From a virus, in IMG/VR virus record IMGVR_UViG_3300032322_001460, positions 1-64,000 of that record: DNA of 64,000 nt; one strand, given 5' to 3'. A model generated the notes under the pieces. It saw nothing but the letters and a program-made list of their open reading frames with translations, searched no databases and was not told where the DNA came from. Positions within the stretch are counted from its first letter, which is position 1, and each line of letters starts with the position of its first letter. The translations under genes were made by a program, and so were the position numbers. This document shows positions 1 to 64,000 of the stretch, in pieces.

Positions 1-204
1 ACCGAAAAGCGTAGATTTATTCCGCAAATTAGTGTAAAATTACCTTACATTAATCAACTTGGCTACAATGCTACACTAAAGATTGATGACAAAGATTTTT
101 CAGCAACTAATCCTGGGGTTTGGTGCCATAACCTACAGGACCTTCTTGGTAGAGATAAGTTTACCAACTGGGATCAATATGGCAAGGATGAGATAATCAA
201 ATGA
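1..204 (+). CDS. C-terminal part of an unrecognised phage protein
   Basis: An open frame enters from the left edge of the window and ends at a TGA at 202-204, giving 67 visible residues that finish in YGKDEIIK. The start is outside the window. The stop overlaps the ATG at 201, an ATGA junction typical of this block, so it belongs to the same plus-strand transcription unit as the genes that follow. I do not recognise a family from this fragment, and no transmembrane segment or catalytic motif is evident. Confidence 0.6.
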   Translation, partial: TEKRRFIPQISVKLPYINQLGYNATLKIDDKDFSATNPGVWCHNLQDLLGRDKFTNWDQYGKDEIIK

Positions 205-296
205 GTGGTTATGGATTAACATCGGCGGGTGCATATGCTAATCAGGCCAAAGTATCTGCTATTAAGCCTGCCCGTAGAATTAGGAAAGAAAAGAAA

Positions 297-566
297 ATGA
301 AACTAAGTTTGAAACAACGTTTTCGCAACTGGCTCAATAGTGATGAGGACGAACAAGATGTTCCGCAACTTGTCGAAGCAGATCGTTTGTCTAGCGAGGG
401 TATGCGTATGCAGATCTATCGTGCCAGCGGTGGTTATGTTGTAGAAACACGTAGCTATGATCGTCGAAAGGACGAAAACTTTAATACTATGCACGTTATC
501 ACTGAAGACCAAGATCTCGGTGATGCATTAGGTAAAATTGTAATGATGGAGGCTTTAAAGCGATGA
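297..566 (+). CDS. small conserved marine T4-like phage protein, unknown function
   Basis: Codes for 89 residues starting MKLSLKQRFRNWL. I chose the ATG at 297 because it follows an AGGAAAGAA Shine-Dalgarno stretch at 282-290 and because this N-terminus resembles small proteins I know from marine T4-like phages. An upstream ATG at 201 in the same frame, overlapping the previous stop, would add 32 basic residues and cannot be excluded. The acidic patch SDEDEQD is followed by a segment ending GGYVVETRSYDRRKDE and then EDQDLGDALGKI. No catalytic motif is visible. It overlaps the next gene by 4 bases. Confidence 0.7.
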   Translation: MKLSLKQRFRNWLNSDEDEQDVPQLVEADRLSSEGMRMQIYRASGGYVVETRSYDRRKDENFNTMHVITEDQDLGDALGKIVMMEALKR

Positions 567-958
567 TTGTTCGTCAAGACATTCGCCCTAATAAAATGAT
601 TTGGGTTACCTTTCGCAAAGAAGGTATCCACAAGTATCCCGCAGCCGCAACAGATCCTAACCTAGCAACAGGAGATGAGTATGATGTATCGTTTTTGGCC
701 AATCCCCATCGCCATATTTTTCATTTTAGGGTATGGCTTAGTGTCACCCACAATGACAGAGATGTGGAATTTATACAATTCAAACGATGGTTGGAAAAAT
801 TGTATTCTAGCAACGAAGGTGTACTGTCGCTAGACTATAAGAGTTGTGAGATGATGAGCGATGATTTGTATGCTCAGATTCACGCAAAGTATCCGGATCG
901 CGAGGTCTGGATTGAGGTCTCCGAAGACGGAGAAAATGGTTCATTTATCAAGTACTAA
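563..958 (+). CDS. possible T-fold (QueD / 6-pyruvoyl-tetrahydropterin synthase-like) protein
   Basis: A 131-residue protein that looks conserved in marine T4-like phages. What is visible: a first-strand histidine (H23 in EGIHKYPAA), an H49-R-H51 pair with H54, an EFIQFKRWLE helix, C95 followed by a DDLYAQI helix, and a late glutamate in WIEVSEDGENG. In the 6-pyruvoyl-tetrahydropterin synthase/QueD family, zinc is held by one early His and an HxH pair, and a late Glu anchors the pterin. The layout here is compatible but sequence identity is low. FolE lies 1.3 kb downstream and QueE 5 kb downstream, which fits a role in preQ0-type synthesis. The function is inferred; it may be only a fold relative. 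Confidence 0.45.
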   Translation: MIVRQDIRPNKMIWVTFRKEGIHKYPAAATDPNLATGDEYDVSFLANPHRHIFHFRVWLSVTHNDRDVEFIQFKRWLEKLYSSNEGVLSLDYKSCEMMSDDLYAQIHAKYPDREVWIEVSEDGENGSFIKY

Positions 959-977
959 ACTAAAGGAAGAAGCTAAA

Positions 978-1232
978 ATGGCTCGTAACTACAAGGACTA
1001 TCAATACTTCGCAAATCGTCCTGATGTCGTTAAAGTGTGGGATGACCTCGAGGCATACCACGATTGGTGCAGATTCGAACTCTGCGATTTCAACCCTGCA
1101 GATCTTTATCGCAAAGATTCTGCCAACTATCAGGTTTATCTAAACAGTAAGCGACCACGTAGACCATATCAAGGTAATAAGCCAAGATGGGATAACAATG
1201 GGAAGCGTAATGGCCAAAGTTTTTCTCGTTGA
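978..1232 (+). CDS. small conserved phage protein, unknown function
   Basis: Codes for 84 residues beginning MARNYKDYQYFANRPD. The start at 978 is set by AAAGGAAG at 962-969. The protein is rich in aromatic and basic residues (WDDLEAYHDWC, RPRRPYQGNKPRW) with a polar, basic C-terminus that may be disordered and could bind nucleic acid; that last point is only a guess. It overlaps the following glycosyltransferase gene by 23 bases. Confidence 0.65.
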   Translation: MARNYKDYQYFANRPDVVKVWDDLEAYHDWCRFELCDFNPADLYRKDSANYQVYLNSKRPRRPYQGNKPRWDNNGKRNGQSFSR

Positions 1233-2268
1233 TCTAGAGGCTGTAGAAACACGTTACACAGGCGAGTGGAAAACCCACTTGCCTTCTCTGTTACGAAAAG
1301 GAGGTCACGATGTTCAAATTATTGACGGCCCTACGGATATCCCTAGTGCTACCACTCCAGGTGCTTTTCTTAACTTTGGTGGCACTAATATCTATAAGTC
1401 TGTACAAGTTGAAAAGATTGGTCGACTATTTTGCGCTGGACGCATTTCACCTGGCGACCATTTTCTTTTTACTGATGCTTGGCATCCGGGCATTATAAAT
1501 TTAAAATACATGAGTGAACTACTTGGCATTCCTGTCAAGATTCACGCATTGTGGCACGCCGGCAGTTATGATCCTCAAGACTTTTTAGGACGTCTTATTG
1601 GCGGTGCTCCGTGGGTCAGGCACGCCGAGAAGAGTTTCTTTCATGCTATTGACCATAACTACTTTGCTACAGACTTCCATATCAAAATGTTTGATCATAA
1701 TCTATTAAACAATGTTGTAGATTATGATGATAAAAAAGTCATTAGATCAGGTTGGCCTATGGAATATATGTCAGATACTCTGTTAATGTACAAAAACATG
1801 CCTAAACGAGATCTTATATTGTTTCCTCACAGAATGGCTCCGGAAAAACAATTACCTATCTTTGAAGACCTAAGACAACAACTTCCACAATATGACTTTA
1901 AAGTATGTCAGGAATATCCGCTAACAAAAAATGAATATCATAATTTGTTAGGAGAAGCTAAATTAGTATTCAGTGCCAATCTTCAAGAAACACTCGGCAT
2001 CAGTTGGTATGAAGGTGCTCTAGTTGATGCTATCCCAATGGTTCCGGATAGATTGTCTTATAAAGAAATGGCATTTGATACATTTAAATATCCGTCTGAA
2101 TGGACAGAATCATTCGAAGCATACACTGTACACAGAAAAGAACTGTGTTTCAAAATTATACAGTATATGGAAAATTATGAAAAGTTTCTACCAAGCCTAA
2201 ATAAACAGGTAGATTCATTAAAAGAAAACTATTTTAGTTGTAATAATCTATTGGAGATGTTAAAATAA
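1210..2268 (+). CDS. GT-B fold glycosyltransferase
   Basis: A 352-residue protein starting MAKVFLVDLEAVETRY. The ATG at 1210 follows GGGAAG at 1200-1205 and lies inside the end of the previous gene. The C-terminal half has the donor-binding layout of GT-B enzymes: FPHRMAPEKQLP, then an E-x7-E motif in ETLGISWYEG, then a VPDRLSYKEM segment. The N-terminal half is conserved-looking (SATTPGAFLNFGGTN, DAWHPG, HAGSYDPQDFLGR) but I cannot tie it to a substrate. It probably transfers a sugar from a nucleotide donor to DNA, a virion protein or host surface; which of these is unknown. It sits in the early/middle block, apart from the GT-A enzymes of the minus strand. Confidence 0.75.
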   Translation: MAKVFLVDLEAVETRYTGEWKTHLPSLLRKGGHDVQIIDGPTDIPSATTPGAFLNFGGTNIYKSVQVEKIGRLFCAGRISPGDHFLFTDAWHPGIINLKYMSELLGIPVKIHALWHAGSYDPQDFLGRLIGGAPWVRHAEKSFFHAIDHNYFATDFHIKMFDHNLLNNVVDYDDKKVIRSGWPMEYMSDTLLMYKNMPKRDLILFPHRMAPEKQLPIFEDLRQQLPQYDFKVCQEYPLTKNEYHNLLGEAKLVFSANLQETLGISWYEGALVDAIPMVPDRLSYKEMAFDTFKYPSEWTESFEAYTVHRKELCFKIIQYMENYEKFLPSLNKQVDSLKENYFSCNNLLEMLK

Positions 2269-2301
2269 TATGTCATCCACGACTATAACTCGGAGAAAAA
2301 A

Positions 2302-3138
2302 TTGACCAATGAATTTAAACCAGATCCTGTCCTTAGTGCAGAGATCGATCGAACATTTAAAAAAGATGAATACGAGCCTTTAGGTAAACCAGTTTACATT
2401 AAAAAAGAAACAGCACTAGACGCTATGGCAGGCGATGGCGGATATCAGGAAGCATATCTAGCAGATGTAATCCGCTTTAAGATGAAGCGTGATAACAAAC
2501 GTTTCTGGGCAGGTGACAACATCTCAGATTATGTTACTGAAGAAATGAAGCACAAGCTCATTGACGAGGCAACTGAAGCATTTGAATTAGTGCTAGATCG
2601 ATTGCTAATTGATCGCGAGAACGATCCTAACAGTCAGGGCACCGCACGTCGACTGGCTAAGATGTATTTTAATGAAATAATGAGTGGAAGATATGAACCA
2701 GCCCCAGATGCTACAGCGTTCCCAAATGATTCGCAGGACCGTTACGAAGGTATGCTTGTTGTTCGCAGTGAGCTTCGCAGTATGTGTAGCCATCATCACC
2801 AGCCCGTTAGTGGTGTTGCCTATATTGGCATTATTGCGGCTTCCAAGCTCATTGGACTCAGTAAGTACACAAGGATCGCCCAGTGGTGCGCCAGACGTGG
2901 TACTCTCCAGGAGGAACTTGCTAATGATATTGCTCGCGAGATCGCCAAGGCCACAGGAGCAAAAGACGTAGGCGTGTATGTACAGGCCACACATGGTTGC
3001 TGTGAGAATCGAGGTATAATGGCTCATAGTTCGTTGACTCAGACAACTGTGTTGATGGGCGCATTTAAAAACGATCAAAGTACAAAGAAAGAATTCTTTG
3101 ATAACATTAAACTACAACAGGACTTTGCTCCTAGATAA
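2302..3138 (+). CDS. folE: GTP cyclohydrolase I
   Basis: FolE converts GTP to 7,8-dihydroneopterin triphosphate, the entry step of folate and 7-deazaguanine synthesis. Zinc-ligand motifs are visible: C162 and H165 in SMCSHHHQP and C233 in HGCCENRG, together with GLSKYTRIAQW and LANDIA. The start is a TTG at 2302 after CGGAG at 2291-2295, giving 278 residues. That is longer than the usual 180-220 because of about 70 extra N-terminal residues; the next in-frame ATG is at codon 42. The usual QxQE segment reads RGTLQEELA here. With QueE and a possible QueD-like protein nearby, a preQ0-type pathway is likelier than folate synthesis. Confidence 0.93.
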   Translation: MTNEFKPDPVLSAEIDRTFKKDEYEPLGKPVYIKKETALDAMAGDGGYQEAYLADVIRFKMKRDNKRFWAGDNISDYVTEEMKHKLIDEATEAFELVLDRLLIDRENDPNSQGTARRLAKMYFNEIMSGRYEPAPDATAFPNDSQDRYEGMLVVRSELRSMCSHHHQPVSGVAYIGIIAASKLIGLSKYTRIAQWCARRGTLQEELANDIAREIAKATGAKDVGVYVQATHGCCENRGIMAHSSLTQTTVLMGAFKNDQSTKKEFFDNIKLQQDFAPR

Positions 3139-3141
3139 TCT

Positions 3142-3360
3142 ATGAATACTAACGAGTTAACTCAACAAATAATCGAACGTGCTAAAAATTTAAAAAAATT
3201 TGTAGTGCAAAGAGACTTTGATCAAATTCCTCCAGGAATCGTAAAATTTGATGTTCAGCACAGTCAAGGTGAGCTCGCTAGAATTTTTGTCCACGCTCTC
3301 ACTCAAGAAGAAGCAGAACAAATGGTTGACGAATGGTTTAGTGATGACACACCCGCTTAA
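3142..3360 (+). CDS. small acidic protein, unknown function
   Basis: Codes for 72 residues, MNTNELTQQIIERAKN to WFSDDTPA. It begins 3 bases after the folE stop and overlaps the next gene by 17 bases. The Shine-Dalgarno signal is weak, so translation may be coupled to folE. Two probable helices flank a central strand region (PGIVKFDVQ, ARIFVHAL). I recognise no family. Confidence 0.6.
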   Translation: MNTNELTQQIIERAKNLKKFVVQRDFDQIPPGIVKFDVQHSQGELARIFVHALTQEEAEQMVDEWFSDDTPA

Positions 3361-3781
3361 AGATGAACTGATGGTTCAGCAACAGTTACCGGCTACCGAT
3401 CGTCGAGAGCGGGCCTGGCAGCATATGGTCGCTGTTATTATGTTAAACCAGACCGGAAGAAAGGCAGTCAAATATGTGCTGCCTCTTTTCTTAGATCGTT
3501 GGCCAGGACCCGGAGAATTCCTTTGGACTATGGAAGATGAAGTCAAGGAAGTCATTTGGCCTTTGGGTATGTACAATGTCCGATTCCAAAGACTCAAAAG
3601 AATGACTGCGGACTTTTTGACTTGGGACGGAATTGATGCTAAAATGTTATATGGCATTGGCAAATACGGTTCAGATAGTTATGAAATCTTTTTTAAACAG
3701 AACTATACCGTTGAGCCTACAGATAAAGAACTGAAACGATACCTCGCAGAGGAGATTTTTAATGTTGTTGAAACTGCTTGA
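3344..3781 (+). CDS. MBD4-like HhH-GPD DNA glycosylase
   Basis: A 145-residue protein matching the glycosylase domain of eukaryotic MBD4 (which removes T or U opposite G) along its length: AWQHMVAVIMLNQTGRKA corresponds to the MBD4 helix containing LLIATIFLNRTSG, and the hairpin LYGIGKYGSDSYEIF corresponds to LHGIGKYGNDSYRIF. The expected catalytic aspartate is D127 in EPTDKELKRY. No methyl-CpG-binding domain and no iron-sulfur cysteine cluster are present, which separates it from endonuclease III. The ATG at 3344 lies in the previous gene; a second ATG at 3371 would shorten it by 9 residues. Likely roles are repair of deaminated bases or processing of modified phage or host DNA. The substrate cannot be read from sequence. 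Confidence 0.8.
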   Translation: MTHPLKDELMVQQQLPATDRRERAWQHMVAVIMLNQTGRKAVKYVLPLFLDRWPGPGEFLWTMEDEVKEVIWPLGMYNVRFQRLKRMTADFLTWDGIDAKMLYGIGKYGSDSYEIFFKQNYTVEPTDKELKRYLAEEIFNVVETA

Positions 3782-4238
3782 ACTACTGGGCCGTAAGCGT
3801 ATCATTTTTGATCGCGTACACAACGAACCGTATCTAGAACGGTATTATCTCTTTTTAAAAGAAAGAGAACGTTTTCCTTTCAATGTATTCTTACACAAGT
3901 TCTTGAAGGGCGATCCAGATGATGTTCACGATCATCCTTGGCCATATGCTACATTAATTTTGAAAGGTGGTTATTATGAATGGGTTCCGCAATTTGACGA
4001 ACAGGGCAATAAGTCTTGTGAGATACGTAAATGGAGAGGACCCGGCCATTTTCGTATATGTAGCCCTAACTCTTATCATCGTATTGAGCTTAAGCCTGGC
4101 GTAACAGCTTGGACATTGTTTATGCCCGGTCCTCATAAACGTGATTGGGGATTTTTAGTTAACAACAAATGGGTACAACACGAACAATATCTAAAGGAGA
4201 GATATGAACAAGCTCATAATCAAGCCACAAGAGCTTAA
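3762..4238 (+). CDS. cupin-fold protein
   Basis: A 158-residue protein with a single cupin-like metal site: H56 and H58 in HDHPWPYATLILKGGYYE, E73, and H106 in NSYHRIELKPG. These correspond to the HxH...E and later His of the cupin motifs, so a metal-dependent enzyme or sugar/small-molecule binding protein is likely. AGAGGAG precedes the start at 3762, which lies inside the end of the glycosylase gene. It overlaps the phosphoribosyltransferase gene by 35 bases. The substrate is unknown. Relatives in marine phages are usually annotated only as cupins. Confidence 0.7.
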   Translation: MLLKLLELLGRKRIIFDRVHNEPYLERYYLFLKERERFPFNVFLHKFLKGDPDDVHDHPWPYATLILKGGYYEWVPQFDEQGNKSCEIRKWRGPGHFRICSPNSYHRIELKPGVTAWTLFMPGPHKRDWGFLVNNKWVQHEQYLKERYEQAHNQATRA

Positions 4239-4797
4239 CGGATTAGTTTCTAAAATTTGTAGAGACATCTCTATCAGCAGCTGGAAGCCAGACTATGTAG
4301 TGGGATTAACTCGTGGCGGATTAATCCCTGCTGTTATGATCAGTCATTATTTTGGTGTTCCTTGCGAAACGTTAAAGGTCAGTTTACGTGATGGTAGCGA
4401 AACTGAAAGCAATTTGTGGATGGCCGAAGATGCCCTTGGAAAAGAAGAACATTCTATTTTTATCGAGGACGAAAATGATATCGGTGCTGTATTAGATGCT
4501 GCATCAAGTTTATTAGAAATGCCAAAACCTCCGTCGTATAAAAATATTCTCATCGTTGATGATATCAACGATACCGGTGCTACTTTTAATTGGGTAATGA
4601 ATGACTGGAAATCTAGTTGTTTTCCCGATAATCCTAACTGGAACGAAGTTTGGAATTTTAATGTAAAATTTTCTGTATTGGTAGATAATCTTGCCAGCCA
4701 GTGTGAAGTTAAAATGGATTATGTTGGTATGGAGATCAACAAGGCAGAAAACGATGTATGGGTAGATTTCCCGTGGGAAGATTGGTGGTTAAAATGA
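4204..4797 (+). CDS. type I phosphoribosyltransferase
   Basis: A 197-residue protein with the PRPP-binding signature ILIVDDINDTGAT at residues 115-127 and the early loop GLTRGGLIPAVMISHYFGVP at 34-53, both typical of purine (hypoxanthine/xanthine) phosphoribosyltransferases. It would join a nucleobase to PRPP to form a nucleotide. Compared with short family members it carries an extra acidic segment (residues 75-110) and a tryptophan-rich C-terminus ending FPWEDWWLK. It ends in an ATGA overlap with the HIT gene. The base specificity is unclear; salvage of host purines or of a deazapurine are both possible. Confidence 0.82.
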   Translation: MNKLIIKPQELNGLVSKICRDISISSWKPDYVVGLTRGGLIPAVMISHYFGVPCETLKVSLRDGSETESNLWMAEDALGKEEHSIFIEDENDIGAVLDAASSLLEMPKPPSYKNILIVDDINDTGATFNWVMNDWKSSCFPDNPNWNEVWNFNVKFSVLVDNLASQCEVKMDYVGMEINKAENDVWVDFPWEDWWLK

Positions 4798-5183
4798 ATG
4801 AAAAAATAATGAAAGATCAGTCTGACTTTATAGAAGACAGTCAAGCACCTTGGGATAATCTTGTAGAAGAAGATTATCATGTTAAAGTATTTGCGGACAA
4901 ATATCCAGTTACCGAAGGACATTTATTATTTGTACCTAAATATAATACAGTGTCTGTATTGATGGATGCATTCGAAAGTGCTGTACGTGATGGTATACGT
5001 ATGATCGAGGAAGGACAATGTGACGGTTTCAATATCGGATTTAATTACGGAAAGTCAGCAGGACAAACCGTAGGTTGGCCTCATGTGCATCTTATCCCAA
5101 GACGCACTGGAGATATGGAAGACCCGACAGGAGGCGTAAGACACGTCATCCCGGAAAAGGGAAATTATAGGAAATCAAAATGA
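4794..5183 (+). CDS. HIT family nucleotide hydrolase/transferase
   Basis: A 129-residue HIT-domain protein. The histidine triad is HVHLIPRR near residue 98, preceded by GHLLFVPKYN and NIGFNYGKSAGQTVGWP, and followed by TGDMEDPTGGVRHVIP. HIT proteins hydrolyse nucleoside phosphoramidates or dinucleoside polyphosphates. The ATG at 4794 overlaps the phosphoribosyltransferase stop (ATGA), so the two are probably translated together as a nucleotide-metabolism pair. A longer reading from 4758 would add 12 residues without a ribosome site. Confidence 0.85.
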   Translation: MNEKIMKDQSDFIEDSQAPWDNLVEEDYHVKVFADKYPVTEGHLLFVPKYNTVSVLMDAFESAVRDGIRMIEEGQCDGFNIGFNYGKSAGQTVGWPHVHLIPRRTGDMEDPTGGVRHVIPEKGNYRKSK

Positions 5184-5383
5184 GAAAAGAACTTATCGAT
5201 GCATTAAGATTGCACTTTAGCGCACACATCCGTAAACACAAGATGAATGTCGAAGTAATGTTAAAAAATCCCACGGCATTGCCGGACCATACTGATATTA
5301 TGGATGCTATAGAAAAAGAGATAGAGTTTATTGCAGAATATATGGATAAGTTGGAAGTTTTAGATAAACATTTCAACGATTGA
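5180..5383 (+). CDS. small conserved marine phage protein
   Basis: Codes for 67 residues, MRKELIDALRLHFSAHIRKHKMNVEVMLKNP to EVLDKHFND. AGGAAA precedes the ATG at 5180, which overlaps the HIT stop. It is predicted all-helical with charged faces. Proteins of this type (MRKELIDALR..H...HI.KH..NVEV) recur in T4-like cyanophages with no assigned function. Confidence 0.7.
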   Translation: MRKELIDALRLHFSAHIRKHKMNVEVMLKNPTALPDHTDIMDAIEKEIEFIAEYMDKLEVLDKHFND

Positions 5384-5401
5384 ATCCTTGAAAAATAATT
5401 A

Positions 5402-5623
5402 ATGAGAAAGTATATCATTGGTTTTATAGTTGCCTGTGTACTATGGGTACTGCTTCTTTCCACTATAGAAATACCAGAATACAAGATATATGATTGTGGT
5501 ATGGCAGAATGGCATCCCGATATTCCGCCTGCTGTAAAAGATGAGTGTAGAAATCGAAGAAAAAATGAAAAAGAAAATGAAAAACGCCTTTATGAAAACG
5601 GCAGAAATCTTCTCAGCACTTAG
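5402..5623 (+). CDS. small single-pass membrane protein
   Basis: Codes for 73 residues. Residues 5-22 (IIGFIVACVLWVLLLSTI) form one hydrophobic segment, preceded by a short basic N-terminus (MRKY) and followed by a YDCGMAEWHPDIPPAVKDEC motif with two cysteines and a charged tail. This suggests a membrane-anchored protein whose C-terminal part lies outside the membrane; the orientation is not certain. Similar short proteins with a YDC...WHPDIP motif occur in other marine phages. It overlaps the dCMP deaminase frame by up to 83 bases. Confidence 0.6.
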   Translation: MRKYIIGFIVACVLWVLLLSTIEIPEYKIYDCGMAEWHPDIPPAVKDECRNRRKNEKENEKRLYENGRNLLST

Positions 5624-6071
5624 TCATGCTCGCAGATTACACGTAGGTGCTATCATTGTTAAAGATGATAGAATTATTTCTATTGGCTATAATGGTATGC
5701 CTGCAGGTTGGGACAATAACTGTGAATATAAAGATTATATGAGCAGAGATGCCGGAGGCTGGCTTAATCCCGATGAAATCGAAGAGCGTTGGCAGTACTT
5801 AGAAGAAGATGGTACTAGATATACATTAAAAACTAAACCTGAAGTATTACACGCAGAAACAAATGCTATTGCTAAATTAGCTAAAAGTAACGAATCGGGT
5901 TCTGGTGCTGCTATGTTTATCACTCACAGTCCTTGCCTCGATTGCGCTAAACTTATCTATCAATCTGGTATCAATAGTGTATTCTATCGAGAAAGGTATC
6001 GTAGTGATGCCGGAATCGATTTTTTAATTAAATCAGGAGTTATCGTTGAAAAGTTGGACATTAACAGTTGA
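5541..6071 (+). CDS. cd: deoxycytidylate (dCMP) deaminase
   Basis: dCMP deaminase converts dCMP to dUMP, feeding thymidylate synthesis. The zinc and catalytic motifs are H104-A-E106 and P131-C132-L-D-C135, with the family segment HVGAIIVKDDRIISIGYNGMP at 34-54. The full reading is 176 residues; ATGs at 5565, 5577 and 5592 are equally possible starts, because the first 17 residues are a lysine-rich stretch overlapping the membrane-protein gene. Its length fits phage T4-type deaminases. It overlaps the next small gene by 26 bases. Confidence 0.92.
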   Translation: MSVEIEEKMKKKMKNAFMKTAEIFSALSHARRLHVGAIIVKDDRIISIGYNGMPAGWDNNCEYKDYMSRDAGGWLNPDEIEERWQYLEEDGTRYTLKTKPEVLHAETNAIAKLAKSNESGSGAAMFITHSPCLDCAKLIYQSGINSVFYRERYRSDAGIDFLIKSGVIVEKLDINS

Positions 6072-6210
6072 AGAAGATCCTAAAACAGGAGACAGTATCC
6101 TAACCTTCCCGCCCGAGCTTCTAGAAGAAGCAGGATGGAAAGAAGGGGATACATTAGAATGGATAGATTTAGGTGATGGCTCTTGGCAACTTCAAAAAAA
6201 GAATGTATAA
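6046..6210 (+). CDS. 54-residue AbrB/MazE-like protein with TTG start
   Basis: A short frame that begins with TTG at 6046, eight bases after AGGAG at 6034-6038, inside the 3' end of the dCMP deaminase gene, and ends with TAA at 6208-6210. It reads KSWTLTVEEDP, then SILTFPPELLEEAGWKEGD, then TLEWIDLGDGSWQLQKK. The pattern 'strand, P-x-E-LL-E-E-x-G-W-x-E-G-D-T-L-E-W, strand' matches the swapped-hairpin AbrB/MazE DNA-binding fold. I have seen similar small proteins in marine T4-like phages. It could be a transcription regulator; no toxin gene is next to it. Confidence 0.7.
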   Translation: MKSWTLTVEEDPKTGDSILTFPPELLEEAGWKEGDTLEWIDLGDGSWQLQKKNV

Positions 6211-6216
6211 TAAATT

Positions 6217-7068
6217 ATGGAAAAAATTAAACTAGCAGAGCTGTTTTACAGCATTCAAGGAGAAGGACGCTTTATGGGTGTTCCTTCTGTGTTTATGAGA
6301 ACATTCGGTTGTAACTTTAAGTGTGCCGGATTCGGCTTGCCTAAAGGAGAATCAACTACAGAGGTCGATCCTATTGCAGCTAATGTACATCTTTACAAAA
6401 GTTACGAAGAATTACCTTTGGTATCAACAGGATGCGACAGCTATGCTTCGTGGCATCCAGCATTTAAACATCTTAGTCCTTTTTATGCTCCCGAAGAAAT
6501 TGTAGAAAATATCATGAGCATACTTCCTTATAATCGTTGGGAAGATGAGCACTTAGTTATCACTGGAGGAGAGCCGTTGCTTAAATGGCAAAATATCTAC
6601 CCAGAACTATTAAATCATCCTAAGATGAAACATTTAAAAGAAATTACTTTTGAAACTAACGGTACTCAGAATCTTACTCCAGAATTTAAAAAATATCTAT
6701 TAGACTGGGGTGTTGAAAAAAGAGGTTATAGTAGATTAACATTTTCTGTAAGTGCAAAATTAAGCTGTAGTGGTGAAGAAAGATCTGTAGCTATCCGACC
6801 AGACGTTGTGTGCGAATATCAAGAAGTTGGATACACATATCTTAAATTTGTTATAGCCACAGAAGACGATGCTGAGGAAGCATTAGAAACTTTAGACATT
6901 TATCGTGCAGAGGGATTCACTGGTCCTTGTTATTTGATGCCTGTGGGCGGAGTAGAAAATGTTTATACATTAAATAATCGTCGTGTAGCAGAACTTGCTA
7001 TGAAAAATGGTCTAAGATACAGCGACCGATTGCAGGTGCCGTTATTTAAGAACGAGTGGGGAACTTAA
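6217..7068 (+). CDS. queE: 7-carboxy-7-deazaguanine synthase, radical SAM
   Basis: QueE rearranges 6-carboxytetrahydropterin to 7-carboxy-7-deazaguanine using SAM and a 4Fe-4S cluster. Visible are the substrate loop FYSIQGEGRFMGVPSVFMR, the cluster region GC32NFKC36AGFG, the SAM motif ITGGEPLLKW, and ETNGTQ. The usual CX3CX2C motif is incomplete: the third position is phenylalanine (F39). An insertion after it contains C73 in VSTGCDSYASW, a likely alternative ligand. The protein has 283 residues against about 220 in E. coli. It probably acts with the FolE and the possible QueD upstream. QueC is not in this window. Confidence 0.9.
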   Translation: MEKIKLAELFYSIQGEGRFMGVPSVFMRTFGCNFKCAGFGLPKGESTTEVDPIAANVHLYKSYEELPLVSTGCDSYASWHPAFKHLSPFYAPEEIVENIMSILPYNRWEDEHLVITGGEPLLKWQNIYPELLNHPKMKHLKEITFETNGTQNLTPEFKKYLLDWGVEKRGYSRLTFSVSAKLSCSGEERSVAIRPDVVCEYQEVGYTYLKFVIATEDDAEEALETLDIYRAEGFTGPCYLMPVGGVENVYTLNNRRVAELAMKNGLRYSDRLQVPLFKNEWGT

Positions 7069-7508
7069 TGCAAAAATTTATCAAAAAATTAATGGGATTG
7101 GATAAGCTAGAGGCATCAATACAAAAAGCCGAACAGGATCTAGCAGAGGCTAATCGACGTTTGGAAGAAGCAGAAAAATCGCAAAAATTAGCTCAAGAAC
7201 AAGAAGAACTAGCTAAACTAAATCCAAAAGATCGAGCTACTCGCAAGAAAGAACCGTGGGTTGGCGTATTGAACACTCACGTTAATCAAGATAATATTCG
7301 AAATGGATTCTTTGAACTTGACTGGAATGAGTATTTTGTGTTAAAATTAAAGCAAGACGGATATGGTGCAGACGGCGATAAGGAAGAAGAAATTGTTGAT
7401 CGTTGGTTCCGAGAACTTTGCGCAAACGTAGTTGTTGATGGAGACTACGGTGGTCCTGTGGAAACAGGTGTTATAGACATAAAAAGTGTGAAACGAAACA
7501 ACAAATGA
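7068..7508 (+). CDS. coiled-coil phage protein, unknown function
   Basis: A 146-residue protein whose ATG overlaps the queE stop (TAATG). Residues about 12-60 are a charged coiled coil (KLEASIQKAEQDLAEANRR, EEAEKSQKLAQEQEE). The C-terminal part, KKEPWVGVLNTHVNQDNIRN followed by FFELDWNEYFVLKLKQDGY, ends in a VVDGDYGGPVETGVIDIKSVKR tail. This C-terminal domain looks conserved among marine T4-like phages, but its role is unknown. The gene ends in an ATGA overlap with the nuclease gene. Confidence 0.7.
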   Translation: MQKFIKKLMGLDKLEASIQKAEQDLAEANRRLEEAEKSQKLAQEQEELAKLNPKDRATRKKEPWVGVLNTHVNQDNIRNGFFELDWNEYFVLKLKQDGYGADGDKEEEIVDRWFRELCANVVVDGDYGGPVETGVIDIKSVKRNNK

Positions 7509-8515
7509 CTTATATTTTAGTAGATACTGCTAACACTTTTTTCCGTGCAAGGCACGTTATCAATGGTGATGCCGATATTAAGCTCGGTATGGCGTTTCAT
7601 ATAACCTTAAATTCAATAAGAAAAGCGTGGCAACAGTTTAATGGTGGTCACGTTATCTTCTGTTTAGAAGGTCGCTCGTGGCGTAAGGACTATTATGCTC
7701 CTTACAAGCGCAATCGATCAGATGCCCGTGCTGCTCTAAATGAACGCGAGCAAGAAGAAGATCGCGTGTTCTGGGAAGCGTTTGATACATTCAAAGAGTT
7801 TATCACAGACAAAACTAACTGTACTGTGCTACAAAATCCGCAGTTAGAAGCAGACGATCTTATTGCTGGCTGGATACAAAGCCATCCTAGTGACAATCAT
7901 GTTATTATCAGTACTGATACAGATTTCGTTCAACTTATCTCTCCAAATGTCAAACAATATAACGGTGTAATGGAACACGTTATTACCCACGAAGGAATCT
8001 TTGATGACAAAGGTAAACCGGTCATTGATAAAAAGACAAAAGAAGCGAAGCCGGCACCTGATCCAGAATGGCTGTTGTTCGAAAAATGTATGCGTGGTGA
8101 TACCAGTGATAATGTCTTCTCGGCATATCCGGGTGTGCGTACTAAAGGCACAAGCAAAAAAGTGGGCCTTACTGAGGCGTTCGAAGATCGTAAAAGCAAA
8201 GGATATGCGTGGAACAATCTCATGCTACAGAGATGGACTGATCACGAAGGTAAAGAGCACCGAGTCCTCGAAGACTACGAACGAAATCGTCGTTTGATAG
8301 ATCTCAGTCATCAGCCAGACAACATCAAAGAAATAATTGCTAATACTATCGCCGAAGCTACTGGCGCAAACAAAAATATTAATCAGGTAGGTGTTAAACT
8401 TATGAAGTTTTGCGGACTGTACGATCTTAAAAAGATTTCTGAGCAGGCGCAAAGCTATGCGGAGCCATTGAATGCTAGATACAATATTAAAGAAGACCAC
8501 AGCTTGCCCGTTTGA
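7505..8515 (+). CDS. rnh: T4 RNase H-like 5'-3' nuclease (FEN family)
   Basis: A 336-residue 5' nuclease of the PIN/FEN superfamily, in the position and size range of T4 RNase H (305 residues), which removes RNA primers from lagging-strand fragments. Metal-binding acids are visible: D7 in LVDTANT, E55, E115-A-D117-D118 in QLEADDLIAG, D138-T-D140 in ISTDTDFVQL, and D199/D202 in MRGDTSDNV. The arch-region basic motif is WRKDYYAPYKRNRSDAR. A helix-hairpin-helix region follows (AYPGVRTKGTSKKVGL). No polymerase domain is attached. It belongs to the replication gene set. Confidence 0.88.
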   Translation: MTYILVDTANTFFRARHVINGDADIKLGMAFHITLNSIRKAWQQFNGGHVIFCLEGRSWRKDYYAPYKRNRSDARAALNEREQEEDRVFWEAFDTFKEFITDKTNCTVLQNPQLEADDLIAGWIQSHPSDNHVIISTDTDFVQLISPNVKQYNGVMEHVITHEGIFDDKGKPVIDKKTKEAKPAPDPEWLLFEKCMRGDTSDNVFSAYPGVRTKGTSKKVGLTEAFEDRKSKGYAWNNLMLQRWTDHEGKEHRVLEDYERNRRLIDLSHQPDNIKEIIANTIAEATGANKNINQVGVKLMKFCGLYDLKKISEQAQSYAEPLNARYNIKEDHSLPV

Positions 8516-8558
8516 TTTGAGCTGTGAATCTCGAACAGACACTTGTTGGGAGGAACCA

Positions 8559-9035
8559 ATGACAGACTTACACGCAAAGCCGATTATAGATAATAAGTTT
8601 TGGATAGTAGAAAAAAATGGAGAGAAGGTTGCTACTCTAAGAAAAGACGAAGATAACAGATTCGTTATGAGTAATCAATTAGGTATTAAAATCTACGACA
8701 ACAAAAAAAGTTTAACTGATCAATTCGGCAAAGATTTTTTTGTTGCTAAAATTCTACAAGAATCTCGATGTGCCCAACCTAACGAAATTCATGGTTATAG
8801 CTGTAGCACTTCTCCTCATAATGCCATGTTCGATATAAAAAGAAAACTTCCGTTGTTTACTAAAAGTGAAGATTCGAAAAGTTTATATTGTGCAGGCTAT
8901 TATGTTATTAAATTTGATAAAGGGTGGGTCAAAAGTTTTTGCCCTAAATTAATTACCTTACAAAGATACGAGTATCAAGGACCTTTTAAAACAGAAATTG
9001 AAATGAAACAGGTATTGTCAAATGTCTCTAAATAA
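8559..9035 (+). CDS. conserved marine T4-like phage protein, unknown function
   Basis: A 158-residue protein starting MTDLHAKPIIDNKFWIVEKNGEK. The start at 8559 is set by a strong GGGAGG at 8548-8553; a longer frame from 8472 would run far into the nuclease gene and has no ribosome site. The N-terminal KPIIDNKFWIVEKNGEKVATL is a two-strand motif I associate with a family common in marine T4-like phages. A central CAQPNEIHGYSCSTSPHNAMFDI segment carries two cysteines and two histidines that could form a metal site. It overlaps the next gene by 14 bases. Confidence 0.7.
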   Translation: MTDLHAKPIIDNKFWIVEKNGEKVATLRKDEDNRFVMSNQLGIKIYDNKKSLTDQFGKDFFVAKILQESRCAQPNEIHGYSCSTSPHNAMFDIKRKLPLFTKSEDSKSLYCAGYYVIKFDKGWVKSFCPKLITLQRYEYQGPFKTEIEMKQVLSNVSK

Positions 9036-9270
9036 TATTCCAAATAATCTAGCTTCTGTTGAAAAACTACTGCAACGAGTTAATTCAGCAGAAAAATCCA
9101 ACCAAAAAGAAATCAGGATGACTATACAAGAAGCTAGAGAACTAAGTAATGAACTTGCTCTAATAACTTCTAAATTGGGCAAAACTGTTCAAGAAATACA
9201 TCAAATGTTATCTGAAGTACGAGATTCTACTACCAAAATCGATGTTAAATTTGATGGCGGTGCTTTCTAA
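9022..9270 (+). CDS. small helical protein, unknown function
   Basis: Codes for 82 residues, MSLNNIPNNLASVEKLLQRVNS to DVKFDGGAF. It is almost entirely helical, with heptad-like leucine/isoleucine spacing (MTIQEARELSNELALITSKLG, VQEIHQMLSEV), so it probably forms a coiled-coil oligomer. Its start lies in the previous gene. It ends 4 bases before the late promoter box at 9275. Confidence 0.6.
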   Translation: MSLNNIPNNLASVEKLLQRVNSAEKSNQKEIRMTIQEARELSNELALITSKLGKTVQEIHQMLSEVRDSTTKIDVKFDGGAF

Positions 9271-9274
9271 AAGA

Positions 9275-9282
9275 TATAAATA
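9275..9282 (+). promoter_or_regulatory. T4-type late promoter
   Basis: An exact TATAAATA, the T4 late promoter -10 element recognised by gp55. The predicted transcript start is about 9288-9290, roughly 28 bases before the ATG at 9317. The left arm of an inverted repeat (9283-9290) begins immediately after the box. Confidence 0.8.
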
Positions 9283-9312
9283 TATACGTGCTTAATTATT
9301 AGGACACGTATA
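9283..9312 (+). promoter_or_regulatory. inverted repeat over the leader of a late gene (possible RBS-masking hairpin)
   Basis: TATACGTG at 9283-9290 is an exact inverted repeat of CACGTATA at 9305-9312, with a 14-base loop that holds the AGGA ribosome site (9301-9304) for the ATG at 9317. RNA reading through from upstream would contain both arms. RNA started at the late promoter would lack most of the left arm. Confidence 0.65.
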
Positions 9313-9316
9313 GAAA

Positions 9317-9601
9317 ATGAGTAGACCAAAACCTCGAGTAATACTCGAGTATGCAAACAAAGAAAATTTTAAAGTAGAACAAATCTTAGATAGTGAAGCT
9401 ATCTGGGCGGTATTCTACAAAGGTAAGCCTTTTAATCTAAAAAGCGGCAGTCTTGTTTCAAGTTATCCCGGCCCTAAATACAAAAAAGTAAGTTTTTCAA
9501 ATCCTGGTCATGCACATAATTTAGCAAAAAAATTGAATAGAATTTTTAAGACCTCAGATTTTTCAGTTTATAAACTTACCGACGGCGAAGAACTAAAATA
9601 A
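9317..9601 (+). CDS. conserved small late protein, unknown function
   Basis: Codes for 94 residues beginning MSRPKPRVILEYANKENFKVEQIL. The pattern SEAIWAVFYKGKPFNLK, YPGPKYKKVSFSNPGHAHNLAKKLN is one I know from T4-like cyanophages, without an assigned role. A consensus late promoter 42 bases upstream and a hairpin over its leader point to expression late in infection. Basic overall; nucleic-acid binding is possible but not shown. Confidence 0.75.
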   Translation: MSRPKPRVILEYANKENFKVEQILDSEAIWAVFYKGKPFNLKSGSLVSSYPGPKYKKVSFSNPGHAHNLAKKLNRIFKTSDFSVYKLTDGEELK

Positions 9602-9602
9602 A

Positions 9603-10004
9603 ATGGACAGAAAGGATACCTATACACAGGTATTTTTAAAGACCGGTGGCGAGTCGTACGACGAAGCAGCTATAAAAAAATTTAGATCGATCTGGTGGCA
9701 AAATAATCGAGAAAAAAATAGCGGCGGCCTAAGGATAACTGAAAGTTGTCTAAACTTCATAGAAAATCAAGCAAAAATAAAAACCTATAAAATAGATTTT
9801 CCCAAAGACTTAACTATCGGACCACAAGTTTTAATTTGGTTAGATCAATTTATAGAATCTCCTTTTTATCTAGAAAAAAAATTTATCAAAGTTTTAACAG
9901 AAAAAGCAGCATTTGAACTCTATTTGTTTTCAGGTGATGTGAGGAAAATGGGTAGTTCAAAAGCTCTTGCCAAGAGATTAAACCAAGAATTAGCTTCACA
10001 ATAA
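9603..10004 (+). CDS. conserved phage protein, unknown function
   Basis: A 133-residue protein, MDRKDTYTQVFLKTGGESYDEA to LAKRLNQELASQ, starting 1 base after the preceding stop. It is lysine-rich and predicted mixed alpha/beta. The C-terminal segment SGDVRKMGSSKALAKRLNQ resembles the GHAHNLAKKLN segment at the end of the preceding protein, so the two may share a short fold element. No enzyme motif is seen. It is probably cotranscribed from the late promoter at 9275. Confidence 0.65.
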   Translation: MDRKDTYTQVFLKTGGESYDEAAIKKFRSIWWQNNREKNSGGLRITESCLNFIENQAKIKTYKIDFPKDLTIGPQVLIWLDQFIESPFYLEKKFIKVLTEKAAFELYLFSGDVRKMGSSKALAKRLNQELASQ

Positions 10005-10012
10005 TCATACGC

Positions 10013-10020
10013 TATAAATA
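10013..10020 (+). promoter_or_regulatory. T4-type late promoter
   Basis: Exact TATAAATA. The predicted start of transcription, about 10026-10028, coincides with the ATG of the gene at 10028. Either that gene is leaderless from this promoter or the promoter mainly serves the genes from 10300 onward. Confidence 0.75.
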
Positions 10021-10027
10021 TTTCACG

Positions 10028-10303
10028 ATGTTAGATCTAAATCCATTAGATGTTCTGAATAATAGATTTTTAAAATTTATGCCTCCTCATTTTGCTAAAA
10101 TGAGATTGTCCAAAGTTGATTTTCAAATTAACGAAATCAAAGATTGGATAGACGTAAAGTGTAAAAATAGATATTCAATTTCACGTTTACCACAGATCGA
10201 CGATAACGGAAAATTAAATATCAACATCTTTGTTGGATTCGAAGATCACAAAGAATTAACATTTTTTATGCTCGGATGCCCGTTTATAAGGAGAAACCAA
10301 TGA
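10028..10303 (+). CDS. small protein, unknown function
   Basis: Codes for 91 residues (MLDLNPLDVLNNRFLKFMPPHFAKMRLSK to CPFIRRNQ). The first ATG lies at the expected start point of the late promoter at 10013 and has no ribosome site; ATGs at 10079 and 10100 are alternatives and also lack a strong site. Its C-terminal part shows alternating strands (YSISRLPQIDD, LNINIFVGFED, LTFFMLGCPF). It ends in an ATGA overlap with the next gene. No family recognised. Confidence 0.55.
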   Translation: MLDLNPLDVLNNRFLKFMPPHFAKMRLSKVDFQINEIKDWIDVKCKNRYSISRLPQIDDNGKLNINIFVGFEDHKELTFFMLGCPFIRRNQ

Positions 10304-10524
10304 CCGAAGAAATTAAAGAACAACAACCAGCCCCCGAAACTGCCCAACAGGCAGCTAACGGACAGCAGGTAACAGATCTAAACCTAAATGATCTTGCTGC
10401 ATTGAAAAGTATTATCGATGTTGCTTCATCGAGAGGTGCCTTTAAGGCAGCTGAAATGGAGCCTGTCGGTAAAATTTATAACAAATTATCAGCATTTTTA
10501 GATTCAGTTGCTAAAAAGGATTAA
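10300..10524 (+). CDS. conserved small marine T4-like protein
   Basis: Codes for 74 residues. The ATG at 10300 follows AAGGAGAAACCA and overlaps the previous stop. An N-terminal disordered Glu/Gln/Pro/Ala region (TEEIKEQQPAPETAQQAAN) is followed by a helical domain, LNDLAALKSIIDVASSRGA and FKAAEMEPVGKIYNKLSAF, which I know as a strongly conserved motif in T4-like cyanophages. Its place near a late promoter suggests a virion or assembly role, but the function is unknown. Confidence 0.75.
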   Translation: MTEEIKEQQPAPETAQQAANGQQVTDLNLNDLAALKSIIDVASSRGAFKAAEMEPVGKIYNKLSAFLDSVAKKD

Positions 10525-10527
10525 AAA

Positions 10528-11166
10528 ATGAAAGCCACAAAACACGTTGGTAAAATCAAAAATACAGGCAATAAATGTCTAGTTGTTTTTAGAACTTTAC
10601 CCGGAGAATCAAATATGGCACTGGTTGTAGAAACAGCTACTCTACCAGATTCTTATCATAATGCAATAATCGACTTAGTCGACGGAGATCAAGCTCAAGA
10701 TGCATTTGAATTCGGAGAAATGCTTTTTGTAAGACCTTTTCCAGATGGACGCCCTATGCTAAGAGCATTACAGGCTGATGGTCGCATTAAAAAAGTTGCA
10801 ACAGACAATGTTGTTATGACACCTACGCCTAACAGTGAGATCAGTCTAGCTCAGTTAAATGTTTTAATAGCTGAACAAAAAAATTGTAGTATAGACGACT
10901 TATGCACATTTGTTAAAGGTGGTCCAAATGATCCGGGGTTAGTTAATTCTAAAAAAGTTAACAATGAAACCCCAGTTAAAGAGTCTGTACAAAAAGCTCA
11001 AGCAGCTGACGATAAGGTTTTAACAGATGCCGATATCGCTAAATCTTATCGTAGCCAAGCAGATGCTATGTATAAAGAAGCAGCTCGTCTTAGGAAACAG
11101 GCAGACGAATTAGATCCTCCTAAAAAGAAAGCAACTAAGACTGTAGATGCCGAAGAGACTGTTTAA
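10528..11166 (+). CDS. conserved marine T4-like protein, unknown function
   Basis: A 212-residue protein. Residues 1-100 form a probable beta-rich domain (MKATKHVGKIKNTGNKCLVV, ESNMALVVETATLPDSYHNA, MLRALQADGRIKKVATDNVV). A lysine/alanine-rich linker and a C-terminal coiled coil (YRSQADAMYKEAARLRKQADELD) follow. The type is known to me from cyanophages beside the 74-residue protein encoded upstream, which suggests the two act together. The function is not established. The next gene overlaps it by 20 bases. Confidence 0.75.
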   Translation: MKATKHVGKIKNTGNKCLVVFRTLPGESNMALVVETATLPDSYHNAIIDLVDGDQAQDAFEFGEMLFVRPFPDGRPMLRALQADGRIKKVATDNVVMTPTPNSEISLAQLNVLIAEQKNCSIDDLCTFVKGGPNDPGLVNSKKVNNETPVKESVQKAQAADDKVLTDADIAKSYRSQADAMYKEAARLRKQADELDPPKKKATKTVDAEETV

Positions 11167-11452
11167 ACCACCCAGTCATCTTGTAAAAGAATGGCCGGAG
11201 GTATTCGAAGATTTATATATGAATACGATGCCTGTGGCCTATCTTGAAGTTATAAGATTAGAATTTAAGAACGGAAGAATATGGGAAATAGACATCAAAG
11301 AACAGTTGTCTGAATCACATAGTCAACTAGTCGCAGATAAACTAGTAGACACCTTCCAAGAATACCAAGAAGAAATTTCTAAAATAGATTTTAAAATTGA
11401 TATCGAAAAACTAAAAAAAGATGTCGAAAAAGAAACTAAGAAGTTTTTCTAG
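11147..11452 (+). CDS. conserved marine T4-like protein, unknown function
   Basis: A 101-residue protein, MPKRLFKPPSHLVKEWPEVFE to EKETKKFF. The segments EWPEVFEDLYMNTMPVAYLE and FKIDIEKLKKDVEK are of a kind found in marine T4-like phages. It is the last plus-strand gene of this block and its end overlaps the end of the minus-strand dehydrogenase by 17 bases. Transcription is probably stopped 50 bases further on by the hairpin at 11502-11527. Confidence 0.75.
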   Translation: MPKRLFKPPSHLVKEWPEVFEDLYMNTMPVAYLEVIRLEFKNGRIWEIDIKEQLSESHSQLVADKLVDTFQEYQEEISKIDFKIDIEKLKKDVEKETKKFF

Positions 11453-12647
11453 TGTTACCGTAATGGATAACTCTTAAATCAGAATGGGTGAATGAACGCC
11501 AGGGATCGACTACAATCGATCCCTTTTCTATTTTACAATATAAATTCTGATCTTCTTTATTATATGTTACTTTCTTATTATGTGCTAAAAGAACCACACC
11601 TAAAACACTTTCTCGATTGTCTCCTGTTAACGGATCGATATATTTAGGATCAAAACCGAGTAGTTGACAATAGTGTCCAATTAATAAACTATAACTTCCG
11701 TCACAATAAGGAACATCGGGTTTATAAGATTTTCCGTGAATAAAAATTTCTAAAGAATTTTCTTTGGCTAAATCAACTAAGAACGTTGCTAAATTTTTAG
11801 CCTGAATTTCTCTAGCAGACATAATCGATTCAAAAAGATCATAACCGAGATCTAGATTTTCAGCTAAAAATCTTAAAGCTATGTTATCCCTCGGATGACA
11901 AGCTCCGGCATCTCCCATTCCTGCTTTCATGTATTGAGGACCCATAATACGCATGGTGCTTTTGGCCAGAGCATCTGTTACTATATCTACATTTATATTG
12001 CCTTGTTTAACAGCAACATCCTGTATCATATTAACTAGACCTATTTTAGCCGAAATAAATGTATTATAGAACACCTTAATACATTCGCATTCATCCCAAG
12101 TACCAATTACATATCTAGGATCGTTTTCCATTATTGTTTTATAAAACTCTACAAGTTGTTTCGCATCACCTGTTTCTGTTCCATCTTCTGTACCGATCAT
12201 AACCATTTCTGGATTTACCATATCCCAAGAAACTGATCCCATTGCGATCAAATAAGGATTGTAAACAAATCTTGTATTGGTAACTAAATCTATAAATTCT
12301 CTTCGAGTCGTACCGGGAAGGACTGTGGAAATAAGAACTAATAACTGTTCGTTATTCATATATTTGTTAGCTTCGACGATACATTGTTTAACAATACCAT
12401 AACTAAAATCTTTAGGCTCTAAATGAGATGTAGGAGATCTACCGTCGTACAAAGGATCGTGAGGGGTTGGGACAGCAATGAAAACGATATCCTTATCCTT
12501 AACACATTCTTTTATAGATTTGACAATAGATATATAAGAACTAGATCGTTCTTCAACATCATATCCAACTACACTATGACCTTTTTGCGACACTACTTCT
12601 GCGCAAGGCATTCCTAATTTTCCTACACCGATAAATCCTATTTTCAT
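11436..12647 (-). CDS. UDP-glucose/GDP-mannose-type nucleotide-sugar dehydrogenase
   Basis: A 403-residue protein with the NAD-binding motif MKIGFIGVGKLGMP at its N-terminus, the proline-rich VPTPHDPLYDGRSPTSHLEP loop, STVLPGTTR, and the active-site cysteine region GMGDAGACHPRDNIALR, which replaces the usual GGSCFPKD form. Such enzymes oxidise a nucleotide sugar to its uronic acid. The ATG at 12647 is chosen over an in-frame TTG at 12659. It closes a minus-strand cluster full of glycosyltransferases, so it probably supplies a sugar donor. The family is clear; the substrate is not. Confidence 0.85.
   Translation of the reverse strand: MKIGFIGVGKLGMPCAEVVSQKGHSVVGYDVEERSSSYISIVKSIKECVKDKDIVFIAVPTPHDPLYDGRSPTSHLEPKDFSYGIVKQCIVEANKYMNNEQLLVLISTVLPGTTRREFIDLVTNTRFVYNPYLIAMGSVSWDMVNPEMVMIGTEDGTETGDAKQLVEFYKTIMENDPRYVIGTWDECECIKVFYNTFISAKIGLVNMIQDVAVKQGNINVDIVTDALAKSTMRIMGPQYMKAGMGDAGACHPRDNIALRFLAENLDLGYDLFESIMSAREIQAKNLATFLVDLAKENSLEIFIHGKSYKPDVPYCDGSYSLLIGHYCQLLGFDPKYIDPLTGDNRESVLGVVLLAHNKKVTYNKEDQNLYCKIEKGSIVVDPWRSFTHSDLRVIHYGNTRKTS
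11502..11527 (+). terminator. intrinsic terminator of the plus-strand block
   Basis: GGGATCGA (11502-11509), loop CTACAA, TCGATCCC (11516-11523), then TTTT: a perfect 8-bp stem with a U-tract on the plus strand only. It lies inside the coding sequence of the convergent dehydrogenase gene. Confidence 0.8.
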
Positions 12648-12655
12648 TTTTGATC

Positions 12656-13117
12656 TCAAAGCATAATTTGTCTAACTGTTGTTTGATTGTCCGAAGGTGG
12701 TATGCCGCCCTGCAACCTATATAAAGGCCTAGTTAAAAACGGACAAACATAAACATCTAAATCTTCACATTCTTTTTTTAAAAAATAACTGCTTGTTGGC
12801 CTTCCGTTGTGTGTGCAAACAGGATAATGAAACCCCAGATATACTACATTAGAAATATTGTTATTTTTAAGATAAATCATTAATTCGTTTAGATCTGTAG
12901 TCGAATAATCAAATTTAACAGATATGCCTGGGTGAATCTCAGGAAAAAAATTTGAGGATACAAGTTTTGATCCCGCGGTCTTCAAATCTAACAATTTTTC
13001 AGAAAGCATTTCGATAAATTTTTCATTTACAGCTCTTTCTTTTTCGTAATCATCTAAATAGTTAGAGCTACCCAAATCCATTGCAATAATGGCTGTTTGT
13101 TTTAAGTTTATCGACAT
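12656..13117 (-). CDS. possible isochorismatase-fold (cysteine hydrolase-like) protein
   Basis: A 153-residue protein, starting MSINLKQTAIIAMDLGSSNYL at the ATG at 13117. An early strand with aspartate (IIAMDLG), a central IHPGISVKFDY, and a late ISNVVYLGFHYPVCTHNGRPTSSY segment with a cysteine follow the order of the isochorismatase/cysteine hydrolase fold (early Asp, late Cys after a VxLxG strand). The catalytic lysine is not clearly identifiable, so activity is doubtful. It overlaps or abuts the dehydrogenase start. Only 12 bases separate it from the divergent gene at 13130. Confidence 0.45.
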   Translation of the reverse strand: MSINLKQTAIIAMDLGSSNYLDDYEKERAVNEKFIEMLSEKLLDLKTAGSKLVSSNFFPEIHPGISVKFDYSTTDLNELMIYLKNNNISNVVYLGFHYPVCTHNGRPTSSYFLKKECEDLDVYVCPFLTRPLYRLQGGIPPSDNQTTVRQIML

Positions 13118-13129
13118 AATACTAATTAT

Positions 13130-13975
13130 ATGAAAATACAAATTGAAACAAAGAATCTGAAACTTGATATTAATCTTTTTGATAACAAGTTTAATGATGA
13201 AATGATTAAAAAATTTGATAACGCTAGAGACTTTACGCTTTCTAGAATCACAAAACCAAAGCCTTTTTTATCTCTTGATAATACATCAAAAGTCTGGAAC
13301 AATCTTAGAAACTCGTATTATAATTTTATATCAACAATCCAAACAGAAAAAATCTTAGACATACCTATAGAATTTGATAAAACTAATTACTGGTTAAACG
13401 TTTTGCATAGAGTATTTACAACTGCATTTCAGCACAAAACATACATGGGCGATCCGATCATTTTGACCAACGACGGAATGCGTTATATTAATGATATTAA
13501 TGATTTTTGTCATATTTTAGAAACTATGATCACAAACCAAACTATAAAAAGTTGGGCAAAGAAACCGATAACTTATTTTGAATTTAGTTGTTCAAATTTA
13601 AATAAAACTACTATCATAAATTGTGAACCATATCTTAATATAGTATCACAGGACGCCGATGCCTATGTATTAAAACACATTACAGGAAAAGATTTTTTAA
13701 CTGCTTATTTTGACGATGATACTTCGAATAGTTGGGATGTAAATAACGGCCATGTTACATATGTGGGATTTACTTTAGATCCGTTAGGAGATTTTAAACG
13801 TGCCTGGAATGATCCAGATTTTATAAATTGGATAAATCAATACGGTTACACGGGTAAGATAGGTTTTATACCTATAGGAAATTTGAGCGATGCAGATAAG
13901 GAAAAACTCATAAAATTTTCAAAAGATACTAAAAATCTTTATAAAACTCCGTTTACAGCAAAGATAGAAAATTAA
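13130..13975 (+). CDS. orphan plus-strand gene, unknown function
   Basis: A 281-residue protein (MKIQIETKNLKLDINLFDNKF to PFTAKIEN) coded against the direction of the surrounding cluster. It is Asn/Asp/Lys-rich and has no membrane segment. The distinctive segments are NTSKVWNNLRNSYYNFIST, WLNVLHRVFTTAFQHKTYMG, and near the C-terminus HVTYVGFTLDPLGDFKRAW followed by IGFIPIGNL. I recognise no family. No promoter or ribosome site was found in the 12-base gap. Its 3' end overlaps the end of the convergent gene by 23 bases and is followed by an AT-rich hairpin and T-run. Confidence 0.75.
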   Translation: MKIQIETKNLKLDINLFDNKFNDEMIKKFDNARDFTLSRITKPKPFLSLDNTSKVWNNLRNSYYNFISTIQTEKILDIPIEFDKTNYWLNVLHRVFTTAFQHKTYMGDPIILTNDGMRYINDINDFCHILETMITNQTIKSWAKKPITYFEFSCSNLNKTTIINCEPYLNIVSQDADAYVLKHITGKDFLTAYFDDDTSNSWDVNNGHVTYVGFTLDPLGDFKRAWNDPDFINWINQYGYTGKIGFIPIGNLSDADKEKLIKFSKDTKNLYKTPFTAKIEN

Positions 13976-15146
13976 TAACAAAAAATTTTGTTTTTTTAGT
14001 AGCCATTTGTCTCCCGAAATTTATTTGATTCTTGTTTAATTTTTCTAACAATAAATCTGTTATTTTAAATTTTCTTCTACAATTTTCTAAAATAATTTTA
14101 ATCCTATCTTTCGGCATAATTAAACTATCGTAAGATTCATCAAAGATTTCGGGGAAAGTTTCATAACCGTTTTTTCTAAGATATTCTAATGTGTTAGGGC
14201 TTCCAAAAATCATAAACGGATGTCCCATTAAAATAGGTTTATAAGTTTTTTCGGTTATAAATGTTGTGTCTTTATGAACCTGTGTTTCGGAGACTAGACT
14301 AAAATATGTTGTAGAATAAAAGTCATTTGGGGATTCGTGATCTTCGGTGTCGTCAATATCTATTCTCAAGGGAAAAGTTTTTTTAAAGTCTTCATAATCT
14401 GAGTTATCGTAATTATACCAATAATCAAAAGTATTTTTATCTAATAATTCATCTCTATTATTTTCCCATCTTGCAGATATTAAAGCAGAATCTATTAATC
14501 CAGACTTTTTTAAGTAATATACTAAAACTTGTCTATGAGGTCTCATTATATTATTAAGACATAAAAAATCTTTTTTCTTTTCTGTATTTTTATATAACTC
14601 TATAGCATTTAAAAAATTAAATCCGTTACTTCTAATATGACGAATTAAATGAATAGCTTCAAATACATCTATACCTATTGTATTAATTTTATTTAAATAT
14701 TTGTGTTCTAAGTTTTTATGTCGGAGAGTAGAAAGAATATCGCCTGTTATATAATAAATTTTTTCCGGAGGTATATTTTTATTTTTTAAAAAATCTACCA
14801 ATTTTTCCCACCGAGGTTTATAATAATAATATGGAGCTGATTCGACTCCGTGATACAATAATAAATCTACGTTATCATTATTTTTAATTGTTTCCCATAC
14901 ATGATTAGGAACATTTTCTAAATCTAAATAATCTATAGGTAACAACAGATTAAAGATATAAAAATTTTTTTCTAAAGGTATCGGAGTTATTGTTTTTTTA
15001 AAGTTTAAACAGATGTGGCTACACAGCCATTCAAACGTCCAAGGATTTCCGTTATAGCTATCAGAAAATGTATTTTCTTTTTTATTAAATTTTGATAAAT
15101 CAAAATCTAAATCTGGATATAAAAGATTAACAGTAATTTCACGCAT
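13953..15146 (-). CDS. GT10/fucosyltransferase-like protein
   Basis: A 397-residue protein. The C-terminal third has FSLVSETQVHKDTTFITEKTYKPILMGHPFMIFGSPNT, then LEYLRKNGYETFPEIFDESYD. The TEKTYKP...GHPF..G.P..L..L...G..TF...DESYD pattern matches the donor-binding half of GT10-type fucosyltransferases and related phage and marine bacterial proteins. The N-terminal half (DNVDLLLYHGVESAPYYYYKPR, ILSTLRHKN) is less familiar. It probably transfers a sugar; donor and acceptor are unknown. It overlaps the SGNH gene by 8 bases. Confidence 0.6.
   Translation of the reverse strand: MREITVNLLYPDLDFDLSKFNKKENTFSDSYNGNPWTFEWLCSHICLNFKKTITPIPLEKNFYIFNLLLPIDYLDLENVPNHVWETIKNNDNVDLLLYHGVESAPYYYYKPRWEKLVDFLKNKNIPPEKIYYITGDILSTLRHKNLEHKYLNKINTIGIDVFEAIHLIRHIRSNGFNFLNAIELYKNTEKKKDFLCLNNIMRPHRQVLVYYLKKSGLIDSALISARWENNRDELLDKNTFDYWYNYDNSDYEDFKKTFPLRIDIDDTEDHESPNDFYSTTYFSLVSETQVHKDTTFITEKTYKPILMGHPFMIFGSPNTLEYLRKNGYETFPEIFDESYDSLIMPKDRIKIILENCRRKFKITDLLLEKLNKNQINFGRQMATKKTKFFVINFLSLL
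13977..13997 (+). terminator. weak AT-rich terminator
   Basis: AACAAAA (13977-13983), AA, TTTTGTT (13986-13992), then TTTTT. It begins directly after the stop of the orphan plus-strand gene. The stem is AT-rich with a tiny loop, so it is probably inefficient. Confidence 0.4.
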
Positions 15147-15933
15147 TTAAATTAGAATTTAAATAAATTTCTTCAGCGAATCTAATATGGCAGATTTCAC
15201 TAGGATGTCCGAACCCACATGTTTCTGATTCGTCTTTAATTATTAAAAATTTATTTTTTAAAAAAAGCATATGTTCTATCTGCTTATAGGTATCAGAAAT
15301 AAAAAAATCAACCCCTTTTGTATTTTTATTAAACTGAGTATCCAGAAAATGAAAACTAGGTCTCATAAACTGTAATCTTATATGTATCTTAGATTCTAAA
15401 GATTTAAAAAGCAATAAAGTTTTACAATAATTCCATAATAACAGTTGATCATTAAAAATTTCAGTGACTAATTTATTTCTAAAATTTAGATCCTTCCATT
15501 GAAAATCTAATCCGAACATCTTTGTTTTAGGAGAGCCGTTATCAAATAAAAATAAACGCTCAACTGACGTTAAACCAACTACCACTAGGTCATCATCTTT
15601 AATTTTGTTCAAATGTAAATCTCGAACAATATTATAATAATGTTCATCTATTGCTGTTCCGCCCTTTGCTCTATTTTCAAATTCTATATTTAATCTTTTT
15701 GCAAGGTGTGCAGCCCATGCAGAGTTCCACGCAATATTTTGATTTATGTTTAGCCAATGCCTAATCGGTAAACCGTTATGTTCCTTATCGAACCATTTAT
15801 CTAATTTTTTAATTTTTTTCTTTTCTAAGTTGCACTCTTCAAAGGTCATTCCTAACGCTTCGTGGTCTTTTAATTCCTCTCCGGCAGTATAACTACAGCC
15901 ATAGGCTAAAATCCTTTTAAAGTTTTTTGACAT
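15139..15933 (-). CDS. SGNH/GDSL hydrolase (first)
   Basis: A 264-residue protein of the SGNH hydrolase type. Block I is ILAYGCSYTAGEEL with the nucleophile S14, block II is RAKGGTAIDEHYY with its glycine, and the final block, CGFGHPSEICHIRFAEEI, carries the histidines. SGNH enzymes remove or add acyl groups, often on polysaccharides. It sits between a GT10-like gene and the first radical SAM gene, overlapping both (8 and 17 bases), so its substrate is probably made or altered by the cluster. Confidence 0.7.
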   Translation of the reverse strand: MSKNFKRILAYGCSYTAGEELKDHEALGMTFEECNLEKKKIKKLDKWFDKEHNGLPIRHWLNINQNIAWNSAWAAHLAKRLNIEFENRAKGGTAIDEHYYNIVRDLHLNKIKDDDLVVVGLTSVERLFLFDNGSPKTKMFGLDFQWKDLNFRNKLVTEIFNDQLLLWNYCKTLLLFKSLESKIHIRLQFMRPSFHFLDTQFNKNTKGVDFFISDTYKQIEHMLFLKNKFLIIKDESETCGFGHPSEICHIRFAEEIYLNSNLNA

Positions 15934-17158
15934 TTTTTTTCATTCCGTCTACATAGATCTTATCTATTTGACTTTTTTCCCCGCAGGTCATAGCACAATA
16001 AGAAAGTCTGCCGTCTTTAAATTTAGGTATATCCCAAGATTTAGTATAAACTTCATCTAACCATCCGCCGTCTATAATATCGTTAAATGATCTCTTATTA
16101 AGATTAAAATTGTCCTTTCCTACTTGATTAATAGAATAACGTAATTGTGTATCTTCATAAAGATCGATTGTACTGTCAACTCGAGTTCCTATATAGCAAC
16201 ACGGAAACACTATACCATGACAGCTTACATAAATTTCTGTTTTTTTCTCTAATAAATTCGAACAATCACTTTTGCATTTAATTTTGTGCTGTTCATGCTC
16301 CATTATATACTGATTGTAAGGGGGAATATTTTCATGAGTAAATTCTTCTAATCTTCGCTTAACTCCGGGATGTTCTCTGGTTTCTTTTATTCCGTTGAGA
16401 TAACTTAAATCTATTTTTTGTACTACCTGCTTACTAGAATTTTTATATTCATTAACATTGACCAAAGAACCGTCTGTCGGGGGTTCTATTACGTATGCTA
16501 AATCTCCGTTCCTGTCGTATATTCCACGAGATTTGTATCCTCCATTTGGATCTTCAAATCCTAAGGCACGTTTTACTAGAAACTTCTCGAATTTTAATTT
16601 TTTAGCTAATTCTCTCGCTTCTTCAATCTGATGTTCATTATGTTTAAAAGTAAGGTAATCCCACCATGCCCTCGCACCTGTTGATGTAAATGCTTCAACA
16701 TTTTCTATTAGTTGATCCCATTTAACATTTCTTCTATATAAGTGATTTGTATCTTCTAATCCGTCAATGCTAAATGTAACCACTCCGGCTGGATCTTCTT
16801 TTAAAATATTTCCTAGCTCTTTCCAAAAATCGGGTTTTCGCATTCCGCCGTTGGTATTAAACATTAATACTGTTTTTTTAGACGATTCTCTTATGTATCT
16901 TACGATTTCTAAAAGATCCTTAGACATCATCGGATCACCATGAGTTCCGCAAAACAAGATCCTTTGCATATTTTGTAACGCTTCGGCCGGAAACCAATTT
17001 TTAAATTGATCTATAGATATTTGTTCTAAATTTAAATCCGGTCTTAAAATATCTGTTGCATCTACGAACCTAGGACAGAAGGGGCAGGCAGCATTACAGT
17101 AATTTGTAAGCTCAATGTGCATTAACGCAACTCTACTATTTTTCCAAAGATATTTCAT
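15917..17158 (-). CDS. radical SAM protein with C-terminal SPASM-like cysteines
   Basis: A 413-residue protein. The SAM cluster motif is C21-NAA-C25-PF-C28 and the SAM-contact motif is FCGTHGDPMMSKD in place of GGEP. Late cysteines (KIKCKSDCSNL, VSCHGIVFPCCYIG, YCAMTCGEK) form a SPASM-type auxiliary cluster domain. SPASM enzymes usually act on peptides or on carbohydrate or lipid precursors. Its layout differs from the other four radical SAM proteins here, whose extra cysteines are N-terminal. It overlaps its neighbours by 17 and 23 bases. The substrate is unknown. Confidence 0.85.
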   Translation of the reverse strand: MKYLWKNSRVALMHIELTNYCNAACPFCPRFVDATDILRPDLNLEQISIDQFKNWFPAEALQNMQRILFCGTHGDPMMSKDLLEIVRYIRESSKKTVLMFNTNGGMRKPDFWKELGNILKEDPAGVVTFSIDGLEDTNHLYRRNVKWDQLIENVEAFTSTGARAWWDYLTFKHNEHQIEEARELAKKLKFEKFLVKRALGFEDPNGGYKSRGIYDRNGDLAYVIEPPTDGSLVNVNEYKNSSKQVVQKIDLSYLNGIKETREHPGVKRRLEEFTHENIPPYNQYIMEHEQHKIKCKSDCSNLLEKKTEIYVSCHGIVFPCCYIGTRVDSTIDLYEDTQLRYSINQVGKDNFNLNKRSFNDIIDGGWLDEVYTKSWDIPKFKDGRLSYCAMTCGEKSQIDKIYVDGMKKNVKKL

Positions 17159-18338
17159 AACCGTGTTCTCTTATTATTTGATAAAATTCAGGAAATGTTT
17201 CCCGAAAACTCTGCGTTCTATAGTTATCGTGCCAAGCAGTGGTTGACAAAAATTGTTTCCATTTTTTATCGTTGAATTCATTTCCGTTCATAAAATCTAA
17301 GGTACTATCAACAAAATAGTACCCAGGCCATCCTGGTTTAGAATTAGATTTTATTTTTTCAGTAATAATTTTTTTTATCGACTCTGGAATGTTTTTAATA
17401 CAATGTTGTTCCGGACCGTGTACAAGATTGAGATAAAGATTTTTAGTGTAATCACTAAAAAATTTCATTATCTCGTCTATATAAAAAATGTTAAAAGTAC
17501 TTACTGTACAACAGATCGATGTGTGGAAGTTTGCATTTTCATTTTGTATTTTTTGTACCTTTAAAAAATTTTCTAATACCTCATCCCATTTTGCAGGATA
17601 CCTGATATAAGTTAAATGATCAAATATACCGTCTATGCTAAAATCTATAATAACTTTTTTAAAGTTATTTAAAATTTCAAATTTTTTCTCATCCCATATA
17701 GTGCCGTTAGTATTATAATGAACTGTTATATTTTTTGAATATCCTTTATCGACTGCCAACTTCATTATTTCCCACTGCTTCTTAACAAGAAAGGGTTCTC
17801 CTCCGTAGAAGTCTAAGTGTTCGACATTTTCTAAATTTTTTTCAAATTCTTTCCAAAATAAACTATCGTCGTCGAATGCGTGATTATGAGATAATATAAA
17901 CGATTTATATTGTGTATCAGTGCCTTTAAAATATCCTGCTTCTCTCCATTCGTCGTTCCATTGACTGCTATTAAAAGGGCCACAGGTTCTGCATTTAATA
18001 TTACAAACTGTACCCATGCTGATGTCTAAAAATCTCGGACCTGCTGCGTCTAAGTTTAATAATTCTTTAAATTTTTTATTATCTCTAAGGCGCTTACTTT
18101 CTCTACCGGAAGCTTCTTCTTTCCAACAATAATCACAAGCAGGATTTTTTATTCCATTATCTAAATTAATTCTAATCTTTTTGGATGTTTCAGAATTTAA
18201 TATTTCGTCAAACGAATGTGTAGAAACATTATACTTTATTTGGTCCGATGAAAACTGGCCTCGCTGCATACAGCAATGACTACAAGATCCGTCATTGTTT
18301 ATTCTTAGACCGAACTTAGCGTTTACGCACTTAGTCAT
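17136..18338 (-). CDS. radical SAM protein with N-terminal twitch-type cysteine segment (B)
   Basis: A 400-residue protein. N-terminal cysteines C4, C19, C22, C23, C68 and C71 (SCSHCCMQ, PACDYCWKEEASGRES) precede the radical SAM motif C112-NIK-C116-RT-C119, followed by FYGGEPFLVKKQWEIM and YNTNGTIWDE. The order 'small cysteine segment first, radical SAM core second' is that of N-terminal twitch radical SAM proteins. Such proteins carry an auxiliary iron-sulfur cluster and probably modify peptides or sugars. It overlaps the genes on either side (23 and 8 bases). Confidence 0.85.
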   Translation of the reverse strand: MTKCVNAKFGLRINNDGSCSHCCMQRGQFSSDQIKYNVSTHSFDEILNSETSKKIRINLDNGIKNPACDYCWKEEASGRESKRLRDNKKFKELLNLDAAGPRFLDISMGTVCNIKCRTCGPFNSSQWNDEWREAGYFKGTDTQYKSFILSHNHAFDDDSLFWKEFEKNLENVEHLDFYGGEPFLVKKQWEIMKLAVDKGYSKNITVHYNTNGTIWDEKKFEILNNFKKVIIDFSIDGIFDHLTYIRYPAKWDEVLENFLKVQKIQNENANFHTSICCTVSTFNIFYIDEIMKFFSDYTKNLYLNLVHGPEQHCIKNIPESIKKIITEKIKSNSKPGWPGYYFVDSTLDFMNGNEFNDKKWKQFLSTTAWHDNYRTQSFRETFPEFYQIIREHGYEISLEK

Positions 18339-19530
18339 AATAAGGTCCTAGCTCTGGAAATACCTCTAATATAGATTCATCTCTGCCGTCATCTAACTTT
18401 TTGGTATAGGCTTTAAATTTATCCCAAAGATCTGGAGAGAAATCTTCTTTTAGATTATTAATCAACGATAAAAATTTATGAGGATACTTTTCGTACCAAA
18501 CTGATTTATAAATTTTTTCTAATGCGATTTTCTTAATGTCGTCAGGTAAAACTTTAGGCTGTAAATGTTCTGGGTGTACTAGCAATTGAGGATATACATT
18601 TGTTTCCATAACCCAAGACTTTGTCGATATTTCGTCAAAAAATTCAGTTATATAAAAAGCATTATAAGCCATAAATGTAGAATTGATTGTTATCTCTCTA
18701 TTAGACCCAAATTCTTTACAAATTTTTTCTAAGTTTTCTTGGACTGTAGAATCTTTATATCCAGAACGTATGTATTCTCCTAACTTTCCAAAGCTGTCAA
18801 TTGAAACGCTATAAGTTACTTTACTGAAGTGTTTCCACAAATTTAAAATATCATTTTTCTTATAGTCAAGGATACTTCCGTTACTTTGATAATATAATTC
18901 CGGTTTGATATTGTTATCTATGCACCATCTTAAAAATTCATAATGTTCATCTTGAACAAGAGGTTCTCCTCCAGCAAAATAAACATATTTCATTTGTTTA
19001 ATATATTCTTTATTTTTATTACAGAATTCAGTAACATTGTTTATGCTAACAATAGGTTTTTTTGGTTTTTCAATCCAACCGAGCAAATTAGCATCTTCAT
19101 ACCATTTTGTACTGTAATTAACTCCGCACATTCTACATTTATAATTACAGATATTGTTAAACCTAACATCCCAATAAAGTATGTTAACAGTTTCTAAACT
19201 GCCGTCTTCGTTAGTTGAGTTTAAAATCGCTGAAACTACGTCTTCGGATAGATACTTTGAATTGGCATGATTTCTTCCAGAATGAGTTCCATACTTTTCT
19301 AATTCATAACATTGTTGACAATCTGAATTAGGTGTATCGCTTAACATGTCTCTTCTTAGATTTTTAAATTTTTCATAACTGAATAATACAGGAAATTCTC
19401 CCTCGTCGATATGTGGATATTGATTTTCATTTTTTGCCATACAGCAAGGAACTAGTCTTCCTTGTGTATTGACATGAATGTGCATCCAAGGTAATACGCA
19501 AAAATAAGGTTTATCTTTTAGATTGCTCAT
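18331..19530 (-). CDS. radical SAM protein with N-terminal twitch-type cysteine segment (C)
   Basis: A 399-residue protein. The ATG at 19530 is preferred because AAAGG lies 5 bases before it; a GTG at 19536 is the longer reading. The N-terminal segment YFCVLPWMHIHVNTQGRLVP followed by CC has C11, C29 and C30, then C71 and C74 in SDCQQCYELEKYG. The radical SAM motif is C128-NYK-C132-RM-C135, then YFAGGEPLVQDEHYEFL and YQSNGSILD. It is the most canonical twitch member of the cluster. It overlaps the next upstream gene by 20 bases. Confidence 0.87.
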   Translation of the reverse strand: MSNLKDKPYFCVLPWMHIHVNTQGRLVPCCMAKNENQYPHIDEGEFPVLFSYEKFKNLRRDMLSDTPNSDCQQCYELEKYGTHSGRNHANSKYLSEDVVSAILNSTNEDGSLETVNILYWDVRFNNICNYKCRMCGVNYSTKWYEDANLLGWIEKPKKPIVSINNVTEFCNKNKEYIKQMKYVYFAGGEPLVQDEHYEFLRWCIDNNIKPELYYQSNGSILDYKKNDILNLWKHFSKVTYSVSIDSFGKLGEYIRSGYKDSTVQENLEKICKEFGSNREITINSTFMAYNAFYITEFFDEISTKSWVMETNVYPQLLVHPEHLQPKVLPDDIKKIALEKIYKSVWYEKYPHKFLSLINNLKEDFSPDLWDKFKAYTKKLDDGRDESILEVFPELGPYYD

Positions 19531-20914
19531 ATTCACCTTTGCACAGTTGCATAAAATCCATGTAGAGAGGAAACGTATCAGAAAAATTTAAATTACTTCG
19601 TTTATCGTATTCTGTAAAAAATTTATAAAAATCAATCCTACCATTCCTAATTAAATCTTCAGTGATTTTTTGGCCGCCTTCATAAAAATAATCTCTTACC
19701 CGTTTTAGTTTTTCGTATTCGTGTTCGCTAAATTTATTAGCATTACGAAAAACAGGAATATTTTCTTTTATAAATTTTAAATCGTCGTCGATAAATTTTC
19801 CAAACTCCTTAGGCAAAATGTTTATCATCCAATGAGGCGGTTCTTTCAGATAGGGTGTATCGAAATGTATCCTGTTTTGTCCGTTATTAAATTTCTTTCT
19901 TAGTTCTAATATCTTTTCTAATAAAGGTCTAAAATATGCTACCGATAGAACATTATATGTAATCATAAAAGATATCTGAAAATTAGGATTAGTATTTAAA
20001 TAAGTTTCTAAATTCTTTTCCCATAATTCGACATCCAAACCTCGACGTATATACTCTGCCTGGGGGCCCCATGAGTCAATCGATGTATATAAAAAGAAAG
20101 CCTTGACTTTGTTCGTATTCAACAAAGAATTCATAGTTTCGCTCATTCTTTTGATTTTTTCGTTGCTTACTCCAAGATTACTATTCATATTCAATTCTAG
20201 CTCTGGGCAGGGATCCTTGTCTATCATTTCTAGCAACTTCCAGGTATTAGAATTCATTAAAGGCTCTCCGCCAGTAATACGGAATACTCTTAAATCTTTC
20301 TTAAGACTAGGCCACCATTCCCAAAAAGCGTTAACATACGGATTAGGCTCGTCGTCCGAATAAACTTTCATCTGGTCAAGGAATTCTATTCCGTATTGAT
20401 TGTAACTGATGTCATAATTTCCGTGTTTTTTAATCTCGTCAATCCATAAGCTACTGGCTTGCGGACAACAGTATCCGCATTTAAAATTACATCCATTGCC
20501 GAAACTTGCTTCTAGAAACATAGGATTAACATTAGTATCCCAAGGAATCGATCTGATATATTCTGTTTCTTTTTGTGCGTCTAACCATTTACTAGCACTA
20601 TGAAACATCCTGTCACTATAATGTTCTCCCGGAAGATCCTCTATGTTCCAACAATAATAACATTCATCCGGTCTTCCTCCTTCGAGCATAGTTTTACGCT
20701 GTTCTTTTTTCCAAGAAGTATTATGTAAAGCACTTACATCGATTTTAATTTCTTCAAGTGGAATTTTTTGAGGCCGGGGATGGTAACAACTATGATTATC
20801 TCCCATGTGGAGATACAATGTTTCATTTCTCCATTTCATTAAACAAAATCCAGGTCCTACTGAATTAAGTGTATCTCTGGTCTGTCGGACCCTATCCATG
20901 TAACTATTTGACAT
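19511..20914 (-). CDS. radical SAM protein with N-terminal twitch-type cysteine segment (D)
   Basis: A 467-residue protein, a clear paralogue of the one at 21607-23034: both share FCLxKW, HSCYHPR, EIKIDVSALHNT, QRxxMLEG, CxxCWxIED, FRxTGGEPLM and a C-terminal FYxFFxxxDKRxNxNFxxxFP. Cysteines C24, C43, C85 and C88 precede the radical SAM motif C142-NFK-C146-GY-C149 (plus C150). It is larger than the other twitch members because of an insertion after the SAM motif. It overlaps the second SGNH gene by 11 bases. Confidence 0.85.
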   Translation of the reverse strand: MSNSYMDRVRQTRDTLNSVGPGFCLMKWRNETLYLHMGDNHSCYHPRPQKIPLEEIKIDVSALHNTSWKKEQRKTMLEGGRPDECYYCWNIEDLPGEHYSDRMFHSASKWLDAQKETEYIRSIPWDTNVNPMFLEASFGNGCNFKCGYCCPQASSLWIDEIKKHGNYDISYNQYGIEFLDQMKVYSDDEPNPYVNAFWEWWPSLKKDLRVFRITGGEPLMNSNTWKLLEMIDKDPCPELELNMNSNLGVSNEKIKRMSETMNSLLNTNKVKAFFLYTSIDSWGPQAEYIRRGLDVELWEKNLETYLNTNPNFQISFMITYNVLSVAYFRPLLEKILELRKKFNNGQNRIHFDTPYLKEPPHWMINILPKEFGKFIDDDLKFIKENIPVFRNANKFSEHEYEKLKRVRDYFYEGGQKITEDLIRNGRIDFYKFFTEYDKRSNLNFSDTFPLYMDFMQLCKGEYEQSKR

Positions 20915-21617
20915 TATCTAACCTTTGTTTTAAATCTATCATTCCGGATAACTTTCCGTCTATTACATCTACTACTATTTTAAATAATTCATCATGAATG
21001 CACCATTCGCCTAAATGATTGGGTCTTGAATCATCTTCCAATATCTTAATAATCTCTTGTGGACTAAGAGTGGGGTCTAATTCCATTCTTGAAAAATATA
21101 TTAGCGCAGGGCGGATTTCATTTGCAAAATTATCATAGTAAATATATTCTTCAAGAATTCGACAAGACCGAGAAGAACCGTTAGTATACTCACTAGGGAA
21201 TGCCCAAAAAATCAAATGAGGTATATTTCGTTCAATAAGAAGTTCTTTCACCCTTGCCATATACAGTTTAGTTTGTTCGCCATGCAACCTATAATTGTAA
21301 AAATGTTCCGTATACAATTTTCTTAACTCGTTGTTCATTTTTACATTTGCATAAGGTCGTGTTACATCTGACCATCCAATAATAACAAAATCGTTGCTAC
21401 TTATACTATCAATGTTTTCAACAAATTTTAAAAAAATATGAGAATTACTGTAGCCGCCTTTTGAAAAATTTCTTACTTTATATTTTCGAGAAAGTTGTTC
21501 TATCCATGATAGCTGTTTTGCATGTAATCTAATATTTTCAAAAATCCTTTGAATCAAAGACGGCTGTTCGTAACTTGTTGAAAAACTATCTCCAAAAATA
21601 TAAAGTTTACGTGACAC
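20904..21617 (-). CDS. SGNH/GDSL hydrolase-like protein (second)
   Basis: A 237-residue protein with a GTG start at 21617 inside the end of the upstream radical SAM gene. Block I is LYIFGDSFSTSYE with S11; block II is NFSKGGYSNSHIF; DFVIIGWSDVTRP resembles block III; the last block is RPNHLGEWCIHDELF. It differs from the SGNH protein at 15139 and is probably an independent member. Its place between two radical SAM paralogues, overlapping both, argues that it acts on the same substrate. Confidence 0.65.
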   Translation of the reverse strand: MSRKLYIFGDSFSTSYEQPSLIQRIFENIRLHAKQLSWIEQLSRKYKVRNFSKGGYSNSHIFLKFVENIDSISSNDFVIIGWSDVTRPYANVKMNNELRKLYTEHFYNYRLHGEQTKLYMARVKELLIERNIPHLIFWAFPSEYTNGSSRSCRILEEYIYYDNFANEIRPALIYFSRMELDPTLSPQEIIKILEDDSRPNHLGEWCIHDELFKIVVDVIDGKLSGMIDLKQRLDNVK

Positions 21618-23034
21618 TATTCTTACATTCCTTCCAAAAATTTTCTAATTCCGGAAACGCTTCCAAAAAATTTGTGTTTCTACGTTTATCGTGCTGACTA
21701 AAAAACATATAAAAATTTTCCATTGCTAAATTTTTATTAAATCCTGTATCTGATTTTATCCAATCAATTAATCTTTGAACTTTACTAATTTCAAAATCAC
21801 TGAAACCTTTAAATTCGTTCCATCGTGTTTCAGGATTTCGTTTCATAAATTCAATAGTTTTTTCTAATTCAGGAATTAATTCAGGAATTAATTTAGGATT
21901 TAAAAAATCCGGATCTATTAATTGCGGAACATCGAACCAAACTAATTGACGATTTACATTATATTGTTTTCTCAAATTTAAAATATTTTCAATATAGTTG
22001 TAAAATCCTGTATAACTTAATGAATTAAAAGTAATTATAAATGTAAGACTATGCTTATCTGAATTTTGTAAATAATCACAAACATTTTTATAAAGTAAAT
22101 TAAAATCCATTCCGTTACGTATATATTCTGCCTGCTTGCCCCAACTGTCTAAACTGCAAAATAACATAAAATGATCTATAGCATCCGCATCTGTAATTTC
22201 TTTTAGACCGGTCATAAACTTAGACCATTGCTCACCTGGAGGGCAGCAATTACTTGTAATACTCAAATGTAAATCTTTCTTAGGATTTAATTTAACGTAG
22301 TCAAACATTCTAAAAGTGTTTTTGTCCATCAACGGCTCACCGCCAGTCATACGGAAAGTTTGTAGCGTAGGATAAATTTGTGGCAACCATTCCCAGAATG
22401 CTAAAAGATAAGGATTATCGGGACCGTTATTGATCGGAACTTCGCTTTCGATCCATCTTGTATCATTATGAATCCTGTCAGACAATTTATAAGGACCGCA
22501 TTTTTTAATCTCATCCATCCAGGCAGTGCTAAGATGAGGACTACAATAACTACATTTAAAATTGCAGGCCTGATTAAAATTTACCTCAACATATCTAGGA
22601 TTGGCATTGCCGCTGGCTCCGACTGTTAAAGCTTCTTCAATAAGTTCTGGTTCCCAAACATCTTTACTTCTATATGCTCTGTCACTGAGTTGTGAACCGC
22701 TGTCTTCTATCTGCCAACAAAATTCACATTCCTTGGGACGAACTCCTTCTAACATTAATTGTCTTTGGCTTTTTTTATATTTCGTATTATGCAATGCACT
22801 TACATCGATTTTAATTTCTTCATTTGGTATTACGTGACTTCTAGGATGATAACAACTATGTGTACGACCTGTAGGAATATGTATACTGACATTGAACCAC
22901 TTAGCTAAACAAAAACTATTACTAATTTTGTTTAATTGTTGATGAACGTATTCAGCGTCAAGTAGATATCTCGATTGATATCTACCATCAATTTTTCTTA
23001 ATCCATTTCCTTTTATGTTCCTATTAAACTCCAT
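21607..23034 (-). CDS. radical SAM protein with N-terminal twitch-type cysteine segment (E)
   Basis: A 475-residue paralogue of the 19511-20914 protein. The ATG at 23034 is chosen over a TTG one codon upstream. C42, C61, C103 and C106 (SFCLAKW, HSCYHPRSH, KECEFCWQIED) precede the radical SAM motif C157-NFK-C161-SY-C164, then FRMTGGEPLMDKNTFRMFDYV. The C-terminus ends with MFFSQHDKRRNTNFLEAFPEL. It overlaps the repeat glycosyltransferase gene by 11 bases and the SGNH gene by 11. Duplication followed by divergence with protein D is evident. Confidence 0.85.
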   Translation of the reverse strand: MEFNRNIKGNGLRKIDGRYQSRYLLDAEYVHQQLNKISNSFCLAKWFNVSIHIPTGRTHSCYHPRSHVIPNEEIKIDVSALHNTKYKKSQRQLMLEGVRPKECEFCWQIEDSGSQLSDRAYRSKDVWEPELIEEALTVGASGNANPRYVEVNFNQACNFKCSYCSPHLSTAWMDEIKKCGPYKLSDRIHNDTRWIESEVPINNGPDNPYLLAFWEWLPQIYPTLQTFRMTGGEPLMDKNTFRMFDYVKLNPKKDLHLSITSNCCPPGEQWSKFMTGLKEITDADAIDHFMLFCSLDSWGKQAEYIRNGMDFNLLYKNVCDYLQNSDKHSLTFIITFNSLSYTGFYNYIENILNLRKQYNVNRQLVWFDVPQLIDPDFLNPKLIPELIPELEKTIEFMKRNPETRWNEFKGFSDFEISKVQRLIDWIKSDTGFNKNLAMENFYMFFSQHDKRRNTNFLEAFPELENFWKECKNSVT

Positions 23035-25300
23035 CAAATTTCCGTTTCAACCATTCAAAGTCATTAATTTTAGCTAGCTGGGTCTGATCATCTTTGGCAG
23101 ATAACCCAAAATCTCTTCCGGCGATAGCTCCTGCAATAGCATATTCTCCGTATTGTTTATCTTTGCCTTGACTACACCATACTACTAATCGTTCATTGGT
23201 TTCATCATCATCCTGTCTATTAATTAATTTAGCAGAAAGTTTGGCACACTCTCTAAATGCTGATTTCCATGTATTGAATGGATCAGTATTAAACACCGTG
23301 ACATTCGAAACTGCTTTCATAGCTATAAACTGATCGCTAATCGATGTAGTCATATCAGTACTGTTTACATCCATAGCTAAGGTTAGATGGCGTGGCAACA
23401 GTTTTACGCCCCCATAACCGTAGATTAATCCGTTAATAGGATTTTGACTTCTCCAAACATGTACTATATTCTTTTCATATCTCGTAACAACATGATCAAA
23501 ACTAAATTCGTCAACTATTTCAGCATCTCCATCTACTATCCATATCATTTCACTAGAGCAAATTTCTGCTGCTCGAATGTGAGCTTGATGGATTCCTTTA
23601 ACTCCGTGTACTCGTTTAGCACGAGGATATTTTTCTTTAAGATTGTTCCAATTCTCATCGGCGTTAGGTTCATTGTAACTGATAAACACTATGTCATATA
23701 GTTTATGTTGAGACGCAATGATTTCTTGTTCTTTTTTATTGATAAGATATCTAAAATCTATTTCTCTCTTTCCGACCTGAGAGTTTTTACTCATTAACAT
23801 GAGACCATTATAAGTGTGTTCTTTTTCTTTAAAATGATGGAGGAACACATGATTAATACTTCTATCATAATCATACTTGCCGTCACGTGGGTCAAAGTAC
23901 AGATCGAAAACTGATTCGTCTATTATTTCTATTTCAGGATAGGATACCCAAAACATATCATCTTGGACTGATTCTAGAGCAGACAAATAATCATCATATT
24001 CAGAAATTTCAACCAGTGGGTATTGAGATTTAGATACTATCCTGTCATGTTCTTTTTTATCGACTAGATATCTAATATCAAACTCTCGTTTTGAAATAGT
24101 TTTTTTCTTAGTGCATAAAATAACGCCATTGACAAAAGATTCTTTATCATAACATCTGTTTTTAAAAATGTGATGTTCAGATCTGTCATGATCATACTTG
24201 CCGTCACGTGGATCAAAGTATAGATCAAAAACTGATTCATCTGTCATTTTGATATTAGGCCATACTAGCCAAAACATATCATCTTTTGAAGTTTTTAAAG
24301 TTTCTAAATATTGATCATATGTATTTGCTGTTAAAATAGGATATTGAGATTTAGATACTACTCTGTCATGTTCTTTTTTATCGACTAGATATCTAATATC
24401 AAACTCTCGTTTTGAAATAGTTTTTTTCTTAGTGCATAACATAATACCATTGACAAACATTTCTTTATCATAACATCTGTTTTTAAAAATGTGATGTTCA
24501 GATCTATCGTAAGAGTTGTGATGGCTAAAATATATGTTAAAAACTGTTTGATCAATGACTGACAGATTTGGCCATACTAGCCAAAACATATCATCTTGAA
24601 TATCTAAATACTCGTCATATGTTAGTGGGGAATAAACACTGTATTGCTTAGGAGCACTTGCTTGTATATCGATTTCTTTTTTATTTGAAAAAAATCGATG
24701 CTGAAACTCTTTGCTCGAAACTGTTGTAGATTTAGGAAATAAACATATACCGTCGTGATGATCACCGTTCTTAAATATATGGACTACATTTCTGTTGTAC
24801 GACGGTACTTGATAATCAAAGCCAAAGTCTTCTATAATATCAACATCTTTCCATATAACCCAAAACATTTCAGTAGAAGAACTTTGTAATGCTGAAAGAT
24901 ATTCGTCGTAAGAGTTTACGAAAAATTTGTCGAAAGGTTTAGGGACGCTTGCTACGATGGCTATTTCTTTTTTATTATTAAAAAATCTATGATCAAATTC
25001 CCGTTGAGAAATATTTTCTGATTTAGGAAATAAACAAATACCATCGTAATGTTCTCCATTTTTGAAAACGTGAACATACATATCGTCCCACTTTGAGACT
25101 TTATATTCTAATAAATCAATAGTTTCGTTAATTTCTAGATCATCCCATATGACCCAAAACATTTTTGTAAATGCTCGAGAACGTATACTTTCATATGATT
25201 TAACATTAGACAATCGTTGTGCAATAGGATATTTAGATTTGATTTTCTTCCAAGTGTCATCAAATCCATTATCTTTAGAAACATAAAAAATATCATACAT
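23024..25300 (-). CDS. multi-repeat protein with one intact C-terminal GT-A glycosyltransferase domain
   Basis: A 758-residue protein. The C-terminal unit from residue 533 has YDIVFISYNEPNADENW, RAKRVHGVKGIHQAH and IWIVDGDAEIVDEF (DxD type), and matches the 305-residue glycosyltransferase encoded next door. Before it are five shortened repeats whose MFW... cores start at residues 47, 145, 238, 342 and 449 (for example MFWVIWDDLEI, MFWLVWPNIKM), each ending in a KREFD.R(Y/F)L..KKE segment. The repeats keep the fold-like pattern but lose the DxD, so they are probably non-catalytic binding or scaffold units. Repeats 3-5 are also similar at DNA level. Confidence 0.75.
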   Translation of the reverse strand: MYDIFYVSKDNGFDDTWKKIKSKYPIAQRLSNVKSYESIRSRAFTKMFWVIWDDLEINETIDLLEYKVSKWDDMYVHVFKNGEHYDGICLFPKSENISQREFDHRFFNNKKEIAIVASVPKPFDKFFVNSYDEYLSALQSSSTEMFWVIWKDVDIIEDFGFDYQVPSYNRNVVHIFKNGDHHDGICLFPKSTTVSSKEFQHRFFSNKKEIDIQASAPKQYSVYSPLTYDEYLDIQDDMFWLVWPNLSVIDQTVFNIYFSHHNSYDRSEHHIFKNRCYDKEMFVNGIMLCTKKKTISKREFDIRYLVDKKEHDRVVSKSQYPILTANTYDQYLETLKTSKDDMFWLVWPNIKMTDESVFDLYFDPRDGKYDHDRSEHHIFKNRCYDKESFVNGVILCTKKKTISKREFDIRYLVDKKEHDRIVSKSQYPLVEISEYDDYLSALESVQDDMFWVSYPEIEIIDESVFDLYFDPRDGKYDYDRSINHVFLHHFKEKEHTYNGLMLMSKNSQVGKREIDFRYLINKKEQEIIASQHKLYDIVFISYNEPNADENWNNLKEKYPRAKRVHGVKGIHQAHIRAAEICSSEMIWIVDGDAEIVDEFSFDHVVTRYEKNIVHVWRSQNPINGLIYGYGGVKLLPRHLTLAMDVNSTDMTTSISDQFIAMKAVSNVTVFNTDPFNTWKSAFRECAKLSAKLINRQDDDETNERLVVWCSQGKDKQYGEYAIAGAIAGRDFGLSAKDDQTQLAKINDFEWLKRKFDGV
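23705..24646 (-). repeat. tandem coding repeats inside the 758-residue protein gene
   Basis: Three adjacent units, 24347-24646, 24026-24346 (321 bp) and 23705-24025 (321 bp), encode repeats 3, 4 and 5. Units 3 and 4 share a run of more than 75 nearly identical bases at a 321-bp offset (around 24048-24120 and 24369-24441), so the duplication is recent or kept alike by recombination. Two older units lie upstream in the gene. Confidence 0.8.
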
Positions 25301-26210
25301 TTGCGGGAACGGGCATCTTAAAATATGTGTCGTTTAAATTCATTGTTTCGTTATATAGATCTAGCGTATACTTGCTTTGAGCAGCATCTAGATATGGCCA
25401 ATGTAATCCTAGACCTAACTTGATTTTTTCTCCGAGGTCTTTGGTAGCTTCAATTAATCCATCACCGTTAACTTCTTCATAAGGCTTGCCGTATTGTTTC
25501 CAGATATCTCTTAAGATCTCAAAATCTCTAACATCTACATAATTCCAATCTGTACAGTTAGCCATCCATGTTCCTAGTCTGGCTCCGTAAACTGCATAGA
25601 GTCCGTTTTCTTCGTGACTGCCGACAGTTGACCACATACGCAATCTATGTATATTGTGCCACCATATTCTCTGTTGTATTTCTAAAGGAGGGACCTTAAC
25701 ACCATCAAGCAGTGTCATTTTTACACCTTCACGAAATCCTGCTCTCCATGCTTGAAAAGGCGATCCGATGATAATGCTATCGCTGAAGCTTAAGGGAAAG
25801 TTACGATAACCATCTTCCCAACAGAAATCGACCTGTCCTCTATCGCTATCAGAATTTTCATGAGTTTTCATATTAAGGACGAAATCTTTTTTCCAGATTT
25901 TTAATCCTCCATTGCCATAACGTAATCCGTTGATAACATTACGACCGCACCAACCATAGACTCGAATCTTAGGATCATTCATATCTAAGTCGATATTAAA
26001 GAACTTAGGATCTACAATATTGTCGGCATCTACAGTTATAAACCAATCCGTCTCGGATTTTTCAGCGGCGGCTTTGTGTGCGTGGTCGCTACCTTTCACT
26101 CCGTGGACACGTTTTGCCCAAGGCACCTTATTGCACAGATCTGCATAATGCAAATCTGCGTTAGGTTCATCATAGCTTAAAAAAATAACATCGAATTCTA
26201 TAATTTTCAT
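25293..26210 (-). CDS. GT-A fold glycosyltransferase
   Basis: A 305-residue single-domain relative of the last unit of the adjacent 758-residue protein. Shared motifs are FDVIFLSYDEPNADLHYADL, WAKRVHGVKGSDHAHKAAAE and ITVDADNIVDPKFF (DxD, nucleotide-sugar metal site), with YGNGGLKIWKKDFV and PFQAWRAGFREGVKM. An intact DxD implies activity. The 8-base overlap with the repeat gene and common ancestry suggest that the repeat protein arose by duplication of this type of gene. Confidence 0.78.
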   Translation of the reverse strand: MKIIEFDVIFLSYDEPNADLHYADLCNKVPWAKRVHGVKGSDHAHKAAAEKSETDWFITVDADNIVDPKFFNIDLDMNDPKIRVYGWCGRNVINGLRYGNGGLKIWKKDFVLNMKTHENSDSDRGQVDFCWEDGYRNFPLSFSDSIIIGSPFQAWRAGFREGVKMTLLDGVKVPPLEIQQRIWWHNIHRLRMWSTVGSHEENGLYAVYGARLGTWMANCTDWNYVDVRDFEILRDIWKQYGKPYEEVNGDGLIEATKDLGEKIKLGLGLHWPYLDAAQSKYTLDLYNETMNLNDTYFKMPVPANV

Positions 26211-26803
26211 TTAATTTCCAAAGTATAATTAGAAAACAACCTTCTTGTAAAAATACTAAATTTGCTGCGCAATTTAAATTTAAATTTTTGAGGATATGCT
26301 GATAATTCGTCTATAGAAAATCTAATCATCTCTTTTAAGTTATTAGGATCATTATAGCCGGTAATTAAAAATATCAGTTCTTTTTCGCCGGGCCAAGACA
26401 TTTCTTTTATCGACGGGTTAATTTTAAAAATAAGTTCTTCTTCTTTTCTATCGTAAATTATCTGAATATCAGGTTTAGATATGTTTGACCACTTCTTCTC
26501 AATTACTCTATGTAACACATTATCAATTTTACTTAACACAAGATCGTAATTTTGATTTTCTAAAATTTTAAAAGGAAGTTGACTAGTATCTATTCTAATA
26601 GAAGATAATGTTTTAATTCCGGTTAAGAGATCGTCGGCTAGGTCATCGTCAATTTCCAGACAGTCATTATCAGTTATATTAGACCAACTAGGAAAAACTT
26701 CTGTAATTACACCCGATTCTAGAGCAAATCGAATATAGTATTTTATGACAGGAATATCTACCGTTAAATCAAAATAATCTTCAACTACTGTTTCTTGGAC
26801 CAT
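26207..26803 (-). CDS. unknown protein between glycosyltransferase genes
   Basis: A 198-residue protein, MVQETVVEDYFDLTVDIPVIK to SNYTLEIK. It is acidic in the first half (ITDNDCLEIDDDLADDLL) and ends in a basic segment (KFKFKLRSKFSIFTRRLFSN). No family recognised, no membrane segment. It overlaps the flanking glycosyltransferase genes by 4 and 19 bases, so it is probably made with them and may be an accessory subunit. Confidence 0.55.
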   Translation of the reverse strand: MVQETVVEDYFDLTVDIPVIKYYIRFALESGVITEVFPSWSNITDNDCLEIDDDLADDLLTGIKTLSSIRIDTSQLPFKILENQNYDLVLSKIDNVLHRVIEKKWSNISKPDIQIIYDRKEEELIFKINPSIKEMSWPGEKELIFLITGYNDPNNLKEMIRFSIDELSAYPQKFKFKLRSKFSIFTRRLFSNYTLEIK

Positions 26804-27630
26804 AAAATATCCTCTAAAAGACTTATATACTCGTCGGTCATTAAATCTTTTTCAACATAATGAATAATATTTGTTTGTTGAAAATTTCCGATCTTTAAAT
26901 TTCCTTGATCATTTAAATAAAATCCCACGTGATCTGTAACTTTATCTGAAGAAAATGACCAATCTTGTATTCTAGGCTTAAGATGTGTTATACAAGGAAA
27001 ACTCAAATCATAACTGATTTCGTCGGATATATCTAAAATTTTTGCACTTAAAGCAAACGCTTCATCAGTACCTAAAATCTTCGGTATATGATTACTTAAA
27101 AATAAGTTCGAAAACTCGATAGGATTTTCTATAATGTATCTTCCTAAAGAAAAAAATTCTTTAGCCAAGTCAGAATTTTTATTAAAAAAAGTATAAAAAC
27201 TATAAAGATTAGGAAGTCCATTTTTTTCAAAAGTTCTTCTATAAAAGTTATCCGTTACAACATCATTCCTAAATGTATAACTTTTATTTGGTAGATATAA
27301 TTCTATATTATTTTCAATAAAATAATCTATCCAATGACTATAGTCTCTTAAGAATAACATATCTGCATCTAAACATACCGTGTTCTCAAAAGGTGTTAAA
27401 TCGTCCATCCAAGAACGACCATCCCATCCTGTCTTTTGATTCCATTCTATAACTGTATCAAATACCCAGGGAGAGGCGAGATTTTCAACTTTTGACTTAT
27501 CATCTATTACCAATGCTACTTTATCGTACCCTTCTTTCTGAGTATTTTTAATGCTGATGGCTAAGCCGTAGGCCATTTTAAGATAATCTATATTTTCATT
27601 AGAAGCAAATATTAAATAACCAAAGTTCAT
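26785..27630 (-). CDS. GT8-like GT-A glycosyltransferase
   Basis: A 281-residue protein starting MNFGYLIFASNENIDYLKMAYGLAISIK. The metal-binding DxD is in FENTVCLDADMLFLRDYSHW (near residue 94), and later TDEAFALSAK and ITHLKPRIQDW match the second half of this kind of enzyme. It resembles the next upstream protein in layout. It probably transfers a hexose onto a glycan or virion protein. It overlaps both neighbours. Confidence 0.7.
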   Translation of the reverse strand: MNFGYLIFASNENIDYLKMAYGLAISIKNTQKEGYDKVALVIDDKSKVENLASPWVFDTVIEWNQKTGWDGRSWMDDLTPFENTVCLDADMLFLRDYSHWIDYFIENNIELYLPNKSYTFRNDVVTDNFYRRTFEKNGLPNLYSFYTFFNKNSDLAKEFFSLGRYIIENPIEFSNLFLSNHIPKILGTDEAFALSAKILDISDEISYDLSFPCITHLKPRIQDWSFSSDKVTDHVGFYLNDQGNLKIGNFQQTNIIHYVEKDLMTDEYISLLEDILWSKKQ

Positions 27631-28487
27631 ATTAATTCCATTAGCATATCTTTATTCCTGATAATACTTTGTTTGTTCATAACATGAATATCAGTGTTTA
27701 AAATTTTTGCAGATTTATAGTTTCCGTCATCGTGCGGATTCATTAAAATTATCATCTTTCCTGTATTATCAACTTCTAATAAAATATCTTTATCTAAAAC
27801 AGAAGTTATAGGAGGAAGATTGTAAACGTTTTCAATCTCATAACCGCTCAATATATGTTTGGCAATACTAAAGGCAATATCATTTCTAAACTGTGATGGA
27901 TTAAATCTAAAAAGGTCAGCAAAATAAACATAATTTAATTTTATAAATTCTACTAATTTAAAGAAAAAATCGCTTTCTTTATTTTTTTTAAACATAACCG
28001 TAGTGGCCCACAATAAAGGAATACTTGATTCAGAAATTCTTTTATCAAGATATCCCGGACGATCTTCTAAGATGTCATTTATAGAATCACCAATCATCAC
28101 ACTGGATTCAACATTCCAGTATTCATTTAATCTATCAGTGAAAATTAAAAAATCGCTATCTATTAATAACGTGTTATCATAAGGGCTTAAAGAATAAGCA
28201 TCGCATCTATTAGAATTTAAAAACGGTACAGTTTGATGATGGAATCCATCATAAAGTTTTCTCGTGTTTTCTGTATAAGGGTATTCTATTTCTATAATTT
28301 TTTCAAAAACATCGTTTAATTTTTTCTCTAATCCAGCCGTTTTTAACCATGATAAAGTTCCGCTATCTGTCACTAATGATGCAGGTACCTTAAGATTTTT
28401 TTTGGCTAGGCCTCCAGATATTATTGCCAGTGTGCCGTAATCAATAAAAGGACTGTTATGAGCAAAAATTAGTACGCCGTTATTCAT
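27627..28487 (-). CDS. GT8-like GT-A glycosyltransferase
   Basis: A 286-residue protein, MNNGVLIFAHNSPFIDYGTLA. The DxD is in YDNTLLIDSDFLIFTDRL (near residue 113), with KVPASLVTDSGTLSWLK before it and FRNDIAFSIAKHILSGYE after. It probably shares an ancestor with the 26785-27630 protein, but the two are clearly diverged and may use different donors. The ends overlap by 4 bases on both sides. Confidence 0.68.
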   Translation of the reverse strand: MNNGVLIFAHNSPFIDYGTLAIISGGLAKKNLKVPASLVTDSGTLSWLKTAGLEKKLNDVFEKIIEIEYPYTENTRKLYDGFHHQTVPFLNSNRCDAYSLSPYDNTLLIDSDFLIFTDRLNEYWNVESSVMIGDSINDILEDRPGYLDKRISESSIPLLWATTVMFKKNKESDFFFKLVEFIKLNYVYFADLFRFNPSQFRNDIAFSIAKHILSGYEIENVYNLPPITSVLDKDILLEVDNTGKMIILMNPHDDGNYKSAKILNTDIHVMNKQSIIRNKDMLMELI

Positions 28488-28834
28488 AGTTCTAAAAGTT
28501 TTTCCAATGAACGAGTTTTCTTTACTTTTTCATATTCTTTATAATATTCTAAAGTAGAAGTAAAATATCTATCTAATATTTCATTTTTAAAATCTTCTAA
28601 ATCATTAATCAAAATTGGATTATTATTAGAATCTAAAATAGGAACATCGTTTTTTCTGCCATTATTGATAAGCATATCAACAAAAGTTATTAACGACATA
28701 TCTATTTTAAATATACCGCCGCTATAGCCATAGGTAAGCCTAGCTTCATTTTTTTCTTTTAAAATTTTTCGTTGAATTGAAAATGTGTGCCTAAAATTAG
28801 AAAAATCTAAGGCTTTTCGAAGACGTTCATCCAT
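28484..28834 (-). CDS. conserved small marine T4-like protein
   Basis: A 116-residue protein, MDERLRKALDFSNFRHTFSIQ to RSLEKLLEL. AAAGG precedes the ATG. The pattern LxKALDFSNxR, GGIFKIDMSLITFVDMLINNG and a C-terminal YFTSTLEYYKEYEKVKK helix recurs in T4-like cyanophages with no known function. It is the first gene of the minus-strand accessory cluster, next to the tail-fibre block, so it may belong functionally to the virion genes. Confidence 0.7.
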   Translation of the reverse strand: MDERLRKALDFSNFRHTFSIQRKILKEKNEARLTYGYSGGIFKIDMSLITFVDMLINNGRKNDVPILDSNNNPILINDLEDFKNEILDRYFTSTLEYYKEYEKVKKTRSLEKLLEL

Positions 28835-28851
28835 TCTTATCCCTTTAATTA

Positions 28852-28877
28852 AAGTAGCACATTATTTAGTGCCACTT
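28852..28877 (-). promoter_or_regulatory. hairpin with a late-promoter-like box in its loop
   Basis: On the minus strand AAGTGGCAC (28877-28869) can pair with GTGCTACTT (28860-28852), with one G-U pair, around an 8-base loop TAAATAAT. The sequence ACTAAATA (28870-28863) matches TATAAATA at 6 of 8 positions. It lies in the 60-base gap between the fibre gene and the accessory cluster. It could be a weak terminator, a processing site, or a late promoter; no long U-tract follows. Confidence 0.35.
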
Positions 28878-28894
28878 AAATTAAGGTCAAAGAA

Positions 28895-29914
28895 TTATGA
28901 ACCGGTGATTGATGTATTGCTATATGTAGGCAAAGTAATCGTCCAAACTGGTTGAACGGCGGGAGGAGTCACTATAGGTAATAAATTAATTCCAGCAGTA
29001 CTTCCGGCATAAGTTTGAGTAACTGTTAAATTTAAAGTTCCGTCAACTACATCACCGGGAGGATTAGTAAGAGCGGGTAACCCAGCTGATACATCCGGAT
29101 CTGTATATCCGTCAGACCAAGTTGCTGTGAAAATAATCTGTGTCGCAGTAAACGAAGAACTACCCACAACACCACTTGCTAATCTAGCACGTAATCTCCA
29201 TGTGTTTGAAGCATACGGTGCTGAAGATGTAATAGAATACCAAATTTGATCAGTAGTTGTAAGATTATAAAAATTAACTCCTTGGTTGCCACTACTGATC
29301 GCGCCTAAGCCTTGCGTCCCGGCAGATGTTAAAGTACTAGACCATATACTGTTTTGAGAAGTTGAAGCACCTCCAGTTCTTGTACTATTAAAATTTATCC
29401 TACCGCCACTGTTAAAGAAATAACGCATGGCATTGGAACTAGGAAAAGTAACGGTAACGGTGCAAGAAACAGCAGAACTCCAACTAGTCGTTCTGGTAAT
29501 AGGCATTGGAAGATCAACGCCACCGCTGTCTTTAATTGATACTGTACTAAAGTAACCAGTTCCAAGATTAAATTTATTAGCAATGGCAGTATTGGTTAAG
29601 GAATCGTACTGCGTAACTGGATGGGTGGCACCATATCTAATAACATCTCCACTGTTTACTGTAGTAACAGTAGGACTAGTTCCATCTTGATGTAATCTAG
29701 CATTAAGGATATCGCTTTTTAAAAGTTCAAATTGAGACCTGGTAATAGTTTGACCTGCTGCCACTGCAGAACTCATCAACTGTTGACCGTAGCCAAATGT
29801 ATAATCAGTCAATCCGGTAGTAGGGTTGGTTGTCCCTGTTCCCATAACAGCTATAATTTTATTTCTGATAGCGTTATAATCTGCTGCTGATATTCTTGAT
29901 CCGACTGATGCCAT
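28895..29914 (-). CDS. virion structural / fibre-like protein
   Basis: A 339-residue protein rich in Ser, Thr, Gly and Ala, with almost no lysine in the distal part. The N-terminal domain MASVGSRISAADYNAIRNKI resembles virion proteins of marine T4-like phages; the middle (MRYFFNSGGRINFNSTRTGG, WSSTLTSAGTQGLG) and the C-terminus (Thr/Pro-rich) look like an adhesin or decoration protein. No enzyme motif. It is the last gene of the fibre operon and probably exposed on the particle. Confidence 0.6.
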   Translation of the reverse strand: MASVGSRISAADYNAIRNKIIAVMGTGTTNPTTGLTDYTFGYGQQLMSSAVAAGQTITRSQFELLKSDILNARLHQDGTSPTVTTVNSGDVIRYGATHPVTQYDSLTNTAIANKFNLGTGYFSTVSIKDSGGVDLPMPITRTTSWSSAVSCTVTVTFPSSNAMRYFFNSGGRINFNSTRTGGASTSQNSIWSSTLTSAGTQGLGAISSGNQGVNFYNLTTTDQIWYSITSSAPYASNTWRLRARLASGVVGSSSFTATQIIFTATWSDGYTDPDVSAGLPALTNPPGDVVDGTLNLTVTQTYAGSTAGINLLPIVTPPAVQPVWTITLPTYSNTSITGS

Positions 29915-29926
29915 TTTTATTATTCC

Positions 29927-31675
29927 TTATATTACAATACATTCAATGATTCTTTGTTGTACTTCATCGCTAGTTTCTAGGGCTATGGCAAAAACATCAG
30001 GATAAGAATGATAAGCAGCTTTTTGAGCCGCGCCATTGTTGACTGCTATCAGCCTATCTCCCTTTTTAATTGATCCTACTACTTTAACAGGAACCCTTCC
30101 TTTTAATGCCACTGCAACACCGCCAACTAATCCATCATTCATAAGGTATGCTGGTTTTTCCGAGATAACACCGATAGCTCTATCTCCAAATTTAGATGCT
30201 GTAATTTCTTTTTCGCCGCCCACAGATACAACTGTTCCTACTTCATAATCCTGATCTGGAAGATATTTTTCTGCTAGATCTCCGTACTCTGCTGCTGTTG
30301 CCGTTCCTCTAAACTTAACAGCATATATATCTCCAGACGCATCTCTAGCTGCGATAGTATTGGCTGTAGCGGTAGTCTTTGCTGAACGGTAGTTTGGATC
30401 AGTATCCGATGCAGCATCATTAATTCTTAATCGATCTGCCTTATCTGTAGTTCCAACAAACTGATTAGCTAAAATATTTCCCGAAGAGTTTCTAATTGGG
30501 ATAGTACTAACAACCACCGACTCAGATGCGCTGATGCCTCCTAGTGTAGATGCAGATGTTGCAGTTCCTGTAACACTACCTGTAACGTTTCCGGTTAAAT
30601 TTCCAGAAAAACTACCAGTATAAACCTTTGTTGTTGCGTTGTACGCTACCGAATTATCACTGGCTAACACATTTCCTTTGTGTATACCTGTTGTATTTCC
30701 AGTAACGTTTCCTACTAATGCACCATTAAATGTAGAGGCTGTGACCTGTAACCACGATGATCCTGTTGTTCCTAAATTAAACGTTCCGTCTGCTGCAGGA
30801 AATACTCCTGTGGCTCCTATTCTTAAAACATCAAGATCTACAGAAGTCTTGATTCTAAATGTTATATTATCTCCGAGCTGATTTTCTAATAAAACATTGT
30901 TACCGTCTTCAACCCAAATTCTTAAATCATTTTGATCGCCAATGGTTATTCCCGAATCAGCTACAGATAAACCTGTTGAAAACGTAGCAGCACCAGCTCT
31001 TACAAAATCCGAGGCGGAAAAACCTCCTAATTTTGCAGCATTAGAAGCAGTACCCCAAAAATAATGATCTGTGCTGGTAACTCCTGTAGTACCATTAGTA
31101 TTAACTAGATTGATACCTTTCTTTATATCTTGAAAACCCGTAATCGGATTAGATGTATTCAGCCTAAAAGCATCAGCACTTAAAATAGCAACAACTTCGC
31201 CTTCAGAAACTAATTTTAAAATAGAATGATTGTTATTAACATCATCTTTTACAGTGTCCTGAACTGCTGCCGATTCACCTGTAGTAGGACTAGCTTCAGG
31301 GCCAATTAATATATATTCCGTACCATTCCACGTATAAAGTTGCTCAGCACTGGTATCGAACCATAAATCTCCTGTTTGTAAACCTGTAGGTGGTGTACTT
31401 CCTATTTCTGCTCCGCTGGAAGTTCTAAATCTAGTACCGTCAAAAAATTTAAGCTTTTTACTTCCTGTATCGAACCATATTTGACCAGTAATTCTTTTTG
31501 GCGGGGCTGTAGTATTAGCAAAATTTTCTAGCAAATGAAGGAAGTTTTCATTTTGAACCTCTCCGTATCCGGCATAATTTTTACCTACAAATCTTAGATC
31601 TGTGGTAGTATCAATAGTACCATCATCGACTGATACCAAAAAAGTGCCGTTAAATTTATCAACTTGATATGCCAT
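29927..31675 (-). CDS. tail fibre-like protein, paralogue 1
   Basis: A 582-residue member of a four-paralogue set. The N-terminal domain, MAYQVDKFNGTFLVSVDDGT with VGKNYAGYGEVQNENFLHLL and RITGQIWFDTGSKKL, is shared by all four and probably attaches to the particle. The middle has GNxTGN-type repeats typical of fibre shafts. The C-terminal 130 residues (AAEYGDLAEKYLPDQDYEVG, GVISEKPAYLMND, GRVPVKVVGSIKKGDRLI) match the end of paralogue 2 and resemble distal domains of other marine phage fibres, some thought to self-cleave; I cannot confirm cleavage here. A late promoter lies 20 bases upstream. Confidence 0.72.
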   Translation of the reverse strand: MAYQVDKFNGTFLVSVDDGTIDTTTDLRFVGKNYAGYGEVQNENFLHLLENFANTTAPPKRITGQIWFDTGSKKLKFFDGTRFRTSSGAEIGSTPPTGLQTGDLWFDTSAEQLYTWNGTEYILIGPEASPTTGESAAVQDTVKDDVNNNHSILKLVSEGEVVAILSADAFRLNTSNPITGFQDIKKGINLVNTNGTTGVTSTDHYFWGTASNAAKLGGFSASDFVRAGAATFSTGLSVADSGITIGDQNDLRIWVEDGNNVLLENQLGDNITFRIKTSVDLDVLRIGATGVFPAADGTFNLGTTGSSWLQVTASTFNGALVGNVTGNTTGIHKGNVLASDNSVAYNATTKVYTGSFSGNLTGNVTGSVTGTATSASTLGGISASESVVVSTIPIRNSSGNILANQFVGTTDKADRLRINDAASDTDPNYRSAKTTATANTIAARDASGDIYAVKFRGTATAAEYGDLAEKYLPDQDYEVGTVVSVGGEKEITASKFGDRAIGVISEKPAYLMNDGLVGGVAVALKGRVPVKVVGSIKKGDRLIAVNNGAAQKAAYHSYPDVFAIALETSDEVQQRIIECIVI

Positions 31676-31695
31676 CTATAAACTCCGATATTCAG

Positions 31696-31703
31696 TATTT
31701 ATG
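31696..31703 (-). promoter_or_regulatory. late promoter-like box upstream of fibre paralogue 1
   Basis: Minus-strand CATAAATA, 7 of 8 positions of TATAAATA, in the only sizeable gap (41 bases) among the fibre genes. A ribosome site CGGAG follows at a good distance before the ATG at 31675. Confidence 0.6.
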
Positions 31704-31716
31704 TGTTAAATTATTC

Positions 31717-33849
31717 TTATAATTTACAAACAACAACTTCTATAACTCCCTCTGTGCCGTCAAAATCTTCAAGAGCTTTTCCTACAATAGTTCCAATTTT
31801 TGGATCTATTGATGGTCTTGCATACCCGTTTCCTCCACTAGTAAGCAGATCACCTTTACGTATTTTTCCTCTAACTTTGCAAGGAACACGGCCTTCTAAC
31901 GCCATAGGTACAACATATTTTCCTTTACATTCAGAATTCATTAAATATCCAGGATTAGTTGATACAATACCAGCAACTCTTCTAGTTTCGTCCTCTGCTA
32001 AAGTCACTTCAAATTCGCCACCAAATTCTAATACTGTTCCTGGCTCATAAGCTTTATCCGATAGATAATTTTCAGCTAAGTCGGCATATTCTGCCGAAGT
32101 TGCTCTACCTCGGAATTTATTGGCACCTACATCGATATCTTTATTTGAAACCCATTTATCGCCTGTTGCTCTATAATAAAATTCAGCGAAGGATCCGTCT
32201 ATTAATAATCCCGATTGATCAGCTGCTGCAGAACTTGGAGATCCGGATGCCAGTGTTAATGTTTTATCTGCTACATTTACAACAGTTGAATTAACTGATA
32301 AAGTTGTACCTTGTATAGTAAGATTTCCTGTTATAATAAAATCTGCATTAGCGGTAATTGTTGTTCCGCCCACTGTGGGATACAACGATCCGACTCTTGA
32401 TATGCTTCCTTGGTATTCAGTAGCATATACAGTATTCCATCTAAAATCAGGTAACCCTAAATTTATATTACCACTTTTGGTTTTAGTGAATGCAGGATTA
32501 TCATCGCCGCCTAATATAACTGCCTGAGCAGAACTGATAAAAGAGACAGCAGGATTATTTTGACTTTTTGGAGAATCATTAATTTCTAAACTCAATCCGC
32601 CACTTGTAACTGTAGACTCTATAGTCGGATTATTACTGTCTAAATATAATTTTAATTGCTGTCCACTACCAATTTTTATACCAAATTCGCCTACATTAAG
32701 GTCAGCTAGTGTTCCTACAGAGGTTAAACTAGACTGAAATACATTTGACGGAATAGTGTTTCCTGTTAAAGTATTGGCAGATGCAGACACCGTAATATTT
32801 GCACTGCCGTCAAAAGAAACTCCGTTAATTGTGACCGGTGTAGCTAATCTCGAAGCAGTTCTGGCATTTCCTGTTAGAGTATTTCCAACAAAAGTATTTG
32901 CTTCTATTACATCGAATCTGCTGGTTCCCGAAATAGCTGTAACATTTCCAGTTACATCTCCTATAAGATCAGCTGTGACTGTACCTGCACTAAAATTTCC
33001 AGAAGTGTCTCTAGCAACTACTTTTCCTATTATATTAGACGATGATGCATCTACTGACCAAGTAGTAGCAGAACTACCATCAAAATTACTTCCTATAAGA
33101 TATGTTCCCCTTGACAGGGTATTAGCTGTAGAAGATTTTATGTTTATATTCTGAGTACCATCAAAAGGAATTCCATTAATGTTCACATAGTTTTCTAATC
33201 TAGTGGCGCTGGTAGAATTACCTAATACATTTCCATTTAAATTTGTTCCAGATTTTAGATTTATACCTCTTACAAGAGCTGTATACCCAGTCAAATTTTC
33301 CGAAGTATTGATTGTAAACGAATCGCTTGTATAGATAGCTATCGGTTCATTATTGCTATAAAAAAGTGCAGCAGGATGTTGTACTCCATTAACATCTGAG
33401 ATAGATCTACTTACTAGTTTTGTTATTCCAAAATTCTCAATAGCATCTGGTCCGACAAGATTCCATGTCTCTCCATCTGAAACATATAACTGATTAGTAT
33501 TGTTTTTAAACCATAATGCCCCAGGAATAGGATTAGTAGAGGCAGCGTCTACAGCTGAATTTGGTGCTGTATCGGAGACCGAAGCTCCGCCGGCGGGCGA
33601 CCATCCTGTTCCACTATAAACATTCAATGTTTTAGTCGATGTATTATACCAAGTCTGTCCAGTTATAGGTTTTGAAGGTGCTGTTGAGTTAGCAAAATTT
33701 TCTAAAATGAACACAAAATTTTCATTTTGTATTTCTCCGTAACCGGTGTAGTTTCTTCCTACAAGTCCTAAACTTGTAGAATTGTCTAATGTTCCGTCTT
33801 CTAAAACAGTTAATCTTTCACCGTTGAATTTATTAATTACATAAGCCAT
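31717..33849 (-). CDS. tail fibre-like protein, paralogue 2
   Basis: A 710-residue protein with the shared N-terminal domain (MAYVINKFNGERLTVLEDGT, VGRNYTGYGEIQNENFVFIL, PITGQTWYNTSTKTL). Repeated modules RLxxxVxINGxxFDG...NI and GNVTGN make up the shaft. The C-terminal domain (SAEYADLAENYLSDKAYEPG, VAGIVSTNPGYLMN, GRVPCKVRGKIRKGDLL) is the same type as in paralogue 1. It is probably a receptor-binding or fibre protein. It starts 11 bases after paralogue 3 ends. Confidence 0.72.
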   Translation of the reverse strand: MAYVINKFNGERLTVLEDGTLDNSTSLGLVGRNYTGYGEIQNENFVFILENFANSTAPSKPITGQTWYNTSTKTLNVYSGTGWSPAGGASVSDTAPNSAVDAASTNPIPGALWFKNNTNQLYVSDGETWNLVGPDAIENFGITKLVSRSISDVNGVQHPAALFYSNNEPIAIYTSDSFTINTSENLTGYTALVRGINLKSGTNLNGNVLGNSTSATRLENYVNINGIPFDGTQNINIKSSTANTLSRGTYLIGSNFDGSSATTWSVDASSSNIIGKVVARDTSGNFSAGTVTADLIGDVTGNVTAISGTSRFDVIEANTFVGNTLTGNARTASRLATPVTINGVSFDGSANITVSASANTLTGNTIPSNVFQSSLTSVGTLADLNVGEFGIKIGSGQQLKLYLDSNNPTIESTVTSGGLSLEINDSPKSQNNPAVSFISSAQAVILGGDDNPAFTKTKSGNINLGLPDFRWNTVYATEYQGSISRVGSLYPTVGGTTITANADFIITGNLTIQGTTLSVNSTVVNVADKTLTLASGSPSSAAADQSGLLIDGSFAEFYYRATGDKWVSNKDIDVGANKFRGRATSAEYADLAENYLSDKAYEPGTVLEFGGEFEVTLAEDETRRVAGIVSTNPGYLMNSECKGKYVVPMALEGRVPCKVRGKIRKGDLLTSGGNGYARPSIDPKIGTIVGKALEDFDGTEGVIEVVVCKL

Positions 33850-33860
33850 CTAACGCTCCA

Positions 33861-35879
33861 TTATACGAATGTTTCACTGATATATTTCCAACCAACACCA
33901 ATTTGTATTTGAAAAGTTTTAACTGTTCTAGGCGAAACCTGGATAGTCTGGGCAGGAACAGTAACTGATGAGAAAGAAACAGACGATATTCCCGGCGAAG
34001 TGCCCGGTGATCCGCTAGGCGGTGTTAAGAAATTTGTAAACGATGTAGATTTAGCTGATTCAACATCTGCTGTAGAATTAGCGTTTGTTAATGATGTACA
34101 TAACACTCGTGCTACAGTCCCTACTTCATATTCTGTGATCGGAGCCAATGTAGATAATATTCCTTCAATTCCGACATTGGTTAAGCCGTCTGAAATATCC
34201 ATACTGAATACCAATGACCTAGTTCTAACAAAATTTAATACATATTGTTTGTTGGTGGCTTCTGTATTTTCTGTAGCGGATATAAGAGATGGTGATTCCC
34301 CAGTTTGACTAGGTGCCGATTGTGATGTTGTTGCAACGCCCCTTAATAAAGGAAATCCTACATTTGTTTGTGTTCCATAAGTAGATCCTGTGACCTGTCT
34401 TAATTGTATATTTCCTGTACCATTAGGAGTAATTTGTATATCAGAATTTGTAGCGACTGCAGATAATCTATTTTGCTCTAATCTCAATACCGGAGATCCT
34501 GCAGATGGACCGATTTGAACAAATATCTGAGGTCCGAAACTGGTTACCCCCGGTATACTGGTAATTCCTGGTCCTAGACTACTACCATCTATTACAGTAG
34601 TTCCATTTATCTTAAATGCTTTTCCTGCTTCTAAATTTATATGTTCGGAACTATTCCAGGCATCGTCTGCTAGAGCCATTCTAGTCCCTGAGGAACCTTT
34701 GTTCGAATTGCTCCATTGGAATATGTGATCTTTTAATACCCAAGTATTATATGTCGGACTCGAAACCTCTTCATCAAAATAAGCGCCTTTTAATACTATA
34801 CCACCCTCGTCGGCATATTCGTCCCTATTAAGACTACTGTCACCGGTCTGTGCCAAAACAATTAATTTATCTTCAACATTTAATTCAGTAGTCTTTACAA
34901 TAGTGACATCTCCGTCATTTACTGTAAGGGTACCATTAATAGTAATGTTTCCTGCTATGGATAATGATCCGCCGATATTAACTTGACTACTGATATAAGC
35001 ATTGTTATCATATATTCCGATAGTTCTTGTGATAGGATCAATAGTTATAGCATCTTCAGCTTCTAGATCCTTCTTAACAGTTATTTTAAAACTTTTATTA
35101 TTGGCGATGTTCGCCATTTGTACATTTGAATTATCTACAACTAGTTGAAACTGATCGTCACTTCCTACTAGCAAATTATCTCTTACACTGAGGTTGCCTT
35201 CGATGGATCCGCTTGTATCACTTCTAACATATGAAGATGCTGGTTGGTTTCCTAATCTATCTGAATTTGTTGCGGTGACTGCAAATTTGATTCCGGCAGC
35301 GGTTGCTTGATTAAATCCCGGTATTATTTCAATTCTACCAAATCCCGATATTTCTGTTTTTGGTGTAAATGTATCTTTTGAAAAGATGCCAAGTAATACA
35401 GCATTTACATATAAAAGTGTAACGATTCTAGTTTGATTTCTATCATCTAATACGTTAACAACTTTTAATCCGCTTAATCCTTGACTCTGGGAATAATCAG
35501 GACCTAACAATATAGGATTAACGCCGTCATAAAAATATAATTGCTTATCGGTGCTATTAAAAAATAAATCGCCTATAGCAATATCAGTAGGGAGAGAATC
35601 GGATATAGTAGCACTAGAAACTGGCTGAAAAGAAGATCCGTTATAAACTTTTAATTTAAATTCTGATGTATCAAACCAAATTTGTCCTCTAATAGGATTT
35701 GTCGGAACAGCTGAACCTGCAAAATTTTCTAATAATTTTACAAAATTTTCATTTAAGGCATCTCCAAACCCGCTATAATTTTTTCCTATAAGAGTAAGAT
35801 CGGTAGTTACATTATCTAACTGACCGTCAGCTAGAGTAGTTAAAATTGTTCCGTCAGTTTTATTAATTGTATACGCCAT
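33861..35879 (-). CDS. tail fibre-like protein, paralogue 3
   Basis: A 672-residue protein with the shared N-terminal domain (MAYTINKTDGTILTTLADGQ, GKNYSGFGDALNENFVKLL, PIRGQIWFDTSEFKL). The central GSLSIAGNITINGTLTVNDG and LNVEDKLIVLAQTGDS segments recur in paralogue 2 (NLTIQGTTLSVNSTVVNVAD). The C-terminal 180 residues are unlike the other three: a Ser/Thr/Pro-rich end with TEYEVGTVARVLCTSL and FQIQIGVGWKYISETFV. This difference suggests another ligand. Confidence 0.7.
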   Translation of the reverse strand: MAYTINKTDGTILTTLADGQLDNVTTDLTLIGKNYSGFGDALNENFVKLLENFAGSAVPTNPIRGQIWFDTSEFKLKVYNGSSFQPVSSATISDSLPTDIAIGDLFFNSTDKQLYFYDGVNPILLGPDYSQSQGLSGLKVVNVLDDRNQTRIVTLLYVNAVLLGIFSKDTFTPKTEISGFGRIEIIPGFNQATAAGIKFAVTATNSDRLGNQPASSYVRSDTSGSIEGNLSVRDNLLVGSDDQFQLVVDNSNVQMANIANNKSFKITVKKDLEAEDAITIDPITRTIGIYDNNAYISSQVNIGGSLSIAGNITINGTLTVNDGDVTIVKTTELNVEDKLIVLAQTGDSSLNRDEYADEGGIVLKGAYFDEEVSSPTYNTWVLKDHIFQWSNSNKGSSGTRMALADDAWNSSEHINLEAGKAFKINGTTVIDGSSLGPGITSIPGVTSFGPQIFVQIGPSAGSPVLRLEQNRLSAVATNSDIQITPNGTGNIQLRQVTGSTYGTQTNVGFPLLRGVATTSQSAPSQTGESPSLISATENTEATNKQYVLNFVRTRSLVFSMDISDGLTNVGIEGILSTLAPITEYEVGTVARVLCTSLTNANSTADVESAKSTSFTNFLTPPSGSPGTSPGISSVSFSSVTVPAQTIQVSPRTVKTFQIQIGVGWKYISETFV

Positions 35880-35889
35880 TTTCTTTACC

Positions 35890-38007
35890 TTAGAATTCTG
35901 TTGGTCCTGATCTAATAATAAAATTTAATGTCAAAAACGGATTCAATGTAGAAAAAGCTGTTGACAAAGTTTCACTAGTTTTAATACCTCCACTTGTAGG
36001 AAGATACTGTGTTTGAGAAGGTGTTGTGCCTCCTCTTCCAGAAAAAGATCCGATATCTGTAGGAACAGCACTATCTGCTCTTGTTGAATAATATTGTTCA
36101 CCAGCAGAACCAACCATATCATGTTCATGGTCGGGTAGATTGGCCACTGTTAGAATCTGGTCTGAAGATCCTCCTGTGCCTCCCACAGTTTGTGCCTCAA
36201 TACCTTCCACTCTTCCTGCCGGTCCCGATACCTTTCCTGCAACTTGCCCAGTAGCAGGAGGTGCTGCCTGCACTAATCCACTAATAACACCGTCATCCTT
36301 ATTGTCCATGTCGTCTCTACCAAGAACGAATCGACCTCTAAGATCCGGAAGCTTAAAAGTTTCAAAACCTATCGACGGAGCACCGTATGCATTTCCAATT
36401 ATGTTATACAAAGTTCGATATCTCGATATCTCAACTTCTCTACCATCGCATAACAGATAGCCGGCAGGAACGACTTCTCCTGCAAAAGGAATAATACCGC
36501 CAATAGGTATAATTGCATCTTGTAAAAATTCTTCCTTACTAATTTTAAATAAACCTGTCGATCCTCCAGTTGTCGAAGGAGCAGATCTAAAAATTAATAA
36601 ATCATCGTTCTTGTCTAAAGGATATCTTTCATCGGGTGCCCTTGTTTGACCGCTAATTATTTCGCTGGTTAATATTGTTTCAAGAGTTATAGATCCTTCA
36701 GTACCGGTAAATGTTTCTACTGTAGAAGTTACTGCTCCAGTAGTTTTAAACAAAGTTGGAAATTTTAAATTTGTAGCTGTTGTAGCATTACCGGTAATAT
36801 TTCCAGTTAATATTCCAAACAGGTTCTGGGCATATAAATTTTTAGTATAAACGGCGTTGTATCTTAGATCGGAACTTTGTCCTAAATTATATGTATCAGT
36901 AACAGATGGTCTTACATTACTGGTAGTAGTAATGCCCGTAACATTGAGCGTTGTTCCGACTAAGATATTTTTCGATACTGCTATACCTCCTGCGGTTCTT
37001 AATGTTCCGTTACTGAAATTAGTACTTTCATTTGTAGAAGTTAAAATTATGGATCCGTCTACTTTAAGATTTCCGCTGATATCTAGTGCTTCGTCCGGAA
37101 CATTTTTATTGATAGCAATTTTATTATCAATCACTCTCAATACAGTTACTGGTCTATTATCTTGATTGGTTTGTATATCAATACTACTGCCGGCTGTAGA
37201 ATTATAAATTTTTCCTGCACCTGATGAAACACTTAAACTAAAGGTCCCGTCAACACCTAGTGTTAGACCTTGATTGTTTTTAATATTAAAGCCTTGTTCT
37301 GTAGTGTTTAAAACATCTGATCTTAAAAACCTAGTAGCAGGAATTTCTGATCCTAACACATTTAGAGAATCTGAGTTTAATGCTGCACCGTAAAATTTAG
37401 GAGAAAATCCCCCCGATCCAAGATCACTAACGGAAGAAATATTTACACCAGACTTAATTGTTGTAAAACCAGTAATAGCAATCTTAGGAGTGAAGCTATC
37501 CTTAGAAACAATTATTACAGGCTCGTCCTCGACATAAAAAGTTACAATGACTTTATTTTGGTTAGTACTATCCACAATCTGTTCAACTAGAGGACCGCTT
37601 CTCAATCCTGTTGAAAAGTTAGGTCCGACTAAAATCCAACGTTCTCCACTGAAAATATAAAGTTGTTGATTATTTGTATCTACCCACAATTCGCCAGTTT
37701 CTGCCGAAGAGAGGCTAGGTTCATTATTATCAACTCGAATGTTACTGGCTGCTTTCCAATTAGTGCCATCGTATATTTCTAAACTTTTATTATTTGTATT
37801 GAAATATAATTGTCCTTCTACTGGATTCTCTGGTTTATTTGCATTGGCAAAATTTTCTAGGAGATGTAGAAAATTTTCAGCGACGTTTTGACCGTATCCT
37901 GTGGTGTTTCTACCTGGAAATGTTAAACTTGTTTCCGTATTGTTAGTGCTATCATTAACGGTAATGGGTAATTTTGCACTATCAGTAAAATTGACATTAT
38001 ATGGCAT
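35890..38007 (-). CDS. tail fibre-like protein with phage tail collar domain, paralogue 4
   Basis: A 705-residue protein with the shared N-terminal domain (MPYNVNFTDSAKLPITVNDS, PGRNTTGYGQNVAENFLHLL, PVEGQLYFNTNNKSL). Around residues 497-570 it has a phage tail collar domain: IPIGGIIPFAGEVVPAGYLL, CDGREVEISRYRTLYNIIG, and LPDLRGRFVLGRDDM. The end (NLPDHEHDMVG, ITLNFIIRSG-type close) is typical of collar proteins of fibres, where the His-rich segment binds metal. It is the first of the four paralogues in transcription order. Confidence 0.8.
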   Translation of the reverse strand: MPYNVNFTDSAKLPITVNDSTNNTETSLTFPGRNTTGYGQNVAENFLHLLENFANANKPENPVEGQLYFNTNNKSLEIYDGTNWKAASNIRVDNNEPSLSSAETGELWVDTNNQQLYIFSGERWILVGPNFSTGLRSGPLVEQIVDSTNQNKVIVTFYVEDEPVIIVSKDSFTPKIAITGFTTIKSGVNISSVSDLGSGGFSPKFYGAALNSDSLNVLGSEIPATRFLRSDVLNTTEQGFNIKNNQGLTLGVDGTFSLSVSSGAGKIYNSTAGSSIDIQTNQDNRPVTVLRVIDNKIAINKNVPDEALDISGNLKVDGSIILTSTNESTNFSNGTLRTAGGIAVSKNILVGTTLNVTGITTTSNVRPSVTDTYNLGQSSDLRYNAVYTKNLYAQNLFGILTGNITGNATTATNLKFPTLFKTTGAVTSTVETFTGTEGSITLETILTSEIISGQTRAPDERYPLDKNDDLLIFRSAPSTTGGSTGLFKISKEEFLQDAIIPIGGIIPFAGEVVPAGYLLCDGREVEISRYRTLYNIIGNAYGAPSIGFETFKLPDLRGRFVLGRDDMDNKDDGVISGLVQAAPPATGQVAGKVSGPAGRVEGIEAQTVGGTGGSSDQILTVANLPDHEHDMVGSAGEQYYSTRADSAVPTDIGSFSGRGGTTPSQTQYLPTSGGIKTSETLSTAFSTLNPFLTLNFIIRSGPTEF

Positions 38008-38009
38008 TG

Positions 38010-38660
38010 TTATACCTCATTAAAACCGGTTAGACTTTGTATCCTGATTGTATAATCAATCTGCAATAATCTGTTCAAACTTTTCTGTACAGGATGGAAC
38101 ACAACATGAGTTAACAATTTTCCCGAACCCGACGGATCATAAGATTTTAATCCTAATTCATCAAATACAAAATCTCCCGATAATGTTTGACTATTATCAA
38201 AAGCTTCTTGACCATCAGGCTCGCCGTAATCTAGTAAACAAGTTATAATCACGTCCGAATAAGTTGCACCGCTAATATGTCTAACTTCCATTTTGTTTCT
38301 AACAGGATCTGTATTTGCAGTAGCATTTTGATCCACTATTTTATTATAAGTTTGATTATATAATCCTGTATTAGTACCGATAGTATTGGGAGTTAGATAC
38401 GAAATTAATCCCGTAGGATCTACTGTTGTTCCCCCTGACCCAAATACCATTTCATAAATCCAGCCTTTGCCCTGGTTACTAATACTGTTAACCATAGCAA
38501 TACTCATATTTTCATAATGAATCGCGTTTCTTTTATCGATTAATACTTCTTTTGTATCCGGGTCCCAGATTTTGATATGCCCTTCGTAATGAAATCCTCC
38601 GATCTCATTAGGCTTTTTTTCTGGAATTTGAATGTTTTTTGGCATTGGCTGCTGTTCCAT
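38010..38660 (-). CDS. virion structural protein of the fibre operon
   Basis: A 216-residue protein beginning MEQQPMPKNIQIPEKKPN. I chose the ATG at 38660 because AGAAGAG lies 6 bases before it, while the first ATG at 38681 has no ribosome site and falls at the predicted start point of a late promoter. A possible lead segment (GGFHYEGHIKIWDPDTKEVL) precedes SxVFGSGGTTVDPTGLISYL. It resembles small virion proteins next to the giant structural gene in marine T4-like phages. Its exact location in the particle is unknown. Confidence 0.65.
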   Translation of the reverse strand: MEQQPMPKNIQIPEKKPNEIGGFHYEGHIKIWDPDTKEVLIDKRNAIHYENMSIAMVNSISNQGKGWIYEMVFGSGGTTVDPTGLISYLTPNTIGTNTGLYNQTYNKIVDQNATANTDPVRNKMEVRHISGATYSDVIITCLLDYGEPDGQEAFDNSQTLSGDFVFDELGLKSYDPSGSGKLLTHVVFHPVQKSLNRLLQIDYTIRIQSLTGFNEV

Positions 38661-38685
38661 ATTGTTCTCTTCTAAATCCATAGTG

Positions 38686-38693
38686 TATTTATT
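38686..38693 (-). promoter_or_regulatory. late promoter-like box overlapping the end of the giant gene
   Basis: Minus-strand AATAAATA, 7 of 8 positions of TATAAATA, overlapping the stop codon of the 4872-residue gene. The predicted start point is about 38678-38680, which supports the downstream ATG at 38660. Confidence 0.55.
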
Positions 38694-41600
38694 CGGGCAA
38701 CTCCGTAGTCTTTTGCGACAAGAATATCGCGATCGAGGTGTTATTTTCTAACAAACTCTGCCCAGTTGTCGCTGTTGTTTGTCCTCGATCGTACCAAGAT
38801 TTTCCGGTTCTACGAATTATTGTGATTCTAGTTCCTACTTTTACTGGCTCCGAAAGTCTCACGTAATTTGAGTCTCCGTCAACACTAAATTCTGCCTGTA
38901 TAGTTTCATCGGCTAACGGGCTTGACGGTCCTAACTCTTCTTTATAGATTGTGATAGGATCTTTTCTTAATCTTGTACCGCCTACAAATACTTCTACCTG
39001 ATCACACGGACCGTATTCTTTAGGAATACCTGATATTCCAGTATCTCTAAACCAAGAATTTCTAGTTGATTTACTAGGAACATAAGGTAACGGTCCTATT
39101 AACAACGTACTACCGTCACTGATAAAATTATCTTTATCTTGAGATTCAACATAAGGTATATTCTCAGAAGATCCTAAATTAATTACATGACTGCCCTGTT
39201 CATGCACTGTAGCAATAGCTGTGCCAAAACTTCCCCTTCTAAGTTGAGATAAAGTATTTCCGCTCAATGACAAGTATTCAATCTTTTCTCCGTTGATTTC
39301 GATAATTCCAGGAATGTTCCTCGAAGCTATCGGAATTGAAAGATTAGATGCATCAGTTACTTTTATAGATTGATCATAATAATTTAAGTCTTGAGCTAAT
39401 TTGACATTTCGATCGATCGAATAACGCTTATAATAATAGACGTTCAACATATCTTTGAATATCTGATATGCTGAAGATTTTTTATAAATCCTATTACCAA
39501 ATTGGAAGATTTTAATTTTATCCGATACGGTAGTTTCATCATTTAGATATAAAACTGCTCTAGGTAACGATACCGAATAATCTTTATTTCCAGTTAATCT
39601 TACACCGTTCTTGTAAACCCAGACATAACTAGAATTAATAGGAGGAGCAGATAATCGATAGATCGATTTACCTCCAGTATATTCATCACTGATAATATCA
39701 AATGTTGGGTATTCGCTGAACCATGTTACTGTAATAGAATCTCCAGAATTTAAACTTACAGAATCACTTATTACAATATCATTATTAACAATGCTATACT
39801 CGCACCTTACATCAGTTTCAACTTTGATTATATCACCTATTTGAAGATAAGAGGTTGAAACTGTAACTACACTAGTAGTACCATTATAAGTCCAAGCAAC
39901 TAAAAATGATTGTTCTACATTATTAATAAAAACTTTAATGTTATTAGAAGTGATGGTTCCGGAAATTTCGATAGGATCTACCCCTACTGTCAGTGTGTTG
40001 TTTGTGCCATTGTATACCTGAACTACTGTATCAACTCCTTGTAAAAGTACAGAATTGACCTCCACTAACATAGCAGATCTAGAACTATTTCTTGTTAAGT
40101 TTACAAACTTATCAAGATCAAATCGACGAATGCTTCCGTCATAAGTGAATGTCTGTTGATTAGATCGAATCACAGATTGCTGAGTACTATCAGTATCTAA
40201 AGAAGATCCTAATACCACAATCTTAACGACTTGACTTAATTCTGGACGTGACCCAAATTCTACTAAAGTCTTTCCTGAAGTTTCTGTAACTGTCGAACTT
40301 TCAACAAATCCAATATCTACTTCAATACCATCTACAGTGACTAGTACTGATTGGGTATCGGAGTAATTAGCCTTGGTAAGGAAATGAGAAGTTTCACCGT
40401 CTGCTGTAAATTCGGTATAATCTAAAATCGATACGCCGCCAACACCGATCGAAATAATTTCAATTAACGAGCCAGCGACTGGAGCATCGTTAAATTCTAT
40501 TTGATTAGTCGAATAATTTATATTATAGATTATGCTGCTTGTTTCAATAAAATCTTGTTTGACTTTATCTACGTAAACAGCAAGGGATTCACCTTCTAAT
40601 ATATGTAATCCTATATCAAAATTCTTCTGTGTACCATCAGCAAAATATAATCTTAAATTAATAGGAGATGCCCCAGTAAAGGTTGAATTAAAAACTTTAA
40701 TACTAAGACTTTCTAATACCTGTCCAGGAACATTTTCTTCTGGGGCAGGTACTTGATCAGGATCTATTAATTTTCCTCCATCAATTGAAATATCTTGTGC
40801 TAATGTGCCCTGAGCAGTTGAATAGGAACCAGCCACAACATTAGAACCTGTTAGGTTATCGGTCCAAGTTCCTGCAAAAGATCCTCCGCTAATTTCTGTA
40901 TCTAGAAGATTAGGATCTTTAATCGAAACTGTACCATCACTTTCAAAATTTCTAAATATTAAAGTATCGCCAGAGAAAGTCTGTATTCCGTACTCATCAA
41001 ACACTACTGTTCTGTTTTCTCCATCGCCGATAAATGTAGGCATTAGTGCATTTTCTGGGGCAGTGGTTCTACCATTAGGCATCACTGTGCTACCATCGTA
41101 CATTCCATAATAAGGATCGTCAATTCTGATAGGAGTCGGTTCAGCAACTGCTTCATCATAAACTACTACCGGATTTCCATTTATATCTAATGTCTCGATA
41201 GATCTTAATTCTTTAGATCCGGCACGTTTTAGATATATTGACACACGCTGACCCTCAGCAGGAGCAGTCGGTAATAAAACCGTTATGGTACTACCGTCAT
41301 TGGAGCTAGGAACAATAAAATGATAATCATTGTTAGATTCTACACTATCCCACCCATCAGTAAACCATGGCAGAGCATCCCAACCGCCGCTGACATCAAA
41401 TGTCGTTCCTTGAATTTGGACGCCACCATAATCTATTCCTGTCATTAATTGACTAACAACTTTACCTTTCATTCCTTCTGCAGGATTATAATAAGCATTT
41501 ATTCTATTAACACTATCGTAGATTTCATTAGATTTTTCATAAACAACATCGATTAAATCACCTTGCTCAAGTTGAATTAAAAATTTAATTTTAGCCTTGG

Positions 41601-44600
41601 TCAACGAATAAGTGTCTGTTGTAGAAGTATAATAAACAATTTCATACTCATTATTAAAAACAATCTGCCCATTTCTCGTAATTGATATCTTACTTTTATT
41701 TTTGTTAGGGGCATATTTTAAATCAAATATAGACGAAGATGTTGTAGCAACAAATGTCTGTGAAAAATTAAATTCAGATAAAACTCCGTTTCTACTTATT
41801 CTATCAAATTTTAATCTCACATCAAAAGTTCTTATCGGAGATTCACCTAAAATCGCTACCGCTTTAGCAATGTTATTGTTAAATCCGTTGCCTCCTACTA
41901 AAGAAATTGTAGGAGCTTTGGTGTAACCTTTTCCACCCGATATCAACTTAATAGATCTTACTTGTTTGTTCGATATAAATGCTATAGCTTCTGCGCCTTC
42001 TCCGTCACCTTCTATTAATACTTTAGGTACGGTAGTATAACCTTCTCCTTTAGAAGAAATAACAATTTCTTTAATTTCAAATCCTAAATTATCTTTCCAA
42101 TGTTTCCAAGGATATTGATCTGTTAAATCATAAGAGCTGTTAATTGGTAAAATTTTTCCGCTCGCTGTGGAATACGACGGAGGTAAATCAAAATCAGTTA
42201 ACACTGAGTTATCTATATCAACGTTAGTATATCTACTTGTATATTGCCTAATTGTTGTACGATATGGTTTAACTTCTTCTACATAATTTCTAAAACTATC
42301 TAGGCTATCATTTTTATAATTAACTTTCTGCTCTAAAGATCCAACATTATGAGTTGCATTCAAGAAACTTGTCTTAAATGCCCAGTCAATATATTCTTGC
42401 TCTGAGAAAGCATATCTTAATGAAATAAAGAATAAATTATTCCACTCGTTTCTTAAATCTTCTATAAAAATATCTTGTTTAACTGCATTTAAAATATTTC
42501 TCAATTCTAAAGATGGCAATAAATCATATTCACTCGTGTCATAAGAACTAGTTGCATCAAATCCTAATACTTGAGATTCTTTACTATATAATTTTGTAGA
42601 TAACTCAATAGTTCCATTTTGCCTTCCGACTAATTTGTAATTGGTTAGAATATCGCCCTCGCCTTCTTTAACTTTAACAATTAATGCCCAGCCGCCTGTT
42701 CCAAATTCTTTAATTTTTAATAAGTCGCCTTCTTGTATAGATAAAGAACTTTCTTCATAGAGAGCTGTTATTTCTTTGCCGATTCTAGAAGTTTTAGAAT
42801 ATCCTTTTTCATACCAGTCGATCTTTGACCAATATTTGGTAGTGTCGTATCCTTGAGATTCACTTCTAAAGAAATCTTTTCTTATGTTATCATAAGAATA
42901 TACACTCCAGAAATTATTAGCGGTTTCATCACTGTTTACTAAAACTGCATAACTTCTTACTTTTGCTATCGCCGAAGTATATTTTTTTCCTTTAGAAAGA
43001 ACTGTAACGGAATTTATTCTTCCTTGGTTGTCTATCGTTAATACTGCTTTAGCTCCGGATCCGTCGCCTTCTATTTCAATTGGCGGAACTACCTTATAGC
43101 CAAATCCGGGATCTGCGATATCAATCGTATCAACTTCCGAATCTACTATATTCACGTTCAGGATAGCTTGTTTAATTCTAACGGTATTGACATTTTGTAA
43201 ATCGATAAAGTTTTCTACTTCTTCGTCAAATACATTTGAGCTTTGTTCAGGTTTCAAATCTACTAAATTTAGATTTCGATAATTTAATGTATCTGCAAAA
43301 GGACGAAGTAATAGATGTTCGTTAATTCTATCAATTATTATAGATAAAATCTTATTATTATCCTTAAACATTCCCTGCCTTGGTCTAAAAGACAGACCAT
43401 ATCGTTGCTTTGCAGGAATTTTAGGATCCGGAACAGAATTTCCGGCCTGATCAAATCCAACTAAACTATCAATCCATTTTGCTTCGATATCTTGATTCGG
43501 AATACTGCCTATTAAATTTTCCGATAACAACATATATTCCGAGTGGCTTAGATTATTGGATTTTTTAGTTTTTCTATATTGAATATTTAGATACGCACTA
43601 TCATTCTTTAATAAAGAATTAAAATTGTAAGCTAAAAATTTATCAGAATCCATTAATGCTACAATCGGTAATCCCGATAACGACGGATTAATAATCAAAG
43701 ATGCTACATCCGATGAAGGTAGTCTTCTTCCTATTACGTCGCTCGGCAATAATGATTTATTTTTAACCCAGAAATAATATCTAGTTCCAGTTAACTGTCC
43801 TGTGTTTACGTTATAAATTTCTTTAACACTATAAACAGTATTATCATTATGTAAAGGTTGTCCCGAAATTCCTTCGGCTAATCCCTCGTTCGTATCGGCA
43901 AGTACACTCCAATCGGAAGGTAGTATCGGAGATTCGACCCATTCGTATATGTCGATCGACGATCCATATGCCAAGGCATTCCAATTTCCTGATCTAAAAA
44001 CATCATCGCCTTGTTCATAATCTATCCATTTTACAGCAGATAAATCCCACCACAACTTGCCTACATTTTTTTCAAACCATGCTGTAGTTTCATCTACTAC
44101 CTGTTCATCGGTTCCATTAGTATAAACCGCAGGGTCGTAAACTGTTTTAAAACTTAATTCTTGTTCAGCTATTCCTAAAATTTTTAATTTTGCATGATCT
44201 ATTATGTCAACATCTGCTAATTTAGTATTTGTAACTTCGTCATAGACTTCTATTGAAGTTAGAAGATCGATATCAACTTTCTGTGTTTGCTGAGCTAATG
44301 TATTCCAAGAATTTACGTTAGGATCTTTTCTAAATATCCGTGTTATTCCTATTGGATGAGAACTTAATATCTGTCCTGTGGTTTCTAGAGGAGCTCTATA
44401 ATTAGGAGAACCTACAACGATCACTGAACCAAAGGTATCAATACTATAACCAAAAGATTCGGCATTTTGCAGATCAGCTTCTAATTTTTCTGCTAATAGA
44501 TATATGTTAGATTTCTTTTCAAACACATATGTTTGTCCAGTGTATCCTTGTGGCTCACTGAAACTAGTAGCATTACCGTCGAAAGTGGTTCCAACCGAGA

Positions 44601-47600
44601 TATCAAATCTCACAGGAATTTTGTAAGGAGCATTTTTAGCACCTACAACAATTTTTTCAGCATTGTAATCAACACTGACAGAAAATCCAAATTGTTCGTT
44701 ATTATAAGATTCGTAGCTGGTAATTTTCTGATCGAGATTATATATAGGAGAATCTAAATCAGTAGTTGAGAATACGTACACAGATCCTTGATTTTGTAAA
44801 TTGCTATCAGCATCTGGGCTTGAAACTACTAAGGTAGATCCTGATTCATCTAAATCTAAACTAAACCCGAATTTATCTCCGGAATAAATTCCTATATCTA
44901 ATCCAGAATCTGTATTATTATAATTTTCTATATTTTCAGAAGTAATAACTTGAATCAAATTATAAACTTCATTTTGATCTCTTTTATAGATATGAATTTT
45001 TCCAGAACTAACTGTGCTAAGATTTTCAATATGTAACCAAGGCGTTAAATTCGATAACGTAGATTCTGTTATCCCAGGAACCGGGACATCGCCTTTACTT
45101 ACAATAGACGAGTCAACTGGGCCGGGCTCGGAGGTGTCCATTAGTCTATAATAATTTCCGTCATATTGAACTACATCAGACTCTGTATATTCTTGGAACT
45201 GACTCCACACTCCTCTATAATTTACAAAAAATTGTCCGTCGCTGTTCGGAGATCCTACAACTAAAATACTACCATCTTTGTTCATTGCTAGGCTAGATCC
45301 AAACAGATCTCCAGCTTTAATCAATTCTGCTATTTGATTCTTGTCTAATAGTCCCTCTGCTAAAGTAGACCCGTCGTCACCTAAAGCAACATTAGTCGGC
45401 AGTGAACATTGGGTAGATATAGCATCTAATTCGATCCAATCATTCAATCCTAAATCTAAGGAGCTTCCGTCGTCACTTAAATCTGTATCTACCAATGCTT
45501 TCCACAGTTTGTTATCCCACCATACTATACTACCGGCCGGATAAAATTTAACATTACTCGCTGTTTCGAAAGCTCCTGTATAGGGATTATATCCTCCGTT
45601 GGGATTAAATACTCCTCTATAATTAATATCCTCTAAGTGTCTCCACCCTTTGGTTACTCTTTCTCTATACACTATAGATAATGTAGCCCCTGTTCCGTAT
45701 GAAGGTTCTACTGTAGTACTTGCAGGGGAGGTACGAATCGTTGTGAACTTTCCTCTATTGATAGGTTCAACTGAAATCACTTCACCTGCAGAAATAGTAG
45801 CAGCAAATGTAGCACTCTGTCCTTCATAATTAACCGTTAATACCGATGCTCCAACATCTATTTCTCTAAATGTTAATCTTAAAATACATCCTGAACTTAG
45901 CGTTGATCCGTCTGAACTAAAAGTCGGGTCGGCGGTCGCTATTAAAGGACCGTCGGGAAGAATATTCCATAACCCTCTATCCAATGGAGTTACTGTCTTA
46001 ATCGGAAACAACAAATCGACGTCTCCGGGAACTAGGGTTTCAGTGTCAACCGTTGCAGAAAAAGTTGCTGTTTGTCCTAGATAACTAACAGATAAAATCA
46101 CTCCGGAAGAATCTACATTATAATTAGATCCTGGTTCAACTATTTCAACATCAGCAATTTCGTAAACTGAATATCCAGAACCGGCAGTTACTACAGAAGC
46201 ACTGTCAACTTCTTGCACTGTTTCGTTATCATAAACATAAAGATAAACTCTGCCTCTACTTTCTAAGGATCCAGGTGCAGAAATAGATAGATAATACTTG
46301 TCTCCACTTTGACCTACAGAAATCGCATTACCGAATAATTCATCGGCAGCAGGTCTAGGACTAACTATCGAAATGAATTCAATCCACCTGTTAGATTCAA
46401 ATTTATAAATTGTTACCATTCCCTGATTATTATAACCAGGCAATCTACCAGTAGAGTTAGCTTCAACTATTGTTACTGGTTCCCAATCTACTGAGTAGAT
46501 ATTAATATATGAAGAATCTACAGGAACATCACCATTTCGTATCTGTTCAAGGGTCGGAGCGGAAAGATTTCCCGGAACATCTGTAATTGCCTTCCACAGT
46601 TTACCGTTATATATTACTATTTCGCTAGCAAAATAATCCTGTCTAGGATCAAATTCTCCCATAAACTTACTTTTTATGTAACTAGCATTAGGTGATCCAA
46701 CAATTAAAAATTGACCGTCTGGTGTTGCTGCAACTGCTGATCCGAATACTCGAGACAATTGACTTCTAAATTCGCTAGGAGAAGGAATTATCTGATAAAG
46801 CTCTAAGCCTCTGGATGTTTCTACATAAGAATAAAGATAGCCAGTAGCAGGCATACTACTAATAATTTGTTTTAAACTATTAATATATAAAACTGCTGTA
46901 CCGCTACCGACAGGTTCTTGAATACCGTATTCTATAAGATTTTTATAAGAATATGATTTTTGTTTTTGAATTACTTCCCATCGATCATTCTGATCATTAT
47001 CTATCCATAATTTAGTATCTTTTTTCAGTGCTGCCACTTCACTAAGATCTAAAGTATTATAACTATTAATTCGAGACGATATTAACAAGTTTATTGTTTG
47101 TATGGCACTATCATCAATAGCTGGTTGATCACTGTCTTCTCTTTTTTCAACTATAATCGATCTGGCTGTTTTAGACTTTACAAAAAAGAATCCTTCTAAG
47201 TCAATGATGTTCCTTAAACCTACTATATCATTTTCTTGTATATCGTGAACTCTGTTGAATCTTATTTCTACTTCGAGGTCAAGCAATTCGACTACAGATT
47301 CAATAATCAATAAAGGTTGATTTTCAAATCTTAATACATTCCAACTTTGGTCATCATAGGTGATCCATATATAATTGTTTTCTTTTACAAGATTTATATC
47401 TAAATCTAAAATTTCATTTTTATTTTTAACAACAAAATCAACCTGATCAGGTCTAACATAACCCGAAAGTCTAGAACTTGGTTCGTAATATTTTGTAGGA
47501 TTAATATTTGTAGTAAAAAATCCTTCAGCAGCTTTTGTAATATTATTAGAATTAATTCTATATTTCTGATCTGTTTTAACATCGGTGAGTTGTTCGTCAA

Positions 47601-50600
47601 CTACTAAAATAGTTTGAGGATTAACTTCAAAATTAATTTTATTAATTTGAATTTCGGTTTCTAACAGTTCATTAATACCACCGAATCTACCTGTCCTGAT
47701 GGCCCATTCTTCATTTAATACTATGCTGTCATCATCTGTTTTACTGAGTTTATCAAAAATCTTAGTTATAGCGTTGCTAGTACCCTTTTCTTTAATAAAT
47801 CCTTGATAGAGCTGAAATTGTGTAATTTCATCTTCTGCAATATTTTGCAAATAAGTTCTTGACTGATATCCTACCGAATGACGGCCTAACTCTCGCTGGG
47901 TCGTACCTAGTCCTTCGGCGTCAAGATTATAATAATCTTCAAATAAATTAATTCTATAATCGAAATTTGAAACTAGCTGTTTCTGAGGAGTTGAATCTAA
48001 TTTAGTCCATTTAGATTCATCAAACAACTGTGTACCTTTTTGATTAAATTGACTAGTCCAATTAAAAGATTTGTAAGCTACAATATCACCTAATCTATAA
48101 TCAACGAACGGTTGCCAGGATTCGATACTTACATTGTCGAATAAGAAACCGGGGCTAGTATAATCACCATCCCAGTCAACAGTTCTAAAACCTCTACTTT
48201 TAATTCTTTCCTGTCGATACCCTGTGGGTTTATCATAAATGACATCGTTGAAAACTGTTCTATCAGAGAATATACTAACGTGTTCTTTAAGAACAAAATA
48301 AGCTTTTAAGAAATAAATTCCGTCAGTTGTATTGTTTGTTGAAATAACGATATTTTGAAAATCTCTTTTAATATCTATAAAGGCAGGCTGTAGGACTTTT
48401 CCATCGGCACGTAAAATTTGATAAGGATAAAAACTATCAAATAAATTATCGGCCACGCCCAGATCTATATTAATATTAATTTTAGCTGCAGAAGGACTCA
48501 AACTTAAAATTGCACCCTCTTCCCAATTATGTTTTGTCCAAAACATAAATTCTTTAGCCGAAGTTAACCAATCTTGAGAAACTTTGTTTTCTTTATCATA
48601 AGCATCAAAAACAAATCCATTGGCTTTTAAAAATTCACCGTAACCAAAAAGAAAATCGACTACAGCTTGAATGGTAGGTAAAATTGTTCCGTAGGTTAAA
48701 GTTTTTTTACGCAAACGATTAAAATTTCTTCTATAGAATGCGGTAATCGAACCTACCGTAGAAGGACCGGCGATCTCTTTAAGATTTTCAGTGCTAAAAT
48801 TTAATCCGCTTCTGAAACTTTTTATAGTTCGATAAAAATTATTTTGATAACTTATGCAAACACCGTTACCATAAAATTTTTCTTGTTCCCAGCGAAGAAC
48901 GTCTTCGCTGACGCCCCCCACTGATAGTAACGGGTCGTTATTAGAATTTACAGCTTCGTAATAATTAAAATAAGGAAACTGATTATCATATCCGTTTATT
49001 TTCCATCCTCGATTAGATTTTTCTACTAAGACGCCGCTGTAAGAAAGTGTAAAAACAGGAGAACTAGTATTAAAAATAATTTCGTAATTTTCTTGAGGAA
49101 CAAAAATACTACTCGAAGTCGAACTAGGAGACTTGCTGTCTAAAAGATATTTCTGCTGATTTTTATCAACAAAACCAGACAATCTCGTGCTGAGATTAAC
49201 ATCGATATTATCAATCATGTCTTGAATAGATGATTCAGTCAAGGCGAGACTTCTAGCATAATCCATCAAGAAAGAAATAAGACCGTAAGTTTGATCTTCG
49301 CCCACTTTAGGAACAACGATGTCTTCTAGTTTTATAAAAGTATCAGTATTTGAGTGAACATATTGATCTAAAATATTTTTTTTAATTCTTGTAAAATCTA
49401 AACAAGCATTAATATATTCGAAAGGCCTTAGTAAACAAAGAGCCTTGACTACTGCAAATGGAAATTCTGAACTGGTTCTCCAAGCGTATTCGACAGGGCC
49501 AACATCTCCTAAAACAAAAGGTCCTTGATTGTTTATCAAGGCAAAATTGCTAGCTAATGAAGAATCTAGAGGACTTAATAGATTTCCGTTGTTGTCTACG
49601 GGAATTTGTTTGGTCAAACCGGGTCTTTTGTATCTACTGTAAATTCCCTGTCTATCGCCTTGTCTAATAACTCCATTTTCTAAATCTTCCCACAACAGCA
49701 AATTTCCGTTAGTATACGGAGCAGCTCCGTATTGAGATTCCCACCAATCTGGTTGTTCAGTAAATCCTAGCATTTCCCAAGGGCGAACGTGAGGTCTATA
49801 TGAATCATAAAACCAATTATAGACTCCTCTCCAATACCCAGGAAGTGATACCTTTCCTGGCTTATCAGCCATATTACTATAGGTATAGGTAAAGCTATTT
49901 TCAGAATCAAAATAATTATTATTGGTATAATCAATGTTAGTTCCGGAAACCCATTTTAAAAAATCTTGAGTCAACAATGGATCTATTTGACTTTTGTCAA
50001 AAATTCCTCCGCCATAATAACTCGAAAATGTTAAATCTATATCAAATAGAGAAGAGTCGTATTGAACTTTTATATTGTTATAGATTCTTAATTCAAATTC
50101 TAAAATAACATCATCTCTGTAGTCATTATAAGCCCTAACAATACTTCCATCGTGGCCTTGAATAACATATGCCGGTTCAACGTAAGTATCGTCTAAAAAT
50201 TTTCTAGGTAGATATTTTTTATATAAACCCAAACTAGTAGGAGTAGGGGGGACAAAATTATAACTTGTAGAATTGTATTCTCTAATTTGAATCAGATCGT
50301 TTTCTTGCAAATCGACATTAACTGTAACAAACGAAAAAGATTTGTTAAAATAATAATCTTTTCCGACAACTTTTTGTTGCCCGTTAATATAAATGTAAAC
50401 AGCTTTTCTGCTTGCAGTTTCTAAATCAAAAGGTGTTGATAGAGTATATGTTTTAATTCCGGGATCATCTACTACATATCTGATTTCTGTAAATGCTCCA
50501 GACCCTATCACATCAGAATCTACAAAAGAACTTGCTGACGTTTTAGTTCTCCCCATTTCTGATATTATTTGATCTACAAACTCTGCTGCATCATCGTTGT

Positions 50601-53307
50601 AGATAGTATCAGAAATTAGTTCAATAAATTTATTTTTAAATTCTGAATAAGATTGCTCATTATATTCTATAGATTTAATAAGATTAAGTTTTTTGTCACA
50701 CAATAAAGATATAGCTAACGGTGTGATTCCAGAATGTTTAATAAATCTTTTAGTTTTATTTTGATAATCGTTTAAATCTCTTAGATTACTTGATCCGGGA
50801 TAATCTCCAACGATCCTATCATCTATTTCAATAGCTGTAGATAAATGATCTATTGCTTGACCTAATGTGAATTTTTCAAGATCTTGATTTAACGGATTTT
50901 TTTCTAATCCTACGGGAATTTCGTAGTACCCTTCTTCAGGTATTATATTACTGTACAATTTAAGGCTGACGACATCATTTTGATTTAATGTGTCTACAAA
51001 AGTAAATTCTCCTCGATTAGAAATACCCGATAGCACATCGACTTTATCGCTAGAAACTTTTTTACCGTTTACATAAAAAATAATTTTATAATTTTCAGTA
51101 TCTAATTCGTTCCATTGTACTGTATTAAATGTTACACTATTTGAACTTTCTTCAATAATTTTACTATCGATTATTGGCTGTAAAATTTCTTTATCTGTCT
51201 CGATCCAACAATTATGATATGTATCGGTTAGGTTATTTCGTAGAAATCCAGTATTAATATTTTTTATAAATCTTTCTCTCTGAATATAATAGGAAAAATT
51301 TTCAGTATCCCAATTGAAATTAAATTCTATGTCTCCTACATTATTGATGTTCAAATAAGAGATAGAAAACCCTAGCTCTGTATCTACTGGGCTGTTTCCT
51401 TCAGCGTAACTTAAAATTTTTGATCCAGTGAAGGATGAAGTTTCATACGCTGTTTGATCAGAAAAGCTTTCTTCGTTTTCATTAAAAATATCAAATAAAG
51501 GAGCCTGCTGAACGGAAATTTTATCTTGACAAGCGTTCCAACTAGTACCGTCGTAATAATACATCTTTCCTCTATTTTCAACTCCTCGACTTATTAATAT
51601 CGATTCGCCAACATTAGAGATTGTATCATCAGTTTCTCTTAATGTAATTTGTTTTCTTCGCTGACCGGTTACGGTATCAGGATGCTGAATAAATTCAGCT
51701 CTGTAAATTTTATTGTTAGCTAAAGAATCTTTATCAGCTACAACTAAAATTCTTGCACCTTCGAAAAGGTCTTCACCATCAATATTATAACCCTTGCTTC
51801 CTTCGATTTTTGAAAAAATATCGTCAGTAAATGTATCAATATAATCTACTGTTTGTTTAGCAACTTTACCATGATTGAATAACTGTAATCCAGCATTAAA
51901 CTCTATAATAGGTCTTTTTGCTCTGAGAGTCTCTACTGAATCAAAATCCGAGCCGTTAACTCTATGGGCGTATTCTAGAACTGATCTATGGAACCATCGA
52001 TTGTATCTGCTCCAAGGATTGAGATCGGGACTAGCTCGATTAATAGTAATATAATCTTTGTCTCCAGGATACTCACTAGCATCGTCAAAAGGATCAGTAT
52101 CAAATCCTGCATTATCAAAAAGAACCTCCGGAACTTTATTTGATAGTACAGGCACTATTAGATCTGTAAATTTCGTTAACGTAATAGCAGATCCTACTCC
52201 TTCGATCAACCAAATATCTTTTGAATATTCTTCGGGAAATACCTGACCTATAAATTCAACAGTCATCCCGTTTGAGAATTCAACACCATTGCTACTTTTA
52301 TAGGTTTTTTTACCTAATATTTCTTTAGTAACATTAATCTTTGTTGCAGTGTCAGCATCGGCTATAATAAATCTTCCGAATCTATTTGGGTGTACTGTGC
52401 TTTGATAAAACAATACATCAGGAGAGTTAAAAGGAACTTCGAATGTAACTGTTCCTATATCTATATTATTATTAGTAACGCCTTCGTTATAATCAAAGAC
52501 GCTTTGGTTAGACACATCTTCGATATATTCCCAATCTTGGGATTCAAATGTTATGGTACTGCCGTCCGCAGGCGATATAAAAGTTTTCGCCTTCCATAAC
52601 TTTCCGTCGTACACAGCCAGTTGGTTAGCATTGTAAGGAAGTATAGGATTATAAATTAAAGATCCAGTGTCATAACTAGTTCTTATTGAAAATCCCTCTC
52701 CTGGCAGAGAGACACTAAAATTATAGGTTTGCCCTCTATATAAAGTTATTGTAGGATTATTTGACAATCCGTCAGGAGTAAAAATCCAATTCTCACCAAG
52801 GCCTTGTTTTACCTTGTATGTGCTGATAATGTTCTGAGATTGACCAGAAATTTTTACGCTAGGAGGTCCGCTTGGTACCCAATAATATTCTCTATAGTTT
52901 ACAAATTTGTCCCAATCGATAGGAGGATTCCAAGAATAATGATCCGATTCTGTGATTAAATTATCAGTTTCTACAGTATTATTAAAAAATTTAATTTGAT
53001 TTTTTAGATCGATATAATCGTAGAATTTTTCGATAACAGAATTTTTTCTTACCACTACTCCGGGTTCTAACTGATATCTAGATCTTAAAGTTTGATCATT
53101 ATCTAAATATACATCTTTACCGGTATACGTCTTACCAAATCTTCTACCTACATAGCCTACTGTTTTTTGCAGTGTTCCTGGCTGGATAAGAGGATCTAAT
53201 ACGGCTCCTAAAAATTTAGCATTAGAGTCGGTTTGAAAAACAGTTGGCAGAAGGTCTATAGATCTTCTAATAGGTAATTGGCTATCTGGAAAAACATTTT
53301 TACTCAT
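38689..53307 (-). CDS. giant (4872-residue) virion structural protein
   Basis: One uninterrupted frame of 14.6 kb. The N-terminus (MSKNVFPDSQLPIRRSIDLL, PGTLQKTVGYVGRRFGKTYTG) resembles large virion proteins of marine T4-like phages. Residues about 2185-2970 contain six FG-GAP-type blades (FGSAVAATPDGQFLIVGSPN, LFGSSLAMNKDGSILVVGSP, KFGFSLDLDESGSTLVVSSP), as in integrin-like propellers. Between them are modules of the type Y..G.IV.YNGKLWKA...W, like carbohydrate-binding modules 5/12. Further on are 'GxGYTxxPxVxIxGxGxGA' motifs (43140-42960 and 42070-41880). No peptidase or lysin motif was seen. It is probably a long fibre or baseplate-attached appendage. Confidence 0.85.
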   Translation of the reverse strand: MSKNVFPDSQLPIRRSIDLLPTVFQTDSNAKFLGAVLDPLIQPGTLQKTVGYVGRRFGKTYTGKDVYLDNDQTLRSRYQLEPGVVVRKNSVIEKFYDYIDLKNQIKFFNNTVETDNLITESDHYSWNPPIDWDKFVNYREYYWVPSGPPSVKISGQSQNIISTYKVKQGLGENWIFTPDGLSNNPTITLYRGQTYNFSVSLPGEGFSIRTSYDTGSLIYNPILPYNANQLAVYDGKLWKAKTFISPADGSTITFESQDWEYIEDVSNQSVFDYNEGVTNNNIDIGTVTFEVPFNSPDVLFYQSTVHPNRFGRFIIADADTATKINVTKEILGKKTYKSSNGVEFSNGMTVEFIGQVFPEEYSKDIWLIEGVGSAITLTKFTDLIVPVLSNKVPEVLFDNAGFDTDPFDDASEYPGDKDYITINRASPDLNPWSRYNRWFHRSVLEYAHRVNGSDFDSVETLRAKRPIIEFNAGLQLFNHGKVAKQTVDYIDTFTDDIFSKIEGSKGYNIDGEDLFEGARILVVADKDSLANNKIYRAEFIQHPDTVTGQRRKQITLRETDDTISNVGESILISRGVENRGKMYYYDGTSWNACQDKISVQQAPLFDIFNENEESFSDQTAYETSSFTGSKILSYAEGNSPVDTELGFSISYLNINNVGDIEFNFNWDTENFSYYIQRERFIKNINTGFLRNNLTDTYHNCWIETDKEILQPIIDSKIIEESSNSVTFNTVQWNELDTENYKIIFYVNGKKVSSDKVDVLSGISNRGEFTFVDTLNQNDVVSLKLYSNIIPEEGYYEIPVGLEKNPLNQDLEKFTLGQAIDHLSTAIEIDDRIVGDYPGSSNLRDLNDYQNKTKRFIKHSGITPLAISLLCDKKLNLIKSIEYNEQSYSEFKNKFIELISDTIYNDDAAEFVDQIISEMGRTKTSASSFVDSDVIGSGAFTEIRYVVDDPGIKTYTLSTPFDLETASRKAVYIYINGQQKVVGKDYYFNKSFSFVTVNVDLQENDLIQIREYNSTSYNFVPPTPTSLGLYKKYLPRKFLDDTYVEPAYVIQGHDGSIVRAYNDYRDDVILEFELRIYNNIKVQYDSSLFDIDLTFSSYYGGGIFDKSQIDPLLTQDFLKWVSGTNIDYTNNNYFDSENSFTYTYSNMADKPGKVSLPGYWRGVYNWFYDSYRPHVRPWEMLGFTEQPDWWESQYGAAPYTNGNLLLWEDLENGVIRQGDRQGIYSRYKRPGLTKQIPVDNNGNLLSPLDSSLASNFALINNQGPFVLGDVGPVEYAWRTSSEFPFAVVKALCLLRPFEYINACLDFTRIKKNILDQYVHSNTDTFIKLEDIVVPKVGEDQTYGLISFLMDYARSLALTESSIQDMIDNIDVNLSTRLSGFVDKNQQKYLLDSKSPSSTSSSIFVPQENYEIIFNTSSPVFTLSYSGVLVEKSNRGWKINGYDNQFPYFNYYEAVNSNNDPLLSVGGVSEDVLRWEQEKFYGNGVCISYQNNFYRTIKSFRSGLNFSTENLKEIAGPSTVGSITAFYRRNFNRLRKKTLTYGTILPTIQAVVDFLFGYGEFLKANGFVFDAYDKENKVSQDWLTSAKEFMFWTKHNWEEGAILSLSPSAAKININIDLGVADNLFDSFYPYQILRADGKVLQPAFIDIKRDFQNIVISTNNTTDGIYFLKAYFVLKEHVSIFSDRTVFNDVIYDKPTGYRQERIKSRGFRTVDWDGDYTSPGFLFDNVSIESWQPFVDYRLGDIVAYKSFNWTSQFNQKGTQLFDESKWTKLDSTPQKQLVSNFDYRINLFEDYYNLDAEGLGTTQRELGRHSVGYQSRTYLQNIAEDEITQFQLYQGFIKEKGTSNAITKIFDKLSKTDDDSIVLNEEWAIRTGRFGGINELLETEIQINKINFEVNPQTILVVDEQLTDVKTDQKYRINSNNITKAAEGFFTTNINPTKYYEPSSRLSGYVRPDQVDFVVKNKNEILDLDINLVKENNYIWITYDDQSWNVLRFENQPLLIIESVVELLDLEVEIRFNRVHDIQENDIVGLRNIIDLEGFFFVKSKTARSIIVEKREDSDQPAIDDSAIQTINLLISSRINSYNTLDLSEVAALKKDTKLWIDNDQNDRWEVIQKQKSYSYKNLIEYGIQEPVGSGTAVLYINSLKQIISSMPATGYLYSYVETSRGLELYQIIPSPSEFRSQLSRVFGSAVAATPDGQFLIVGSPNASYIKSKFMGEFDPRQDYFASEIVIYNGKLWKAITDVPGNLSAPTLEQIRNGDVPVDSSYINIYSVDWEPVTIVEANSTGRLPGYNNQGMVTIYKFESNRWIEFISIVSPRPAADELFGNAISVGQSGDKYYLSISAPGSLESRGRVYLYVYDNETVQEVDSASVVTAGSGYSVYEIADVEIVEPGSNYNVDSSGVILSVSYLGQTATFSATVDTETLVPGDVDLLFPIKTVTPLDRGLWNILPDGPLIATADPTFSSDGSTLSSGCILRLTFREIDVGASVLTVNYEGQSATFAATISAGEVISVEPINRGKFTTIRTSPASTTVEPSYGTGATLSIVYRERVTKGWRHLEDINYRGVFNPNGGYNPYTGAFETASNVKFYPAGSIVWWDNKLWKALVDTDLSDDGSSLDLGLNDWIELDAISTQCSLPTNVALGDDGSTLAEGLLDKNQIAELIKAGDLFGSSLAMNKDGSILVVGSPNSDGQFFVNYRGVWSQFQEYTESDVVQYDGNYYRLMDTSEPGPVDSSIVSKGDVPVPGITESTLSNLTPWLHIENLSTVSSGKIHIYKRDQNEVYNLIQVITSENIENYNNTDSGLDIGIYSGDKFGFSLDLDESGSTLVVSSPDADSNLQNQGSVYVFSTTDLDSPIYNLDQKITSYESYNNEQFGFSVSVDYNAEKIVVGAKNAPYKIPVRFDISVGTTFDGNATSFSEPQGYTGQTYVFEKKSNIYLLAEKLEADLQNAESFGYSIDTFGSVIVVGSPNYRAPLETTGQILSSHPIGITRIFRKDPNVNSWNTLAQQTQKVDIDLLTSIEVYDEVTNTKLADVDIIDHAKLKILGIAEQELSFKTVYDPAVYTNGTDEQVVDETTAWFEKNVGKLWWDLSAVKWIDYEQGDDVFRSGNWNALAYGSSIDIYEWVESPILPSDWSVLADTNEGLAEGISGQPLHNDNTVYSVKEIYNVNTGQLTGTRYYFWVKNKSLLPSDVIGRRLPSSDVASLIINPSLSGLPIVALMDSDKFLAYNFNSLLKNDSAYLNIQYRKTKKSNNLSHSEYMLLSENLIGSIPNQDIEAKWIDSLVGFDQAGNSVPDPKIPAKQRYGLSFRPRQGMFKDNNKILSIIIDRINEHLLLRPFADTLNYRNLNLVDLKPEQSSNVFDEEVENFIDLQNVNTVRIKQAILNVNIVDSEVDTIDIADPGFGYKVVPPIEIEGDGSGAKAVLTIDNQGRINSVTVLSKGKKYTSAIAKVRSYAVLVNSDETANNFWSVYSYDNIRKDFFRSESQGYDTTKYWSKIDWYEKGYSKTSRIGKEITALYEESSLSIQEGDLLKIKEFGTGGWALIVKVKEGEGDILTNYKLVGRQNGTIELSTKLYSKESQVLGFDATSSYDTSEYDLLPSLELRNILNAVKQDIFIEDLRNEWNNLFFISLRYAFSEQEYIDWAFKTSFLNATHNVGSLEQKVNYKNDSLDSFRNYVEEVKPYRTTIRQYTSRYTNVDIDNSVLTDFDLPPSYSTASGKILPINSSYDLTDQYPWKHWKDNLGFEIKEIVISSKGEGYTTVPKVLIEGDGEGAEAIAFISNKQVRSIKLISGGKGYTKAPTISLVGGNGFNNNIAKAVAILGESPIRTFDVRLKFDRISRNGVLSEFNFSQTFVATTSSSIFDLKYAPNKNKSKISITRNGQIVFNNEYEIVYYTSTTDTYSLTKAKIKFLIQLEQGDLIDVVYEKSNEIYDSVNRINAYYNPAEGMKGKVVSQLMTGIDYGGVQIQGTTFDVSGGWDALPWFTDGWDSVESNNDYHFIVPSSNDGSTITVLLPTAPAEGQRVSIYLKRAGSKELRSIETLDINGNPVVVYDEAVAEPTPIRIDDPYYGMYDGSTVMPNGRTTAPENALMPTFIGDGENRTVVFDEYGIQTFSGDTLIFRNFESDGTVSIKDPNLLDTEISGGSFAGTWTDNLTGSNVVAGSYSTAQGTLAQDISIDGGKLIDPDQVPAPEENVPGQVLESLSIKVFNSTFTGASPINLRLYFADGTQKNFDIGLHILEGESLAVYVDKVKQDFIETSSIIYNINYSTNQIEFNDAPVAGSLIEIISIGVGGVSILDYTEFTADGETSHFLTKANYSDTQSVLVTVDGIEVDIGFVESSTVTETSGKTLVEFGSRPELSQVVKIVVLGSSLDTDSTQQSVIRSNQQTFTYDGSIRRFDLDKFVNLTRNSSRSAMLVEVNSVLLQGVDTVVQVYNGTNNTLTVGVDPIEISGTITSNNIKVFINNVEQSFLVAWTYNGTTSVVTVSTSYLQIGDIIKVETDVRCEYSIVNNDIVISDSVSLNSGDSITVTWFSEYPTFDIISDEYTGGKSIYRLSAPPINSSYVWVYKNGVRLTGNKDYSVSLPRAVLYLNDETTVSDKIKIFQFGNRIYKKSSAYQIFKDMLNVYYYKRYSIDRNVKLAQDLNYYDQSIKVTDASNLSIPIASRNIPGIIEINGEKIEYLSLSGNTLSQLRRGSFGTAIATVHEQGSHVINLGSSENIPYVESQDKDNFISDGSTLLIGPLPYVPSKSTRNSWFRDTGISGIPKEYGPCDQVEVFVGGTRLRKDPITIYKEELGPSSPLADETIQAEFSVDGDSNYVRLSEPVKVGTRITIIRRTGKSWYDRGQTTATTGQSLLENNTSIAIFLSQKTTELPE

Positions 53308-53318
53308 TAAATTCTACC

Positions 53319-56300
53319 TTAATTCGTATTGTTAACAATCGTAGTAGGCGATGCTCTTAATTCTATAGCATTAATACTAGAGACTATTTCTATATCGTCA
53401 ACTGTGGCTCCACTAACAAAAATTTCATCTGATCTACTTTGTATTTCAAACAAACTTCCAAATACCTGAGTAGATTGCTTAGGTAATATAACCAAATTGC
53501 TAATGTCCGGCGATACTGTATTTGTTATATAAGTTATTAATTCGCCTAAATAAAATCTATCACCGAAATCCCAATTATTAACATCAAAAAATTCATTAAT
53601 AGCAGTTATTATCCTAACTTTTAAATCATTATCATTGACAGATCTTACACTATTCTTAACTACTTTGAACACTGCTTGAAATTTTGTGTCTGCTGTTGAA
53701 CCAAACAATACCTTATAATTCACAGGATGATATATAATCTCATCGCTGATCGATTTTATAGCATTTAAATTAGAACCAAAACTAATTCTAAGACTTTCGC
53801 TCGATGGAGGTTCGGGTTTGGCAACTGCTCCTGCTAGATAATTTCTAAAACTAGTGTCGTATGCTCTAGTTAAAAGATATACATCTATAATATTACTAAC
53901 ACTAGGATCTATTCTTCTATCAACATTAGCATTGTGAATGTATTGAAATTTAAGATGATCTCTCCCCACTGCTCCTATATAAGAAGGTTCTAACTGAAAT
54001 GTTCTATTATTATTGCTAGTTCTAACAACACGTTTTATAACGTTTTCAGTGCTAGCAGAAAAATAAATTAATTGTTCTAAATCGTAGTTGTCTGGATTTT
54101 CGTTTGCTTCGTTATTTCTTACTAATATGCTTTCTACAGTAGTGTCAATAAATTCAAATATTTGATTTCCAGCTTCGTCGATCACTTCTTTGAAAAATAA
54201 GAAACTATTAGAATCTTCGCCTACAATAGATTCAAAAGAATCCGGGTCATCGATTATTCCGTCATCGTCATTATCAGAAAATTTAATTTTAATTTGATCA
54301 GGAGCTTGATATCCGTCTTCATAACGTATTGTATCAGACACTTCAAAATCTATATCTCTTTTTAATTCAGTAATTCTAGAACTGTCTGTATTAATATTTA
54401 AAACCACTATTTTATCTTTAATAGATCTTCCAGTATTAGAATCAAAAGTTTTCTGATTTGTATCTAAATAAAATCTGTTTTGGCTCCTAGACCCAAATAT
54501 ATAATCTAAACCTCTAATAGTTACAATATATGTACTGCCTTCTTTTATAAACGATATTAACCACGACGAATCTAATGAGCTACTTGTAGTATCTCCTGCC
54601 TTGCCAAGAGAAAAATCAGATAAAGTATTAAGGTTGGCTGCAGAAATAATTTTCCACGACGACTCAATTTGATCATATCTCAAGCCAAAATTTAATCCAT
54701 TGGTCATTAAATTTACTATTTCATTTTCTAATGGCACTGAAAGATTCGTAACAAATTTAGGGACTATGCGGGAGGCAATGGCTCTGGACGGGATAATGTC
54801 GTTAAACTCTATAGGACCTCTACCGTTAGGCAAAGCTCCTCTATCTGCATTTGTACCGTCGCCGACAGCTTTGATTATTTTAGTCCATATATAATTTCTA
54901 TAATCTGTATCCTGAGATGTTTCGTCAACAAGAATTAGCTTATTTTCGTAAAAAACATATTTCTTGCCAACAACCGTCGACTGCGGCACAACAAATTTAA
55001 TTAAACTATCTACTTTAGCATATTTTAAAGTATTGCTGGTATATGTACCTATTTTAAATTTAGTTTCGTCGTCTTTGTTTCTAAAATAACCTGTGCTGTT
55101 GTTAACATCGTTAGTTAATTGCACCCATTCTGTTAATGTGTCAGAAAATGTTATTTTTGTGAATTTAGAAAAATAAAAATTGTAGACATCTGTATCATTG
55201 AACACCGGTTCAATCTCATTTCTTATAAAATTTACTATTTCTAATCTATTAGAAAATTTAAAACTTATTGTTCTTTCAATGTCTTGTTTATAAATGTATC
55301 CGTCACTGGCGAATACATTTACAGAACTGTATTTGCCGCTGGCATCAATAATATCAAAATTTCTAGAAATGCCGCTGGACGTTCTATTCACTGCTTTAAC
55401 TTTTACAATATCCTGAGATGCACTTAACGGTGCTAGATTATAATCTTCACCTGTTATCATTCTGTTCTGTGTGTAATACAACGCAGGAGCATTATTTCTT
55501 ATAGTGTCAATGTCTTCAGACGAAGAAGCAGAACTCACTGTGGATTTTAAACTCATCGAAACAGTTAAAGTATGTTCAACCCCTTGTTTGTTTCTATAAG
55601 GAATAGAAACATTTATTCCTCTCATTTCTGGCGGTGTTATTGCATAGGTTAGTCCGTTGCTGATTCTATAAAAAATTCTAAATGTACCTTTAGGTAAATT
55701 TCCGTAAACTCCGTCGCCAAAAATTAAATCTATTTGATCATTGTTTTTTGTTATTACAGAAAATATATTTCTTACATCATTTACTGTACTGTTATAAGCG
55801 ATGTTACTTCCTAACAATGCAGAGACTTTGGTCCACTGTTCCAGCGGGGACCCGTCGCTGTTCAACTTGAATAACCAAATATCGTCGTTGTTTACATTTT
55901 CGCTGTCTACACTGATCTTCTCATTAGTAGTTGGTGCCGTAATAGCGAAATCAGCTAGTTCTAAACTACCTTGTTTAAACAATGCAAAAAATCCTGTATT
56001 AGGGCTAGCAGCACCTCTACTGTCGTTTCTGTATATAAAACCAAACTGATTTCCAGGAACAGGTGCTTCTTCGTATATCGATTCGCTATTTGCAAATGAT
56101 GTACTTAAGATTTCAAATGCCATAGTGCGACCAGCTACAGTCTTAGAAAATGTGAAAATAGGTACATCGCCTGATGTGGTTCTAAATCTATACTGCTCAG
56201 TCGGAATATTTTGTATAGTTGCTTGACCCTGGCTTCGACCAAATTCTGTGTTGTCGCTCATAGCAGAATTTAGAACTAAGATGAATTGCTCTAACCAATT

Positions 56301-56750
56301 AATATTCGTAGGGTCATTCCATATAATAGTTTGAGATTGCAGATTTCTTCCGTTGCTGTCTAATAAATCTTCTGTTGTACTAACTGTATCAAATTTTAAT
56401 AATCCCTGGGCCGGTATATTTCTTTTAGCATTATAACTTAGCATCCTAGCTAAACGCAGGACGCTTTCTTTTTTTTCTGCTAATTCTAAAAAGTTTTCTC
56501 TGCTGGCTAAATCTATCCGGAAAGCTAGACTTTGACCTATAAATGCTATAGCATCAATCAGAGCAAGATATTCAGAACTCTCGATGTAGTCGTTGAAATC
56601 TTCAGGATAATTTTCCCTTAGATAGGTAATCATTACCCTTCTTAAATTCTCAAAATCGTAACTAGTAAAATCAGCATTTTGAAAAGTCTGATAGATAGTT
56701 TTCCAATCTTGATTTAAAATTAAATTCGTTTGTCTTAACGTAGCTGACAT
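53319..56750 (-). CDS. 6: baseplate wedge protein gp6
   Basis: A 1143-residue gp6 homologue, which in T4 forms the ring of baseplate wedges. The N-terminus (TNLILNQDWKTIYQTFQNAD, FTSYDFENLRRVMITYLREN, SSEYLALIDAIAFIGQSLAF, RENFLELAEKKESVLRLARM) is the conserved core, and the Baseplate_J-type part is around ITKNNDQIDLIFGDGVYGNL and YYTQNRMITGEDYNLAPL. T4 gp6 has 660 residues; this copy is nearly twice as long, with the extra material in the middle and C-terminus. It lies between gp25 and the giant structural gene, with its own late-type box. Confidence 0.9.
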   Translation of the reverse strand: MSATLRQTNLILNQDWKTIYQTFQNADFTSYDFENLRRVMITYLRENYPEDFNDYIESSEYLALIDAIAFIGQSLAFRIDLASRENFLELAEKKESVLRLARMLSYNAKRNIPAQGLLKFDTVSTTEDLLDSNGRNLQSQTIIWNDPTNINWLEQFILVLNSAMSDNTEFGRSQGQATIQNIPTEQYRFRTTSGDVPIFTFSKTVAGRTMAFEILSTSFANSESIYEEAPVPGNQFGFIYRNDSRGAASPNTGFFALFKQGSLELADFAITAPTTNEKISVDSENVNNDDIWLFKLNSDGSPLEQWTKVSALLGSNIAYNSTVNDVRNIFSVITKNNDQIDLIFGDGVYGNLPKGTFRIFYRISNGLTYAITPPEMRGINVSIPYRNKQGVEHTLTVSMSLKSTVSSASSSEDIDTIRNNAPALYYTQNRMITGEDYNLAPLSASQDIVKVKAVNRTSSGISRNFDIIDASGKYSSVNVFASDGYIYKQDIERTISFKFSNRLEIVNFIRNEIEPVFNDTDVYNFYFSKFTKITFSDTLTEWVQLTNDVNNSTGYFRNKDDETKFKIGTYTSNTLKYAKVDSLIKFVVPQSTVVGKKYVFYENKLILVDETSQDTDYRNYIWTKIIKAVGDGTNADRGALPNGRGPIEFNDIIPSRAIASRIVPKFVTNLSVPLENEIVNLMTNGLNFGLRYDQIESSWKIISAANLNTLSDFSLGKAGDTTSSSLDSSWLISFIKEGSTYIVTIRGLDYIFGSRSQNRFYLDTNQKTFDSNTGRSIKDKIVVLNINTDSSRITELKRDIDFEVSDTIRYEDGYQAPDQIKIKFSDNDDDGIIDDPDSFESIVGEDSNSFLFFKEVIDEAGNQIFEFIDTTVESILVRNNEANENPDNYDLEQLIYFSASTENVIKRVVRTSNNNRTFQLEPSYIGAVGRDHLKFQYIHNANVDRRIDPSVSNIIDVYLLTRAYDTSFRNYLAGAVAKPEPPSSESLRISFGSNLNAIKSISDEIIYHPVNYKVLFGSTADTKFQAVFKVVKNSVRSVNDNDLKVRIITAINEFFDVNNWDFGDRFYLGELITYITNTVSPDISNLVILPKQSTQVFGSLFEIQSRSDEIFVSGATVDDIEIVSSINAIELRASPTTIVNNTN

Positions 56751-56770
56751 CTTAAAGTCCCATATATCAG

Positions 56771-56778
56771 TATTTACC
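56771..56778 (-). promoter_or_regulatory. late promoter-like box upstream of gp6
   Basis: Minus-strand GGTAAATA, 6 of 8 positions of TATAAATA, followed by CTGATAT as in the box at 31696 (CTGAATAT). It directly follows a terminator, which suggests a new transcript begins here for gp6 and the giant gene. Confidence 0.45.
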
Positions 56779-56779
56779 C

Positions 56780-56802
56780 AAAAAAGTTAACTGGTCAGTT
56801 AA
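56780..56802 (-). terminator. intrinsic terminator after gp25
   Basis: On the minus strand TTAACTG (56802-56796), AC, CAGTTAA (56793-56787), C, TTTTTT (56785-56780): a 7-bp inverted repeat with a six-T tract. The gp25 stop codon (TGA, 56797-56795) sits in the stem. The small loop weakens it slightly. Confidence 0.65.
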
Positions 56803-57232
56803 TGATAGAGTTATTTTTGTCGAACTCAAAAGTCATTCTTTCATTAATATTAAAAGGAATATAAACAATATCTGCCTCTATTCTTATTCCTTGATCTGTG
56901 GCGTCTACTAGAATAGAATTAATCGCTATTCTCGGATCGTAATTTATAATAGTTTCAACATCTTCTGAAATTAATCTCTTAACTTCATCTGTAAAATTTT
57001 CAAATAGCATATCCCAGATTATAGTACCAAACTCTGGATTTTCTAGCTTTTCGCCTTTTCTTATATAGAAATGATTGATGATATCTTGTTTTACTAAATC
57101 TATATCGTAGAGCTTAAATCCTCTTTTTGATTCGAGAGAACTGAATCCTTTGTAGGTAAAAGAACCGGTGTCTTGATCTCCTACGCTGGCTTTGTTTTTA
57201 GCTACTACCTGGGTGTTATATAATTTTGCCAT
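56795..57232 (-). CDS. 25: baseplate wedge protein gp25
   Basis: A 145-residue gp25 homologue, the lysozyme-like-fold wedge component found in all contractile tails. Visible are DLVKQDIINHFYIRKGEKLE, NPEFGTIIWDMLFENFTDEV (the conserved PxFG...W..F core), and YDPRIAINSILVDATDQGIR. The length is near the T4 protein (132). GAGAGAC precedes the start. It lies 12 bases downstream of the gp5 gene's... stop-side neighbour order being gp5, gp25, gp6 in transcription. Confidence 0.93.
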   Translation of the reverse strand: MAKLYNTQVVAKNKASVGDQDTGSFTYKGFSSLESKRGFKLYDIDLVKQDIINHFYIRKGEKLENPEFGTIIWDMLFENFTDEVKRLISEDVETIINYDPRIAINSILVDATDQGIRIEADIVYIPFNINERMTFEFDKNNSIIN

Positions 57233-57244
57233 TTTGTCTCTCGC

Positions 57245-59512
57245 TTATATTTTCTTTTCGCCGGACATAATCTGCGAAATCTTAATAGATCCGTTTTTGA
57301 CCGCAGACGGAACTCCCACCGGCATTTGGACAGGAACAAAATGTCCGCTGTCGTTAGCTCCTGCATTGTTATGGATTCCTTGCTGTCTTAAAAATTGTTG
57401 TGCAAAACCTGTATAGGCTCCGAGTTTATTCAAGGAATCCCACTTACCATCTTTATAGATCAAGATATCTGCTGCGGCTCCATAATTGTGCCAACTGTTT
57501 CCGGGACTTGCTGCCTGAGGTCCAGTACCGGCTTTGTATGCTTCATACAATGCCTTGCTTCGTGCTAGAGGCCGCAGGCATTCTGAAACGCTCATATCCC
57601 ATCCATCTTTAAAATATTGTTGTATAAATGCCTTGATTGCTTTAGCGAATACCACTCTTACTGAAGGATCTAAAGTGTTGAGATTTTCAGCTGTACGCTT
57701 TCCATATTTGCTAGGTGCAAAGTAATCAGCAGTTAGATTAACTCCGCCCGCCGGAATATCAATACTCTCTGGAAATGATGGTTTGCCGGTAGCTGGATCT
57801 GGTTTGACCGCATCATAGTCGTTGATTTCTGCAACGTGGGCTGCGGATGCAGAAACCTTACTGGCATCTGTAGCTGCTTGATGTTCCGACGGTAAGTCGC
57901 CGCCATCTTCTCGATCTGTTGCGGTAGGATTTACTTGCTCGGGTGCATTACTTTCGTGCAGTGCCCAAGGCTCGTGCATAGGAATTCTTTTCATTATGCT
58001 AGGAACAGTACCGGCTTGATATTTGCTTTCGGCCCATACACCTACAGCAGTTACAAAATTATCGTGTGTGCTTAACGGTGGAGCTGTTGCCGCAGATGTG
58101 GCCTGCGCTGCTGTTGCTGCTTTAGGTCCATTAATATCTACTCTAGAACCAGAAATAACGATTTTTCCAGAAGCACCGACATCTATAGTCGCTCCAGAAG
58201 TAACTTTAAGACTAGAAGAAGAATATATATCAGTGGTTCCCAAGGAAGTTAATTTTGTATTACCTCCTATAGCTAGATCTAGATTATTTCCTGTGGTAAA
58301 TTTAGTATCTGTGCCGACTTTATAATCTAACGATTCAGCTACAAATACTTTCATATCTAGGCCTGACCTTAGGTGTATGTTCTGTAAAAAATCTCCGTTG
58401 AATCTTCCTTTAGCTTTTATATTAACGTTTCTTCCGCATTCAAGATTAAAATCTCTATCTGCATAAAAATTAAAATCATTTTTTGTATGGACACTTACGC
58501 TGTCTTCGGCATAGATATCTATCTTACCGTTGCTGGTAAGTTCTATCCAGGTCGATCCTTTCGAATTAGCTATGTAAATTAAATCTTCGGTGTTATGTAA
58601 AAGAATCTGATGTCCAGTTCTAGTTCTTACTCGAAAATATTCATTAGCTGGAATTGTCGGGTCGCCTTTTTCTCCGTTTAATACATCTGCGTATTCTCTA
58701 GGACCTTGCCCGGCAGGTTTTTTTCTTTGAACTGTGTCATCACCGTCATCAAAAACTAATTGTGTACCTCCTAATCTACTCACTGGCACCGGACTAGGTG
58801 TTTGACTTTGTTTTAAACCTATAGATTTTCTAATCGCTCCGTCTCTACGATCTAGAGGGCCAGGAGTAGATATTCCGAAAACCATATTTGGAATATTTCT
58901 TCTAGGAGTGCTCTGTGCTGGCCCTCTTACATCGTCCTCTAACAACCCCTGTTCTAAAAAACGCTCAACTATCGGGTGTACTGGTTTCTTAACTTTGTCG
59001 ATTTGCATATTAGTATCTAACGTATTGGCTAATCGATTAACTTCTCCTACAGGCAAGGGCTGTGTAGTATTGAATCTTGCTTTATCTGCGTCGGTAAGCT
59101 CAACATCGGCAGATGCACCGATAGCTGGAACCATATGATTCATAAATCGGCCCGGTACACATCCCATCCAATATCCCTGTGCCGGGTCTCCGTTGATAAA
59201 GAAACAAATTACAGTCACTCCAACGTCGGGAGGAACGAACCACATTCCGTAAGATTTTTGAGTATCGTTAAAGTCGGTCTTATTTGCACCCATAAATTCA
59301 TATGCAGTGCTTCCGTAAAAAGGGCTGGCGAAATGCACCGAATATGTTTGATTAGCGTCACCGATTAAATTGCCATCTCTTCTTAAAAGAGTAACCTGTA
59401 ATCCTCCCATAAACGAAGGATCAAGATGGCCCACTACCTTGGCTAGAAAAGGCCCAGGGCCTATATTTTTTCTTGCTGACGAAGCAGCTGAAGGTCTAGT
59501 TTCTCTAGGCAT
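57245..59512 (-). CDS. 5: baseplate hub/spike protein gp5 with C-terminal M15 peptidase domain
   Basis: A 755-residue gp5-like spike. The N-terminal OB fold is GPFLAKVVGHLDPSFMGGLQ through MWFVPPDVGVTVICFFINGD. A beta-helix follows at about 300-480 (repeated strands such as IYIANSKGSTWIELTSNGKI). The C-terminal domain is of the M15 (VanY/D-Ala-D-Ala or L-Ala-D-Glu) peptidase type: SECLRPLARSKALYEA, then S-W-H675-N-Y-G-A-A-A-D682, D721 and H724 in GHF as zinc and catalytic residues. T4 gp5 instead carries a lysozyme domain between the OB fold and helix, absent here. The peptidase probably opens the host cell wall at injection. Confidence 0.9.
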   Translation of the reverse strand: MPRETRPSAASSARKNIGPGPFLAKVVGHLDPSFMGGLQVTLLRRDGNLIGDANQTYSVHFASPFYGSTAYEFMGANKTDFNDTQKSYGMWFVPPDVGVTVICFFINGDPAQGYWMGCVPGRFMNHMVPAIGASADVELTDADKARFNTTQPLPVGEVNRLANTLDTNMQIDKVKKPVHPIVERFLEQGLLEDDVRGPAQSTPRRNIPNMVFGISTPGPLDRRDGAIRKSIGLKQSQTPSPVPVSRLGGTQLVFDDGDDTVQRKKPAGQGPREYADVLNGEKGDPTIPANEYFRVRTRTGHQILLHNTEDLIYIANSKGSTWIELTSNGKIDIYAEDSVSVHTKNDFNFYADRDFNLECGRNVNIKAKGRFNGDFLQNIHLRSGLDMKVFVAESLDYKVGTDTKFTTGNNLDLAIGGNTKLTSLGTTDIYSSSSLKVTSGATIDVGASGKIVISGSRVDINGPKAATAAQATSAATAPPLSTHDNFVTAVGVWAESKYQAGTVPSIMKRIPMHEPWALHESNAPEQVNPTATDREDGGDLPSEHQAATDASKVSASAAHVAEINDYDAVKPDPATGKPSFPESIDIPAGGVNLTADYFAPSKYGKRTAENLNTLDPSVRVVFAKAIKAFIQQYFKDGWDMSVSECLRPLARSKALYEAYKAGTGPQAASPGNSWHNYGAAADILIYKDGKWDSLNKLGAYTGFAQQFLRQQGIHNNAGANDSGHFVPVQMPVGVPSAVKNGSIKISQIMSGEKKI

Positions 59513-61845
59513 TATTCACCTTCCGATCCATATATAAATGTAGTAGGATCTTTTTTCTCAATCTCTGGTTCTTTGTACAATAGAGTTTGTGTTTTAATAA
59601 TACTTTCCTTACCAACGTAATCTTGAGGTTGTCCTGTCATTCTAATACATCTAATTGTTTGAGTAAAAATTCCGCCGCTAAATTTGTTATCACATTTAGT
59701 GACTTTATAAATTCCGCTGAACGGACTTACTATTTCTCCTTTAGGAAAATTATATAATCCTCCTTGCCCTGTGGTTCCTAAATTAGGTTCGATCGGAGTT
59801 CTGAATGTTATGTATACGTATACATCGCTGCCTTCGTAATTCATCGTAAGATCAGAATTTGTTTGACTATTTGGTCCCTTATCTGCAATATAATTTCCTA
59901 GACCTGTGTCTACTAGCCAATAAGGATCTCCTAATATTTCTATGTTTAAGTTTATTAAATCTGCGCTATTTTTTAAGAAAGCATTTTGAAAGGCATCTGC
60001 TACTCGTCGCTCAGTCGACACATCATTAGATCCTCCCACCGCAGGAGGCAATCCGGCGTCAGGATCTGGTTTAACTGGTTTGGCTCCTGCTGTGTTAGAT
60101 AGGCCGCCCGGAGCTCCTCCCTCTTGTAGTTCTGTTGTTGTTTTAGGATCTTTAGCAGCATCATTTAAATCTCTACTTTGATTATTAGCTGTTTCACTTG
60201 GCGGAGAAATCGGCCTGCCTGTATAAAACATATTGTCAATGTCAATATCAAATTTTAACAGATCGTTGTTTAATCCGGTATAGATGTAATTGTATTGCTT
60301 GGCTATAATTTTTTGAAGCTCTTGAAATCCTGGCGGAGCTGCTGTAGGATTTTTAAATATGCTGCTGTGAACTTTAAACGGTATTAGTCTATAAATTATT
60401 CTTTTAGCATAGTCATTTCTTTTAAGATCAAAATCTAATAACTGTATCTGAGCATCTATTCTAAACCAATTGATGTGGCCTGTTTCATCGAGATATTTTG
60501 GATCTATAGCACGTTTAGCGTAATCGCTACTTAATACACATTGAGTTATAATTTCTGTCAATGTTTGTCCTTGAGCAAATCTAAATTCCCTAATCTTCGG
60601 GTCAATGGTCATTTTATTTCTTTGCACTAATCCTGTTTTTTCGTCTCGGACATCACCTTCTAATTTACTAACATAATTTCCGCCCGAGGTAGGTTGAAAT
60701 CCCATCGAGTTCTTAATATCTCCCAAAGGTCCGTTACCGTAATTTGCAGGTTCTTGAGATTTAGATCCTATGTTCTGTTCACTGATAATTGTCGGTGGGG
60801 CTGACGCTTTATCGATAGTAACATTCTGGGTTGGTTCTAATCCTATCTTATCGCTAGCGTCTGTAGGGAATACAATTTCATACTTGTCAGGTATTCCTCC
60901 CTCTTTTGCTTTAATTGTTCTTTCTCTTGTGTTTAACACTGTTGCAAGACTTTTAGGGCCAGTAACTAACAATTCTTTTAGGGTGTCACCGGTGATTGCA
61001 ATGTCACTGAAACTTTGATTTATAGTGTTTGAAAATCCTTGATGGCTATACGGAACACATTCTACCTTATAGCTACTGCCGCCTTCATTTACAGAAAATT
61101 TTACTTTTTTAAGTTTTACTGTCCAGTATCTTGCGAGAGCATCTGAGCTTGCAAATATTTTTCCGTCATCGGTATATCCTACAAATTCTAATTTTAGCAG
61201 ATACGGTGCATTATCTAAGTAAGAAGGCCATCCAGCATTTATGGCCGCTGTCTGCATACTTTGTAAGAGTAGACCCATACTGTAAGGTTCGATAATATCA
61301 AAACTATAGGCTATGGCATTCGAATTTCCTGTTTTTTCTGTAGCTGCTACAAAAGTATTCATGACAAAATTGTCTACATAATATTCAGGTTGGCCGTTTA
61401 CGGTATTAGATCTATTAGCATCAAATCTTCCTGCAGAAGCAAACACTATAGAAGACTGAGTTTTTTTGCCGTCTTTGTTAGTATAAGATTCATTTAGCCA
61501 CATAGAAGAATTGCCTCTATAACTCCTAGGATCATTATATTGTTTTGGAGTCAAACAGGCCATAGACCAAAGATATGTGTAAGATGCAAATCTTTCTAAC
61601 GGATTTGAAAAAGGGGGACCGCTTGGAGCAGAATTTTGTCCTATTTCTGGCATCGATCCTGTTTTATTTTTATCTTGTAAAAATGCAACTCCGGGAACCA
61701 TGGTCGCTCCGGCAACTACTGTTCCGGTCGTCCTAGATACAGAATTTTGAGGAACTGTGATATTTTCTAGAACGCTGCTAACAGACGGTGAACCATCTGG
61801 TCTCAAATAATTTGTTATTTCTCTTCCTAGGTTTCTAATGGCCAT
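59512..61845 (-). CDS. hub-region baseplate structural protein
   Basis: A 777-residue protein sharing one base with the gp5 start (TAATG). The N-terminus MAIRNLGREITNYLRPDGSP is followed by LERFASYTYLWSMACLTPKQY and a two-part body: NAPYLLKLEFVGYTDDGKIF...YWTVKLKKVKFSVNEGGSSYKVE and PYWLVDTGLGNYIADKGP...GIYKVTKCDNKFSGGIFTQTI. The last part resembles ring-forming domains of hub proteins (gp27/gp44-like), so it may replace T4 gp27 beneath the tube. It is also known in marine T4-like phages simply as a structural protein. A Pro/Gly-rich linker lies at about 575-625. Confidence 0.6.
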   Translation of the reverse strand: MAIRNLGREITNYLRPDGSPSVSSVLENITVPQNSVSRTTGTVVAGATMVPGVAFLQDKNKTGSMPEIGQNSAPSGPPFSNPLERFASYTYLWSMACLTPKQYNDPRSYRGNSSMWLNESYTNKDGKKTQSSIVFASAGRFDANRSNTVNGQPEYYVDNFVMNTFVAATEKTGNSNAIAYSFDIIEPYSMGLLLQSMQTAAINAGWPSYLDNAPYLLKLEFVGYTDDGKIFASSDALARYWTVKLKKVKFSVNEGGSSYKVECVPYSHQGFSNTINQSFSDIAITGDTLKELLVTGPKSLATVLNTRERTIKAKEGGIPDKYEIVFPTDASDKIGLEPTQNVTIDKASAPPTIISEQNIGSKSQEPANYGNGPLGDIKNSMGFQPTSGGNYVSKLEGDVRDEKTGLVQRNKMTIDPKIREFRFAQGQTLTEIITQCVLSSDYAKRAIDPKYLDETGHINWFRIDAQIQLLDFDLKRNDYAKRIIYRLIPFKVHSSIFKNPTAAPPGFQELQKIIAKQYNYIYTGLNNDLLKFDIDIDNMFYTGRPISPPSETANNQSRDLNDAAKDPKTTTELQEGGAPGGLSNTAGAKPVKPDPDAGLPPAVGGSNDVSTERRVADAFQNAFLKNSADLINLNIEILGDPYWLVDTGLGNYIADKGPNSQTNSDLTMNYEGSDVYVYITFRTPIEPNLGTTGQGGLYNFPKGEIVSPFSGIYKVTKCDNKFSGGIFTQTIRCIRMTGQPQDYVGKESIIKTQTLLYKEPEIEKKDPTTFIYGSEGE

Positions 61846-61846
61846 A

Positions 61847-62146
61847 TTAGACTCCTAGATATTTTTGAAGATTAGATTTTTTTGGACAAAAAATTTTAAC
61901 TCCGGGTTCAAAATCAAAAATAGGATCTGACAATACTTCTAGGTTTCGTTGTGTGAATACCCACCAAAGTTTCGAATCACCGTATAGATCATAAGCTAAT
62001 AAATCTGGTCTATTCTTATATTGATTTTCTATTGTGTAAAGAAAATCATCTTTTTCTGCAGGAACTGGTCTAATTTCTAGAAGTTCTAGATAGAAATTAT
62101 TTTGCCTAGTATTGTACCAAGGAGACGATTTCTTATAGTTGGCCAT
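61847..62146 (-). CDS. 53: baseplate wedge protein gp53
   Basis: A 99-residue gp53 homologue. The segment YTIENQYKNRPDLLAYDLYGDSKLWWVFTQRN is the family's signature, followed by DPIFDFEPGVKIFCPKKSNL, a LysM-like element. T4 gp53 is 196 residues, so this is the short marine form. It sits between the gp48-like and 777-residue genes with gaps of one base on each side, so one transcript carries all of them. Confidence 0.88.
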   Translation of the reverse strand: MANYKKSSPWYNTRQNNFYLELLEIRPVPAEKDDFLYTIENQYKNRPDLLAYDLYGDSKLWWVFTQRNLEVLSDPIFDFEPGVKIFCPKKSNLQKYLGV

Positions 62147-62147
62147 A

Positions 62148-63227
62148 TTACATATATCCTACAATTTCGCCATTGGCGAATTTTTTTAGATCGAATTGTC
62201 GCAATCTTGTTCTATTGTAGATCGGTGAAACTACAACTGAAATTTCGCTGAAAACAGGAACCCAAGTAGGTTTACCTCCTTTCATACATTTTATGTAATT
62301 AACGTCGCTAGGCAACGTCACTGAAAAACTTTTTATAATAATTGGAACATTATTAAAGATTCTTGATCCGTATCCTGATAGGTTGCAGACCACAGGAGGA
62401 TTACCGACATTATCTCCAGAACCAAAAAACATCTTGGTCGCAGTCTTGAAAAAAGTAGTAGCTTCTATCCAGTACTCTGCATCAGTTTCTGTTTCACAAC
62501 TAAAATCTCCGCTTATAGTAATATCGTCTACTTGACTATTCTTATAGCCATAAAAAGGCTGATTGTTATGAACTACCTCTATTGTAGAATAATTCGCCTT
62601 AGTCGAAACTGTGATATTAGGAGTATAAGGCCAAACAACTCCGTTAGTACCTACTAGTCTGTCAAACGCATTGCCAAACAAACCGAAATTACAATTAATA
62701 CGAACACGCCAGTCGTCTTGTGTCCCTGGTGTAACTGCAACAAATGATCCTGTTTGTTTAAAAAGTTCGCCGCCGCTGGGGAGGTTTCGTCCTCGGCCTA
62801 GGCTTAATATATTGTTAAGCACACCCGCTGCACCAGAGATAGAAGATGCTAAATTTCTAATTCCTGTGCCTAATCCGCCAGAAGCTAAACCTAATTTATC
62901 TATAGATTGTCCAATTTCTGCAGCCCTTGTGGATATTTCTCCTGCCGAAGGAAAACTTTGTACAACATTGCTAAGTCCCCCCATTGCTGTTTTTGCAGCC
63001 CCAGCTGCTGAATCAAATCCGCTTTTAAGTCCTCCGGGTAGGCCGCCTAGCGGGCCTAAACCACTGTTTACTCCGCCGCTCAATTGTCCTACTTTAGCAT
63101 TTAAGTCTGCCTTAATGGAACCAAATTTTTCTGATACAGCAGATGTGTCGGCGGTCGCTGTAGCTGCAGAGATCTGAGAAGACACTGTTGCAACTAATTT
63201 GGATAAAGGATTTATAGACAATGGCAT
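62148..63227 (-). CDS. 48: baseplate tail-tube cap protein, gp48-like
   Basis: A 359-residue protein. Residues 1-155 are a low-complexity, Gly/Ser/Ala-rich helical region (LGPLGGLPGGLKSGFDSAAG). The C-terminal 200 residues contain DDWRVRINCNFGLFGN, VSTKANYSTIEVVHNNQPFY, DDITISGDFSCETETDAEYW and SEISVVVSPIYNRTRLRQFD, with the strand pattern of tube-like domains in gp48/gp54. It is the first gene of the baseplate operon, with GGAG 8 bases before the ATG and a late-type box upstream. gp54 is the alternative. Confidence 0.6.
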   Translation of the reverse strand: MPLSINPLSKLVATVSSQISAATATADTSAVSEKFGSIKADLNAKVGQLSGGVNSGLGPLGGLPGGLKSGFDSAAGAAKTAMGGLSNVVQSFPSAGEISTRAAEIGQSIDKLGLASGGLGTGIRNLASSISGAAGVLNNILSLGRGRNLPSGGELFKQTGSFVAVTPGTQDDWRVRINCNFGLFGNAFDRLVGTNGVVWPYTPNITVSTKANYSTIEVVHNNQPFYGYKNSQVDDITISGDFSCETETDAEYWIEATTFFKTATKMFFGSGDNVGNPPVVCNLSGYGSRIFNNVPIIIKSFSVTLPSDVNYIKCMKGGKPTWVPVFSEISVVVSPIYNRTRLRQFDLKKFANGEIVGYM

Positions 63228-63245
63228 TAAAAATCTCCGTATAGT

Positions 63246-63253
63246 CTATTTAT
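63246..63253 (-). promoter_or_regulatory. late promoter-like box for the baseplate operon
   Basis: Minus-strand AATAAATA, 7 of 8 positions of TATAAATA, 19 bases before the gp48-like start. It lies in the 73-base divergent gap shared with gp55. Confidence 0.6.
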
Positions 63254-63269
63254 TTCTTTAAAAATGTGC

Positions 63270-63290
63270 TATTATATAAGTATTAGGAGA
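63270..63290 (+). promoter_or_regulatory. possible promoter and ribosome site of gp55
   Basis: TATTATATAAG (63270-63280) could be a host-sigma -10 region for gp55, but no convincing -35 was found. AGGAGA at 63285-63290 is a clear ribosome site 10 bases before the ATG. Confidence 0.35.
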
Positions 63291-63300
63291 TCCTCAAACT

Positions 63301-64000
63301 ATGACACTTGTACCGAAAATAAAATATCTAACAAACAAAGACCTATTAAGAGAAATACATTTAAGCAAGAACACATACTGCATTTTTGAAAAACCGGAAT
63401 ATTCCGATTACGATATTATAGTTTCAAATCTAAGCAAGATCAATGTACGGACAATCGCAGAAGCCAAACGTAATCGAGCATCTAAACTCAGTAAACAAGC
63501 ACACGAACAAGCACAAGCAGCCACAGGGAAAAAAGCATCTGCTAAAGACTTTGAAATAGATTACAAAAAAGTTTCAAAACAAGATGTAGTATTTCGTGTG
63601 ATGACCTTTGATCATATACCGTTGGCTCCGGGTCGTAAAAAGACATTGAAGAATACCGCAGACAGTCACGACAAAGTAAACTTTCCTCCTTTCCAACATT
63701 GGAAGTTTGACGAAAATGATAATCTAATTTGTGTTGGAAAAAGTCACTGGAAAGGTACTGTCAACAACGGCCAATTTTCAAAAGACCATGGAAAGATGAC
63801 GGACAATCTTGCTCGTATGTTTTTAAAATTATGCGAACGATATGCCACTCGAGGCAATGTTAGAGGTTACACTTATAACGATGAAATGCGTGGACAGGCT
63901 ATCCTACAGCTAACACAGATAGGCTTACAATTCGATGAAAGTAAGTCCGATAATCCTTTCGCTTATTATACTGCTGCCGTTACTAATTCATTCGTGCGAA
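63301..64000 (+). CDS. 55: late-transcription sigma factor gp55 (5' part)
   Basis: The frame begins at the ATG after AGGAGA (63285-63290) and runs off the right edge, with 233 residues visible. The end, RGYTYNDEMRGQAILQLTQI and LQFDESKSDNPFAYYTAAVT, aligns with T4 gp55 ([40 protein letters not shown]), and the start YLTNKDLLREI matches YVNNKELLQAI. T4 gp55 has about 20-30 residues between these parts; here there are about 145 (residues 20-165), the marine T4-like form. gp55 directs RNA polymerase to TATAAATA promoters with gp33 and gp45. Confidence 0.85.
   Translation, partial: MTLVPKIKYLTNKDLLREIHLSKNTYCIFEKPEYSDYDIIVSNLSKINVRTIAEAKRNRASKLSKQAHEQAQAATGKKASAKDFEIDYKKVSKQDVVFRVMTFDHIPLAPGRKKTLKNTADSHDKVNFPPFQHWKFDENDNLICVGKSHWKGTVNNGQFSKDHGKMTDNLARMFLKLCERYATRGNVRGYTYNDEMRGQAILQLTQIGLQFDESKSDNPFAYYTAAVTNSFVR

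Follow-up and report, generated by a model that had tools for sequence, protein, structure and literature searches.

A late promoter joined to a hairpin that may mask early read-through RNA in a jumbo-phage clade

A gene for a 94-residue protein in an uncultured virus, lying downstream of what appear to be early genes, is very probably kept silent early in infection and turned on late according to where its RNA begins. RNA reading through from upstream would carry both arms of a hairpin, whose stem and inner helix would engage the Shine-Dalgarno sequence and the nucleotides between it and the AUG, making 30S loading inefficient. Late in infection the host RNA polymerase, carrying a gp55-type sigma factor of the phage, would start about 6 nt past the late promoter motif, within the 5' arm. 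Such an RNA would be short of most of that arm, the hairpin would be lost or weakened, and the gene would be translated. The promoter, the sigma gene, the paired arms, their covariation and the way in which the predicted mask changes with the RNA start were established from sequence, and together they support a T4-style masking interpretation of the hairpin.

In T4, read-through RNAs of genes e, soc, 49 and I-TevI are masked and poorly translated, and the late RNAs start inside the mask and are translated (PMC3014915; PMC2988022). This switch has so far been documented in a few genes of T-even and Aeromonas phages. The same logic now appears in jumbo phages that are distant, widespread and for the most part uncultured, and comparison of well over a hundred relatives supports it strongly. 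It offers a route from sequence to those phage genes that must not be expressed early, and it marks a widely conserved 94-aa protein of the clade as strictly timed.

The promoter, the hairpin and their surroundings

The window, by which we mean the whole stretch of 64,000 nt analysed, comes from an IMG/VR record that is a 67,941-base virus fragment. An exact match to the T4-type late promoter, TATAAATA, occupies 9275-9282 (+) and directly adjoins the hairpin. A sequence-only reading of this DNA had described an 8-bp perfect inverted repeat after the promoter, at 9283-9290 and 9305-9312, and direct reading confirms both: the 5' arm TATACGTG (9283-9290) is the perfect complement of the 3' arm CACGTATA (9305-9312), which lies between the Shine-Dalgarno sequence and the ATG. 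The start codon does follow four bases beyond the repeat, as that reading had it, with the spacer GAAA at 9313-9316 and the ATG at 9317-9319. The AGGA that it had placed in the loop CTTAATTATTAGGA (9291-9304) is present at 9301-9304, 12 nt from the AUG, but the picture needs refinement: the predicted fold contains a further helix of 5 bp inside the hairpin (9291-9295/9299-9303), in which the AGG of the Shine-Dalgarno sequence is itself paired, and little of the 14-nt "loop" therefore stays open. The read-through leader folds at -11.5 kcal/mol.

When the 34-nt stretch was shuffled 100,000 times with dinucleotides preserved, 0.45% of the shuffles contained a perfect repeat of at least 8 bp anywhere, and 0.10% had one beginning exactly at the promoter end. 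No terminator-like site, with the G+C-rich stem and T run of an intrinsic terminator, was found on the + strand at 9283-9320, and an Rfam covariance-model search of 8700-10000 gave no match at E<=1.

A gp55-type late sigma gene runs from 63316 (+) to the end of the window at 64000, and to 64083 of the record, with matches to phrog_12791 (E 1.7e-83) and to phrog_234, the family of T4 gp55 (E 2.3e-26). TATAAATA occurs twice in the window, against 12.6 expected. Each of the five ATAAATA sites in the 64 kb closely precedes a gene, and three of them are on the structural strand. The window and G001, a 188-kb relative, together contain 35 copies of ATAAATA, whereas the other permutations of its letters average 187; 77% of the ATAAATA sites lie at gene starts, compared with 11% for the permuted motifs. 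Being depleted overall and enriched at gene starts, ATAAATA bears the signature of an avoided, functional motif.

The gene predicted to be controlled is the 94-aa ORF at 9317-9601 (+). More than 200 contigs encode relatives of its product, as do the jumbo phages PA5oct, Atu_ph07, SCTP-2 and Phosso. All four of these phages also encode a gp55-type sigma factor, as do several other contigs tested, the remainder being fragments without a match. The relatives came from a protein search; a DNA-level search of annotated phages for the locus returned nothing, and no contigs matched the SCTP-2 protein as query. The 94-aa protein has no match in Pfam, PHROG or PDB. Its AlphaFold model is an alpha/beta fold (pLDDT 90) that has no significant match among solved PDB structures, and its viral fold matches are uncharacterised.

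The + strand upstream carries genes for GTP cyclohydrolase I, a QueE-like protein, a dCMP deaminase and a 5'-3' exonuclease, followed by small genes of unknown function. Those at 6217-9270, including the QueE-like radical SAM protein and the exonuclease, are tightly packed on the same strand, and the last of them stops at 9270, 5 nt before the promoter. A sigma-70-like promoter at 6183-6211 (+; TTGGCA-17-TATAAT, 11/12 by consensus match only) could be the source of early read-through RNA, and no terminator-like sites were found on the + strand from 6284 to the late promoter. On the - strand, structural genes begin at about 12 kb and include baseplate wedge and fibre-like proteins. The GTP cyclohydrolase I and QueE-like genes (window 2302-7068) suggest 7-deazaguanine DNA modification.

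Conservation and covariation of the hairpin

Variable loop length made plain MAFFT misalign the 3' arm. The covariation counts therefore come from a covariance-model alignment, a kind that is biased in favour of the structure. In such an alignment of 82 leaders, 96.4% of the stem cells are paired and five of the eight pairs have changed on both sides; all shuffles and slid registers score below the real stem on paired cells and on covariation score. An arm-swap test that uses no alignment showed that 5' arms pair best with their own 3' segments when compared with those of other arm classes, and none of 20,000 permutations did as well. Among the 81 leaders that keep the fourth pair, its state (A-U or G-C) requires 13 changes on the coding-sequence tree, at least five of these on well-supported branches.

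The 5' arm abuts the late promoter throughout the main group of relatives. Elsewhere the arms have been replaced with the same logic, as in ATCATAC/GTATGAT (L051), CTACGCA/TGCGTAG (L053) and ACTGTGCA/TGCACAGT (L263). The pairing ACTCAT/ATGAGT in L220 and L230 involves the AUG itself, the 5' arm lies upstream of the promoter in L212, L191 and L160, and in some lineages the promoter is enclosed in the loop.

These replacements bear on whether the hairpin could instead be the site at which a protein represses translation, be it the 94-aa product or some other protein of phage or host. T4 gp43 and gp32 repress translation of their own messages, and their operators, like the element here, are leader RNA structures near the start site. 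The loop UUAAUUAAGGA and the arm sequence are fairly conserved within the main group, and a hairpin that forms without protein could still be used by one. The gp43 and gp32 operators, however, require the bound protein, have a fixed hairpin sequence and contain no promoter. Here, rather than a conserved sequence-specific RNA element, we find arms and loops that are wholly different in the lineages with ACTCAT/ATGAGT, ATCATAC/GTATGAT or the promoter in the loop, with the geometry, that is the position relative to promoter and start, retained. Nor would an operator need its 5' arm to abut the late promoter across the main group. We therefore regard a protein site as unlikely.

The inverted repeat might also act as DNA, as a palindromic operator or a downstream promoter element, with the RNA hairpin incidental. 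It does adjoin the promoter directly, and some relatives have further sequences resembling ACGTAGTTAA at more distant upstream positions. Against this, loop length and arm sequence vary while complementarity is kept, and some lineages pair the AUG or the Shine-Dalgarno sequence with a distant arm instead. G-U pairs, found in 4-5 sequences at two of the pairs, fit an RNA helix and not a DNA palindrome, and most other late promoters have no such repeat. A DNA role is accordingly very improbable, and masking of the ribosome site in RNA remains the preferred reading of the hairpin.

Many relatives have a second element, resembling ACGTAGNTAAC, 20-40 nt upstream of ATAAATA, which looks like the 5' arm and loop of the hairpin (L076-L079, L107, L189, L202 and L250).

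Opening of the start region and its dependence on the RNA start

T4 late RNAs begin about 6 nt past the motif, across a range of roughly 0 to +6. If the same rule applies here, the late RNA is predicted to start at G9288, with G9290 possible (9288-9290, +), and the 5' arm at 9283-9290 should be missing from it or shortened in it. We infer from this rule the actual 5' end; that a read-through RNA is made, when it is made and how translation responds are likewise inferred.

The cost of opening the start region (-15 to +3) was computed with free-RNA energies at 37 C. The read-through RNA of the window costs 13.3 kcal/mol to open; by RNA start, the values are 13.5 from 9283, 9.7 from 9286, 6.6 from 9288 and 3.3 kcal/mol from 9290. 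The sequence-only reading had proposed folding the leaders of both RNAs; the expected difference is seen, with the qualification that RNA from G9288 keeps a weaker residual hairpin, which is what the 6.6 kcal/mol opens. Calculation and covariation agree that read-through RNA can sequester the Shine-Dalgarno sequence, the AUG or both, and by calculation the late RNA retains too little of the 5' arm to form the structure, though in the window itself the release is partial.

For 134 distinct leaders of relatives the median cost is 10.1 kcal/mol on read-through RNA against 3.05 on late RNA. The difference of 7.05 compares with 1.5 in shuffled leaders, and in 90 of the 134 at most one of 60 shuffles reaches the observed difference. 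When 163 distinct leaders are considered, the median cost falls from 9.05 with the start at -1 to 2.81 with the start at +6; 142 of them are masked, being costly on read-through and cheap from the predicted late start, and a strong predicted mask is missing in 21. The great majority of relatives have their predicted late start within the 5' arm.

One unmasked relative is PA5oct (L082, 4860-5001), where a strong, bidirectional-looking terminator, AAAAACCCTGTATAGTCTATACAGGGTTTTT, stands just upstream of the promoter; it is a possible other way to stop read-through. A terminator as a general replacement for the mask in unmasked relatives is not claimed: the overall association (4/21 against 3/142, p = 0.006) rests largely on one related group.

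The dependence on start position also bears on the suggestion that the functional RNA is transcribed from upstream of 9283 and begins with the hairpin, which would protect it against decay or be processed by an RNase. Hairpins near 5' ends can stabilise RNA, and cleavage within this one would free the start site too. The T4 late start rule, however, places the start inside the arm, and with an upstream start the hairpin would also block the gene's own late translation, at the cost given above for 9283. This makes such a role about as improbable as one in DNA. That the helix aids translation by carrying a remote Shine-Dalgarno sequence close to the AUG, for which the above-ideal 12-nt spacing in the window might speak, is barely credible. 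In T4 genes 25 and 38 the helix is contained entirely within the interval from the Shine-Dalgarno sequence to the AUG (PMC3014915); the 5' arm of the hairpin described here precedes the Shine-Dalgarno sequence, and many relatives have shorter spacings, near 7-9 nt.

The masking reading can be compared with T4 directly. The claim that the geometry is that of T4 holds for genes e and 49 in the same calculation, where the cost falls from 14.8-16.8 to 1.6-4.1 kcal/mol for e and from 16.3 to 3.4 for 49. Gene soc shows only a small change, from 8.0 to 6.5. Since soc is a documented case, the opening measure must be coarse and conservative, and the residual 6.6 of the window is not disqualifying.

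T4 gene 49 (endonuclease VII) has a similar arrangement, with AATAAATA followed at once by the 5' arm, the Shine-Dalgarno sequence in the loop or 3' arm and the ATG a few bases on, although it is a different gene of unrelated sequence in a distant phage clade. In gene e (lysozyme) the long early RNA is masked and the late RNA, begun at TATAAATA within the structure, is open (PMC3014915). The types here that come closest to it have the promoter within the structure (L212, L191, L075 and the family F2, the last two described below). Gene e differs in being a lysis gene with two late promoters and in having been demonstrated experimentally, whereas the switch here is predicted from sequence and calculation. 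Gene soc, too, is a late gene with a masking hairpin, set, as the gene here appears to be, in an early region, and its late RNA has a similar residual cost, but by the opening measure its mask is weak, and the gene is unrelated. I-TevI, I-TevII, I-TevIII, segB and Aeh1 mobE likewise have a hairpin over the ribosome-binding site on upstream-initiated RNA and a late promoter so positioned that the late RNA cannot form it (PMC2988022); these are, however, homing endonuclease genes of T-even and Aeromonas phages.

Masks and leaders of other late genes

Other leadered late promoters of the clade are mostly without a mask (median difference 1.6, against 7.7 for this gene), which makes the mask gene-specific. 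In nine contigs, 13 of 61 other late promoters nevertheless exceed 6 kcal/mol, where 2.1 would be expected, and these cluster in families. A covariance-model search of the window and G001 gave no convincing second copy of the hairpin, so the other masks were found by energy and not by sequence. At least three masked gene families, F2, F3 and F4, were identified in addition to that of the 94-aa protein.

F2 is masked in five contigs, this window included, where it is represented by a 116-aa gene at 28484-28834 (-). In the predicted RNA fold its promoter, CTAAATA (28869-28863), lies in the top or loop of a hairpin at 28842-28886 (-), whose 3' arm covers the Shine-Dalgarno sequence AAAGG. The fold has an energy of -32.5 kcal/mol, and the opening cost is 14.2 on read-through RNA and 5.1 kcal/mol on late RNA. 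In F3 the repeat ATAGTAT...ATACTAT directly follows ATAAATA in six contigs. F4 consists of proteins with an Mtd_N domain; in L075 (9690-9830) and L068 (4960-5100) the promoter occupies the loop of a long hairpin and AGGAG is hidden, and the cost falls from 21.1 to 1.8 and from 19.8 to 3.8 kcal/mol, respectively.

We consider it somewhat probable that the late-promoter mask is a general device in this jumbo-phage clade that has been rebuilt repeatedly, since it occurs in at least four unrelated gene families and the lineages of a single gene vary the pairing partner (Shine-Dalgarno sequence, AUG or promoter in loop). If different partners reach the same start-dependent switch, selection would act on the logic and not on the sequence.

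The F2 gene in G001 and G003 (L269, L290) has no late motif and carries a sigma-70-like TTGACA promoter instead.

A different arrangement of late promoters was also observed. The pattern ATAAATA-N4..6-ATG occurs 48 times in 17 clade contigs (G000-G016), where the reversed pattern is seen 7 times; PA5oct, Atu_ph07, SCTP-2 and T4 show no enrichment of it. With the late promoter 4-8 nt before the ATG, the late RNA would be leaderless or nearly so. Close-spaced late promoters are found in the window at 38692 (-) and 10014 (+). In the structural region a single 4,872-aa ORF (38689-53307, -) immediately precedes, on the same strand, a late gene of the leaderless type. For the 91-aa gene at 10028, all 34 loci in the main group of relatives keep the promoter-ATG distance of 4-8 nt.
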